A stretch of 64,000 nt of DNA, taken from positions 35,314,194 to 35,378,193 of the forward strand of contig CP136069.1 of the NCBI GenBank assembly GCA_032622095.1, read 5' to 3'. This document shows positions 1-64,000 of this stretch, in pieces (the stretch's first letter is position 1; the number at the start of each line of letters is the position of its first letter). The stretch comes from Siphonodentalium dalli. Taxonomy: Eukaryota > Mollusca > Scaphopoda > Gadilida > Siphonodentaliidae. A program made the position numbers and the translations under genes. The notes beneath the pieces are model-generated. The model saw only the letters and a program-made list of their open reading frames with translations, was not told where the DNA came from and searched no databases.

Positions 1-86
1 TTAGGTCCGGGCCGAGCCTTTGGCGAGGTCCAGACCTAATTTACTGGACGAGTTTTGTAAATTCCTCTGTAAACTGGGGACGAGTT

Positions 87-1213
87 CAGGCCTCAGCCTA
101 GGGGTCCAGAACAGGGAGACTTGAAGTCTCCCTCCAGGAAATTTAGGGAGACTTCAGGGTGGGGAGACTACAAAAAATTGACAATTTTCAAATATCGCTT
201 TATTTTATAACATCTGACAATAAAAAATTTAAAAAGATAAAATAACAAATAAAGCTAAAAAAAATTGACTTTATCTTAAATTAGCTTAATTAATTGTTAT
301 TATACATTTAAAATTTTTGGAAATGTTTTGTGTAGCTATCATTTAAGCAAGACAATTATCAAGTTACAGTAATAGTTACTTTTTTAACTAAATGAAAGTA
401 GTATTATTTCCTAGACTGCAGCTTGGAAGATACGTTTGTACAGTCTGAAATGACTGAATCATGAATGATGATGCATGTAACTTTTTAAGTTTAATTTGGT
501 CACGGCTGTAATGTGGGTGTCCGCTAAAATAAACAATAAGGACTAACTAACAAAGGAGTTGCAAAAGCTTTTATTAATTAATGGCCTCCCTTAATTAATG
601 CCAACATCACTGGTATAATCCGATTAAAGCAATAAACTTGACATTATTTTATTTACGGAAGTCGATCTCTTCAAAAAGTCCGACGCGGTCTCTTCAAAAA
701 GTCCGACGCGTTACCGAAACGAACTTCCGAAGCGCCTGGTACATACTCTGATAATGTCGTAATTGTTTTATATCTGAAAAGCGGGACGGCGGTCTTTTAA
801 GTTAATTAAAACATTTATTTGTGACACTCACGATGGTCAGTAACAACACAGATGCGAACATCTCATCGTGTTTTCAGCGTGTCAAAACATTCGTGATTAA
901 CATTCATTACCGCAAAGGGAACAAAGGCGACGGAATAACAACACAAAACAATAGGTCATATTTTATTTTTTTTATTTTAAACACTTGGATCTTTGGCTCT
1001 GCATCGTCTGTTTCTTTTTGGGATGGCCGCCACAATTCATCTATATACGAACATGTCCAGACATGTCCGGAAAAAAAATAAAGAAAAAAATATATATATA
1101 TATTCCCCCTAAAATTGAAGGCGACTTCGATTTCGCCTTAGAGCGACGATAGGGCGAAGTCAGCGACAGTAAGGCGACAATCTCGCCCGAGTCGCCTTGT
1201 GAGCTGAGGCCTG
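87..1213. mobile_element. hAT-like non-autonomous DNA transposon
   Basis: Perfect 11-bp terminal inverted repeats, CAGGCCTCAGC at 87-97 and GCTGAGGCCTG at 1203-1213. They are flanked by identical 8-bp target duplications, GACGAGTT (79-86 and 1214-1221). An 8-bp duplication and a CAGG terminus are hAT characters. No transposase coding is visible inside. It lies in an intron of gene A. Confidence 0.75.
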
Positions 1214-1706
1214 GACGAGTTGTAGATTCTATTTATTACATGATCAAAAACCTCGAAAAAATATACTTAAATCAACAAATGGGACGCGAAACTAACATCC
1301 GCTTCTATAAGGCATGCATTTCACTTAACTAAGCGTTGTTTGCCCGCATAAAGAAATAGTCCCAAATAAATAAAGACTCTTTGACGTATTTAATGGGGTA
1401 TATTTAATGACATAACTTTTCAAAATCTTCATTCTTTATAGTTTGTTGGAAAAATATTGGAAGCCATTGTATTTCGAGACGTAGCGTACGGAATGTAAAC
1501 AGGCGACAAACCGGAAGTCAAAGGTCACCTGGCACTATTTCCTGTTATTAAACGAACGTTTAATATCACAATTTATAGAATTGGTTTATTGAATGGAATA
1601 AGGGTACGATCATGTAATAAAAATAATTAACAACCATGGCCTGTTATGAAGTGATATGTTATATTTCATATGTTTATGATAAACTAATAGTTCATTATGT
1701 TTTTAG

Positions 1707-1833
1707 GATCTATGATTGGTCCTAAGATAAACTGTGCGAGAGATGCCTTGGTGCTGTTTCTGAAGAGTTTGCCGAAGGGTTGCCACTTCAATGTGATCGG
1801 GTTTGGAAATAATTATGAAGTGATGTTTGAAGG
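1707..1833 (+). CDS. Gene A exon: VWA domain, first part
   Basis: The exon begins after TTTTAG and ends before GTACGT, phase 1 in and phase 2 out, 127 nt. It encodes [18 protein letters not shown] followed by [20 protein letters not shown]. This is the first helix and second strand of a VWA domain. SM is the second half of the MIDAS motif DRSGSM, whose first half must be on an upstream exon. The gene B exon at 63764-63890 has the same length and phases. Confidence 0.92.
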
Positions 1834-4800
1834 GTACGTTCTACACATCTGAAAATAACTCAATTTTGGTGCTCATTAATAAACTACTACCCAGTATATA
1901 CCTATATATATTTTTATGAATGTGCAAAATACGTCTTTCAATTAAGATGAGCCTTGGTTATTGGTAATCACCAACAGAAATACAAAGCTTGTCGAGATTT
2001 CAATTTGTTTATGTAACCACATTGTGCATACTATTCGAAAGCCATGCCGTTTCGAGAATTGTTTATTTGAGTAAATTAAATTCTCATTTTGAAAGCGAAA
2101 CGTCCAAATTTTTTACAAATGTGACCCGCCATATCAAATCCAGTCGTAAGTCGGGATTTTTTTACCCTGTGCCAATGCATTCTCTTATATATGCGAGTCG
2201 ACCATATATAAGAGAATGCATTGGCCTAACAATTTTTATCATTTTTTTTAAATAAATGTTTCTTACAATTTTTAGGACATAAAATAAAAAACATCCATTA
2301 CCCTGCAGGGAGCCCCATACATATATAGAAGCGTATAGAAGTGTGTTGTCTGCTCATGTTTGTCTGGGGCTCTGTATGGGTGAAATTATAAAATTGTTAA
2401 AGAATACAAGAAAAAATTATTAAAAGTGTAAAAAATTGTTAGGCCAATGCATTCTCTTATATATGCGAGGCGACCTATGGTCGACTCGCATATATAAGAG
2501 AATGCATTGGCACAGGGTAAAAAAATCCCGACTTACGACTGGATTTGATATGGCGTGTCACAAATGACCACCAGTCATAATGACATGCACATACAAACAT
2601 GCATCGGTCATGTGCACATTTTCAGCCTGTCATTGGCCGTGACCTTATTTCCAGGCTTGTACACATGCTAAAAATCTAACATTTTATTGAATTGATAAAT
2701 AGGCATCTCAACCAGGGAGGGTCTGCTGATTTTTTCCAGACACAAGGCGGGGGTGGGTGGGTATGTCGGGGCCGGAAAAAAATGAGTTACGCAAATTTGT
2801 TCCTACACTGAAATTTACTCATGTTAACCTTATACAGACTCTTATCTACATTCATTAATATATCATTTAGAACACATTTAACTCCAATATTTAAGTATGT
2901 TATTCGCTTATTGACCTGTCAAAATGTGATGCATGTGACTCCGATGTGAGTTGCGTGCCCCACATTTTATTTCGTAAACATGCCAGCTGTGTTTTTTTAT
3001 TTGTGCAATTTGCTGCATATTTGTTCTGGACACCGTTGATTGACAGTTTCAGAACATGCATGAACCTTTAACTATATTTTAACCTTTCCATGACTGGAGC
3101 TTCCTGAAATATTGCAAAAACCCTGTGCCAATGCACTCTCTTATATATGCAAGGCTCCCTATGAAAGATTCTCATATATAAGAGAAGGGCCCAGTTCAAT
3201 TCCAGAGGAACATTGTTGACTAGTTGTTTAACTAGGTATTCACATATTATCAATGACTGAGATAGCAATATTTTGTGTTAATATTTTGTAGTTGTCATTT
3301 GGTATCACTATAATCAATTTTAGTTTGATTATTTTCCAACAATATTGTTTGTCAATTCTGATAATTATGATGGCCATAATTGTTATTCAATTTACACTCA
3401 TGTGGCTTTCCAAAAAGAGATGCCGATTCCAGTTTGTACAATCTTGAATGTTAATTTCTAGCAATACTCATTGTTTTAGCGGCAGTCAGATTTACGATTC
3501 GCATAATCAAGAGATTGCCATCGACAGCAGCGAGCAGATCACAGCCAATTTGGGAGGCACCGATATTCAGAAACCTCTTGAACACATTTTCTCCCAGAAA
3601 CTCAATGATGGATTTCAAAGAGAGGTGAGCTTGATGTCGGCCCCAGAGAAGTCGGGGCCCCATGCGAAGTCATCCCTAGAGAAGTCAGGGCCCCATGCGA
3701 AGTCAACCCTAGAGAAGTCAGGGCCCCATGCGTAGTCAACCCATGCAGAGAAGTTGACCCCACTGAATGACAGAAACAATGCTTAAAATCTTTCTGTATT
3801 TATTTACGGGTATTAATAACAGAAAATGGGACAAAACACCCGCTATTTAATATCGACATCTATTATAACACGAACATGCAAAGGGTTGAATATGACAATA
3901 TAAGTTTCGATGTTTTGAGGCTAACTTCATTCAAAACTGTTCCAAAATGTAGGTGTGTTATTGTGGTATAAGAAAACATTGACCTTATCAAGTCACTTCT
4001 GAAAAATACTAAGGTTACATACCCTCAAAAACATGTACATTTTTTGTTCAACTTTTGAGCTATTGCCATGGGTTTGTCGTCCGTCTATCCAACAAAAATT
4101 TCCTTTAGCACACCCTACAAGCCATCCCTCATCTGATCGTCACCAAACTTGGAATGACTACAGATGAGAGCTTACCATTTTTAGCTCAACTTTAAAAAGT
4201 TTGTAAATTTTGAGCTATTGCCATGGCTTGGTATCCGTTGTCCATGTGTACTGCATGTGTGCGACTGTCAACAATTTCCTTTAGCACAGGCTACAGGTCG
4301 TACTTTGGTCGGATATCGTTATGAAATTTGTCATAGCTGTTGACATTGACATGTAGACGGGAACGAGTCATTTTGAAATTTGGGGTCATTCGGCAAAAAA
4401 ACATGGCCACCAGCGGTCATCTTGGATTTCAAAATTCAATCCATTAGCATGGGCTATAGGTCATACGGATCATCATGAAATGTTAACATTGACATGTAGA
4501 TGGGAACGATTCATTTTGGGGTCATTCGGGCATAAAACATGGCCGCTGGCAGCCATCTTGGATTTTACTCTTTGCATGACTAAATCCTTTGGCATGGGCT
4601 ACAAGTCGTACCTTTGGTCGGATCCTTATGAAATGGTTGTTGACATTGATATATAGATGGAAACGATTCATTTTGGGGTCATTCGGCAAAAAAACATGGC
4701 CGCCAGTGGCCATCTTGGATTTCAAAATTCAATTCATTAGCACGGGCTCAGGCCGGAGTGTTCATCTGATTATCATGAAATTTGTCGTGGATGTTATTAT

Positions 4801-7800
4801 TGACATGTTGATGGGAACAAGTCATTCAGCTATAAAACATGTCCGCCAGCAGCCATCTCAGACTCGGCCATCTTGGTTTATACTCTTTGCATGACTAAAT
4901 CCTTTGGCACGGACTACAAGTCGTATGTTTGGTCGGATCGTTATGAAATTTGTCATGGCTGTTAACATTGACATGAAGATGGGAATGATCATTTTGCCGT
5001 CATTCGGCAAAAAACCATGGCTGCCAGTGACCATCTTGGATTTCAAAATTCAATCCATTAGCACGGGGTACAGGCCGGAGTGTTCGACTCATCATCATGA
5101 AATTTGTCATGGATGTTAATATTGACATGTACATGCAGAGGGGAACGAGTCATATTGGGGACATATGGCCATAAAACATGGCCACCGGGCTTGTGTAAGA
5201 TCATCTCTAGATGGGAGCTATTGAATTTGAACAATTTTGATGAAAACATGGCCACTGGCAGCCATCTTGGATTTTACTCTTTGTATGACCAAATCCTTTG
5301 GCACACCCAACAAGCCACATTCCTGTCCGATTTTCAATGATTTCACTCTTTACATGAGCAGCGTGACTAAATTCGTCAGAACAATTTCAATGAAAAACAT
5401 GACCGCTAGTAGCCATCTTTGCATCACTGACTTCTTCGGGATGCATACAGTCATGCAGTGACCATCTTTGGTTTCACTTGTGAATCTTGGCCCACCCTTT
5501 AGCTCGCATTTAAATTTCAGAAAATTCACAGGCATGATTGGGATCATTGTATTTGCAATCATCAATTCAATCCCTTCATTATTCTTCATTCTTCAACTTT
5601 TTTTTAACCTTCCTTATTCATCCCATTAACTGAAATCTAAAACGTTTTTGAATTATTCTCTCTCCATGTTGAGCTACAGTCATTGACACTTTCATATTTA
5701 CCTCAACAAAACCATGAAGTAAAGCTCATTTGTCCAAATTACACTACATTGGATGTCTATTAATCCTGATTATTTGAATGATAATGCTGACAGAATTGTT
5801 CAACCTATTCCATACTAAATGGATTCTTCCACTCAGTTATAAAAATATACATTGATGGGTCTATACTTCATCTGGAGGGATGTTTTGGTAATAAAAGCAG
5901 ACGACAGATAACAAAAAGTGCTGAAGGAATTAAAGTGATGTGAAACACTCCGGTATGATGATCAAATAGAAATTGAGAACAATCTTGCTCAAATTAGTTA
6001 TTTGTTACGAATATTAATCAAAATTGACGATACACACCGTCATTCTTATATATTAATTAAATGCAATGACACCCGATGGCGAAATCATTTGTGTTAGATT
6101 AACGCCGATAATTGCATCCCGAATCAAGATGTAAATATTTACAATTGGGCATAGTTCAGATGATGTTTTCTATGGAGTAGTGTGGTCCATTTCTTTGAAA
6201 GTTTTGCCCATCTTAGTAGAATGCTACATTCCCCAGGTTGGAATAGCGCCTGAGTACTAACTTGTCAAATTCACGCACCCGAACAAGTCGATAATATGTC
6301 TTTAACGTTCAGATAATAAGTTCAACAAATGAGCTATGGTCATTTGTTGATCTATTATCTGAACATTTCCTAAGGGATAACTACTCGTCAATTAGTATTT
6401 ACTAGAAATGGGTTAAACTACGTGGCTTTAATTATTTGAGTGATAAAATTCATTCTTATTTTTTGTTACAGGTACTTGTGATAACAGACGGGGAAGTGTG
6501 GAATACTGATTCGGTTATCAGCCTCATAAAAAGAACGACAAATGCGAGGTGAATTAATTCATAGGCCTATTACACACCTGTTTGCATGAACCACACATTG
6601 AATATCAGCCATAACTACTTTGTGATGCCATTGTCACGATGTACTTAGGTTGATTCCACAATAGTTGACTTATATAGTTGTGGTACTTACAGTAATGCCC
6701 TAATTAATCGACTCCTTAACCACAGCATAATTATGGGTAACTTTTCAGGATTTAGTCGGAAATATGGCTTGTTGCCATTCATCGGAAAGCTCTCACAGAG
6801 CTTTCCGATGAATGGCAACAAGCCATATTTCTGACTAAATCCTGAAAAGTTACCCATAATTTGACTGTGGTTAAGGAGTCGATTATTTAGGGCATTACTG
6901 CAGTTATGGTAGTTAGACTATTCTGACAAATGACCATCTGTCATTACATATAATCCCAATAAAACTAAGTGACATATAATCTTAAAGCCTAGAAATCTAG
7001 TGGCGATATTCCCACAAACTCTTGTCATATCTAGTCCATATGACTTCATCATTGTCATATGTACCATCCTGTCTATGCCTGAAAGCAGGCATGATGGCAA
7101 AGATTCATACAAACTTTAATTGAGATCCGATAACCCATGGCTGGGATATATGTACCCACTTTTCACAGAAATATGGGGGGTATACTGGATTGACTTAATC
7201 TGTCTGTCTGGGCACATATATCCCAGTCATGGGTTATCGGATCGTAAAAAAAATTGTATGCATCTTCGCCATAATTCCTGCTTTCAAAAGAGGGGCAAAT
7301 GGAGTTCACATTCTCAATTCTAGAGTTACCCCCCCTCTTTGTTTATCTTGAAACCTTGTGTTTTTGTCCATATGTGCAGATATCTCAGCCATGGGATGTC
7401 AGATCTGATTGAAATTTGGTTTGGAAGTTTGCCACTATGACTGTTTTCAAAAGAGTGCCCAATGATGTTGTTTCATGCTCCGTTGTAGATTTATCATTCT
7501 TTGTTTATTTAAAATTTGTGTTTCGTCGTGCCTGTGTTTAAATTTGACACTGTGTTGCGTATTCCAGCACCCAAGGCAACATCTTGTGTTTTCTGAAGTA
7601 ACTATGAGTAAAATAATTTCACTCATATCCGAATGAGTACTTAGTAATGAGTACTTAGTACTCATGTCAACTTCAGAACCAGCATCAGTGATATACATAC
7701 ACACTCTACCAACCATTTTCTCTGCAAACATTTCAGGGTGTTCAGTCTTGGAATTGGCCACGGTGCCTCAACCTCACTTGTCAAGGGCATGGCTAGAGCT

Positions 7801-10800
7801 GGTCGTGGCAAGGCATATTTCGTGAAGGATCGAGAACGTATTCATGGGAAGGTGATTTGATAAGTTAAAAATGATTGTGATCCTGAAAAAATATAAGTAT
7901 TTTCTTTAAATATATCGATAATATATATTTATGATAACACATCGCAATACAAGATTCAAGGTTTCATACATGCTAAAGATGTTTTATTATGAGAACTGCG
8001 ATGTATTTCGGCGAAGTTGCATTCAGAGAGTTTTCTCCTAACGTGGCAAACTTCTAAAGCCGTGATAATAATTCATGATCAATTTGTGCTTGCCAAGTTT
8101 ATGCACGCACTCTATTGTTGCATGTCTAATGTGTTGTCATTGGGTTACCACGTGATCAATCATGTGATCATGCCAATCATGTGACTTTGGCTACAACACA
8201 AAATCTTCCGCAAACTTTAAAACTTTATTTAATCGTTATAAAAAATAAAATTAGCAGCCAAATTTTAGATTATATGAGCAAAATGGACATTTTAAAGTAT
8301 TTTACGTAAGTGTTCTCCTAAAAAAAATTACACACGAAGCCTTTTGAATATTCTACCACGATGTGTTAAGCTATTATTATATATTATTTTGGTTTTACTC
8401 ACATTTATCTACATGTGCTTGTGTTTCTTGCCTTTTCATTACCGAAATTGTCCAAGCTATATTATATATATTATATTATATATATTATATTATATATATT
8501 ATCGATAACTAATTGATCAAAACATAACTAATTTCCGTATTTACATCTTCGGAGATAATCAAAACCCTTTTTTTCACCTATTATATTATATATATTATAT
8601 ACGATTGCATACGAAGACTTGCAAAGTTATATATCTAGTATAGTGTTAGTTGATGATCTCGAAACATTCCGGTTTTCAAATGCTCTTACCCTGGTATTTA
8701 GTATAGAAAGGGTAATGTAGAATTGTTATTTAAGGTATATTGTTTGTTCATCTAAAATGTACTGACCATTTTTCCACAGGTTGTCAGCTTGTTGAAATGT
8801 GCAATGGCGACATCGGCTGATGTTTCAATCAAATGGGACCTACCCGAGGAGGAAATCCAGCCCATATTGATACCTGGAAGTATTCCGCCAATCTTTGATG
8901 GAGAGAGAACAATTCTGTACGCTCTGTTCGACAAGGTAGGTTTTATGCCCCCTCCCTGATTTTAGAACCAGCTTGTCCATTCATCTGTCTGCAGTTGCAA
9001 ATTAGTATTGTCTACGTTTTTTCATTCTGGTTATATATTTTTTTTTAACCTTTTTACTAAGTTATCACAGTTTTTCACTAGAAAAAACTTATTTGTAACA
9101 TCCATAATTTTGTCCAAGCTTTTATTCCTTTAAGTTTCAGTTAGTTGTTTTGAAACTTTCAAATAAATTGAATATCGTGGGAATTTGAGATTGATTGGAC
9201 TTATTTTCACGGAGTTATATGCCTGTTTTCAAAATGGGAGAACTTAAGTTAAACTGAACTTAACTGAACTAATAATGGGCTGAAATTTGGCATTTTGGTT
9301 TATTGCCACAAAATGCAGGAGGAATTCTATTTTGGGGGGTTGGTTTCCCATTTATACCAGAGTTACTGCCCTTTTTAACTAGACGAAGCCTCCGGTGGAG
9401 CTTTAGTCATCACTCCTCATCTGTCGTCCGTCCATCCATCCGTCAAGAATCGTCCACTTCAGAACCATAAGACTGAATAGGTTAATATTTAGTGTGGATG
9501 CTCCCCAGATTCTTCTCAAGAACCATTGTTTGTACACTTTGTTATGTAAACAAACATAAAAATATGTTACAGAACCATTTGTTTATAGATCAACACTCGG
9601 AACTACCAGATCGTCCAATAAAAATGTTCCGTTGCACTGTGGAAGGCGAAGATCAAACTATTGGAGCCATCAACAATCGCATTCAAATCACACCAAATTT
9701 TATTTTAATTGACCCATTTTACCCGCTGTCTATTCAAAATCCAGCTAATTCACGTTATTTCATGATTGGGAAATGATCAAACAGAAAGCGTTGTTCTTGC
9801 AAAGAGATGAATATTTTTCAATACAGTTAGTATTTTCTCCTAACCTATGGTAATTACGTCACATAGCAAATAAGGAATTTACTATGATAGTATTGTAAGT
9901 TGTAGACACACCAAATTATGAATTTGCAGATTTGTTCAATGAGAGGTAATTTTTTTCGCCAAAACCAATTACATATACTAAAATGAATATAAAATAATAG
10001 ACCATTGATCAATAGGAGGGAGCTCCTAGTTTTAATATTCACGAAATATATATTATTTTATAACAAGATATCATGGGGTGGGTTCTGGCTTCTGATGAGG
10101 AAAAAATTACACTGGAAACAATTTTTTTTGATAAGTTTCATTAAGCTTACATGATTGGTGTGGTTATTTAAAACCTTTCATACCCTTTGTCTGTTTATCC
10201 TACTGGTTTAACATTTAAATTTGATTATGAACTACCTGTAGAATCAGTTCCTGATAACATACACTTTTCAGACTTAAACAAATCTGCTGATGTTTGTTAT
10301 TGTAATACAATTTTTTGTCTTCCAACAAATGTTCACATATGGTGCACATATAAATGTCAACATCTGAATCAGGTTTGCTCAACTGGGATTGGTTATTCAA
10401 GAAGAGGCAGAAATTGCAGATTTAATACTCTTTAATTAATTGAATTAAGAATGTGTTTCTATGTCAGTGAATACTTTTAAGTTCTAAGCTGAATTTATTT
10501 GCTCTAACTACTTATTTTGAAGTAAATTTGACAAATACTTACTCTTTTAGTCTTCAGAGTCCCAGTCTTCTCAATCTTTACAGTCAGGTGAGCGACTCCA
10601 CAGTCATTGACTGTCTTGTTTGAAATTTGGCTCAATTATTTTTCTGGATGATAACTTCAGTTCACGTCGACTGAATGTAATGAAATGTAGTGTGCAGATA
10701 TAAAACCATAAAATACATACTCAATTTTGGTTTCTGTCCGCCCTTTTATACCATACATGTAGTTATGGACATTTTTCAAGTTCGTGTTTTCTTGGTTTCT

Positions 10801-13800
10801 GGACAATAGCTCAAGTTTATAGCGTTGCTAAATAGCCACCACATAGTCAGGAGGCAGGTCAGATATACATTTGATATGTGGATAAAGAGGCTCAAAATAA
10901 AAACTTATTAATCAGGGATTTGTGCACTGATAATTTTGTCAAGAGTAATGAGCTTTTTTTAATATAATAATTTAATATTATTGGTTTTCAGATGATAACT
11001 CCACCTGTTTAGCTTACCTTCTTAAATTCACATTGAAACAGGCCAATGGGCAAATTATTCCACGCCTGGCAGTGCTATTGTTTAGAAATGTTTTGCAACA
11101 CTAATAACTTTAATCAATCATGGCATTTAAATTTCAGCCTCTCACTCAGGATGTTGCTGTAAGCCTGATAGAAAAAGTTGGTGCAAAGAGTTCTGAACAC
11201 AAATTAATAATAAAGAAAGACAGCGGCCTTGCCCATGCATCCTTACCTATCCACCGACTTGCTGCAAAAATGAATATCAAAGATCTAGAAGGTTAGAGGA
11301 ATCTATTTCACTTTTAAATCTTCTACATTTCAACTCGACTCTCCTTGTCATGGTTTTGGCACTGAGACGAATGAAAGATGCGAGAGCCGAACATATGCCC
11401 CAATCAATAAGGCCAAAAATAAACTGAAGCTGTGTTTCTCCTACCCTGACCGAAAGTTGATCTTTGAAATTTGACTTCTATAACATTGTCGATGGATTCT
11501 ATATGAACTATTTTTGGTCAAGTTGTAAGATTTGATGATGGTTGGTAGGTGTGGTCGTTTGCCTGTCTGTATCAGAATGCAAGCCTTGAAATAGTGTGTC
11601 TATCATTTGCAGGCTAGCATCACTAAATTCACCATCTGGAGGGCCTCATTCTGCTTAGGCCTCATCTTCTGGGAAGTATGTGTAATCTCAAATTAACATT
11701 GCTTCAGTTACCTTCTGTTTCTATATCCTCTAATTTTCAGAAGATAACATGCATAATCGAGGTGGCTAATGGGTGAACATGACCAACTTCAACTGCGGAA
11801 CTTCAATCTATGTCTAGGTCTCCCATAGCAGTTGAGGCCTAAGCATAATGAGGTTCTCAGAGGGTGAATTCGGTGATGCCAGCGGGATAGCGTCTCTAAA
11901 TTTACCCTCTGGGGGATCTCATTCTGCAAATGACAGACACACTATTTCAAGGCAGCGCTTGTCGCAATGACGCCACGATAATGAGCCAGATACTGATTAT
12001 CGCCCTTTGAAGGAGACATGTTCTCGTCGTAAAAAGCCTGCAGTTTTCATAAACTTTTTTGTCTTCTTTCAGATGATGGTAAAGAAATATTGAAGGAGGA
12101 CATCATACTGTCTAGCTGTGCCGCAAACATTATCTCATCTTATACATCCTTCGTTGCTGTTGATAAATCTAGTGAAGTCAATGGAGAAATTATTTCTCTC
12201 AATGTACCCAGGGTTCGTACTAATGGAAGTATCAATAAATATATATACAGTATATAGGTCACACCAGTCATTTATGTTGATAAATCAAAGGAAGTCGGTA
12301 GAGAAATTGTATCTCTCAATGTAGCCAGAGTTCATACTGTTGTATGTATATACAGTAATGCCCTAAATAATCGACTCCTTAACCACAGCAGAATTATAGG
12401 TAACTTTTCAGGATTTAGTCGGAAATATGGCTTGTTGCAATTTATCGGAAAGCTCTCACTGGTTCATCAAATTTGGTTGTGCTGTCGTATGTTTGTAGCC
12501 AATTTTAGGAGGAAAGCATACCCACTTCTTGCATTTAGAAAAAATTTCCATCCATACAATTATTTATTATTGCCCACTCTCTAAATTGAGCATCGCTTGG
12601 CATTGCACTTGTTCAATGATTGTTCCCAGAATCACATTTTTCATTTAGAAAAAAGTCACCAGTCAAATAAAGCCACCTTATTCGGGGTATGGTGGCCAAG
12701 CAGTCCTTTTTATCCGAATTAACATAATTTTTGACTTATAAAGTTTTGAAACCTTATAGTTTTGTCAGTCATTCGAAATAGTCGGTTTCTGGAAGGTTAT
12801 GGACATTATATGACTAATGGTGGTAACTTATTACAGCACTGAAGAGAGGGGTAGCAAATTATGAGATCCAAACAATTAATATACATGATATATACCCAGA
12901 ACGACACATGTGTGGTAATGGGTTTGTTGATACAGCACGAGTGTCTGTGTGGAAGGATAAAATGAGAGGCTTCCGCAATGGCAGAAGTGCCGTATCGACA
13001 AACGAATTAACACATGGATCGTTTTGTGTTTATTACACGCCACCCATCCTAGAATCCTTGAATTATGAAAAATAGACTTAGAAAGTTGTGACATCAACTG
13101 AATGCATATGCCACACGTGGGTCATACAGATTTATAAATATGGCATGGCACGAACACTGTAACTCTATGAACTAGCGTGTAATAAATGCTCTGTTATTAT
13201 CAGTCTAAATAGTGAACCCACTCTATAAAACAGCATCACGTTCGATGGTCTGAAACATTCTGTTATCTACAGCTGTATATCGCTTTCCCCAGATTGTGAT
13301 GGCACCGCCCATTTTTTGTATTAACCCTTTCATGACGGAAGCTGCGCTGGTGCAGCATTAAAGGCCCTGTGCCAGTGCATTCTCTTATATATGCGAGTCT
13401 CCCATAGGGAGCCTCGCATATAAAAGAGAATGCACTGGCTTACAAGATCAAGGTAAATATTGTTTAGCCAATGTATTCACTTATATATGCATTTTTATAG
13501 GTGCTTCACAAGAGTGGCTTAAACATACCCAACAACCAGGTCCCTATTTCTCGTCTAGGTACGACGATGCGAGCACAGTACAAGTGACCTTGCCCAAGGG
13601 TCACAACCTGGTGCGAGATTTTAAACAGAGTGTGGCTATATATAGCACACTCACCACTTAATCCGGCCAAGCCACTGTTGTGGAGACGATAGTCAACCGG
13701 CGGTGCACGAACTCATGCCTGTGCTTAATTGACACCATTACAAGTCCGACACTTCTAAACGCTTGGCTACCACTTCCACTATTGTTCAAACAAGCATTGA

Positions 13801-16800
13801 AATAGTGTGTCTGTCATTTGCAGAATGAGGTCACCAAATTCACCCTCTGGGAACCTCATTCTGCTGAGGTTTGAACTGCTATGGGAGACACCTAGGATCA
13901 GGTTGAAATTGGTTATGTTCACCCACCTCTATTATGCATTTTATCTTCTACAAATTAGGGAATAATGGAAACTGAAGAGGGGAAAATTAACTAAACACAA
14001 TGTTAATTTGAGGCTGTAGATACTTCCCAGAAGATGAGGCTTAAGCAGAATGAGGTCACCAAAGGGTGAATTTAGTGATGCTAGCCCGCTATTTCAAGGC
14101 TTGTGTTCAGATTGTGTTATTATTCATATATGTTTTCTTGGGTGCAATTTATTTGTGCATGCATAAATATATTTAACTATATTGTTCTTTTCAGGTGACT
14201 AAAGCTCAGTTTGGAGCTTGGGCTGCTGCCCCTACAGTTTTCCATCCACCAAATCGCACAGATAGAAAACCATTAAAAGGTAAATTATAGTTTAAACAGA
14301 GTATGTATAGGAGGTGAACATACTCTGTTGAGTAAGTTATTCAGAGATTTGAACATGAAAACAGTTTGTAAATGAGAGTTCTCATGCCAGAATCTCTGAA
14401 TATCCAACAAACCATGGTACTCCAAAAAATATAAAAGAAAGTTCACAAAAAAGAAAAGTGCTTTGTATAGCACTACATGCTACAAAGTGAGATCAAGCCT
14501 TGAAATAGTGTGTCTGTCATTTGCAGAATGAGGTCCCCAGAGGGTGAATTTAGTGATGCTACCCCGCATAGCGGGCTAGCATCACCAAATTCACCCTCTG
14601 GGGACCTCATTCTGCTTACACCTCAGCAGAATGAGGTTTCCAGAGGGTGAATTTGGTGATGCTAGCCCGCTATGCGGGGTAGCATCACTAAATTCACCCT
14701 CTGGGAACCTCATTCTGCAAATGACAGACACCCTATTTCACGGCTTGAGTGAGATGTCCTTTTCCGGTACGTTCTATGGTGTTACTCGGAACAGTGCCGA
14801 AACAACTTCCAGACTCTGTATCTATTGTAAGCAACTTTGTGCTTGCGTTTGATTATATGATTCATGGCGACGTCTGTACTGCATGTCATTACACTGTTTC
14901 ACTGACCTACCTGTATTATCTGAGGCAAAGATAACTGCTGGATACCAGATATAAGCTAATGTCTGCATTGTAAATATCGGCAGAAATTGTATTTATTCAT
15001 CTACACCAATGATTTGTGTGATCAGTAATATCTTGAAAATGCAAATAGTTGTATTGTATGCATATTTACCATCACAAGCACAACAGTCACAAGGACTTTT
15101 AATGAAGTATAGGTAAAGTTAGCATTTTCCCATTTAGATATATTTATCCTTTGTCTCCCCTGTCCAAAAATTTTCGGCGGGGGATTTAGGAATGGATTCT
15201 GTCCGTCTGTCTGTCTGTTCGTCCCAAAAAAATTCCGGGGGTTATTTCCAACCATTATCAACAGATTGATAACCATAGGGGTTAGTCAGCACCGGACTTG
15301 CTACCTCTTTTTATCTTTAATGTGACGGAAATATACAGAATGACACGAGTGTGCTAATGGGTTTGTTGATACGGCACGAGTCTTCAGCCTCGAGTTCTAT
15401 CCTTCAGTGATGGCAAAAGTGCCTTATCGACAAACCCATTAACACAGGTGTCGGGCTGTGTTTATCACATACCCACCGTCCTAGAATCCATGAATTTAAA
15501 AAAACAGACCTGCAAGGTTTATTCAGGCACATCCAGATCTTGATTTGTCATGTGTGATGATGCTATTATTTTATTGTTCCAGTTTCATGGTTAAAGTATG
15601 GCAAGCCGTTTTCACATTTTCGATTGATTTAGACTTAAGTCCAATTATTTGGACTTAAGTCCAAATAATTGGACTTAAGTCCAAATAATTGGACTTAAGT
15701 CCAAATAGCGAATTGGACTTAAGTCCAAATACCACATAATTGTGAATTCGGCGAGGAATTGGACTTAAGTCCAATTGATTTGGACTTAAGTCCAAATACC
15801 GATATTTTCATCTATTTGGACTTAAGTCCAATTCCTCGCCGAATTCACAATTATGTGGTATTTGGACTTAAGTACAATTCATTTGGACTTAAGTCCAATT
15901 CATCTGTATAAGAAACACCCCCATCAGATATTAAGCAGGTCTGGTTTTGCTCATAGGGCGGAGTTGTGGGAAAATGGCCGTTTACATTTGGGTCTAATTC
16001 TTGTTGATCTTGTTAATTGTTACCTTTCTCAACATATATAATGAATCAGCTCGATGTGGACCAGATCAAATATAAGACACTTAGTAAATGCAATAAACGA
16101 AACTGCGTGTAGCCTACACTACATGCTGTCAAATAACAATTGAATCAAGTCGTGAATTAATTTTACTTCATTCATGCATGCAGTTAGCATTTATTAAGAT
16201 GCCAATTCGGATTCGAAACATTTTCAATCTCGGCATGCCGAAAACAAGCCACGTGGCAAAGGGGACGTACGGAGTTAGTCTTGGAGTCAGGAATGCCCTG
16301 GTTAGTACGAAGTTTGACTGTCAATCAAAACTTGCAGGAATATACCGTTACAAAGAAGGGGACTATCGTTTCAAACCAGATGAATTGGACTTAAGTCCAA
16401 ATGAATTGGACTTAAGTCCAAATCAATTCACTAATTGGACTTAAGTCCAAATAATTGGACTTAAGTCCAATTGATTTGGACTTAAGTCCAAATCAATTCG
16501 CTAATTGGACTTAAGTCCAATTCATTTGGACTTAAGTCCAATTATTTGGACTTAAGTCCAAATAATGGACTTAAGTCTAAATCAATCAAAAATGTGAAAA
16601 CGGCTTGCCATATTAAAGCAGACATCATTGACGTCGTGTGACGGCAATGGGATGCATGTTCCGTATAGGAACTAGGGATCTGTGAATCAGGGATTTTGCA
16701 TCGAATCAAATCTCGATATCGAATCTCCTTCCTGATATCGACATCGAATCTCGAATCGAATCAGATAGCGATTGACATTGTCTACCATTGTGTATTTCGG

Positions 16801-19800
16801 TGTCTCATATGATGCATTTAATTTCTATCTAGCTGTTTCATGGCGAACATGACACAAGAAGTGACAGTAAGACACTTGAAGACAGTTCACTCAACGTATC
16901 ACAAATCCCATGGAATGAAAGTCACTTGTCTACATTATTTAATAAAGATAATAAAGATTTGACACTAGTGGACATGGGTACACCGTTCAGCTATATGATT
17001 GTTGTAGTCCGATACCAATGGTTACTGGTAGTTATCTGTTAAACTGTTCGCCCCACAATAGTTTAAACACCTACATCACATATTCACAGTAGTTGTCTTC
17101 ACAGAGGGGGTGCCAGAAAACAGACACAAGTGTTAAATGTTATCATCAAGATTCAACGGATCGAAACTTGGTGCAACGCACTCGATTTCTCGGGAAACAG
17201 AAACTGAAAATAGGAAATATATAGGAATTCTGTCGGCAGTGTGGCAGAAAACTGGTCGCACATGATAACGTCCATTTAAGAACGTAATAGACCGATAAAA
17301 AAGCATGCCTTCCCTTGACCACAACTAAAGTCCGTAACCTATCATGGCTATTATTTGAAGTGTATGCTATTGAGACAGAGTTTCGCTGAATGGAATTTGG
17401 TTCCATTGTCTCTTGGGTGTCAATAGTTATGGCCCCTTATCAAGGCCTGACCTAGGCCATTTTTACCAAGCCGGTACACTGGGATTGGTGACATTAGTGT
17501 TTGGGTGCCCTAACAAACTTTACTTTGTAGATATCAACTACCAATAATGACCTTCCTCCCAGTTGATTTAGGCCAGATGATAATTTATTGCTAGATTGGT
17601 CACACAATAGCGTTATAATAGAAATGGGTGTGTTATAATTAGTCAGATTTTATTGCCAAAAACATCGCAAATCGAAGGTAGAGGTATAGAGATCATTAAA
17701 AAACACAGAATTAGCCTGCGATGAACCGGATTCTTGAATACCTGGACCATTAACAAATAATTTATGTACCAACAGAAAAAGAATGGTACATCGACAAACT
17801 GGAAGCTTTCTTGTCAGTAATCAACAATGTCTGATTGAAAACGAGTACCCACCATAACATAACATAAGTATAAACAAATAACTCACAATAAACAGGAATA
17901 TTTTGAATGTGTCTTGGTTTTTCATGCTAATTTTTGTTCGATTTAGTCTAGTATTGTACTTATTATACGCCCGTTTGAAAAAACGGTCGTATTATGTAAA
18001 TGGGTTGTCCGTCCATCTGCTTTTGGTTTCCGGATGATATCTTTAGATTGAATGAAGTGAACTGAACCAAATTTGGTATGTTAGTTTACCACACCAGAAT
18101 ACAGATCAAGTTTGAATATGGGTTTCGTCCACATGATTTTGACTGAGTTATGCCCATGCTCATGAGTTATGCCCCTTTTTCGACTTAGATTTTATTTTTG
18201 TTATTATTTCGTCTTAAGTCAAAGGTTTCAAACAAATGAATTAAACCTTGCCCAACTCTACGCCAGAAACGGGCGCATTATGCCACGCCCCAACGGCGTG
18301 CTCTTGTTTGTAAGTTTACATCTGCAAAATTTTAAATTCAAAATACCTAGACCGAAAACATCCGGAATCAGTCACATTAAGACATCAAGAACTGGCAAAT
18401 TGTAACCCATGCTTTGACAACTATGCTTCAAGTTGACACTAGCACAGGTCTGTGTTAAAATTTATGTTTCGTTTGGTGTAAAATTATGGTATTGGTGAAT
18501 AACTAATGATATATAATTTAATTATTACATTTCTATCGTGTAACTTATAAGCCAAGGTCATATTTATAAATAGTTTGGTTTCTACTCTCCCACCCATATT
18601 TTTCAGACAGGGTAGGTAGAACATTTATTTGCATTCAAAGGTGTATGCAATTTATGCATAATATTCTTCTCTCTATTTCCCAGGTAACTCAAGTATCTTT
18701 GTAAGGACACTAACTGGAAAGACACTCACTATTGGTGTCAAAGATAATGACACGATCGATGATGTCATGTCTAAAATCCAGGATACGGAGGGCATACCTC
18801 CAGATCAGCAGAGACTCATATTCTCCGGACAGCAATGTGTCAAGGGTGGATTATCACTGGAAGATCACATGATCGGTCATGAAGACACAATACATCTAGT
18901 TCTTCGTCTGAGAGGAGGTGGCGGTGAAATTCCACCAAAAGGTATATTGAAACAACTCAAATTTTCAGGCCTTTTTTAGACTGATTTTGAAAGCTTTTTC
19001 CAATGAAATATATTACATGTATGACATAAAGTAGATCGCTACATTTAAGATGTTACAAATATTTGCTGATCCTCATACTATACATTGGAATGGTCTGTTC
19101 TTCATTTCTAGGGATGTTTTTATAATATGAGCAGACGACAGTCAGAAAAAATATCCCTGATATTTCTCCTTGAATTCCCATTCATTTATTTATTGGGATG
19201 TCCATAAATAAGCTTAGCAAACACCTCGTCAGCTAGTATTCAGTTAGCAAAGGGTTAAATGAAGTGCTCCATCTTGAATATTCATTAGCCATCATTTAAA
19301 TAGTCAATATTACATTAAGACCAAGAGAAAATAAAATGAAAACACCACCCCTCCCAAAAACACAGGTATAATTTTTTTTGGACTAGTCGTTTTTATATAA
19401 GTTTCTAAAGTATCTCTCGTATGTGCCCATATAAGGCTGCATATTATTTTTTTCATCCAAAACACTTTTTTGAATCGCTTACATTGATTTTTTTTATTTT
19501 TCAGAGCCATTCTCACCTCAACAAGCAGGTAATTACATTCATAATAATATATTTACTGTCCTACAAGCATTCGTGTTGTGAAACATGGAATGGAGGATGT
19601 AGGTTGGTTGAAGTCACATTAAGCAACATCACGTTATGTCATGTTACGTCACATCATGTTATGTGATGTCACATTATGTGACATCATGTTATGTGATGTC
19701 ACGTTGCATGCAAGCCCCAACTTGTTTGTTTTCATATTGCATGGATGCAACTTACAACGTGATACTAGAAAAATCGTTCAAACTGGCACCAAATTCTCCT

Positions 19801-22034
19801 TTAATCTGCATTGTGCTGTGTTGTGTGTAAATCATTCAAACTGGGCACCAAATGCTCTTTTAATCTGCATGTTGTGTGTAAATATTAGAAAGGGAAGTTG
19901 ATTATGTTTTGGGTTCAACACAAAATGTCAGACCAACTTGCATCCATGCTCCATGGATCACAACAAAATCAGCATCCATTACTTAAATGAATATCATAAA
20001 GTTAACAATCAAAGAGCTTTAGAAATGCCAAACAGTTTGCATATGAAATAATGAATACTTCCTGCTCAATGTGCATGTGTCAGTTTTGAATAAATGTATG
20101 AATTCAAAACTGAACAAAAAAATAGTACAGAGTGAATTTACGAGTAAGTTATTGTGATGAAGACTATAGTCAGTGATGAGCTCGGACTCGCTCTGTATGC
20201 TGCGTCCAGGTCACTGAACCTATTGGAAAGCCTGACAACAACTACGGACGTTGTTCATTTCAGGAATTTGCGATATCAGTTTGCAATAAACTGTCGAACA
20301 TTCAGCATTGTGACACTTTGTTAGCATTCAAGCAAGCACTCAAGCCTGCAAATATTAATCTGTCATTTGCAGAATGAGGTCCCCAGAGGGTGAATTTTGT
20401 GATGCTACCCCGCACAGTGGGCTAGCATCACCAAATTCGCCCTCTGGCGACCTCATTCTGCTTAGGCCCCATCTTCAGGGAAGTATATGTAGTCTTATAT
20501 TAACCCTTTGAGTGCCAGGTCCGATTTTTGTATCAACCCATATACCCTGTGCCAATGCATTCTCTTATATATGCGAGTCGACCATAGGTCGCCTCGCATA
20601 TATAAGAGAATGCATTGGCTTAACATTTTTTTTTTTTTTTTTTTTTAACAATTTTTTACAATTTTAATATATTTTATTATATTCTTTAACAGACTTATTG
20701 TGTAGGTTTAGGGCCGATAATATCGGCCCCTGGCACTCAAAGGGTTAACATTGTTTTTAATTACTTTTTCCCTTCTCTTCAGTTTCTATATCTCTAATTT
20801 GCACAAAGAAGATAAAATGCATAATCAAGGTGACTAATGGGTGGACATCACCTACTGCAACTGGTGAACTTCAAATTGATCCTAGGTCTCCCATAGCAGT
20901 TGAGGCCTAAGCAGAATGAGGTGCCCAGAGGGTGATGCTAGCCTGCTTTGCAGGATGGCGTCACTAAATTCACCCTCTGGTGACCTCATTCTGCAAATGA
21001 CAGACACTATTAATTTTGCAGCTTTGCAAGCACTGAAAACACATCTTTTCCATCTTTGTTTCAAACCTGATCATAAGCAAATACAGAACAACAGTATGCA
21101 CTTGTTAGTTTCAACACTGATGTTTTCCTTCAATGACTTTCACTGAATTTTAATTATCTTGATTAGACTGTGTACAGTTTTAATGATGCCAATATTTTAT
21201 CTCTTTCTCCATATTTTAAATTTCTTGGTTGTTGTTAACCAATTGTTATATTGTGTCTTCGGGAAGCCTTTTTTATGTCACACGTATTGAAACTAATTGT
21301 TGTTTAATGCGTTTTTCAATGTATGCATAATAATAATAATAATTTTATTGCAGCGATACCAGATGCTGAGTACATGCCACTAGTTAAATTACAGACATTT
21401 GATGGATTTTGGAATCTAAACAAGGATCTCGCTGATGCAATTAAGTGTTCTCTTGAACATTTGAAAGAAAATCACAAATGTTCTGTAAGTATAAAGTTTC
21501 ATATGCTGAGAATTATCCGAAGCATTTTTCAATGTAAATCGTTATCCTAGTGATTCATTTGTATGCACTGACGAAGGAAAATTTTCCCAATAGTGCATTG
21601 TGAAGTTCATCTATTTTATGTTAAAAAAAGAACCATGTAAACTGCTATATATGAAGTAACTCCTCTTCACGGACAGCAATTACAACAACAACAAAAGTTT
21701 TGGACAGACATGTTTTAGCTTTTCAAAAAACTCTGTTATCATCTGGTCTCACACATGTTTGACTTATGAGTGATTGAAAAGAAGGACTTAAATTTTCCAC
21801 ACAAATCACCAAATCGGTTATCAGTTGCATATGTGAGTAACCTGCACTGTTTGTTTGCAGACTGATATGATCTGGGCAACATGTTTGGCCATCGCATATC
21901 TAAGGAAGGCGTATCCTGCTGAGAAGAATGAGTGGCAGCTGATTGAGAAGAAGGCAATTGATTGGCTGAAATCGCTGGATTCTTCTGTCAATATTGACCC
22001 TGTCATCACAGAAGCCTTAAGGGTTCTTTCCTAA
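1707..22034 (+). CDS. VWA domain-containing protein 5A-like gene with internal ubiquitin-like domain (gene A, 5' partial)
   Basis: Fourteen exons are proposed: 1707-1833, 3480-3624, 6472-6548, 7737-7851, 8780-8935, 10551-10587, 10992-11071, 11138-11291, 12073-12212, 14195-14279, 18684-18941, 19512-19535 (approximate), 21354-21484 and 21861-22034. They join into one frame of 567 codons including the stop, and every phase fits. The product runs from the VWA domain just after DRSG, through the VWA5A middle region (motif IHRLAAK), a ubiquitin-like domain, and the VWA5A C-terminal region ([10 protein letters not shown]). Family knowledge: VWA5A proteins are intracellular VIT-VWA proteins of unclear biochemical role, and human VWA5A was described as a candidate tumour suppressor. 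The ubiquitin-like domain is not part of the usual VWA5A layout as I know it. The VIT exons and DRSG exon should lie upstream of the window. No bacterial-style operon applies; the downstream paralogue is gene B. Confidence 0.88.
2121..2561. mobile_element. MITE with GTGACC termini and two internal hairpins
   Basis: Inverted repeats of about 60 bp begin GTGACCCGCCATATCAAATC and end in the complement. AAAT lies on both sides as a 4-bp target duplication. Each arm holds the long hairpin with core GCATTCTCTTATATATGCGA. A second copy is at 41150-41606. Confidence 0.8.
3079..3190. mobile_element. Partial TTAA-type MITE with hairpin module
   Basis: TTAACCTTTCCATGACTGGAGC starts the copy, followed by a decayed hairpin of the GCATTCTC type. 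The right end is missing. Confidence 0.6.
3480..3624 (+). CDS. Gene A exon: VWA domain, MIDAS threonine
   Basis: Acceptor TTGTTTTAG, donor GAG|GTGAGC, 145 nt. It encodes a segment ending [16 protein letters not shown], which fits the VWA5A motif LGGTEI, where the threonine is the third MIDAS element. The frame stays open past the donor for 36 more codons, through a 33-bp minirepeat. Confidence 0.9.
3632..3760. repeat. 33-bp tandem minirepeat after the donor of a gene A exon
   Basis: About 3.5 units of a GAGAAGTCAGGGCCCCATGC-containing 33-bp sequence, starting some 15 bp past the splice donor at 3625. The unit is a multiple of three and reads EKSGPHAKS(S/T)L in the exon frame, until a TAG at 3733. 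Confidence 0.85.
4040..5560. repeat. Degenerate tandem repeat, units of about 135-165 bp
   Basis: Repeated blocks contain ACATGGCCGCCAG, CCATCTTGGATTT, GGTCGGATCGTTATGAAA and TTGACATTGACATGTAGATG in order; CCATCTTGGATT recurs about six times between 4420 and 5275. Short related pieces recur near 36770-36870 and 47740-48000, so the family is dispersed. Confidence 0.75.
5790..6420. repeat. Dispersed repeat copy (TACTAAATGGATTC family)
   Basis: Contains the family blocks ACTAAATGGATTCTTCCACTC, ATACATTG, CATCTGGAGGGATGT, GCAGACGACAG and, near 6305-6370, a TTATCTGAACATTTCC block. Relatives lie near 19085, 25870, 39360, 41620, 42168, 48065, 50570 and 63680. Consensus ends resemble TTAACCCTTTC, so it may be another TTAA element. 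Confidence 0.5.
6472..6548 (+). CDS. Gene A exon: VWA domain, TDGEV strand
   Basis: Acceptor TTTGTTACAG, donor GCGAG|GTGAAT, 77 nt, phase 0 in and 2 out. It encodes [20 protein letters not shown], the central strand of a VWA fold with the conserved TDGEV aspartate. Confidence 0.9.
6690..6900. mobile_element. Tc1/mariner-like palindromic MITE
   Basis: Near-perfect palindrome of 211 bp beginning CAGTAATGCCCTAA and ending GGGCATTACTG, with TA before it. It could fold into one long hairpin. Other copies: 36926-37106 (complete), and fragments at 12353-12463, 39187-39318 and 42762-42812. Confidence 0.75.
7123..7246. repeat. Inverted repeat (hairpin) around 7123-7246
   Basis: GATCCGATAACCCATGGCTG near the left and CAGTCATGGGTTATCGGATC near the right form arms of about 30 bp with a loop of about 60 bp. 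Confidence 0.6.
7737..7851 (+). CDS. Gene A exon: VWA domain, GIG segment
   Basis: Acceptor ACATTTCAG, donor AAG|GTGATT, 115 nt. It encodes [20 protein letters not shown] and then [38 protein letters not shown]-like sequence is very typical of VWA5A. Confidence 0.92.
8456..8602. repeat. TATTATATATATTATAT simple repeat
   Basis: Two blocks of AT-only repeat with the ~17-bp unit ATTATATATATTATATT, separated by unique sequence. Confidence 0.8.
8780..8935 (+). CDS. Gene A exon: end of VWA domain and following region
   Basis: Acceptor TTTCCACAG, donor AAG|GTAGGT, 156 nt, phase 0 at both ends. It encodes [20 protein letters not shown], then [20 protein letters not shown], then [12 protein letters not shown]. 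This corresponds to the VWA5A segment with the motif (W)xLP and the FxGxRxxxYA stretch after the VWA domain. Confidence 0.9.
10551..10587 (+). CDS. Gene A exon: short serine-rich linker
   Basis: A 37-nt exon between TACTCTTTTAG and GTGAGC encoding [12 protein letters not shown]. Its support is partly indirect. Joining exon 8780-8935 straight to 10992 would meet a stop after six codons, whereas inclusion of this 37-nt exon puts 10992 in an open frame that also matches the frame of 11138. Confidence 0.6.
10992..11071 (+). CDS. Gene A exon: middle region (3' boundary uncertain)
   Basis: Acceptor TTGGTTTTCAG. It encodes [17 protein letters not shown], reminiscent of the VWA5A strand around CLKYTLQG. 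Two 3' ends keep the frame: a GT donor after 11071, or a GC donor after 11041. The exon is needed to link the neighbouring phases, but its end is not certain. Confidence 0.55.
11138..11291 (+). CDS. Gene A exon: VWA5A middle region with IHRLAAK
   Basis: Acceptor AATTTCAG, donor GAAG|GTTAGA, 154 nt. It encodes [15 protein letters not shown] and continues to [18 protein letters not shown]. The IHRLAAK motif is a hallmark of VWA5A-family proteins and of the related region in vault PARP (PARP4). Confidence 0.88.
11581..11953. mobile_element. MITE of the AAGCCTTGAAATAGTG family
   Basis: Begins AAGCCTTGAAATAGTGTGTC and ends in the complement near ACACTATTTCAAGGC. It contains AGAATGAGG and CACCCTCTGG hairpin arms and a spacer with CTTCTGGGAAG and TGGGTGAACATGACC. 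Confidence 0.7.
12073..12212 (+). CDS. Gene A exon: VWA5A region with [11 protein letters not shown]
   Basis: Acceptor TTCTTTCAG, donor CCCAGG|GTTCGT, 140 nt. It encodes [20 protein letters not shown], then [18 protein letters not shown] and a short tail. It matches the family motif (S)FTAFVAV(D/N)K. A diverged second copy of the 3' part of this exon lies 117 bp downstream. Confidence 0.87.
12260..12345 (+). pseudogene. Diverged duplicate of the 3' part of gene A exon 12073-12212
   Basis: Frame reading [20 protein letters not shown] lies 117 bp (39 codons) after the matching [20 protein letters not shown] stop (TAG at about 12254) separates the two copies. It has no clear acceptor in the right phase, so it is probably a relic. 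Confidence 0.6.
12353..12463. mobile_element. Fragment of the CAGTAATGCCC palindromic MITE
   Basis: Left half only, from TA|CAGTAATGCCCTAAATAATC to GGAAAGCTCTCAC. Confidence 0.7.
13321..13497. mobile_element. Partial TTAA-type MITE (CCCTTTCATGAC) with hairpin module
   Basis: Starts TTAACCCTTTCATGACGG, followed by GTGCAGCATTAAAG and a full hairpin with arms around GCATTCTCTTATATATGCGA. The right half is decayed and no right end is found. Confidence 0.7.
13791..14102. mobile_element. MITE of the AAGCCTTGAAATAGTG family
   Basis: CAAGCATTGAAATAGTGTGTC at the left and GCTATTTCAAGGCTTG at the right, with the internal spacer in the opposite order to the copy at 11581. Confidence 0.7.
14195..14279 (+). 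CDS. Gene A exon: linker before the ubiquitin-like domain
   Basis: Acceptor GTTCTTTTCAG, donor AAAAG|GTAAAT, 85 nt, phase 0 in and 1 out. It encodes [20 protein letters not shown] and then RTDRKPLKG. Proline- and charge-rich, with no domain recognised; probably a flexible linker. Confidence 0.75.
14495..14746. mobile_element. Short, nearly symmetrical MITE of the AAGCCTTGAAATAGTG family
   Basis: Two successive hairpins with AGAATGAGGT...CACCCTCTGG arms fill the element. The spacer found in long copies is missing here. Confidence 0.75.
15597..16612. mobile_element. Element with TTGGACTTAAGTCCAA palindrome clusters
   Basis: TATGGCAAGCCGTTTTCACA at the left is mirrored at the right end (TGTGAAAACGGCTTGCCATA); terminal repeats are about 45 bp. 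TTAAAG is present on both sides (15591-15596, 16613-16618) as a probable 6-bp target duplication. About ten palindromes lie at 15630-15900 and about nine at 16380-16580. The middle has a short open frame (16178-16444) that I do not recognise. It lies in a gene A intron. Confidence 0.8.
16619..18683. other. Gene A intron with dispersed repeat pieces
   Basis: Near 16690-16760 is a short repeat of ATCGAATC-type words, similar to 48790-48860. At 17960-18307 is a repeat whose ends are inverted (ACGCCCGTTTGAAAAAACGG and CCAGAAACGGGCGCATTATG). Nothing else recognised. Confidence 0.4.
18684..18941 (+). CDS. Gene A exon: complete ubiquitin-like domain
   Basis: Acceptor ATTTCCCAG, donor AAAAG|GTATAT, exactly 258 nt, with phase 1 introns on both sides. 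It encodes a whole ubiquitin fold from [13 protein letters not shown] through [18 protein letters not shown] to HLVLRLRGG, followed by GGEIPPK. In ubiquitin numbering it keeps Leu8, Ile44, His68 and Val70 (the binding patch), Lys11 and Lys29. Lys6, 27, 33, 48 and 63 are replaced by R, M, T, Q and H. One residue is inserted around position 54. The RLRGG end is internal, not terminal. An in-frame ATG at 18767 is inside the domain and is not a start codon. Confidence 0.93.
19512..19535 (+). CDS. Gene A candidate 24-nt micro-exon
   Basis: Between TTATTTTTCAG and GTAATT lie 24 nt that encode EPFSPQQA when joined to the phase 1 ends on both sides. Being phase 1-1, it can be included or skipped without breaking the frame. 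Support is only the two splice sites and the frame; position accurate to a few bases. Confidence 0.45.
19610..19710. repeat. Short ATGTGATGTCAC repeats
   Basis: About eight words of the type CATGTTATGTGATGTCAC or their complement, palindromic around TGTGACATCA. Confidence 0.65.
20342..21025. mobile_element. MITE of the AAGCCTTGAAATAGTG family, with a nested MITE
   Basis: Hairpins at both ends (AGAATGAGGT arms at 20373-20462 and 20913-20998) and the long internal spacer. The spacer is interrupted by a TTAA element at 20500-20748. Confidence 0.7.
20500..20748. mobile_element. piggyBac-like MITE (TTAA, CCCTTTGAGTGCCAGG) nested in another MITE
   Basis: TTAACCCTTTGAGTGCCAGG at the left and CCTGGCACTCAAAGGGTTAA at the right: 16-bp perfect inverted repeats with TTAA duplications. 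It encloses one hairpin of the GCATTCTCTTATATATGCGA type. TTAA targets and CCC termini are piggyBac characters. Confidence 0.8.
21354..21484 (+). CDS. Gene A exon: VWA5A C-terminal region, part 1
   Basis: Acceptor TTTTATTGCAG, donor TCT|GTAAGT, 131 nt. It encodes [20 protein letters not shown] and then [17 protein letters not shown]. The family signature LVxLQxxDGxWxLxxDLA is clear. This confirms that the protein returns to VWA5A sequence after the ubiquitin-like domain. Confidence 0.9.
21861..22034 (+). CDS. Gene A last coding exon: VWA5A C-terminal region, part 2
   Basis: Acceptor TGTTTGCAG, 174 nt ending in TAA at 22032-22034. It encodes [20 protein letters not shown], then [20 protein letters not shown], then a short tail. 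The WAT-(alternating hydrophobic)-WEL(I/L)E(R/K)KAxxW pattern is the normal end of VWA5A proteins. Confidence 0.92.
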   Translation, partial: TDMIWATCLAIAYLRKAYPAEKNEWQLIEKKAIDWLKSLDSSVNIDPVITEALRVLS

Positions 22035-22810
22035 CAAGTCTCATGGAAGTACACCAGAGGTGTTAAATACATCCCATTAGTTTTATGAAAATGTCTATTC
22101 ATTGTTTCTCTACACTTGACATTTTCCACAGAGACTTGTCATGTGTTCGTTATCATGTGTTTTCTAGAGTAATAAAAGTTTGCGAACCCTGCCGTGCTCT
22201 CGAACAACACGTTGTTTACTGTCATTTCATGAGTTTTTGAACAGTTTAACTGAGAATTGTATAAGATATTTGTATAATATTGCCTTTAATACTTCAAGAA
22301 ATTGATGTATGAATTTTAGTAATCGTATTAGGCATTCGTGAATTATGGCAGTCTGAAGTGAGGTATATTCGATCGAATAACTTCCTTGATTAGTATTTTG
22401 TCATTAGACTAGAGATACGTTTGTTAAAGTTGCAAATTTGTGTTTTTTCCATTTGACATTTTCCTAACTTTTTAATTGAGATGAATATGAGAAATACTCA
22501 ATATATTCTTCTTTTACTTCTGAATATCTCACAGTTTTTTGTCGGGTTGAGACTGACTTCCTGGCCATGCACTGTTTGTAGTTCTTCGTGACCTACTATA
22601 GTCTCTATGGTGAAAGTTCTCATGGATGTTGAGTTATCAGATACTAATAAATATTTTCTGATTAATATTTTTTTAAACAGGGAATAAAATAAAAACACTG
22701 TGAGGATGGTGTTTTTATTTCTTTATACGGGATTTTATTGTCGCACTGGAGTTAGTTTGTGCCGGCATATTTTGACTTGAATTTGAAGATCTCTGTCTCG
22801 TTGGCTTAAC
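22035..22810. other. Gene A 3' UTR and downstream sequence
   Basis: Low-complexity AT-rich sequence with two AATAAA signals. No gene or known repeat recognised. Confidence 0.4.
22171..22176 (+). terminator. Polyadenylation signal of gene A (AATAAA)
   Basis: AATAAA lies 137 bp after the stop codon. A second AATAAA is at about 22683 and could serve a longer 3' UTR. Confidence 0.6.
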
Positions 22811-23515
22811 TGTGGTCGCGTTTATTCTGCAAAAATCCACTGAAAATATGCCCCTCATTGACTTACCGATCTACAAGTCGTAGGCAGATTTTAATACAGC
22901 AAATTTGGTAGCAAAATTTGTGACTTATCCTCCGGCCTCTATGGTATACGCATACTCAGTCAAGATATGTGATAAAATGGAGGACAAATGACAGCCATTT
23001 GAGTATTTGCCATGGAAAAGCTGTGGTAAACTGATGAACCCATGGCAACATGTTGCCATGGCAATTTATTCCCAATTTCGAGGGCTGGGTTCCTAGTAAA
23101 CAAAATTAGTAATGCTCTAAAAATAGCCACATTTTCTGTACCAGTTCATGAAAATAATTGTGGTCGTGTTTATTCTGCAAAATTCCACTGAAAACATGCC
23201 CCTTACTGACTTACCGATCTATAAGTTGCAGGAAGATTTTAATACGGCAAATTGGGTAACAAAATTTGCGACTTATCCACCGGCCTCTATGGTATACGCA
23301 TACTCAGTCAAGATATGTGATAAAATGGAGGACAAATGACAATCATTTGAGTATTTGCCATGGAAAAGTCGTGGTAAACTGATGAACCCATGGCAACATG
23401 TTGCTGTGGAAATTTATTCCCAATCCAATTTAGAGGACTGGGTTCCTAGTAAACAAAATTAGTAATGCTCTAAAAATAGCCACATTTTCTGTACCAGTTC
23501 ATGAAAATAATTGGA
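22811..23515. repeat. Tandem duplication of a ~350-bp sequence
   Basis: 22811-23159 and 23160-23515 are very similar copies. The second keeps an open frame, MPLTDLPIYKLQEDF through SVKICDKMEDK, of which the first has an internal TAG. Not recognised as a known protein. Confidence 0.8.
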
Positions 23516-23649
23516 GAAAGGGAGAATTCCCCTGTGACAAGCTCCTCTTGACTGGTCTCCGGCTCAAACTTATTATTTTATATCCCCGAATCTATACAGA
23601 AAGTTCACGAACGAGAACATCTTTAAAATGTATTGAGTTCTAATTTGTC

Positions 23650-24012
23650 AAGATCTCCACTCATTCTATGTATCATACATGTACATATACACTGGTGTCA
23701 AGATCTGCACACATTCCACTTACCATACATATACACTGGTGACAAGATAGATCTCCATACATTCCATGTATCATACATACACATGCACTGGTGACAAGAT
23801 AGATCTCCATACATTCCATGTATCGTACATATACACTGGTGACAAGATCTGCACACATTCCACTTACCATACATATATATACACTGGTGACAAGATCTCC
23901 ACACATTCCACTTACCATACATATACACTGGTGACAAGATATATCTCCATACATTCCATGTATCATCCATATACACTGGTGACAAGATCTCCACACATTC
24001 CACGTACCATAT
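23650..24012. repeat. Minisatellite with CATATACACTGGTGACAAGAT units
   Basis: Six to seven units of about 54-62 bp with ATACACTGGTGACAAGAT followed by CTCCATACATTCCATGTATC or CTGCACACATTCCACTTACC. Confidence 0.85.
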
Positions 24013-24030
24013 ATATACAATCGTGAACAT

Positions 24031-24912
24031 AAATATTCACCATTTTATGTTTCTGTTGTATTTGTTGAGGCACTAACCACTATATTTAAAGCCACACACA
24101 GTGTTTGCAACTTCAGATTATGATGATATGAGCAGTATAAATATCAGTTAACATCACTTTTAAAACAATAGTCAGTTGTATTATTTGTGAAATTTGAGTT
24201 TATCATGACAGATTTTGAAGTGAATGTGCCTCCATTTTAAACCAACATAATTTTTTTTTACTGTCATTATTTCTTTAGATGGAATCTCAGAAAGTGGCAA
24301 TAGAAATTTGTTCTGTTTCCTAAAAATACTCTCAAAGGCCATGGAAAGTCAATTTCCAGTTTTTCAGGCCATAACATTTTGAAAAGTATATGTGCAATTT
24401 TATATAATATTTTTTATTTCGAAGCACAATGCCAATGAAGCATTCCTTTTCTGCACTTGCTAGCTCCGGGTCTAATTTCAGTTGCCGTGGCCTTTATTTC
24501 TCGAACAGATGCCATAAAACAAGTTAAATGACAGATTCCATATGATTTATTTCATCAAGAATCACCCAATGAAGTATCAATAGCATAATTTTACTGAGAT
24601 ATCGAAGTCGCAATTCATAGCTACTAATTTACAGTAATGAATCGGAAATCTGGACCAGGAAACAAATCTGTTCAATCTCACTTCCGTTCATGTTTGTATG
24701 GATAACGTACTGAAATTATTTCAAAGTGATTAAAAATTTCCCTAACAGAGTTATCGCAAATATAAAAGTCTCAGGACCATTCACGCAGGCCTAGGAAACA
24801 GGAAATTGACTTTGCATGGGCCTAAATCATAATATTTCATAAATTGTCTGAACACTATGTGTGACATTGAATACTTTTGTTAAGTTTTCATTTCATTGGA
24901 AATATATTTGTG
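24031..24912. other. Intergenic sequence, nothing recognised
   Basis: AT-rich with no long open frame, no clear repeat and no RNA gene that I can identify. Confidence 0.4.
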
Positions 24913-25165
24913 TTAACCCTTCCATGACTGGAGCTTCCTGAAAACAATGTGCCAATGCATTCTCTTATATATGCGAGTCTTCCATATAGAGCCTCGCATA
25001 TATAACAGAACACATTGGCCTAACAATATTTACCTTGACCTTGTAAGCCAGTGCATTCTCTTATATATTCGAGGCTCCCAATGGGAGACTCGCATATATT
25101 AGAGAATGCATTGGCACAGCATCTTTAATGATGCACCAGCGCAGCTCCCATCATGAAAGGGTTAA
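24913..25165. mobile_element. piggyBac-like MITE (CCCTTCCATGAC), complete
   Basis: TTAACCCTTCCATGACTGG at the left and CATCATGAAAGGGTTAA at the right, TTAA at both ends, and two hairpins of the GCATTCTCTTATATATGCGA type facing each other across a short spacer. Confidence 0.8.
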
Positions 25166-25299
25166 TAATAAATATGTTTCATGGTGATATTCTTATTCCT
25201 GTTAGTCATTAACGATCATGAGGCGGTTATAATATTATATTTTATTATTTATGCACATATATTTAGACACTGTTTACATATTGACATAGAGTACATCTT

Positions 25300-25812
25300 T
25301 AATTCTCTATAAGGTTACTGCTGAACACAGAATTGAAAGAGGGTGGAGTTTAGTGTGTTAATATCAGTATAATTCTCCATAAGGTTATTGCTGAGACCAG
25401 AATTGAAACAGTGCAGAGTTTAGTGTGTTAATATCAGTATAATTCTCCATAAGGTTACTGTTGAGAACAGGGTGGAGCTTAGTGTGTTAATATCAGTATA
25501 ATTCTCCATAAGGTTATTGCTGAGACCAGAATTGAAACAGGGTGGAGTTTAGTGTGTTAATATCAGTATAATTCTCCATAAGGTTACTGTTGAGAACAGG
25601 GTGGAGCTTAGTGTGTTAATATCAGTATAATTCTCCATAAGGTTATTGCTGAGACCAGAATTGAAACAGGGTGGAGTTTAGTGTGTTAATTTAAGTATAA
25701 TTCTCCATAAGGTTACTGTTGAGAACAGGGTGGAGCTTAGTGTGTTAATTTAAGTATAATTCTCTGTAAGGTTATTGCTGAAAACAGGGCGGAGTTTAGT
25801 GTGTTAAATAGT
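25300..25812. repeat. Minisatellite alternating 59/60-bp and 70-bp units
   Basis: Eight units built on AATTCTCCATAAGGTTA and GTGGAGTTTAGTGTGTTAAT. Longer units carry an extra CAGAATTGAAA segment. Confidence 0.85.
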
Positions 25813-27059
25813 CCATCATTCAGTGGCACTCAATTGGAGATTATGACTAGATAATATGGAGTATCCTGATATTAACACTTTCTTTACTAATTGGATTCAC
25901 CCATTCAGTTGTAAAGTATACATTGGTATGGTCTAATAATCATTTGGAGGGATGTAGTAAAAGCTAATAGTGCAGCGGCCAAACGCCAAAAGTGGTCGGG
26001 TACCCCTACCCACGGTAGAACAAGTTAAAACCAACTTTTTTTGAAGGAGATATATATACTCTTGATGAAAATGATAGTGTAAAATAACGGAATTGGTGGT
26101 GGCTATTCTCAAATCGACGATGAACGATACCCACCAGTGACTTTTTCCAGAAGTTAACGATTTTGGTAAAGTGAGCCCTGCGGCTATGTTCTAAGTTATT
26201 TGCCCACATTGTTGGTGTTAAAATTACTACAGCATACCATATCTGTACCTGATATGAAAAAAGTGTTGATTAATTTAGATTGTCCTGCCATTTGGAGCCG
26301 AAACATTTATTTTATGTTGAAAAATCGCTCTTTTTCACAAAAATAATATTTTTCAAACATTATCATTCAAATGGATATTGCAATAATGGTGCAATATTTA
26401 GTCCATATGGTGTAGTAGTTATCCGACAAGCATACGAGGAAAGAAGTTCACAGAAATTTTGAACGGTTTGCGAGATATTGGATTTTAGCTACCCCTCCCC
26501 CAAACACGTTTTTGGTCAAATAAATACATATATTAGATAACGACATTACAAACATTATCTAATTGATCTGAATGGGACCCAATATGAATATTGTACTGAA
26601 AGTTTTGTCCAGAGATACCGTTTAATTGATTACAGATGTGTTCAGGCTTTCAGACCCCCAGTTACAACAACAAGAACGGTTTTCCAGATATTGGAATTAG
26701 GTACCGCTCCCCCGGACGCGATTTGGTAGAAAAAATACATATTTATGATAACGACAACACATACCTTTCTAAATGATTCTAATGGGCATCTAATCATGAT
26801 TCGTGTGACACCGCGAGCGTGGTTATAGATGTCCTCATGTTTCCAAACCCCCAGTTACAACAACAACAAAACATGTTATTTTATATTAACACATATCGAC
26901 TTTGAGGAACTAACGTATTTGTTCTAAACGACACATAATATAGACTAACATAATCATACAGAACAAAATTATTGTTGCTTCCATAGTGATTGTTAGAGTC
27001 CCTCTAAATCGACCAATTTATAGAAACAATGGATATTGTATTTTATATCTCATAAACTA

Positions 27060-29640
27060 GTTTGACCAAGGTGGAAGCGTTAGTTCAAATATGTTCTATG
27101 TTTTGAGCCCCCCCCTGCCCTATTAGAAGTCTTGAACACACCACGAGCTGAAAGAATATGATCTGAATATTAAGAATCATGTAACTACAAAGGACAGTTA
27201 GATAAGGAAATATACAATGTTTATGGATGGATTTGTTTTTTCGAGAACACTCTACCAGGTTTAACGACCTGAACACGATACGAAATGAAGCTATATGCTC
27301 TCTATATTAACTGAGAGTGTGACTGGAATGTAGTACTATCAGAGAATACATAATTTGTATGGGTGGGTTGTGCCTGTGTCGCTTTACACAAAGTGGCTGA
27401 TAAATACGAAAGACAAATTTGCTATGTTTTGAGTATTTTATGTGGGACCCCTTTATAAGCCCATTTAAACTCTTGAACACACCATGCGCCGAATATATAT
27501 GCTTTTATTATTAACTTACAGTGTGAACGAAAGGTAGGGCTATCAGGGAATATACAATTTATATGGATAGTTTGGTTCCCAAAATCCTAGGGTATTTTAC
27601 AAAAGGCGGCTGGCAAATACCAAAGCTGAATATTTTCTTTGAGTACCCTACCCCATTTAAAGTCTTAAACACGCCAATTGATGGATATGTTCCCAATATT
27701 AACTGAGGTGTGGACAAATGGTAGGTAATTCAGGAAATATACATCTTCAGTGGGTGGGTTGGTTTCCGAATGTCTGGGACACTTTACAAAAAGTGGCTAG
27801 CAAAGATAAAGGCGAATTCTCACTGTTTGGCGTACCCATAACCCTTCTAAACTCTTTATCGCACACTGAACCGAATCTATATGCTCTCAATATTAACTGA
27901 GTGTGTGAACGAAAGGTAGTGCTGTCATGTAGTATGTACAATTTTATGGGTAGTTTGGTTCCCGAAATACTGGAGCACTTTACAAAAGGCAGCTGGAAAA
28001 TACGAAATGTTATTTTTTTTTTTTAGGTCACACTACCCCATTTGAAGTCTTGAACACACAATGAACCGAAGGGATATGCTCCCAATATTAACTGAGTGTG
28101 TAGAGAAATGGACGCTATATCAAGAGTATAGTATATCAGGGTCTTGAATGTCTGGGTCACTTTACAAAAAGCTGTTGGTGAAAGAGACCGGCGAATACTC
28201 TGTTTTGGGGGGACCCCATTAACCCATTTGATATCTTGATCACAGCATGAACTGAAGTTATATTCTCTCATACTCAGCTGAGTGTGTGATCGAAAGGTAT
28301 TGCTATCATGGGATTATTAATTGATATGGGTGATTTGGTTCCCCCGAAATCCTGGAACACTTTACAAAAAGCGGCTGGCAAACACGAAAGGCGAATTTTC
28401 TATGTTTTGAGGACCCCACTATCCCACTTGAAGTCTTAAACAAATGATATGCTCTCAATGTTAACTGAAGTTGTGGACAAATGGGAGTATTATCTGGAAA
28501 TACGAATCTGTTATGGATGAGATGGTTCCCGAAAGCCTATGGCACTTTACAAGAAGCGGCCGGCAAGCGAAAGGGCTAAATTGCACTGTCTCAGGGGACT
28601 CCAATCCCTATTTGAAGTCTTGAACACACCACTAGCTCAAGGCATATGCTATCACTATCACCCAAGATTGTGGCCGAATGGCTGTTCTGTCAGAAAAGAT
28701 GCAATGCTCTCGCGAGCCAACCGTTCGCGAGAACACCGTGGCACATTACACGAACTGAATGGATGTCAAACGACGATCTGGACAATTTTGTTTTGGCTAT
28801 TCTATCAAGAAATACACAATTGTTATAGATGGGTTGGTACCCGAAAGTCAGGGACACTTTACAAAAAGCGACTGGAAAATAAATAATGCGATTATTCAAT
28901 GTTTGTATTACCCCCTTCCCAATTTGAAGACTAGAACACACCACGAACTGGAACCATATCATCATTGACTGAGTGTATGGACAATGGGGAGTTAGTTGAA
29001 CAAGGACGTACACAATGTAAATAGATGGATTGGGTTCAGAAAGCATGAGCACTTAACGAAAAGTGGCTGCAAAATAAGAAAGGCAAAATTTTGAGAACCC
29101 CCTACTTTATTTGAAGTCTTGGAAGACACCACATAGTGGAATGATATGACCTCAATATTAACTGAGGGCTTGACCAAAGGTTAGTTTTTATCAGGATATA
29201 CATATGTGTTGGTTCCCTATTGTCTGCACCATGTGGCACTCCACAACAAGCGGCTGGCAAATGTTTACTGTTTTATGTACCCCTACCCTATTTTAAGTCT
29301 TGAACACATCATGTACTGAAGGCACATATATTGTGGCCGAAACTATGCGATATATAAGCTGTATTGGTTTCCGACAGCATGTGACACTGTACAAAAAGCG
29401 GCTGGCAAATTAAAAAAAATGCAATTTTAACTGTTTATGTGACACATACGCTATTTTAAATCATGAAAACACCACGAACTCGAGGGACATGCTCCCAGTT
29501 TATACGATATATAAGGCTGTATTGGTTTCCGACAGCATGTGACATTTTACAAAAAGCGGCTGGCAAATAAAACAAATTCTATTTGAACTGTTTATGTGAC
29601 AATTACGCTATTTTAAGTCACGAATACACAACTCGATGGA
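27060..29640. repeat. Degenerate satellite, ~190-bp unit, about 13 copies
   Basis: CACTTTACAAAAAGCGGCTGGCAAA-like words recur near 27383, 27595, 27780, 27972, 28160, 28360, 28543, 28745, 28855, 29050, 29240, 29390 and 29545. They are followed by TTGAAGTCTTGAACACACCA and TATTAACTGAGTGTG words in constant order. Confidence 0.8.
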
Positions 29641-29932
29641 CATGCTCCCAGTTTTAACTGAGTCTGTGGACATAGGGTAGTTCTATCAGGAGGTAAACAA
29701 TTATATGGGAGAGAGAGACTGTATGGGAGAAGTTAGGATGTAATCCAGTTGGAGCTGATTGGATACAATGATATACACATAGTTTCGTTGGAGCTGATTT
29801 GACACAATGATACACAGATGATGTTGTTTGCGTCATTGATATGTCCGTGAGATTACAGACGATCTGGTGGGGATAAATTTCGCGCTCAGTAGGGTTTCAA
29901 TGCTTTTCACGAAGTTTTAACAAATGACAGCG

Positions 29933-30165
29933 TTATGGAAATAGCTTTGTGTTCGAGATAAATGTTTGAACCCCGTCAACTATTTTAATATTTTCGCGAC
30001 GATTGAGTTGCTGTGTCCCACACAAAAGAGTATTTCTGATAAAATGACATTCAGTATGGCGCATAGAAGTTCAGTCCTAGGACCACTGTATTCAGGACAT
30101 TCCAATAAGTAATGATATGCTGTTTCTATTTTGCCACAATGACAGAGAGGTGATGTTTTAATGTG
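29933..30165 (-). pseudogene. 3' end of a non-LTR retrotransposon reverse transcriptase (relic)
   Basis: On the minus strand the frame reads KTSPLCHCGKIETAYHYLLE and then CPEYSGPRTELL. This is the Cys-rich C-terminal motif (CxCGxxE-H-LL-CPxY) common after the RT domain of CR1/Jockey-type non-LTR elements. A frameshift near 29985 leads to the final IVDGVQTFISNTKLFP and a stop. The reading frame continues on the far side of the MITE at 30167-30551 (LHSRLITLK). Confidence 0.7.
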
Positions 30166-30166
30166 A

Positions 30167-30551
30167 TTAACCCTTTACCCAACAGAAGGGCCCTGTGCCA
30201 ATGCATTCTCTTATATATGCGAGTCGACCATAGGTCGCCTCGCATATATAAGAGAATGCATTGGCTTAACACATTAAAAATTATTAAATTGTTAAAGAAT
30301 TTAAGAAAAAATGGTAAAAAGTGTTAAAAAAAGATTTTTTTTAGGCCAATGCATTCTCTTATATATGCGAGGCGACCTATGGTCGACTCGCATATATAAG
30401 AGAATGCATTGGCACAGGGCATAACTGTAACTATCACAATGTGGTCAAGGAGTCCAATGATATCCATATTTGTATGGTTTTATTGAGACAGACCGAAGAT
30501 ATTTTAGGCTGTTGAAGCTTGTTTTGGCCGGTTTGTTGGGTAAAGGGTTAA
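30167..30551. mobile_element. piggyBac-like MITE (CCCTTTACCCAACA), copy 1
   Basis: TTAACCCTTTACCCAACA and its complement end the element, with TTAA on both sides. Two hairpins of the GCATTCTCTTATATATGCGA type lie inside. It is nearly identical to the copy at 61522-61923. It interrupts a minus-strand retrotransposon frame. Confidence 0.87.
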
Positions 30552-30738
30552 TCGAGAATGGAGTACTTGTGATATGCAACACTTACTGTATGTAATAGCA
30601 AATAAAATGGGTTGTTGTTGTAATTTGGGGTCTGGAAGCCCGAACACGTCTTTAATCACTTAGGCAATGTCACCGGGCTCAATTTTCAGCATACGAATTA
30701 TGTTGGGTCCCATTATGATCAATTGGGAAATTTGGTAA

Positions 30739-31747
30739 AGTTCTGAACAATTCCTAGGAATCCATATAGATGAAAACCTGACTTTCAAAAAACACGTGTC
30801 CTCTGTTTGTTCAAAAATGGTGAATGCCATATACCACATCAATAAAGTTAAACACTTCTTTCCTGGTAGCGCACTTAAAACATTATATTATGCTCTAATA
30901 CAAAGCCATTTAGTCTACGCTGTTCAAATATGGGGACACGTCCCTGCGGTCAAAAAAATTTTCATGCTTCAAAAACGCGCAATACGAGTTATATGTAATA
31001 AGAAATATAGAAGCCACACAGAACCTCTCTTTAAAAAAGAAAATATACTCAAAATCTACGACATCCACAAAGTACAAGCGGCTGTTTTCATGCATGATTG
31101 GTATCATATGCGTTTAATAGAATCATTTACCGACATATTTTCCAAACGGAAAACAGGACCAGCCACCCGACAAAAGCACCCACTATTTAAAAAAAAACCA
31201 AGAACATCTTGGTCCCAACAACTACCATTACATTCCTTTCCAACCATATGGAACAACTTAGATAACGAATTTACATCATACCAATCCAGACACACATTTA
31301 AACGACGTTTACATGCCGATTGCATTAAAAAATATGCTGCAACAATTAAATGCAACAATCAAAGATGTCCCGACTGTGTAGTAGCTCCTCAATAAGTGAC
31401 TTCCCCTATACCGCAATCCTCAACCTCACTCAGTACATTCCTACTCGACTTTCAAGGAACAACCCACTGACAAGAAAGAGACAAACCATCGAGTAACCAA
31501 TAAACAATTTATCTAGACGTATACCCTCCATGTATATAATACAACCATTTTGTGATACATAATTATATAGCCGTGCATTGTACAAGAAATCATGACCGCC
31601 TATCATAACATCTTTTCATTTTTAAGGGGGTGGCAGTAAGACAGTCTAGCCTGACTATGCCACCCCTCGAATATACAACATAATATTTGTCAAATGTATT
31701 ATGCATTAATATGTGTATATTTAAATAAAATATCCTATCCTATCCTA
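30739..31747 (+). pseudogene. 5'-truncated non-LTR retrotransposon, C-terminal part of reverse transcriptase
   Basis: The plus-strand frame is open from about 30739 to the stop at 31393-31395. It reads FLGIHIDENLTFKKHVSSVC, then KTLYYALIQSHLVYAVQIWG, then LQKRAIRVICNKKYRSHTEP. LGIxID-LxxxxH and ALIxSHL-Y-xxWG are typical of the end of the RT domain in Jockey/CR1-type elements. The 3' UTR ends in (TATCC)n near 31730-31747. The endonuclease and catalytic RT motifs are absent. The insertion splits the right inverted repeat of the 6.3-kb element. Confidence 0.8.
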
Positions 31748-32317
31748 ACAAAAATATGTAATTTTTCGACCAAAAACGTGTTTGGGGGAGGGGTAGCTAA
31801 ATTCCATTATTTCGCAAATCGTTCTAAATTTCTGTTTTCTGCATATGCTTGGCAAATAACTGCTTCACCATAAGGATTAAATATTTCGGCATTATAGCAA
31901 TATCCATTTGAATGATAATGTTTGAAAAATAATATTTTTGTGAAAAAGTGCGATTTTTCAGCAAAAAATCAATGTTTCGGCTCCAAATGGCAGGAAAATC
32001 TAAATTAACCAACACTTTTTTCATATTAGATAGAGGTATGGTATGATATAGTAATTTTAACCCCAACAATATTGGCAAATAGGTTAGGTCATAGCCACAG
32101 GGCTCGCTTTACCAAACTCGTTAATTTCTGGAAAAAGTCACTGGTGGGTATCGCTCATCGTCGATTTGACAATAGCCACCACCAATTCCGTTATTTTTCA
32201 CTATCATTTTCGTCAACAGTATATATTTCTCCTTAAAAAAAAGTTGGTTTTAACTTGTTCTACCTTGGGTAGGGGTATCTCGAAAACTAGAGCTCTTTTT
32301 CGATTTGGCCGCTGCAC

Positions 32318-33063
32318 TATAATGACAGTCATACGAAAAGATAATATAAGTTCAGAAGGAATCCTATTAATTGCCCATTTGTTGAAAATTTCTTAAGGGG
32401 ACTACTCGTCCATGAGTAAATAAACGATTAAATAGATATTTGTTGAACTTGCTAGCTGATTATCCCTACAAATGAGTGAATAGAAATCAAGTAACATACC
32501 CTCAGCTCGTATCCAGTTATGAAGGGGTTGGAAACATTAATAATAAGTATTATTATATCCATAGAGTTTGCAGATGGTCATACTGTCTTTTGATTGGACG
32601 AAGCGCATTCACTTGTCTCAGAGATTAGTTTTGACCATTTAAGTGAACTATCACCTGCGCTATAGTCTTCAGACCAGTACCTGCCTGCTGATGTCACTAT
32701 CAGTGCGAGGCAAGAATTGTGTCAAGCGAACTATCGCCCGGTCTATAGACCTCAAACTATTTATCCGCCTGCTGACGTCACATCTGGCATTTAGCGAGAA
32801 TTGTGTCATATTATATTATAATTAAACACCTATTGTCTGCCGAGAGGTGAAATAGCGAGAACTATTTTCCACTGCAAGCTAGCATGACTATTGACCGAGG
32901 ACCATGGTCTACAGACTCTTGTCTGTGTTTACTTACATTGTTTGTTATGAGTTTTAATTTTATATAAATTATGAGTTATGCTGTACATTAGTTTCTTTGT
33001 TCTCTCCGAGCTCTCTCCCATGGTGAGCACTCTAATGTAGTTCATGTTATAACCTATAGGCCC
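32318..33063. other. Intergenic sequence beside the 6.3-kb element
   Basis: The first ~150 bp continue the interrupted ACTAAATGGATTC dispersed repeat (GACAGTCATACG, later TTGTTGAACTTGCTAGCTG). Two related ~70-bp blocks, AACTATCACCTGCGCTATAG at 32647 and AACTATCGCCCGGTCTATAG at 32730, form a short tandem duplication. Confidence 0.5.
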
Positions 33064-33425
33064 AAGCTTGAATTTAGTGTGTCTGACATTTGCAGAATGA
33101 GGTCCCCAGAGGATGAATTTAGTGACACAATCCCACGCGGAACCTCTTTCTGCTTAGGCCTCAACTGCTATGGAGACCTGGGATCAGATTGAAGTTCCAC
33201 AAGTTGGTGATGTCCACCCATTAGTCACATTGATTATGCATTTTATTTTCTGCAAATTAGGGGATATAGAATGTATTAATTTTAGACTAGATACTACCTA
33301 GAAGATGACGCCTAAGCAGAATGAGGTCTCCAGAGGGTGAATTTGGTGATGCTAGCCCTCCATGCAGGGTAAATTCATCCTTTGGGACCTCATTCAGCAG
33401 ATGTCAGAAACACTACATCCAGGCT
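33064..33425. mobile_element. Long-form MITE of the AAGCCTTGAAATAGTG family
   Basis: AAGCTTGAATTTAGTGTGTC at the left, CACTACATCCAGGCTTG at the right, and the full spacer with GGAGACCTGGGATCAGATTG and TTGATTATGCATTTTA. Confidence 0.7.
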
Positions 33426-33439
33426 TGTATAGGCCATTC

Positions 33440-33563
33440 AAGCCTTGAAATAGTGAGTCTGTCATTTGCAGAATGAGGTCCCCAGAGGGTGAATTTAGTG
33501 ATGCTACCCCGCATAGTGGGCTAGCATCACCAAATTCACCGTTTGGGGACCTCATTCTGCTTA
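33440..33563. mobile_element. Truncated MITE of the AAGCCTTGAAATAGTG family
   Basis: Left terminus and first hairpin only; it stops where the next inverted-repeat element begins. Confidence 0.65.
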
Positions 33564-33932
33564 GGCCATAATCAAAAAATTCCTAGTTTATCATCAGCGC
33601 CCGCCCCTATATTTTGGTGCCGCCCCATTTTTTATATTATGGGGTTTCTTTAAATACAGAGGGACGCCGATAAAAATCGCATCGTTGACAATATTCATAA
33701 TGGCATCAAATGACTTCCACCTTCAGTGGGCACTCCACATGTGTATATTGTTGATCTTTTTTCCCATTGACTGGTTTTCCATGCAATCACTTCCCATTTT
33801 AGGAACATGTAAATTGGTAAAAAGGGTCATTTGGAATAAAAAATAAAATCCCCCCCCCCCCCCCCCCCCCGACCCATTTAAAAAAAAAAAGTTTATGATA
33901 AACTAGGAATTTATTTATTATGGCCTAATCAT
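33564..33932. mobile_element. Inverted-repeat element with a poly-C tract
   Basis: TAGGCCATAAT then AATTCCTAGTTTATCAT at the left, and ATGATAAACTAGGAATT then ATTATGGCCTA at the right. About 22 consecutive C and then a run of A lie at 33849-33892. Confidence 0.6.
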
Positions 33933-35832
33933 TGCAAAAAGGTCAAAGCATTGAAAAATATTCTGAAAATCATATTCAGACTAAACATTTGAACTTTCTA
34001 CATGATTAGCGATGTTTGTTGACAAATTACAAACAGTTTTGTTAACATACTAGTATTTTTTAACACAAATCTCTTTATGTGAGAGCTATCATTAATGAAT
34101 ATAAGAACAAATTTTATCTATTTCTCCAAGTTCTTTTTGGTGGTGATAGTTTTACAGACTTTTATATTTTTTGCATATTTACCAACTGCGAGTGCCTTTG
34201 GTCACATTAAAGCCTCATGACGATTTGCGCTTCAACATACACATAAATATATTCGCGTTTAAATGTTTCTTGCCAACGAAATAGGTCTATAAATATCTAA
34301 AAAAAAAAACTTTGTACAACCATATTATATATCCCAGTAAAAAATACAACATTGAACACATGTTTCGAGCCCGGCTCTTGTTATGCCATTTCTATTCATT
34401 GAATTTCCAGAATCGGAAGCGGAATAATGCGCAAAATGTCCAGTATATTGCGTAGTGATGAGCCGATGATCAGAAACGACAATCTGAATAACCTGGGTGT
34501 ATAAAGAATAAAAGTCAGGATATCCTGCCAATATATTGGATCAGCCGATTGTGGCCCATCAGATGACAATCGGTACTCGGGTTTCAACATCAGCATTTCG
34601 GATTGTCTAAATAATAATCAGGTGCTTGTTTTTCTTCAATAAACTGTATTAAATATAACGATGTTTTGTTGAATAAATGACCAGTAAACATGGGGAAAGT
34701 GTAACCAAACACAAATTTGATGATATACAGCCAGGTCCTGCCTAACACGGGTATAAACCCCAGAAAGTACATGTCACCTGACACAGTTATTATATATCGA
34801 ATGAATTGAAATAATTATGTAAAATAGCCCGACGAGACCCATTATATAGTGTAGTGTGTTTACAAGATCCCCATTGTTCACCAATTAACAACTACTATTC
34901 AACGTAGTGACCGCTAGTCACCAGTATTCAAACTGATATCAGGTCAGCCGGTGACCTCAATGACCTTATCTATAAGCCGACATAAAAAAAACCTGTAGAC
35001 AGTAAACAAGTGTTGCGTCATCCTTGGTATTGTCTCTACAGTTGAGTTCAAAACTCCCTTCCTCAGACGGAAGTCTCATGTTGAATTCTTGTATTTTATT
35101 AATTGGATAGGGATAAATACACTGGTAACAATTATTAATATTGTTTAATTGTTTTTATTTGTAATTAAACATTTCATTCCTGTTTTGGTGTGAACGGTCA
35201 TGCACTCTTCTGAGTTGTCATCGTGGCGAATGCCAAAACTCACCTGTGTCTGTGATTGTAGCCATAATTCAGACCCCCTATTGACTTACAGTTGTATAAG
35301 GTGCATGCACATTTTGAGGGGAAATACTGGGTCAACAAGTAGCAACTTATAGACAGAAATCTATAGTAAATTGAGCATAATATAACATGTATATTGGTTG
35401 TCAGGACACAGAAAATTCGTTCACAAGTCCACCCATACCTACCTTTATACTTACCCAAACGTATACTTATGTATACTGGTCTATTATTGATATTGTTGCT
35501 TCCAAATCGAAGTAGTATATAACACATATAACATATTTTGGTATAATTGTTACAATAATCAGAAGCGGCACCTGAATCGGCCGATTGTGATCTCAAATAA
35601 TCGACGCAAGGCTCTATTTGACAATCGGCTCATGCGATATGTTAACTGGAAGCTATTTCAACTTCAACTGCGTTCTCTTCATTTTAATCATCCAAATAAT
35701 GTAGCACCATAAAATTTGCAGAATGAATACAGCTCAGGATTTTTCTACAATGGTCTACAGGTGCAATTATTGCATGAACGCTAATTAAAAACTTTTAAGC
35801 GGCACAAACGAAACAATCTAAAATATTGGACT
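33933..35832. other. Intergenic sequence, nothing firmly recognised
   Basis: No gene seen. GATCAGCCGATTGTGG near 34540 and CGGCCGATTGTGATCTC near 35578 are similar words that could mark a repeat, but I could not define an element. Confidence 0.35.
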
Positions 35833-36657
35833 TTAACCCTTTCATAGCTGTGCTGGTGCAGCATTAAAGATCATGTGCCAGTGCATTCTCTTATATATGC
35901 TAGTCTCCCATAATATATGAATGCACTTGCTTACAAGGTCATGGTAATACTGTTAGGCCAATGTTATATGTTATTAATTGGTTGTTTCCATATTGGCCGA
36001 GTTATGAGGCCAAGGACTGTCGTATTGGCCTCAGGACGCAGGCCGAAGGCTAATACGACAGACCAAGGCCTCATAACTCGGTCAATGTGGAAACAACCAA
36101 TTAATAAGTATTTTATTAATTAGCAACATTGGCAATAATTGTTTCACAGGATGAATATATTAACATAGATATACCATTGTGTGCTTTATTAAATTAACAA
36201 TTATAGCAGCAATTTTTATTCTTGTGAATTTTGTGAAGAACTTGCAGCAATTACACAGTACGGTCAGTTTCTACTGGGAACGATATTGATACGGATACAT
36301 GTAGTTCATCCACGTACATGTATATTTATTCCAAAAAACAGTGATGGTCCGTAATTCATCCAAAATCAACTGCAATCTATCTTCCGTCGACCCAATATTC
36401 TTTGCCGATCGTACTAATTACGTATGACATTTACGTTACCTTGACTTATTGGCCGCATTTTCTACTTATTGGCCGACTTTTTGTTACTTGTGACGCGGGC
36501 AGCGTTCTACTTATTGCAGCCGATAACCTGTAGCTAATTAATAAATTCTCTTATATATCTGAGGCTTCCTATGGGAGACTCGCATATATAAGAGAATTAA
36601 TGCATTGGCACAGGGTTTTCACAAAATTTCAAGAAGCTCCAGTCACTGAATGGTTAA
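35833..36657. mobile_element. TTAA-type MITE (CCCTTTCATAGC) split by a nested insertion
   Basis: TTAACCCTTTCATAGCTGTGC at the left, the end CACTGAATGGTTAA at the right, and halves of the usual hairpins at 35880-35930 and 36545-36610. About 570 bp between them are foreign to the family. Confidence 0.65.
35971..36107. repeat. Long palindrome inside the nested insertion
   Basis: TTATTAATTGGTTGTTTCCA at the left and TGGAAACAACCAATTAATAA at the right, with GGCCGAGTTATGAGGCC-like arms continuing inward and a small centre. AT-rich ATTAATAAA also ends the inserted segment near 36545. Confidence 0.75.
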
Positions 36658-36925
36658 AATTTGGGTATCCTCTATTTCAGGATGATAATTAACTCCCTAA
36701 CCTTCAAATCTGAATCCATCGGCACACCAACATTCAATATTTATTGGAGAAATGTTTCGAAAATTTACAGGCATGATCATGATCCCTTCAAGATGGGTGC
36801 TATCAAATTTGAACAATTTTGATTAAAACCATGGTAGCCATCAATGTATTTTACTCTTTGCATCACATAATATATCAGCATGCCCAACTTAACGAACCTA
36901 TAAGGTGACTATGTATATGGCTGTA

Positions 36926-37106
36926 CAGTAATGCCCGAAATATGTGACCCTTTAATTATGGAAAAATTTAAGGATTTAGCTGGGAAATATGGCTTGTTGC
37001 CATTCATCAGAAAGCTCTCGGCAGCAAGCCATATTTCCTACTAAATCCTGAAAAAATTCCCATAATTCTGCTGTGGTTAAAGGGTCGATTATTTAGGACG
37101 TTACTG
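36926..37106. mobile_element. Tc1/mariner-like palindromic MITE, complete copy
   Basis: CAGTAATGCCCGAAATATG at the left, GACGTTACTG at the right, TA on both sides. It is the same palindrome family as 6690-6900. Confidence 0.75.
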
Positions 37107-37108
37107 TA

Positions 37109-38667
37109 CTTAACTTGTGCGGAATGAAATTTGATTTTGAATTTGTATATAGAGTATCTATAATAGCCTGGACTAAGTGAGACTTGGCCCCAGTAGTCAG
37201 CAGTTATGGCACTGAGTTGATATTTATGAGATCGGTATAAATGACTATAGATTTCTTGGCATTTAATTGTGTCGAAGATGTGTATGAAATAATAATGAGA
37301 ATAAAAAATATATGTAGTCTAATACCGTTAACAAGTAAAAATTGATAGTTATATATATATATCACTATGTATATTGTGCATATAACCCTAAATTATTTGG
37401 GCTGTACAATTTTCCTCAATGGAATTACCTAATATTAAGTTTAAGTGAAAGTAGTTACGTCTTCAGTTGGCATGAGCCAATGGAATTTCTGTTGGTTATT
37501 TAAGCATAGAGAAAAGCGCGTGTGTTGACCATATATGGGGAATTCTGTCAAAACATTTATTTTCAATTTTTCCCTCAACAAATAATTTATTATTATTAAT
37601 GCTTTATTTCCATATGTCCATAATAATACACAAATGCATAGTATAGTACACCATACATTAAGCTTATATACATTCACAAAATATGGGAGGTTCCAACTAA
37701 TTAAGTACATGTAATTAATCCTGCATCATGCAGACGGCTAGCATGAACTTTTTAACCATTGGATATGCGAGTTAGCGCCCCTCCCCTCCAAATTACCACA
37801 TCCCTAATCTTCAGAATAATGAAGTTGGCAAAGTATACTCCTTGATCTTGCTGCTATTTTATCAAAGTACACAGTAAAAAGTGTATAAGAGCATAATTAT
37901 ACTGATTCTATATTATGCAGCTGTTTGATAATTATATTGGCATCAGTTCAATCAACCAGGCAAGCTCTAAACAGAGCAGTGAAGCAATCAGAATATGATG
38001 CAGGAGGCACAACTCTCTCACGCATTGCATTTCAAATATATACTATATGTATAGATAGCCATCTTCATCGCATACATAGCTATTAAATACATATTCTCAT
38101 TATTGATCTCAGTATATTGAGGCAGATGGAGTAACCAGTCAATATTGATGCTGGTTATATATTAAATGGGAATTCCCCTATCTTTGTTCTATGTATAGGT
38201 TATCTAGGTCAGGCTGTTTCCTGTCATATCTGAATATAGAACATGCACTGATCAAAACAACTGGGAAGTGGCTTGCACATAACTGGCTCTAAATTCTCTA
38301 TTCTTTAGGTAAGTAACTGGTTTGATTTGGTGATATTATATTTAGAAGTTTACTTGTTTATTTAAAAAGAAATATGTCCAATGATTATAATGCATGGTTC
38401 ATTTACTAACAGTACGAGCATCATTTATGTTATATGGAATTCAAATCTATATTATACATGTATATATACTCATGATGATATTCTATCAATAGCCAATTTG
38501 CTCCTTTCATGGTTAGGAATATTCTGGATTATATGCATCTGGTCCTCCATAGGTCGTTTGTTGAACTTATTATCTGAAAATTACCAACCAATTTAAGATC
38601 CGGCCGTCTCCAGTTGTATGTTTATATAAGATACTACTCATGCATGCAGCCTCCATTTGCAGCCTGT
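37109..38667. other. Intergenic sequence, nothing recognised
   Basis: AT-rich, no convincing coding frame. TTCTTTAG|GTAAGTAACTGG near 38300 looks like a splice site pair, but no exon can be defined. Confidence 0.35.
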
Positions 38668-39093
38668 TTAAGCTTCCTGAAATTTTGCAAAAACCCTGTG
38701 CCAATGCATTCTCTTATATAACCTAGACACCCATAGGGAGCCCCGCATATATAAGACATTGGCAAAATAATAATTACCTTTACATTATAAGCCAGCACAA
38801 TTAATCTCTTTTTATATATGTGAATCTCATCGAGGCAGCCTCACATTATAAGAGTATAGTCCAACAAATTACTATTCGGATTAAGATATATCTTTTTATA
38901 TTTGGAATTTACGATTATCTTAATCCTTGTAAATGTCCAAATATTAAATTTCCTCTTTATCCAAAAGTATAATTTGTTGGAATAATAATAAACTAGAATA
39001 CATTGGCCTAAACAATATTTACCTTGAAATTATAAGCCAGTGCACAGGATCTTTAATACTCCAACAGCACATCTCCCGTCATGAAAGGGTTAA
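38668..39093. mobile_element. Decayed TTAA-type MITE with a nested inverted-repeat insertion
   Basis: Right end CATGAAAGGGTTAA, left part GCTTCCTGAAATTTTGC, and eroded hairpins. Inside it, about 38861-38984 begins TCCAACAAATTACTATTCGG and ends ATAATTTGTTGGA, a separate short inverted-repeat element. Confidence 0.6.
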
Positions 39094-39186
39094 GATCCAA
39101 TGATGTAGTTTGCTGCATTTTTCCGTTTTAGAGTTATTTCTCTTTGTTTATCTAGAAATGTTTTTTATTTTCTTTCCAGACTCATA

Positions 39187-39318
39187 TCGTAATGCCCTAA
39201 ATAATCGACTCCTTAACCACAGCAGAATTATGGGTAATTTTTCAGGATTTAGTCGGAAATATGGCTTGTTGCCATTCGTCGGAAAGCTCTCACTATGAAT
39301 GGCAACAAGCCATATTTC
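39187..39318. mobile_element. Fragment of the CAGTAATGCCC palindromic MITE
   Basis: The left arm, from TAATGCCCTAAATAATCGAC to GGAAAGCTCTCAC, is followed by only a stub of the right arm (AATGGCAACAAGCCATATTTC). Confidence 0.65.
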
Positions 39319-39359
39319 AATTGATAGAAATCTGTCTGTGTGTTGTCTACTTTTGTTAC

Positions 39360-39450
39360 CTGAACATCCCTCCAAAAGAATAGTAGACCATTCCAATGTA
39401 TACTTTTATAACTGAGTGGATGAATCCATTTAGTAAAGAGGGGATTAAAA
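39360..39450. repeat. Dispersed repeat copy, reverse orientation
   Basis: GAACATCCCTCCAAAAGAATAGTAGACCATTCC and ACTGAGTGGATGAATCCATTTAGTAAAG words of the ACTAAATGGATTC family (split here for length: each is a family word, not one run). Confidence 0.55.
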
Positions 39451-39499
39451 GTACCCATTGATGTTATCCATATTTGAGAAAGGTCAAGGTTCATTGATT

Positions 39500-41149
39500 T
39501 TCTACTGCATGTATGCCCACACAAGTCTGTACGTCACATGGGGTTATGCACCGGGCGACAGCTCATTTCTTTTGGTTAAGCTTTTGATAAAAAACATGAA
39601 CAATCATAAATTGGCAAGGTTACTTTAATGGTGTTTTGTTTTCAAAATCTATTAATAAATATACAGCAAGAAAAGTTAAAGGGACTCAAGGTCTTCGAAG
39701 ATGGTTCATACGAATATGAACAACTATTATCAACATGTACATGTAAAATTATAGTTTGATTTTGTTCTTATTTCTATCATTAATAACTCCAATAACGAGA
39801 TTTTGCATTATATTGAAACCATCATTATGTAAACATTACTGTTACAGTGGCACTAAGTCCAATTAGATGCCAAAGATTAATCAAAACTTAATTGTAAACA
39901 TTGGAAAAAATATTTCTGAAAATCATATTTAGACTTAAATATTTTAACTTAATATGTGATCAGCATTGTTATAGTTGACAAATTACTAACAGTTTTGATT
40001 GCATAACAATTATTTCAACACGAAAAATTTCGTTATTAAATAAAATTATCTATTTCTCCTTGTTCTTCTTAGTGGTGATGTTTTTACAGTCTTCTATGTA
40101 ACCTTGTACATTAACCTTGGGTTCCCTTTAAATCTGGATGCCTTTTATAATAACATTGGATCCCAAAATTCTACAGTATTCCTGAATTCCGTGACTGTCC
40201 TCCATTCAATGATAGGTCACAAACCATTCCTATCGCAATTATTTTCAAGTAAGATATCCAGTTTTAGCAGTATTAGAGGGAAAAGTCACTCTAATTGTGT
40301 GGAAGATGTCGGAAACCTTCCTAAAATGTCTGATGATCTTAGACTGCACTTTCGGCAGGCTGTTCGCTCAGGTGACCAATCAGAGAAATTTTAATCGCCA
40401 AGGACAAATCATATCTTTTTGGAATATCAGTGCTATACACAAAGTTTCTGTCACATTTATTTAGACGAATAAGTCAATTGCAGAGCAGAATTGAGCTATA
40501 TTTCATTTGTCGTTTTAAACCAGATGGAGCTCAGTACACATCTTTATTTTGCACTAATTGATGCAACAAATTTCAGGCAATATCTAAAGCAGATACATAG
40601 TTGTGGTCAAAATGCGCTATACTTAAGTAATTAAATTTTAAAATTAAGATGAATGTCACATAGTATCGTATCCAATCCCATTGAGCATTATTATATGACA
40701 GAAAACTGTTCACTACACAAAAGAGTCATCTTCTTTCTGCATAAAGGCATTCATCATGGTAATTATCCAATCAATAACTTGAATAGAGAATCACTATTTG
40801 GCCAGACCACGCATACCAGCCCAAGGGTGCAGCTTCAGCATGGGGTGTTTATTTCTCGTTTGGAAGAGCTTTGTGGGCGTACTTTGACGAGTTAATTTGG
40901 GTAATGACTCATCAATTAACCCACAGTTGACACTTATGAAGCCGGAAGAATGTGATTGGACATTTTTAGGCACAATTCAGCTAAGTTGGGAACAAAATTG
41001 GGTATATTTTGCATTTGGATAGAGGCCGATATTCGGGGCCTGGTGCTATACCGGTAAATCTACATAGGGTAACCTCTGACTAAATGATCATAAACATGAA
41101 TCCTTCTGCTCTTGTGTGTGTTTGTCTGTTTTGTTGTCAGCTTGTATAT
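39500..41149. other. Intergenic sequence, no convincing gene
   Basis: An open frame of 96 codons at 40104-40394 has no recognisable family and no splice context, and I do not call it. The rest is AT-rich. Confidence 0.35.
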
Positions 41150-41606
41150 GTGACCTGCCATATCAAATCCAGTCGTAATTCGGGATTTTTTTTACCCTGT
41201 GCCAATGCATTCTCTTATATATGCGAGTCGACCATAGGTCGCCTCGCATATATAAGAGATTGCATTGGCCTAACAATTTTTTTATCATTTTTTTTAAATA
41301 AATGTTTCTTACAATTTTTAGGACATAAAATAAAAAACATCCATTACCCTGCAGGGAGCCCCACACATATATAGAAGCATATAGAAGAGTGTCGTCTGCT
41401 CATATTTGTCTGGGGCTCTGTATGGGTGAAATTATAAAATTGTTAAAGAATACAAGAAAAAATTATTAAAATTGTAAAAAATTGTTAGGCCAATGCATTC
41501 TCTTATATATGTGAGGTGACCTATGGTTGACTCGCATATATAAGAGAATGCATTGGCCCAGGGTAAAAAAATCCGACTTACGACTGGATTTGATATGGCG
41601 GGTCAC
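41150..41606. mobile_element. MITE with GTGACC termini, second copy
   Basis: Starts GTGACCTGCCATATC, ends GATATGGCGGGTCAC, with ATAT on both sides (41146-41149, 41607-41610). Very similar throughout to 2121-2561, with two hairpins and the same spacer. Confidence 0.82.
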
Positions 41607-41756
41607 ATATCCTAAACATTCCTCCAGATGAATAATAGATCATTCCAATGTATACTTTTATAATTTAGTGGGAGAATCCATTAAGAAAGGAAAGGGTTAT
41701 ACATGTGACAGGCTGGATCTGATCATTTCAAAAAGAAATCTAGGGTGGCCATCACA

Positions 41757-41979
41757 TTAACCCTCTCATGATGGGAGCTGCGCTGGTGCAGCTTTAAAGA
41801 TTGTGTCAGTGCATTCTCTTATATATGCGAGTCTCCCATAGGGACTCTTGTGGCTTACAAGGTCAAGGAAAATATTGTTAGACCAATGTATTCTCTTATA
41901 TATTCGAGGCTCCCTATGAGAATGTATTGCCACAGAGTTTTCGCTAAATTTCAGGAAGCTCCTATCATGGAATGGTTAA
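41757..41979. mobile_element. TTAA-type MITE (CCCTCTCATGATGGG)
   Basis: TTAA at both ends (41757-41760 and 41976-41979), the left GTGCAGCTTTAAAG block, and two partly eroded hairpins of the GCATTCTC type. Confidence 0.7.
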
Positions 41980-42167
41980 AGATCATCTAGTTTTTCATTT
42001 AAAAGTTTTTTTTGTAGACCTATTTACATTATTATTACCAAAGAAACATCGGTTATTACCTTGTTGTGATATATGGCTCAGTGGCTAAAACGACATCAAA
42101 CCCTAACTAACCAAACAAACAATCTGTTGTTACACATATTTCATTTAAAATTTATTTTAATCTTTTC

Positions 42168-42415
42168 TAAACTAAATGGATTATCCCACAGTTATAAAAG
42201 TATTATATTGGATTGGTCTATTATTCATTTGGTGGGGGTGTTTAGAAAAAAAATGAGCAGACAACAGTACAAGTGCGGAAGGATTACTGTTCATTGGTGG
42301 GGAAAAGTTCAGATAAATAAGTTAATCAAATAGCAAATGGACGTTTGTTGAACTTATTATCTGAACATTTCCAAAGGGAACTCAGATGAGTATTTAGAAC
42401 AGAAATTGTTAAATG
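42168..42415. repeat. Dispersed repeat copy, forward orientation
   Basis: AACTAAATGGATTATCCCACAG, CATTTGGTGGGGGTG, GAGCAGACAACAG and TTGTTGAACTTATTATCTGAACA blocks lie in the family order; it gives a full-length view of the family. Confidence 0.6.
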
Positions 42416-42416
42416 C

Positions 42417-42598
42417 AAGCCTTGAAATAGGGTGTCTGTCATTTGCAGAATGAGGTCCCCAGAGGGTGAATTTAGTGATGCTACCCCGCATAGTGGGCTA
42501 GCATCACCAAATTCACCCTCTGGGGACCTCATTCTGCTTTACACCTCAGCAGAATGAGGTCCCCAGAGGGTGAATTTGGTGATGCTAGCCCGCTATAT
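42417..42598. mobile_element. MITE of the AAGCCTTGAAATAGTG family, truncated
   Basis: Left terminus with one full hairpin and half of a second; it ends abruptly at the CGCTATATATATTAG junction. Confidence 0.7.
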
Positions 42599-42761
42599 AT
42601 ATTAGGCCACTAAAAATAAATACATAGGAAAATTAGATGAGGGAGGGGGTGATCTTTATTTTATATAATTTTCCCCAGGAATACAAGAGTGTTAATTAAA
42701 GGGGTACTGTACACTTAATCTCACCATTTATTAAAAGAGATGTCCAATCAAAAATGTTGTA

Positions 42762-42812
42762 ATTATCCATAATTCTCTGTGGTTAAGGAGTCGAATATTT
42801 AGGGCATTACTG
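42762..42812. mobile_element. Right-end fragment of the CAGTAATGCCC palindromic MITE
   Basis: CCATAATTCTCTGTGGTTAAGG through GGGCATTACTG followed by TA. Confidence 0.6.
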
Positions 42813-43133
42813 TAGTTGTCATTAGTTACCTGCTCAATTTGCATATACATTTATGCCATGAAAATAGTATAAACCTAATAATACTACGTTAACCTAATAA
42901 ACCTGTCTGATGCTATTATCGAGCACGCTTTATGTAGGCAATGGAGGTATTGAGCGATGGATAAATAATATAATATAGTCTGAATTATTGACGTCCAAAG
43001 TGTGCCATCCATGGCTGAATCCAAAATTGGTTAATTTGATTATTCTAAACTAATCTGACGAAACCTGAATCAATGTACTTCTTTCTTTAGACTGGTCCCT
43101 GACCTGAATCAATGTACCTCTACTTTTTTTCAG

Positions 43134-43191
43134 GTAGTTGTGTGAGATATTCAGATCAGCATATCTATTTTTAAAACCTAACATCGTCAAG
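43134..43191 (+). other. Gene B 5' UTR segment
   Basis: TACTTTTTTTCAG at 43121-43133 is a strong acceptor 58 bp before the ATG, so the 5' UTR is probably spliced and the promoter lies further upstream. The first exon was not identified; another possible acceptor, CTTTCTTTAG, ends at 43090. Confidence 0.45.
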
Positions 43192-43237
43192 ATGGACTGT
43201 GGCTTGATTTGTGAAGTTGGAGACGAAACAAAACCTA
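43192..43237 (+). CDS. Gene B first coding exon
   Basis: ATG followed by 15 codons, [15 protein letters not shown], then donor CCTA|GTAAGT. The CGL near the start matches the N-terminus of VWA5A. The split codon A|TA joins to the exon at 48158 and gives isoleucine. Confidence 0.82.
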
Positions 43238-46200
43238 GTAAGTATTGAAGAGGAAATTCACATTAAATAGCCCATCCTGTTATATAGAATATGTTGCTTA
43301 AGTGCCATCGCTTAGACTGTTTCAATGAGGAATTGAGCATCTATTGTTCAGGGTTCTGCTTCGTTCTCTGCACCCCTGTTCCACTCCTGCCCATACAGAT
43401 TATCATTTATCGATTATTGTTTCAAGTATATCTACCATATATTTTGAGACTTCCGTATATGTGTTTTTCCTTTATAGACTCGAAAACGGCTCGACCGATT
43501 GAGCCCAAACTTGCTATCTAAGGGTAAAAAGCCACGAAAACCAGATATCCGTTAATGCATTTTGAATCAATTACAGGGAATTATGGACGAAAAACATCTG
43601 ATCAAAATGATGTAATTTATGCCGGTTGACGTCCCTAGTTATCTGTGCAATTTGCATATATATAATTACGTCACCTACCTAATAAAGCTACATTGACGTA
43701 AATAACCGTAACATTTATTATGCAGGCTCTATGTAGTCAATAGAGATAGTGATCGATCAGTGGATAGACAATCATTAATCATGTGTGATGATGCTTTTAT
43801 TTTATAGTACCGGTTTCATTGTTGACAAAGTCAAGATTGAGCTATTGGGTTGGTGTCCGTCATTCGTCTGTCTGTCCATCTGTACATGTGTTCGTTCTAG
43901 TCCCCTGCGAACTCTTTGAGGTTCAGTTCGATTCGAAACTGCCGTGATGATTCGGTCCGGTACGAAACCTTAGACGGGATTCATTTATATCGAACCTTTT
44001 CTTTAGTTCCGCAAAATGGGCAAGTTTTGCGTACTAGGAATTGTTTATTGATTATATACAGTATATTAATTGGTTTACAGTACACAACTGTGTGATATTA
44101 ACGATTTTATGTTTACATTGTTTACATTGGACATAATTAATTTGATCGTTACTCGGGTGGGGTAACTGGGTGATATTTCATTGAAGAGGTCTGTTGGCAT
44201 AATAACTTTATTCCGTTCCCGCTAAACGGTCCAGTCGGACATGTCAAATTCGTGATAATTAAGTAGTAAAACTATAACATTTCTGGTGTTCTATCTCAGT
44301 CTGTTATCAAAGTTTGTTTTATTATCCATATAATTTTACTAATAGACATAATTATACCTACCCTTACCAAAATGTCCTAACATAATTCTCATGAGAATCT
44401 TACATTAGAATCTCACGTTAGAATCTCACGTGAGGTTTTTAATATGCAAATTAGCAAGATCTCGTAAGAAATTTTTCTCACGTGAGAAAGAATCTTTCCT
44501 CACGTAAGAATTTTTTCTCACGTGAGAAAAAATCTTGCTAATTTGCATATTAAAAACCTCACGTGAGAAATAATTTTTTCTCACGTAAGAAAGAATCATT
44601 TCTCACGTAAGAAAGAATCATTTCTCACATGAGAAAGAATCATTTCTCACGTGAGAAAGAATCATTTCTCACGTGAGAAAGAATCATTTCTCACGTGAGA
44701 AAGAATCATTTCTCACGTGAGAAAAATCCTTTTTTCAAAATATAATGACAGTATAATAAATAAGGACTATCTAATTCAAACAAATCTATGTGCTACCAAA
44801 TTCATTTTGGTATCATTAACAATTTAACACTGTCATTTATCATCTTTTTAAGGTTATAAAATAACAAACACTGTCATTGAGAATTTCCAGGCTTTCGGAC
44901 TGCTTTTGCCCCCTTGCCATTTTCTGCTTCTGGGGTCCCTGATCTTAGAGGCATTTGTGGTGTGCGATGAATCTATACTGTACAAATACAGATCTGTATT
45001 TATCACATAAATCTCACACTAAACTTCAACTTGACTTTTAACAAATTTTTCAATTGCTGTGTGCATAGCGTGTGTACACTGCAACATGTTAACTGCTCTT
45101 CGTGGAATATTCCAAATAACTAAAAATCACTTCCATGAAACAATGAAAACTGCCATAAATTGTTTATTTCCTAAAATTCATTCATTTTGTAAATAGATTC
45201 ACACATTTACTCTGTCTTACAATCAATAAACAATAGCAGAAGTTTATTTGATGTTATATGGTCCATCATTATTTATTCTAGAAATATAATTAATAATATT
45301 TGAAAATAAAATTTAAATCAACTTTAATATACTAATATTAGTCTACCTGGTTGATAAATTACATACTAGTATTAGAACCTGCAGTAAAGACAACACAAGA
45401 GACCACATGCCCTAAAATCTTGCCATGATGCCAGGTGCATGATGTCTAAACCCCTCTGCCATTTCTATAAATATTACACTTACCTAGTATAGTGTGTATT
45501 CCATGTTGTGGAACTTATCATTAAAGAATATCCACAAATAAAACCATAATATAACTCCATGTTTCCCTTCTCATGAATATAATAAGCTTCTAGCACAGAT
45601 ATGAAGATAATTACAGTCTAAATTGTGCACAACAACTGACATGTAAAGGTTTACTCCAGTAACTGTTTTGGCGCATTTTATATTTTGAATTCTCCAGCAA
45701 ACACCAGATAAGATTTCTCGACCACATGTTCTAGATTAAATCATTTACCCACCATTGAAATCTGACTTAAAAATATCTACCCTATTTCTAACATATTCTC
45801 ATGTGAGAAAATCACACTTAGCTTACTTTTCTGGAATTGGAGAACACACAATTTTAAAGTTTGTATTTCTTATGAGATCTAACGTGAGAATTTCTGACTT
45901 TGAAAATATCCAATAAGTTTTTGTGGAAAAATTTCAAAGTCTGCATTTCTCATAAGAAATCACGTGAAATTTTTTTAACTCAGGAATGTTTTTAAAAACT
46001 TACTTGAAGGATGATAATTTCAAAGTCTATTTTTCTCATGCGAACTCAAATTAGAATTTGCAACTTAGAAAAATATACTACGGTTCAGTGGAAATATTTC
46101 TAAGTCTGAATTTCTTACGAGATCTCATATTTCTCACGTGAGAAATTTTTCTCACGTAACACCTTTGGTTAGAAAATTGATTTCTAACATCTTCTCACAA

Positions 46201-49200
46201 GGTTCATGTTAGTTTTCTCTGCTTTGCATATCTTTCTAATATGCTTCTCATGAGATTCTTATAAGATTCTAACAACTTCTCATGAGAAATTTCTGTATGG
46301 GTAACTAACGAGACAACAATTTATGATTATTGATGAATACATAAATACAGATCGAACAAGCTTTTTAAAATTCCGTTTAAGGGTGGATACACACATGCAT
46401 GTAATTTCGGTATGTAAAATCCATGTATTTTACATGGTCACACCAATCATTGATGGCATAAGTCGCCTGCGCGCGATTAGACAATTTCAACAGGTGAGAC
46501 AACTGAGCAGTTATAAGCCATTATCAAACTAACTTCTATCAAGAAATTTCAGGCTAGTCATAAATTCTTTCATGGATGCCGAAATGAATAAATCCTGTCT
46601 GATATCTGTTGCTGTTTTCACGAGTTTGAATTCATTTCGAAAAGTGGATTTGAGTCAGTCGATTTTATACTTGATTTGTTTCTCGTCATTTCAAGGTCTG
46701 ACATCCAAAATAAAAATAAAATGTGCAGAATTTGAAGCTCTTTTATGGCGATTGTGATAAACAAATGTTTAATGTCCCATTAACTATCCGATATGGTGCT
46801 CTCATGCCTTGAATAACAGGCATTGGAAAATTAAGACAGACAATACTGGTTCATTCAGATTCCTCAGATAGTTTCAGAGCAAGCTCATGTGATAACAATT
46901 GGGATTTCCATGCAAATATCCATTACAGCGCCAAAATTTAATGCAGGTATGGCGTTGAAAGTAAAAGAGTGAAACAGCCTCCCCCCCCCAGTTTTCACCC
47001 AGAATTTACATATTAGTTTATGTTTCTCAAACAAATGGTTGAACAAGTTCCTAACTGTCACAATTTTAGTTTGTACACACTTGAATTATAACATTTTGGA
47101 CCATAATCCATGATTGGGGAGGGGGCTGGTTCCATAAAGCTTCGAGTAACTAAGGGATTTAGTTGAATGTATCAGCTGGGATTATCTGGGCATGAATGTA
47201 CAACCTGTTTAACTTAAATATTCCATAGTTGTAAATTTTGCGTTTACATATATAACACAAGAGAGGAAAGGTGACGTAGTTGGGAACTCGTAGAGCTAAA
47301 CAACCCTTTTCCCCGAATGAAGACACATAGGAACACCACATTTTATACTTAATTTATTTACAAAAAAAAATTCCCCCTGCACAGTGCTTATTTGGGACCC
47401 TACGTTTGTTACTTTTCCGATAAAAAATCGCAAGTCACTTGCAAAAACAGAAAAGATCAGAACACAAAATGCGTAGATTTGAAACCAAAGTCGCGGACGA
47501 ATAAACAGATTACCCATCTCCAATATAAAATAATTCTTTGTTATGTAATTATCTTATAGTGTAGATGGTCAATACTTGAATAACCTGTGATTTTACTATA
47601 ATAATGTCAATTAACAGTTCTGATTGTCCACTCTATCACGAGTCTACGACAACAAGGTCGGTGTTTCGGTTCGAGGTTTCGGTTCGATTCGAGACCGAGG
47701 CGATGATTCGGTTTCAAGGTTCGCATGGCTCTAGTTCGTTCCATAGCACACCCTACAGGCCACACCTCTCATCTGATCATCACAAAACTTCATATGGACC
47801 TTCGTGGTGACTTCTAGATGGAGTCATTGATTTTTTTTCCGAAATTTAAAAAAAAATATGACTGCATTTCAAATTTTAATCCACCAGCACACCCTGCAGC
47901 CCGCACACTGGAGAATTGCTTTGAAAATTTACAAGCATGTTTAGGATCACCTCCATATAGGAGTTTTTTTTCAAATTTGAATAATTTTCATGGAAAACAT
48001 GGCAGCCGCAAACGAATATGAGTGATTCTGCATTTTCTATGATCTATCATCTGCTTATATTCTCTGAACATCCCTCCAGATGAATAATAGACCCTTCCAA
48101 TGTATACTTTGATAACTGATGGGAGAATCCATTTACTAACAAAAGTGTTAATTTCAGTACCACTCCAAAAGATTGATGTCGATGTTTCAATAATCGGCTA
48201 TGTTGCGGATGTGGATGCCAAGCTGATTTACAAAAACGACCTTGATAACCCTGTCGAGGTCACATTTATCTTCCCGTTGGATGATGAGAGTGCTATTTAT
48301 AGACTGATAGCTGAAATTGATGGCAGAAAAATAGAAGCAGAAGTGCAAGAAAAAACGAAGGTTTGTATCTGTAAATTATCTGAACACCTTGAGCACTATA
48401 CCTCAATAATACTGAGGCTTATTTAATAGAATTGAATTTATTGAATATCATTATAACCCTGTTACGAGATATGGGGGGAGGCTGTTTTGGAATCAGCTTG
48501 TCTTTCCATCTGTTTGTTTTTCATTGTTTGTCTGTCCGTCTGTAGACTCAACATTGTATTCCTACATTTTTCAGTCAATTTTTTAAAAACTTGGCAGTTA
48601 TTTAGTCCCATGGGAACTTCCACACCAGCGATTATGATGTCCTTCCAACTTTATTTAGTGGAATTATCCCCTCATTTTCCACTGAGAAAATGTTTACATA
48701 ATGTATAATTTTTTCCGAGCTTGTATTCATTTCAGATGAAGGAGACCTATGTACAATAAAGTAGGGCCCTGCTTATCGGGAATTCAGCAACTGAATCAAA
48801 TTTCGAATCGAATCGGGTGTCCGATGTCAACATCAACATCGAATCCCAATCAATTTGGAACCATCACTTGACTTAGAAATTTGGCATGAAATCTGAGATA
48901 CACAGTTAATCACTTTAACTTATTTTGACTGGTATCATTCTCAAGTCTAATTTGTAAATAAAGAAATATCTGTGACTTAATGTGATAATTTGAAATCGCC
49001 CAGTTTATTGAGCTCTACTAGCCAGTAAATTAAACATTAAATTGTCCCTTCCTCATAAACAAATAAGAGTAACCTGGATTGAAAACATACAAATTAGATA
49101 GCCGATGTTAACACAGCTTCACAGGACCCTACGATGAAGCTATACAGTCTGCACACACGACCGCTCTATTCGTTAGTTATGAGACTATCATGTTTTGAAA

Positions 49201-52200
49201 TTTTCAGGCACGTGAGACCTATGATGAAGCTATACAGTCTGGACACACTGCCGCTCTATTCGAGGAATCAGATGCGAGTGGCGATGTATTCACATGCAAG
49301 CTCGGCAACCTGCCGCCAAAGGGGGAGGCAATTCTCACATTCTCGTTTGTTTCTGAGCTCTCGATTGATCCAGACGGCAGTATTAAATTTGAAATGCCGA
49401 CAGTTTTGAATCCACGGTACTGTCCTACAGGTAATTTAAAGATCAATTTAACCCTTTCTTTACTAAACACTCATTGATTTATTAGTTTCCTTAGGTTATG
49501 TTCATAGTAAAAGGATATTACATGTATAAATTTACAGGTACACTAAGATGTGCTTGAAGGACACCAATGTGGCCACATACCAACATTAACTCATTACCAC
49601 TCTGACCGCAGCTGACTACAACCCCCAGGTTACTTTGACGTTGTGACGTTAAAAACTCAGCGCACCTTTACGTCCCATTTCCTCAGAGATTTTGACGTTT
49701 AAGTCCGATTTAGCATGCTTTTACCTTAGTTCTGTGATCGCTGTCATTCTAATTTCGAAATTCTAGAATTGCCCTTTCATGGTTTCGCTATTTAGTATTT
49801 GTTCAGAATTTGTAGTTTCAAACTACCAATTGAATAGACTGTGCCACCTTTCCATAATGTCACAATTCCAAGTTTAAATGTTAAAATGTTGCAACAGTTA
49901 TCAAAAGCAATCATCCTTTTTATTATTTTTTGACAAATGTACTTTCGAGGTTAGGTAAGGCATGAATGGAATAAAATATTCAACCGCATACTTCATGTAA
50001 AATCAAAACAATCATGACGATTAATGGAGAAAGCCACAAAAATTTGGTTTTTACTTTTATTAAATAAAAAGGTGTCAAAAGGTGCTTCTGAGGAAATGAC
50101 ATAAGGTGACAAAAGGTGCCTCTGAGGAAATGACGTAAGGTGACAAAATGTGCTTCTGAGGAAATGTCGCAAGGATTCAAAAGGCGCTTCTGAGTGGTAA
50201 TGAGTTAAGGCACCTAAAAATAAAAAAATAAATATTCTCCCTCCAACAGAGTTCCTCAAATCATGTATTTCTATGGACAATACATACTCTTGCCCAAACC
50301 TGAAGGGTCCATACTAGTCAGACATTCAAATAGAATGCCCGGAAAATATATTGTCAGTCATGATGGTGACACCCCCAGAACATTCCACTTTAATCCATGT
50401 GACCATGATATGAACAATTTGTCACCCCATGTCACAGATAGTATAAATATTGACCCAGAGAGCACATTGGAAACCATATTTCAAAAATCATGAATCCACA
50501 TCAGGTTTTCAGCATCCAAACACTGACCGCACTTGGTGTGAACAGGAAGGACTTTCAGTCATATCCTTCTTATTTGAATAATAGACCATTCCGGTGTATA
50601 TCTTGATAACTGAGTGGGAGAATCCATTTAGTAAAGAAAGGGTTACAGATGTATTCAGGGTTCGAGATAAAACCTAGTTTACTTTTTATTTAGATTCTAG
50701 TGTATAACATTATCAGTTTGGACACAAGAAAGATGAAATTTGTTCACATTGAATTTATTGAATTTTTTAACCATATATGTCATATAGTTAGGATGTTTTA
50801 GAGGGACAACAAAATTTATCGTGGTAAGTTGTTAAGAGCAAAATGATAATTTGTTTTCTCTTTATAAAGGTTGTTCCACACCGGGCGCGAGCGAGCGATT
50901 ATAACGGCCGTTTTCTAACGTCCGTAGCAGTTCAAAGCGCGCGATTTTTATGTTCACACCGCAAGCGACCGACTCGCTGACCACGAGGCGATTATAGCAG
51001 TGATTTTATGCTTCGTCGAATTGTCGCTTTGTTGCAAACCAGCGAGATAATTGGACGGCTCTCAAATAGGTGTTTATACGACCGTTATTTTTCTATTTGA
51101 TGACGGCACACTGATTTGTCGCCGCGATAATGGAGGACTTTAGCGAGAGGCTAATAATCGAAGTACAACGCATGTGTGTCTGTATGGCACATGTGTATCT
51201 GTATGACTGTGTGTGTCTGTATGACTGTATGTATGTATGTATGCATGTATGCCATGTGTGTCTGTATGACTGTATGTCTCTATGACCAAATAATTAAACC
51301 ATTTATTTTTGTTATTTTTCGTGACTGAAATTCCACCTTAGATTACTATATTCAGTTTATTCGTTGTAAAGAACTAAAATCATGGACCGTATAATCTGCT
51401 CCATTGGCTGGTGAATTATATTTTGGTATAATCAGGGGAAATGATAAAGAATATAACGAGGCTAGTTCATTCCAAAAGACGTTGTGGTAAACATGAGACA
51501 ATGCATTCATCAACTAATAATAATCGCGTATTACCGGGTGGGAGCACTATTATAACTAATGTGTAGAAACGATTACACATCAAATGTGTAAACCCGGTTA
51601 ATACACATAGCAATGTGTAGTTTTACATACAAATACATTGACCAAGTGCCGTTCTACACATAATGTGTACATTTTATTACACACACTTGTGTAAGAATGT
51701 AGATCGTGCGCATTGTGTGCCTTCAGTTTCATAGTCTGCTACATGACGACGATATTGTTTGAGTATATGTTTTGGAATACAATTTACTACTGTCTCAATA
51801 CCCATGTAATTTTGAGTGACGAGAATAAACAAATTGTAGACAAGGAATGTAAGTTCAGAATTCCGACTTGTGAGTATTGTATTAATGATATATGAGGATA
51901 TATTTGTTAAAACTTTCATGAAGAATACTGCTCTTACTCTTGTTTATATGATTGTTGTAATACGTTAATACTAATCACATGCAACCACGCCACGACCATG
52001 GTTTGTTCATTTAAAACGAAAACTCACACATGACAGAGCAAAATATTACGTACCATTGTACGCCATGAAAGTTTTAACATATAAATCTCCATTTGCCATG
52101 AATACTATATACCCACAGTTCGGAATACTGAACTTTACATTCTTGTCTACGATATATATGTGTAAGAATTTACACAACATGTGTAAGGCATAGGTGTTGA

Positions 52201-55200
52201 TTTTATGCACACCAGTGTGTATACATGTGTATAAATTGACCCATTTATTGTGTAAAATATGTTTAAGATAAAAAATGAATAATGGTTGTGTAGCAGGGCT
52301 ACACGTTGTTTGTAGAAACCCTACACATTAGTCATAAGTGTGTGGGGTGGGGGTATCCCCCATGCAGCCACCTGACTCCCCTGAAATTAGCGTACACACA
52401 GAATAATAACCTGACTATCGCGCGCGACGAAGTGTTTCAGTCGCTTGCGGTGTGGACATAAAAATCACGGCCGTTATAATCGCTCGCTCGCGCCCGGTGT
52501 GGAACAACCTTAAGAGATGATCATTGTAATTTTTGCTTGGATTACAAAAATTCAAAATGCATTAAACCTTCCTCGTTTGAAAGACAGTCGACATCTGTCC
52601 ATGAAAACCTCCTGTTGATGTGCTCATGGGTCCGATCTAATTATATTCTGGTTTAAACACGTATAGATGGTGGTTATATGGCATCAAATTGGTGAGGGCA
52701 TCTTTAATGAAGTTGAATACATTGTGCACATGGTGCAGTACTCTGCATTCTCATTTAATTTGTTGCATGTTGTCACCACTTACATAAAGCCATTAAATTA
52801 GGTGCATGTGCTCATCACACACGTAAAGCCTTTAAATTAGGTGCATGTGGTCATCACTTACATAAAGCCATTAAATTAGGTGTGTCGTCATCACATTAAA
52901 TTAGGTGTATGTCGTTATCACTTACGTAAAGCCATTAAAGGAATTAGTCTGTCAAAAAAAAAAAAAATTATCGTCATAATACTAATAATATATGTCTAAC
53001 AGACCCATTTCGCCAAGAAAATTCAAAATCGAGCAGATAGTATTTTTATTATTATGATATTAAAAAAATCGCGGAAATATCTGAAGTCAGTCACGTGAGT
53101 GCGATCACATGACCACAACGCGGTCACATGACCGATCATCTGCATCGACGCTTACCGATGACAGCGGTGGGTGGAGCTTGAAATAATTCCGCCAATCGCG
53201 TAACGAGTTGATAAATTACGCTGGTTAATTACCTAAGCATTTATGATAAATAACGATTATGGAATAAAACTGTTTGAATGTGCTGAATTATGAACTGGAT
53301 TTGCTAGAATGTTGGATTATATAACAAATAATGATTGCTAAAATGCACTTTGAGGCGATAAAAGTTGTTTGAATGAGATTAATTTATGCAGAAATGCAAT
53401 GAGCGAGCGGAATTTCGTGCGAAACTAATTTAACTGTTTCTGAAAGAATACAAGTTACGCCTTATACCGGTACTTCATTCTTCGTTGTATGGTACCAATT
53501 TCGGAAGCTAGTTTACACACTAGTGTCATCCCGTTGTGCGCTATATGCGTACAATTAAATACAAATGGGGTGTGATTAAAAAGGTGGTGGTTATTGTACT
53601 AGTACATGTATCATGATGGCTTATATTCATCATAATAATGTTCCTGTCTGTTTCTTCACACGAAACATTTTGTGTGGAGAAGTGCACGACTGTGAACAGC
53701 TTGCTAAAATCCTTCAAGTCAAGATCGATAAGTGAGTAAACAAAATAATTCACTCGAATACACAACAGACTGTTGAAACTACAATAATTATTAGTTAGGC
53801 TGCAGTTTGGCATAACGACATTTTTTTTAATTGAAGGCTAGCCTGGCATTGTTTTTCAGTTTGTGTTTGTTGTTCGTTTTATTTTACGTTTTGATGGCAC
53901 ATATTGACTTTCTAGAGAGGATTTTTTTGAATTGTTAGCATAGAATAAATCCAATGATTGCCTCTAATAAAGAGCGTCCATGTTTTCGTCGCGGTGTAGA
54001 CAATAAAGAGCGTTCTCAATTATGAACGTGCTCTATTTCGATATGTCATGGGTGATTTTGTATGTGGTATTGTGACAATTAAATATAAAGAGCGTCCATG
54101 CTTCCGTCTCCCAAAAGCGGTAGACAATAAAGAGCATTCTAAATTACGCACTGTGTTGTCTTTTTGGAGGTACTAAATAATGGATCGCTAGCCCGCCACA
54201 ACTGAACACACTACATCTACTAGGCATCTTGGAATATGTGGAAATGACAGATACTCGGGATATTTATATTGAAAGTAAAACAACAAACAAACACAAAACA
54301 AAAGCGCCTAAATAGAGTTAACATTATTCAGCGCCGTGTTTATATTAATTTGAGCGCTTCTTATATATGTATGACCAGAGAGATAATGTTCTTTCTATTC
54401 ACTTTGTGGCATTTTAGAGTGCAAACAAGTTCGCGACTGACACTGATGAATAGTCACTGAGTGATTACAAATCACCGAGTGAATACGCGAGACAATCAAA
54501 GCACTAATTACTGCCATCTATTCACCAAAGCAGACACGTGCCGGCATGTTATTAATGGCTACAAAAACAACAACCATTCTAGGCGCTATTAATTACTTTA
54601 TTCACATAGTTATTGTCTTCTATTCCAGATAAACGGCCAAAGCGTAACGTAATCTATACACCACATGTGCACATACGGGTCCGCATTTTAGTATTGGCTG
54701 ACTTACGATTACGTCATCGTAGTCAGCATAATAAACTTCAGCTCCGAATCTGTGTTTTTAATTTGCTCCCCACAAGTACGTCACTCGTAGTTTAGTCACG
54801 GAAATCTCTGAATACCGGTGGTGGTATTATTTGTTTATTTTACGGGTTATTTATTATGCGATCGGAATGGGACTTTGATCATTTTAATCACAACAGGGAG
54901 GGCTTTCCGATTGCGTTTTGTAGTTTCTAGACCGAATAAATCCTTTAAATTAGGTGTATGTCGTCATCACATTAAAAGCCATTAAATTAGGTGTATGTCG
55001 TCATCACTTACATAAAGCCATTAAATTAGGTGTATGTGGTCATCACTTACATAAAGCCATTAAATTTTATTAGGTGTATGTCGTCATAACATTAAAAGCC
55101 ATTAAATTAGGTGTATGTGGTCATCACTTACGTAAAGCCATTAAATTAGGTGTATGTGGTCATCACTTACGTAAAGCCATTAAATTCACTTTGTTACACA

Positions 55201-58200
55201 CTTAACCCGGAACAGATTAGATATGATGTTTTGTCACTTAGAGATAACTGCCAAGCTTCACACTAAATACTCATTGATGAGTAGTTATCCCTCAGGAAAT
55301 GTTCAGTAAGTAAGTTTAACAAACTGTTGTTTCCCTCCACAGCTGTGGAAGGGTCCATTGTGTAGTGAAACATTTGACCGCATACGCATGCCATTAAGGC
55401 CTTATTCAAGTTCTTCAAGAAATGATTTTCGTACTTTTTAGGAAAACAAGTTGTTATTCCTGATGTTCCGTATGTCTGCAATAGCAAGCTGCCCTATGAC
55501 CTGAACTTTAATGTCACTATTCTCGGAGGCAAAAAGGTCACGAAGGTCGATGGAGGCAAAGACAAACTTACAGTAACTCCAAGCAGTGATGGCACAAAGG
55601 TTAGGATTCAAATAAAGAAGATCTATCTCTCATAATAGCTTTCAGTCTATGCCAGGCTAAACAGCAGTCCCTTTAAAAAGCTGATGATACCTATTCAGAT
55701 CTATTTCCTGTTCCTGTTAACGGGATTCCCATATAATCATTCATCATATCGACTACTATGCACAATTTCATTGGTTAGTTTCGTTACAGCTCATTGAGAG
55801 GCAGACTTCAGTCTCTTTGAAACACTAACGAGAATTACAAGCAAAACTTCATGATTGCATGGTCATATTTAAACGGACATAGCTTGTTCGAACCCCAAAA
55901 TTATGTACATATCATTTGGCAAGTATCACAAAACATACAAAAAAGATTTCCAAACAAATGTTTCTTCTATTTTTCAGTAAAATTTTAGATTGTTTCGTTT
56001 ATGCCGGTTCAAATTATTTAATCAATGGTCTCCCATAGGGAGCCTCGCATATATAAAATAATACATTGGCCTAACAATATTTACCTTGACCTTGTAAGCC
56101 AGTGCATTCTCTTGTATATACGAGGCTCCCTATGGGAATGGACAGGTAGAGGATATTTAATGCTGCACCAACGCAACTCCCGTCATGAAAAGGTTAAAGA
56201 GACTGGCTAATAGAGGGTTATATTATTTATTCACCTTGAAAATTTCTCCATCTTTTTATAAAGAATAAAATGGCTAGTTAAGGCCAAAAAAAACAGTTTT
56301 TTGATTCTCATGCAATTTTTTTTGAGAATCGATGAGGGAGCGAGGGTTTTATTTTTTATTTTTTGTTATGGGGATAATGCCCATAGTTAGCATGGGTTAT
56401 TATGCCTTCCCAGGTTAAGAAAATGTAAGGAAAACATTGTTTTGATATAAACTAATGTATTCCACTATAAAAATTGGCCAATTATCACATTGTACTACCC
56501 GTACATCAACTCTGGAATAAAGAATTACATAAATATATGACATTGTACTCTCCGTACATCATATAGGGTTTTACCAGAATGATATATATGTACAATTAAT
56601 ATTTCAATTTACTGTTGTTGATATATTTGATATATGTATGTACCTTTTTATAGTATATATCTATTTATATCTATCTATATACTTTAATATTAACCATCTA
56701 AACTATAGTAACTATACATGCTAGCCATAAAAACTTCAAATACTATTATATTAAACCAGCATACACATCGCCAATACGCACATATTACTTTCCTGTTTGC
56801 ATTCCCGAAATTGGTAATCTCAGAATTGTTTACGAAAAGTGGGTTATCTACCTTGCCGAAATATTTGAACATTACATTCTGCCGTTCCGGTGCGTTTTGC
56901 GTCCGTAATTTCGTACGCAGAGGTGATCGTTTAGCAACGTCCAATTTATACCAACCAACCATTTGACTTAATAAACTTGGGGTTTGGGCAGCTTGTGGTG
57001 ACAATATACCTGGTAGTTATCGTTGCATATTGTCTGTTTTTGAATACCAACACATACACCATTATTGTATTTCTATCATATTCGATGTTTGAAACATAAC
57101 TAGTTTCCGTTTTCTAGTTTCCTATTTTCGTGTCATCATTTGACAGAATCGGTCGAAAATCGTAATAAAATGGTTCAACGCGGGCCTTTTTTCCAGACGC
57201 GGCTATGCCCGAGAATCAAAACACCTTTTTTTGTTGCCAAACTGATAAAATACAAATAAGGGTGTTAACAATATATACAATTCAAACTGGAATCAAAATT
57301 ATTTGATCCAATGATTTTTGCCATGATTAAATTTGTCCTATTTCTAAAAAATAACTGCCAAAAAAGCCAATGTTCAGGGCATGTGTGGCCTTAAAGCCTT
57401 TTGGTGACAATTCTAAATCAAAGTCTACTCTTTATACAGGTTAAGCTTGCTGACGCTTTCGACTTCGATCATGACATCACACTGAATATCTTCTATGAAG
57501 AGTCACATCAGCCACATGGTGTGTTTGAAGCGGGTCATACGGATAAAAGTAAGTTGGGATAGAATTAAATGAAATAGAAAAAATAAATATCGGTCACTTT
57601 TAAGACATTTTCTAGCTACATGAAACTCAGTTTATGGGTGAAATATATATCGCCCCAAGAACAACATAAAATCATGAATATATATGGTTTGTAGTGGCGC
57701 TGTGGTCCAGTGGTTAGTGTGCTCAAGTTGTAGCATCATGCATTTGAATCCCACTCTCAGCCATATAACGTCAAATGCTGCTTTGGTTGTGTTTGGCAAG
57801 CGATATCATACTACAGTTGTCACGGGTGATGTGCCTGTTAATCTATTACCCAGTCAGAAGTCAATGGATATTGTCAGTATGCTAATCCTGATACGATCAT
57901 TAGCTGTGAGGATGAGTTATCAATATTCAATGACTGGGGTAATAATCATGTAAAGCATATTGAAACATTTATTGTGGAACGTGCTATATAAATGTATCGA
58001 CTATTATCATTATTAATATGTTTATAACCAACCCTAAATCTTTAAACTAACATATCACTGTTTTGTTTCCAGCTGGTCTACTCACAATGGATGCTGCCAT
58101 GCTCAACTTTTTCCCAAAAGTGGAGGGGACTGTAGATCCTTCAGCGAAAGAATTCATCTTCCTTATTGATAGATCAGGTGAGGTTAACATTTCAGCCTCT

Positions 58201-61200
58201 TATTGATAGATCAGGTGAGGTTAACATTTCAGATCAGGTGAGGTTAACATTTCAGATCAGGTGAGGTTAACATTTCAGATCAGGTGAGGTTAACATTTCA
58301 GCCTCTTATTGATAGATCAGGTGAGGTTAACATTTCAGCCTCTTATTGATAGATCAGATGAGGTTAACATTTCAGATCAGGTGAGGTTAACATTTCAGTC
58401 TCTTATTGATAGATCAGGTGAGGTTAACATTTCAGATCAGGTGAGGTTAACATTTCAGATCAGGTGAGGTTAACATTTCAGCCTCTTATTGATAGATCAG
58501 GTGAGGTTAACATTTCAGCCTCTTATCGATAGATCAGGTGAGGATAACATTTCAGATCAGGTGGGGTTAACATTTCAGCCTCTTATTGATAGATCAGCTG
58601 AGGTTAACATTTCAGATCAGGTGAGGTTAATATTTCAGCCTCTTATTGATAGATCAGGTGAGGTTATCATTTCAGCCTCTTATTGATAGATCAGGTGAGG
58701 TTAACATTTCAGCCTCTTATTGATAGATCAGGTGAGGTTAATATTTCAGCCTCTTATTGATAGATCAGGTGAGGTTAACATTTCAGATGAGGTGAGGTTA
58801 ACATTTCAGTCTCTTATCGATAGATCAGGTGAGGTTAACATTTCAGCCTCTTATTGATAGATCAGGTGAGGTTAACATTTCAGCCTCTTATTGATAGATC
58901 AGGTGAGGTTAACATTTCAGCCTCTTATTGATAGATCAGGTGAGGTTAACATTTCAGATCAGGTGAGGTTAACATTTCAGATCAGGTGAGGTTAACATTT
59001 CAGATCAGGTGAGGTTAACATTTCCCATCAGGTGAGGTTAACATTTCAGATGAGGTGATGTTAACATTTCAGTCTCTTATCGATAGATCAGGTGAGGTTA
59101 ACATTTCAGCCTCTTATCGATAGATCAGGTGAGGTTAACATTTCAGCCTCTTATTGATAGATCAGGTGAGGTTAACATTTCAGCCTCTTATTGATAGATC
59201 AGGTGAGGTTAACATTTCAGCCTCTTATTGATAGATCAGGTGAGGTTAACATTTCAGATCAGGTGAGGTTAACATTTCAGATCAGGTGAGGTTAACATTT
59301 CAGATCAGGTGAGGTTAACATTTCAGATGAGGTGAGGTTAACATTTCAGTCTCTTATCGATAGATCAGGTGAGGTTAACATTTCAGCCTCTTATTGATAG
59401 ATCAGGTGAGGTTAACATTTCAGCCTCTTATTGATAGATCAGGTGAGGTTAACATTTCAGCCTCTTATTGATATATGAGGTGAGGTTAACATTTCAGCCT
59501 CTTATTGATAGATCAGGTGAGGTTAACATTTCAGATCAGGTGAGGTTAACATTTCAGATCAGGTGAGGTTAACATTTCAGATCAGGTGAGGTTAACATTT
59601 CAGATCAGGTGAGGTTAACATTTCAGATCAGGTGAGGTTAACATTTCAGATCAGGTGAGGTTAACATTTTAGATCAGGTGAGGTTAACATTTCAGATCAG
59701 GTGAGGTTAACATTTCAGATCATGTGAGGTTAACATTTCAGCCTCTTATCGATAGATCAGGTGAGGTTAACATTTCAGATCAGGTGAGGTTAACATTTCA
59801 GTCTCTTATTGATAGATCAGGTGAGGTTAACATTTCAGATCAGGTGAGGTTAACATTTCAGCCTCTTATTGATAGATCAGGTGAGGTTAACATTTCAGCC
59901 TCTTATCGATAGATCAGGTGAGGTTAACATTTCAGATCAGGTGAGGTTAACATTTCAGCCTCTTATTGATAGATCAGGTGAGGTTAACATTTCAGATCAG
60001 GTGAGGTTAATATTTCAGCCTCTTATTGATAGATCAGGTGAGGTTAACATTTCAGATGAGGTGAGGTTAACATTTCAGTCTCTTATCGATAGATCAGGTG
60101 AGGTTAACATTTCAGCCTCTTATTGATAGATCAGGTGAGGTTAACATTTCAGCCTCTTATTGATAGATCAGGTGAGGTTAACATTTCAGCCTCTTATTGA
60201 TAGATCAGGTGAGGTTAACATTTCAGATCAGGTGAGGTTAACATTTCAGATCAGGTGAGGTTAACATTTCAGATCAGGTGAGGTTAACATTTCAGATCAG
60301 GTGAGGTTAACATTTCAGTCTCTTATCGATAGATCAGGTGAGGTTAACATTTCAGCCTCTTATTGATAGATCAGGTGAGGTTAACATTTCAGCCTCTTAT
60401 TGATAGATCAGGTGAGGTTAACATTTCAGCCTCTTATTGATATATGAGGTTAGGTTAACATTTCAGCCTCTTATTGATAGATCAGGTGAGGTTAACATTT
60501 CAGATCAGGTGAGGTTAACATTTCAGCCTCTTATTGATAGATCAGGTGAGGTTAACATTTCAGCCTCTTATTGATAGATCAGGTCAGGTTAACATTTCAG
60601 ATTAGGTGAGGTTAACATTTCAGATCAGGTGAGGTTAACATTTCAGATCTGGCGAGGTTAACATTTCAGATCAGGTGAGGTTAACATTTCAGATCAGGTG
60701 AGGTTAACATTTCAGATCAGATGAGGTTAACATTCCAGCCTCTTATCGATAGATCAGGTGAGGTTAACATTTCAGATGAGGTGAGGTTAACATTTCAGTC
60801 TCTTATTGATAGATCAGGTGAGGTTAACATTTCCGCCTCTTATTGATAGATCAGGTGAGGTTAACATTTCAGCCTCTTATTGATAGATGAGGTGAGGTTA
60901 ACATTTCAGATCAGGTGAGGTTAACATTCCAGCCTCTTATCGATAGATCAGGTGAGGTTAACATTTCAGATGAGGTGAGGTTAACATTTCAGCCTCTTAT
61001 TGATAGATCAGGTGAGGTTAACATTTCAGCCTCTTATTGATAGATCAGGTGAGGTTAACATTTCAGATCAGGTGAGGTTAACATTTCAGTCTCTTATTGA
61101 TAGATCAGGTGAGGTTAACATTTCAGATCAGGTGAGGTTAACATTTCAGATCAGGTGAGGTTAACATTTCAGATCAGGTGAGGTTAACATTTCAGATCAG

Positions 61201-63890
61201 GTGAGGTTAACATTTCAGATCAGGTGAGGTTAACATTTCAGTCTCTTATTGATAGATCAGGTGAGGTTAACATTTCAGATCAGGTGAGGTTAACATTTCA
61301 GATCAGGTGAGGTTAACATTTCAGATGAGGTGAGGTTAACATTTCAGATCAGGTGAGGTTAACATTTCAGATCAGTTGAGGTTAACATTTCTTTTCTTTT
61401 CTTAACCATTTCTATAGCATTTTGTACCAAAGAATAGGAATCCTTCTGCATTTTTATTATCTTTTCCGCTGTTTGTCGTCTGCTTTTATTAGGCCTTATT
61501 TTAATAATTTGGTGCGTGGATTTAACCCTTTACCCAACAGAAGGGCCCTGTGCCAATGCATTCTCTTATATATGCGAGTCGACCATAGGTCGCCTCGCAT
61601 ATATAAGAGAATGCATTGGCTTAACACATTAAAAATTATAAAATTGTTAAAGAATGTAACAAAAAATGGTAAAAAGTGTTAAAAAAAAGGATTTTTTTTA
61701 GGCCAATGCATTCTCTTATATATGCGAGGCGACCTATGGTCGACTCGCATATATAAGAGAATGCATTGGCACAGGGCATAACTGTAACTATCACAATGTG
61801 GTCAAGGAGCCGGTTCCAATGATATCCATATTTGTATGGTTCTATTGAGACAGACCGAAGATATTTTAGGCTGTTGAAGCTTTATTTGGCCGGTTTTGGC
61901 CGGTTTGTTGGGTAAAGGGTTAAAGCACCCACATATCAAATTCATTAGGCCAAACAAAATAAATTTCTCAGACACCTGCCTCCTCATAAAAATATGGGTG
62001 CTTTTTGTGGCCCAATGAAAATATAATTTATACATTATCCTGCTGCTCGGATTCACAAACGAGATGTCCATGATCTCACGGGCCATAAATCTAGCTAGTC
62101 ACATTTCAACTTGTATTTGATATTTCGCGTTATTTCTGATGAAATTTTCATTTTGGTTTGTTTAATCTGTATATACTTGGGTTGTACCTTTTTGGTTTTT
62201 TTAATCTGTATATACTTGGGTTGTACTACAGACCTTTACATTGGTATTGTATTAGCACTTAATCATGAGAAGAGATCTGTATTTAACTCTTTAATAACTA
62301 AATTATCACTGAAAGAATATTTAGGTATAATATGATCATATAGTAAACGTAATTTGCGCCCGTTTGTTACTGTTCATGGGATTATCGGATGAATTTTTAT
62401 CTTTAGAAGGATTTGATGATAAACCGTAACGGGACACATGACAATCATATATATGTAAATAATCACATATAAAGTAAATGTTTGGCAGATGTGTCGTTTA
62501 TACTGACCGTGTCATACGTGTCTCATTGCGCTCCGATGTAGGTTGTGATGTCATGATGCACATCTTGATGTCATGACGCCTTTACAGGTTTTCCAAAAAG
62601 TTATCTTAAAAGGACTCTGCAATCTTTCAATCGGAACTTACAGTTCCACTTTGTCGGCCTTGAACTTTGAGAATAATTCATCAATCTTTTAGGCGAAAAT
62701 ACCGTCAGAAAATGGAAGATAATATCTAAACGGCCAGTAAGGCCCCTATATTCCTCTTTCGGGGCAAATATTTTTAATAATTTTATAAAATATGTAAACA
62801 AAACTTTTTCATGCAATTTCACTTTTTTGTTAACCAGTGCTTTGGTTTAATTTACATTCAATTTTTTTAATATCTTTGGCTTTAGGAGCATGTTGTTCCT
62901 ACATATGATGAAGTTTAGCTAACATTTGCCGGAACAAAGTTTTTTATTTTTGCCCTGGAGCATTTTGCCCAATTATACATTTCGAGGTAGTATTAATCAA
63001 TACAAAATGGCGGCCGTCGCCAACAATAATTTTGGACTCTGCTGACCCTTGAGTTATGAATAAATTATCTATTTTAGGTAAGTTCAATCTATTTTAAAAT
63101 TGGGCTGAAAAAGTCGATTAGTATATCTCATATCCGCATACGTATACCCTAGGTCGCTTCGCTTCCACGGCTTTGCCGCAGGAGAGCGGGCGCTATAACA
63201 TGGTTTAAGGCTTGTTATGTGATAATTCTCTCGAAATGACTGAATGGGACTCCTTAATCATCTGCTTAAGGCCAAAACAAAAAACTTCTCTGTTTCCAAT
63301 AACATTGGGATAATTTTCGAGGCAGGCAGGGCTTTTTTTATCACAATTTTTTATTTATTTTTTGTAAATCTTTCAGCTGTAGTCACGGGTCCCATGGAAT
63401 ATGGTAGATCAGTAGGTATTGAAAATGAGCCAAGCATTGGATAAAAAACATACTGTTCCTTGAATTCATTCACTGCAGCAAGATCTCTACCAAAGTTGAG
63501 CTCTTATTAACCAACTTATAGTTGCTTTTGGGTTTGGGAAAACGATAAATATTCACAAATAGACTAGTCTTCTGGCGAAAATAAAAAAAAATTGATGCAG
63601 GCAAAATAATATCAGCCAGGCAGGGTATTGGAAACAAACAGTTTTTTTTTTTGGGTTAAATATTATCAAACCACTCTCAAATTGAATAATAGACTATTCC
63701 AATGTATACTTTCGTAACTAGATGGGAGAAGCCAGTCAGTAATGAAGGGGATGTATTTTTCAGGATCTATGGGTGGAGAGAAGATTAAGAGTGCTCGAGA
63801 GGCCTTGCTACTCTTCTTGAAAAGCTTGCCGATCGGTTGCCACTTTAATGTTATAGGGTTTGGCAGTGACTATAGAGCCATGTTTAATAA
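43192..63890 (+). CDS. VWA domain-containing protein 5A-like gene (gene B, 3' partial)
   Basis: Seven exons are proposed: 43192-43237, 48158-48360, 49208-49430, 55442-55599, 57440-57548, 58073-58177 and 63764-63890. They give 323 continuous codons. The protein starts [15 protein letters not shown], continues into a VIT domain, and enters the VWA domain at FIFLIDRSG, then SMGGEK, giving an intact DxSxS metal-binding motif. The order CGL, VIT, NPRY, DRSGSM is that of vertebrate VWA5A. The gene is the tandem neighbour and paralogue of gene A, same strand, about 21 kb downstream of its stop. Whether gene B also has a ubiquitin-like exon cannot be seen, because the window ends inside its VWA domain. 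Its introns carry many transposons and a 3.2-kb minisatellite. Confidence 0.9.
44359..46303. mobile_element. Element with TTCTCACGTGAGAA palindrome clusters
   Basis: The left end (TACCCTTAC, then TTCTCATGAGAATCTTA) and the right end (TTCTCATGAGAA, then TATGGGTA) are roughly inverted. Between 44470 and 44735 at least nine TTCTCACGTGAGAA-type palindromes occur, the last six with a 21-22 bp spacing. More CACGTG or CATGAG variants cluster at 45790-46290. The middle (44740-45790) is AT-rich and without a gene. It lies in the first coding intron of gene B. Confidence 0.6.
48158..48360 (+). CDS. Gene B exon: VIT domain, part 1
   Basis: Acceptor TTAATTTCAG, donor AAG|GTTTGT, 203 nt. It encodes [20 protein letters not shown], then [20 protein letters not shown], then [20 protein letters not shown]. 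The FxFPLDDxSAxY motif is the core of the VIT domain. The acceptor directly follows a dispersed repeat copy. Confidence 0.93.
49128..49178 (+). pseudogene. Partial duplicate of the start of gene B exon 49208-49430
   Basis: CTTCACAG then GACCCTACGATGAAGCTATA and CAGTCTGCACACACGACCGC closely match the exon start 90 bp downstream. The copy lacks the rest of the exon. Confidence 0.65.
49208..49430 (+). CDS. Gene B exon: VIT domain, part 2
   Basis: Acceptor AAATTTTCAG, donor ACAG|GTAATT, 223 nt. It encodes [20 protein letters not shown], then [20 protein letters not shown], and ends in [15 protein letters not shown]. The GDVFxCxxGNLPP and LPxxLNPRY motifs are VIT signatures. A partial copy of its first ~50 bp lies 90 bp upstream. 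Confidence 0.93.
49586..50208. mobile_element. TTAA-type element (CTCATTACCACTC termini)
   Basis: TTAACTCATTACCACTCTGA at the left and GAGTGGTAATGAGTTAA at the right, 17-bp perfect inverted repeats including TTAA. It contains a 36-bp tandem repeat near its right end. Confidence 0.75.
50068..50195. repeat. Tandem repeat, ~36-bp units
   Basis: Four units of AAAAGGTGCTTCTGAGGAAA followed by TGACGTAAGGTGAC-like sequence. Confidence 0.8.
51190..51290. repeat. TGTATGACTGTGTGTCTG and GTAT microsatellite
   Basis: Repeated TCTGTATGACTGT words with a (GTAT)n run, inside the Harbinger-like element. Confidence 0.8.
51555..52332. mobile_element. ATGTGTA-rich element nested in the Harbinger-like element
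   Basis: ACTAATGTGTAG at the left and CTACACATTAGT at the right are a perfect 12-bp inverted repeat. Many ATGTGTA and TACACAT words, several paired as palindromes such as TACACATAATGTGTA and ATACATGTGTAT, cluster in both ends. The centre is AT-rich without a gene. Confidence 0.6.
52780..52945. repeat. 39-bp tandem array, left part
   Basis: Units of AAAGCCATTAAATTAGGTG followed by TATGTCGTCATCACTTACAT. The array resumes at 54935. Confidence 0.85.
52946..54934. other. 2.0-kb sequence interrupting the 39-bp array
   Basis: Not part of the array and without a recognised gene. It has a poly-A run near 52962, a (TCACATGACC) area near 53100-53140, and AATAAAGAGCGT words repeated at 53960-54130. No clear inverted ends were found, so its nature as a mobile element is an inference. 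Confidence 0.45.
54935..55190. repeat. 39-bp tandem array, right part
   Basis: Six or seven units of the same sequence as at 52780-52945, some separated by an extra TTTTATTAGG. Confidence 0.85.
55442..55599 (+). CDS. Gene B exon: VIT to VWA linker, part 1
   Basis: Acceptor GTACTTTTTAG, donor AAG|GTTAGG, 158 nt. It encodes [20 protein letters not shown], then [18 protein letters not shown] and more. The PY-L segment and following strand fit the end of the VIT region, and both phases fit the neighbours. Confidence 0.85.
56027..56197. mobile_element. Right part of a TTAA-type MITE with hairpin module
   Basis: GTCTCCCATAGGGAGCCTCG, TTTACCTTGACCTTGTAAGC and the right end GTCATGAAAAGGTTAA. The left end is missing. 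Confidence 0.65.
56282..57240. mobile_element. Possible inverted-repeat element (GGCCAAAAAAAACAG ends)
   Basis: GGCCAAAAAAAACAG then TTTTTTGATTCTC at the left is matched in reverse by GAGAATCAAAACACC then TTTTTTTGTTGCC at the right. No target duplication was found. Confidence 0.4.
57440..57548 (+). CDS. Gene B exon: VIT to VWA linker, part 2
   Basis: Acceptor CTTTATACAG, donor AAAA|GTAAGT, 109 nt. It encodes [20 protein letters not shown] and then [16 protein letters not shown]. FDxDxxLxIxY is typical of the segment just before the VWA domain in this family. Confidence 0.87.
57694..58018 (+). mobile_element. tRNA-derived SINE
   Basis: Starts TGGCGCTGTGGTCCAGTGG (A-box-like) with TTTGAATCCCACT (B-box-like) about 40 bp later. 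It ends GTGCTATATAAATG and an ATTATT-rich tail, a 3' end common to many animal SINEs. It lies about 50 bp upstream of a gene B exon. Confidence 0.7.
58073..58177 (+). CDS. Gene B exon: start of VWA domain (DRSG)
   Basis: Acceptor TTTTGTTTCCAG, donor ATCAG|GTGAGG, 105 nt. It encodes [16 protein letters not shown] and ends in [10 protein letters not shown]. It supplies the DRS half of the MIDAS motif. The last 16 bp of the exon and the first 18 bp of the intron are the seed of the tandem array that follows. Confidence 0.92.
58161..61391 (+). repeat. Minisatellite grown from the gene B exon/intron junction
   Basis: Two unit types alternate irregularly. The short unit (23 bp) is ATCAGGTGAGGTTAACATTTCAG, written here as ATCAG, GTGAGG and TTAACATTTCAG. 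The long unit (37 bp) adds CCTCTTATTGATAG in front. The exon end, CTTATTGATAGATCAG|GTGAGG, is the seed. Roughly a hundred units cover 3.2 kb. Point variants such as GATATATGAGG recur at about 59470 and 60438, which shows larger internal duplications. Confidence 0.95.
61522..61923. mobile_element. piggyBac-like MITE (CCCTTTACCCAACA), copy 2
   Basis: TTAACCCTTTACCCAACAG at the left and TGTTGGGTAAAGGGTTAA at the right. Nearly identical to 30167-30551 apart from small insertions, including a doubled GCCGGTTTTG near the right end. Confidence 0.87.
61924..63763. other. Gene B intron with minor repeats
   Basis: A 45-bp direct repeat (TTAATCTGTATATACTTGGG) at 62160-62230. Possible inverted ends at 63265-63300 (CTGTTTCCAATAACATTGGG) and 63600-63650 (ATTGGAAACAAACAG). 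A dispersed repeat copy at 63680-63755 touches the acceptor of exon 63764. Confidence 0.45.
63764..63890 (+). CDS. Gene B exon: VWA domain, second part
   Basis: Acceptor GTATTTTTCAG, donor AATAA|GTAAGT, 127 nt. It encodes [20 protein letters not shown] and then [20 protein letters not shown]. It is closely similar to the gene A exon at 1707-1833 and has the same length and phases. Confidence 0.93.
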
Positions 63891-64000
63891 GTAAGTGTTT
63901 TTGCTATACTTGTATTTTGATTTATTTCTTTTCTTAAAGATTTGCTTCAGGTCAGCTTATAGTAGACTCCATGATTATCAATCGAAACAGGAGCAATCAA

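What the first reader, a model, noticed from the sequence alone, without database searches (positions are those of the whole stretch)
18684..18941. A whole ubiquitin-like domain spliced into a VWA5A-family protein
The sequence shows a 258-nt exon encoding a complete ubiquitin fold, with good splice sites. Its phase joins VWA5A middle-region exons upstream and VWA5A C-terminal exons downstream. The usual VIT-VWA-C-terminal layout has no ubiquitin domain as far as I know. The exon is phase 1-1, the classic signature of exon shuffling. A protein that pairs a protein-binding VWA domain with a built-in ubiquitin mimic might recruit ubiquitin receptors or the proteasome to its ligand.
Basis: partly seen in the sequence, partly recalled or inferred. 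Interest (0 to 1): 0.88.

Follow-up and report, generated by a model that had tools for sequence, protein, structure and literature searches.

The report
Ubiquitin-like domain inside a VWA5A protein
In this animal genome a complete ubiquitin-like domain, still ending in the LRLRGG sequence at which ubiquitin is normally cut free, is one exon in the middle of a VWA5A-type protein, just ahead of a C-terminal domain that has been proposed to hold such proteins inactive; mussels have the same layout, so it looks like a real, so far undescribed protein type whose processing can be tested.

Summary
Window 18684-18941 is a 258-nt, phase 1-1 exon encoding a full ubiquitin-like domain (Pfam ubiquitin E=1.7e-19; 64% identical to the animal's own ubiquitin). 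It lies in frame inside a VWA5A gene: VIT, VWA, mid region, UBL, conserved C-terminal domain (CTD). A near-identical second copy and three divergent paralogs in this genome carry the exon at the same place; the paralogs add a second, degenerate UBL. Of 207 listed relatives, 5 have a UBL, all Mytilus (four species). Seven literature searches showed no paper on it. On the VIT-VWA tree the window gene and the Mytilus UBL genes do not group: two gains at one spot, or one gain with losses or gene conversion. The domain keeps LRLRGG followed by glycine and the ubiquitin contact surfaces (recalled set), and sits in the loop before the CTD that a published model proposes as autoinhibitory. Best hypothesis: an internal, deubiquitinase-cleavable ubiquitin that releases the CTD. 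The close rival is an uncut ubiquitin mimic. Transcripts, cleavage and structure could not be tested.

The parts
1707..1833 (+). VWA5A exon: VWA domain, MIDAS region (DRSGS spans the junction with the exon upstream of the window)
3462..3624 (+). VWA5A exon: VWA domain (LGGTD)
6472..6548 (+). VWA5A exon: VWA domain (TDGEV)
7737..7851 (+). VWA5A exon: VWA domain ([19 protein letters not shown])
8780..8935 (+). VWA5A exon: mid region
11138..11291 (+). VWA5A exon: mid region (LPIHRLAAK)
12073..12212 (+). VWA5A exon: end of mid region ([10 protein letters not shown]); 3' end uncertain, weak donor
14195..14279 (+). linker exon ([28 protein letters not shown]), enters in phase 0, leaves in phase 1
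   Evidence: in the sequence the other two frames of the exon start with a stop
18684..18941 (+). ubiquitin-like domain exon, phase 1-1, ends [13 protein letters not shown]
19505..19528 (+). possible 24-nt phase 1-1 microexon (EPFSPQQA); splice sites and frame only
   Evidence: one search had it one base off
21354..21484 (+). C-terminal domain (CTD) exon 1 ([20 protein letters not shown]), phase 1 in, 0 out
21861..22034 (+). CTD last exon with TAA stop ([32 protein letters not shown])

Best explanation
SHOWN: the window gene is a VWA5A-family gene whose mid-to-CTD linker carries a complete ubiquitin-derived domain as a phase 1-1 exon. The same genome has a near-identical second copy and three more divergent paralogs with the same exon. 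The window UBL keeps the hydrophobic patch (Leu8, Ile44, His68, Val70), Arg42, Gly47, Gln49, Arg72, Arg74 and LRLRGG, followed by Gly, while several chain-forming lysines are gone (K48Q, K63H). INFERRED: it is a built-in, cleavable ubiquitin. A deubiquitinase recognises the UBL and cuts after LRLRGG. This frees the CTD, which a published model for Vwa1 and VWA5A places on the VWA domain as an autoinhibitor, and leaves a VIT-VWA-UBL protein ending in Gly-Gly. That end might then be charged by E1 and conjugated, or dock on ubiquitin receptors or E3 complexes. About 0.95 sure of the architecture; about 0.4 of the processing mechanism.
For: Architecture: in-frame GT-AG exons; Pfam VIT 4e-32, VWA_3 3.2e-20, ubiquitin 1.7e-19. 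The second copy at C9:145.70 Mb has the identical UBL exon; 4 mismatches in the 12 window exons (1605 nt), while the six main aligned DNA blocks over the gene are 96.6-99.3% identical. In three minus-strand paralogs mid exon, UBL1, UBL2 and CTD sequence lie in order, and two of them (g377, g563) splice in frame from the mid exon to a stop. Selection: between the window UBL and the paralog UBLs synonymous sites are saturated (pS 0.85-0.96), amino-acid sites are not (pN 0.305-0.344). Cleavable tail: 13 of 13 chosen deubiquitinase/E1/patch residues kept in the window UBL against 36 of 63 other positions, p=0.0017; 7 of 9 UBLs tested have p<0.01; LRLRGG is kept in 8 of 9 and Gly follows in all 9. 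Position: PMC10539598 (abstract, section 22, part 1 of 2 of section 23 read) describes a disordered loop before a CTD predicted to bind the VWA domain, and Vwa1 co-immunoprecipitating with the F-box protein FbxwD and CulE.
Against: No transcript, protein or cleavage data. The 13-residue set is recalled knowledge, and those residues are conserved in many ubiquitin relatives, so their retention is compatible with plain ubiquitin mimicry. Two of nine UBLs (g475 p=0.31, Mgal2 p=0.2) do not pass the test, and Mgal2 has LRLCGG. The nine UBLs are related, not independent. If cutting were complete, the CTD would be lost from every molecule, and keeping the CTD would need a separate reason. UBL1 of g475 and g563 shows dN/dS 0.93 (0.55 and 0.38 for the other two paralog pairs), so constraint there may be weak; of the 4 exon differences between the two near-identical copies 3 change an amino acid, none in the UBL. 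VIT matches assigned to g475 and g563 each hold one TAA, perhaps beyond the exon end; not checked. No structure could be predicted.
Confidence: 0.4

Rival explanations
1. Uncut ubiquitin mimic: the UBL stays internal and serves as a docking surface (Ile44 patch) for ubiquitin receptors, an E3 complex or the proteasome, or binds the protein's own VWA/CTD. This is.
For: Leu8, Ile44, His68 and Val70 are kept in the window UBL. VWA5A-type Vwa1 associates with SCF components in Dictyostelium (PMC10539598). The window UBL is already 36% different from ubiquitin, with a one-residue insertion.
Against: Does not by itself explain LRLRGG followed by Gly in 8 of 9 UBLs. From general knowledge (no call), well-known internal or N-terminal UBLs such as those of Parkin or RAD23 do not keep a cleavable diglycine tail.
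Confidence: 0.38
2. Drifting passenger: a ubiquitin exon landed in a permissive linker, is tolerated, and is slowly decaying with no function.
For: The linker is variable in the family (52-302 aa between two motifs in the 82 of 208 proteins where both motifs were found). UBL2 in the paralogs and the UBL of one M. galloprovincialis protein are degenerate. dN/dS for UBL1 of g475 against g563 is 0.93.
Against: Window against paralog UBL: synonymous saturation with pN only 0.305-0.344. Functional surface kept in 7 of 9 UBLs beyond the rest of the domain. The same place is occupied in two lineages that do not group on the tree.
Confidence: 0.13
3. Gene-model or splicing artefact: the exon is a separate ubiquitin-like gene or is rarely spliced in.
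For: No RNA evidence was available. The exon is phase-symmetric, so skipping it also leaves an open VWA5A frame. The paralog UBL1 exons do begin with a Met codon.
Against: No Met at the exon start in the window copy, and it needs splicing at both ends. Repeated in one near-identical copy and three paralogs with the same acceptor and donor phase. Predicted Mytilus proteins P0011 and P0017 are continuous VIT-VWA-UBL-CTD; P0036 and P0073 are shortened at the N terminus and P0079 at the C terminus but keep the junctions around the UBL.
Confidence: 0.06

Closest known systems
VWA5A-like proteins of Mytilus with a ubiquitin Pfam domain (P0011 M. californianus, P0017 M. trossulus, P0036 and P0079 M. 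galloprovincialis, P0073 M. coruscus)
   Same: VIT, VWA, mid region, internal UBL, CTD in the same order (complete in P0011 and P0017; P0036 and P0073 lack N-terminal parts, P0079 the end of the CTD); P0011, P0017, P0036 and P0073 end the UBL in LRLRGGG
   Different: 40-41% identical to the 808-aa model for the four aligned (P0079 not aligned); their UBLs are 35-51% identical to the window UBL; their VIT-VWA part groups with other Mytilus VWA5A genes, not with the window gene
VWA5A (BCSC-1) and Dictyostelium Vwa1
   Same: VIT, VWA with MIDAS, mid region, linker, CTD (PMC10539598 parts read)
   Different: The parts of the paper that I read describe a disordered loop, not a UBL, between the last VIT strand and the CTD
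Ubiquitin fusion proteins, including internal ubiquitin in Bigelowiella and Guillardia (PMC6332867, passages only)
   Same: A ubiquitin domain built into an unrelated protein
   Different: The partners named in the passages I saw are not VIT-VWA proteins; I did not read the full text
Ubiquitin and ISG15-type precursors (recalled, no call)
   Same: LRLRGG followed by further residues, the form that processing proteases act on
   Different: Here a large N-terminal VIT-VWA part precedes the UBL, and a CTD, not a short tail, follows it

Membership tests
VWA5A family | VIT domain | tested here: met
   PF08487 4e-32 in the model of the 145-Mb copy; for the window copy a VIT match lies upstream of the window at C9:35190911
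VWA5A family | VWA domain with MIDAS (DxSxS) | tested here: met
   PF13768 3.2e-20; DRSGS in the spliced model of the 145-Mb copy
VWA5A family | CTD at the C terminus | tested here: met
   aligns to the Mytilus proteins; the paralog CTD exons match scallop, oyster, amphioxus and salamander VWA5A C termini
VWA5A family | intracellular, no signal peptide | not tested
   first coding exon not found
Ubiquitin domain (PF00240) | match over the curated cut-off | tested here: met
   69.8 bits in the whole model, 75.2 for the exon's own translation P0001, cut-off 25.4
Canonical ubiquitin | seven lysines including K48 and K63, near-invariant sequence | tested here: not met
   64% identical to the animal's own ubiquitin; K48Q, K63H, K6R, K27M, K33T
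Processed ubiquitin fusion | LRLRGG followed by further, non-proline residues | tested here: met
   window [12 protein letters not shown]; also 7 of the 8 other UBLs compared, the exception being LRLCGG in Mgal2
Processed ubiquitin fusion | cleavage by deubiquitinases after the second glycine | not testable with these tools
   needs a biochemical assay
Tandem UBL modifier (ISG15/FAT10 type) | two UBLs ending in a free or processed diglycine | tested here: not met
   one UBL found in the window gene; in the paralogs UBL2 follows UBL1 but lacks a diglycine

The most novel reading that the evidence does not exclude
A bivalve-like VWA5A has twice independently taken up ubiquitin in the hinge before its autoinhibitory CTD, turning the protein into a deubiquitinase-triggered switch: cutting after LRLRGG releases the CTD and exposes a conjugatable VIT-VWA-UBL 'giant modifier'.
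Probability: 0.15. Interest if true: 0.9.

Novelty: new variant of a known kind. Interest (0 to 1): 0.62.

Why it matters
VWA5A/BCSC-1 relatives are found across eukaryotes, yet their cell function is described as poorly understood (PMC10539598). A natural version with ubiquitin wired in front of the proposed autoinhibitory domain links the family to the ubiquitin system by sequence alone and makes the autoinhibition idea testable: does cutting after LRLRGG release the CTD? It would also be a case of ubiquitin recruited into one spot of one family, perhaps twice.

Tried and rejected
Nested ubiquitin gene or polyubiquitin fragment: judged unlikely; no Met in the window copy, splice sites and frame on both sides, repeated in paralogs.

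UBL at the C terminus of the paralogs (stop soon after LRLRGGGG): dropped after one search showed a GT after the glycines in all three and joined UBL1 to UBL2 and the CTD in frame in two of them (g377, g563). For g475 the mid exon, UBL1, UBL2 and first CTD exon were located but not joined, and its last exon was not found in the fetched stretch. Without RNA an unspliced short form is not excluded.

A shared single origin with Mytilus: holding the window gene (145-Mb model) with the Mytilus UBL genes, including P0113 and P0122, which nest among them but show no UBL, is rejected, p-AU 8.0e-6. The group was tested after the tree was seen, the window branch is long (0.97), and gene conversion inside lineages could give the same result, so an old gain with losses is not excluded.

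An extra exon at window 10205 was considered and dropped: no fitting acceptor, and 8935 to 11138 joins in phase 0. A structure of the Mytilus protein was wanted (alignment A2) but the tool was busy and then switched off. A genome-wide count of CTD exons did not complete. One search read the wrong file names (repeated); the own-ubiquitin row was taken from the wrong strand and replaced; one search had the microexon one base off (mended).

Papers (held open library only): searches found no paper; others (20 of 22 listed; 9 of 9; 10 of 61; 10 of 14) showed none whose title or abstract start describes a VWA5A-type protein with a ubiquitin domain. Only PMC10539598 (parts) and PMC6332867 (passages) were opened.

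Full report
What is there. Exon 18684-18941 encodes a full ubiquitin-like domain (UBL) and is phase 1-1. Twelve exons in the window, one of them an optional 24-nt microexon, join without a stop from the VWA domain to a TAA at 22032-22034. Five exons further 5', with the VIT domain, lie upstream of the window; I read them in a near-identical copy at C9:145670500-145707999. The two stretches of the window copy that I fetched match that DNA as well, but lie about 113 kb further apart, in an intron; the DNA between them was not read. The 808-aa model used in all later searches is that of the 145-Mb copy; it has VIT, VWA and ubiquitin Pfam matches in that order. The first coding exon was not found, and the donor after 12212 is weak.

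Is it more than chance. The Pfam match is 69.8 bits against a cut-off of 25.4. The best solved relatives are ubiquitins (best 60 of 336 shown). The second copy has the identical exon. Over the 12 window exons (1605 nt) the copies differ at 4 positions, 3 of them changing an amino acid, none in the UBL; the six main aligned DNA blocks over the gene are 96.6-99.3% identical. Between the window UBL and three paralog UBLs synonymous sites are saturated (pS 0.85-0.96) but amino-acid sites are not (pN 0.305-0.344); among the paralogs dN/dS of UBL1 is 0.38, 0.55 and 0.93.

The same genome has more. Three minus-strand loci on C9 (UBL at 145377141, 145475190 and 145563659) are 49-55% identical to the window UBL. 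All three have the VWA5A mid exon upstream, a UBL1 with phase-1 acceptor and a GT after the glycines, a second degenerate UBL without diglycine, and CTD sequence downstream. UBL2 of g377 passes the Pfam cut-off (34.8 bits); those of g475 and g563 were found only by similarity to it. In g377 and g563 mid exon, UBL1, UBL2 and both CTD exons splice in frame to a stop; for g475 the last exon was not found in the fetched stretch. Seven VIT matches that start at profile position 1-3 lie at C9:145.06-145.73 Mb, and four UBL1 hits lie in the same interval; pairing them by order and distance, four of seven genes have a UBL. That pairing is inference, and two of the seven VIT matches (145523848, 145630760) hold a TAA that I did not examine.

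Relatives. Three homolog searches list 120 of 1508, 120 of 1564 and 120 of 374 hits, together 207 distinct proteins. Five of 207 have a ubiquitin domain, by Pfam and by a profile built here; all five are from Mytilus (four species). The unlisted hits were not seen, so wider occurrence is not excluded. The UBL lies between the mid region and the CTD, as in the window gene. The listed relatives without it include other Mytilus VWA5A proteins, unionids, scallops, oysters, Haliotis, Octopus, amphioxus and vertebrates.

History. A tree of 52 of these 207 proteins and the window gene (145-Mb model; UBL and CTD left out) puts the Mytilus UBL genes with other Mytilus VWA5A genes (100/100) and the window gene elsewhere, in a poorly supported group (87/87) with the bivalves. 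A clade of window gene and Mytilus UBL genes is rejected, p-AU 8.0e-6; the test was made after seeing the tree and the window branch is long. Between the three groups (window, paralogs, Mytilus) each UBL is closer to canonical ubiquitin than to any UBL of another group: window 64%, paralogs 72-75%, Mytilus 58-63%, with one at 40%. Two gains at the same spot, or one gain followed by losses or gene conversion, both remain open.

How it may work. A Dictyostelium study (PMC10539598; abstract, section 22 and part 1 of 2 of section 23 read) says the VWA5A-type CTD is joined by a long disordered loop and is predicted to bind the VWA domain, suggests autoinhibition, and reports that Vwa1 co-immunoprecipitates with FbxwD and CulE. 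The UBL sits in that stretch. It keeps the Ile44 patch, Arg42, Gly47, Gln49, Arg72, Arg74 and LRLRGG, followed by glycine, but has lost K48 and K63. Of 13 such residues, recalled as deubiquitinase, E1 or receptor contacts, 13 of 13 are kept in the window UBL against 36 of 63 other positions (p=0.0017); seven of nine UBLs give p<0.01; g475 (p=0.31) and Mgal2 (p=0.2) do not. The nine are related and not independent, and the same residues are conserved in many ubiquitin relatives. So the sequence fits a ubiquitin that can be cut at its tail, which would free the CTD. It also fits an uncut ubiquitin mimic. I put the two nearly level and slightly favour cutting because a cleavable tail ahead of a conserved domain needs a reason to be kept.

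Novelty. The parts are known and the combination is already in Mytilus database entries; seven answered literature searches, some with capped listings, showed no paper that describes it. I rate it a new variant of a known kind.

Noticed in passing
window 15629-15898 and 16385-16561: 18 copies (up to 1 mismatch, 0 expected) of the 16-bp palindrome TTGGACTTAAGTCCAA in two clusters inside the intron before the UBL exon.
   Followed up: partly
window 48133-63885: A second VWA5A-type gene (VIT exons near 48133-48363 and 49199-49441, VWA exon at 63781) runs off the window end; no ubiquitin match was listed near its near-identical copy at 145.73 Mb.
   Followed up: partly
C9:35.19-35.49 Mb against C9:145.15-145.73 Mb: Three VIT loci appear with equal or nearly equal scores in both blocks, and the window gene's copies are near-identical; the 35-Mb copy has about 113 kb extra in an intron. 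Misplaced haplotype or recent segmental duplication.
   Followed up: partly
L042/L057, L043/L055, L044/L056: The three paralogs encode a second, degenerate UBL (phase 1-1 exon in the two that were spliced, no diglycine) between UBL1 and the CTD.
   Followed up: yes
P0028, P0037, P0060, P0123, P0122: Other Mytilus (or, for P0028, unnamed) VWA5A relatives carry a synaptobrevin (PF00957) or C1q (PF00386) Pfam domain; domain add-ons may be common in this family.
   Followed up: no
window 13830-14730 and 20350-21010: Hairpin-like mobile-element remnants with the repeated motif GCAGAATGAGGTC...GAGGGTGAATTT in introns of the gene, seen by eye.
   Followed up: no
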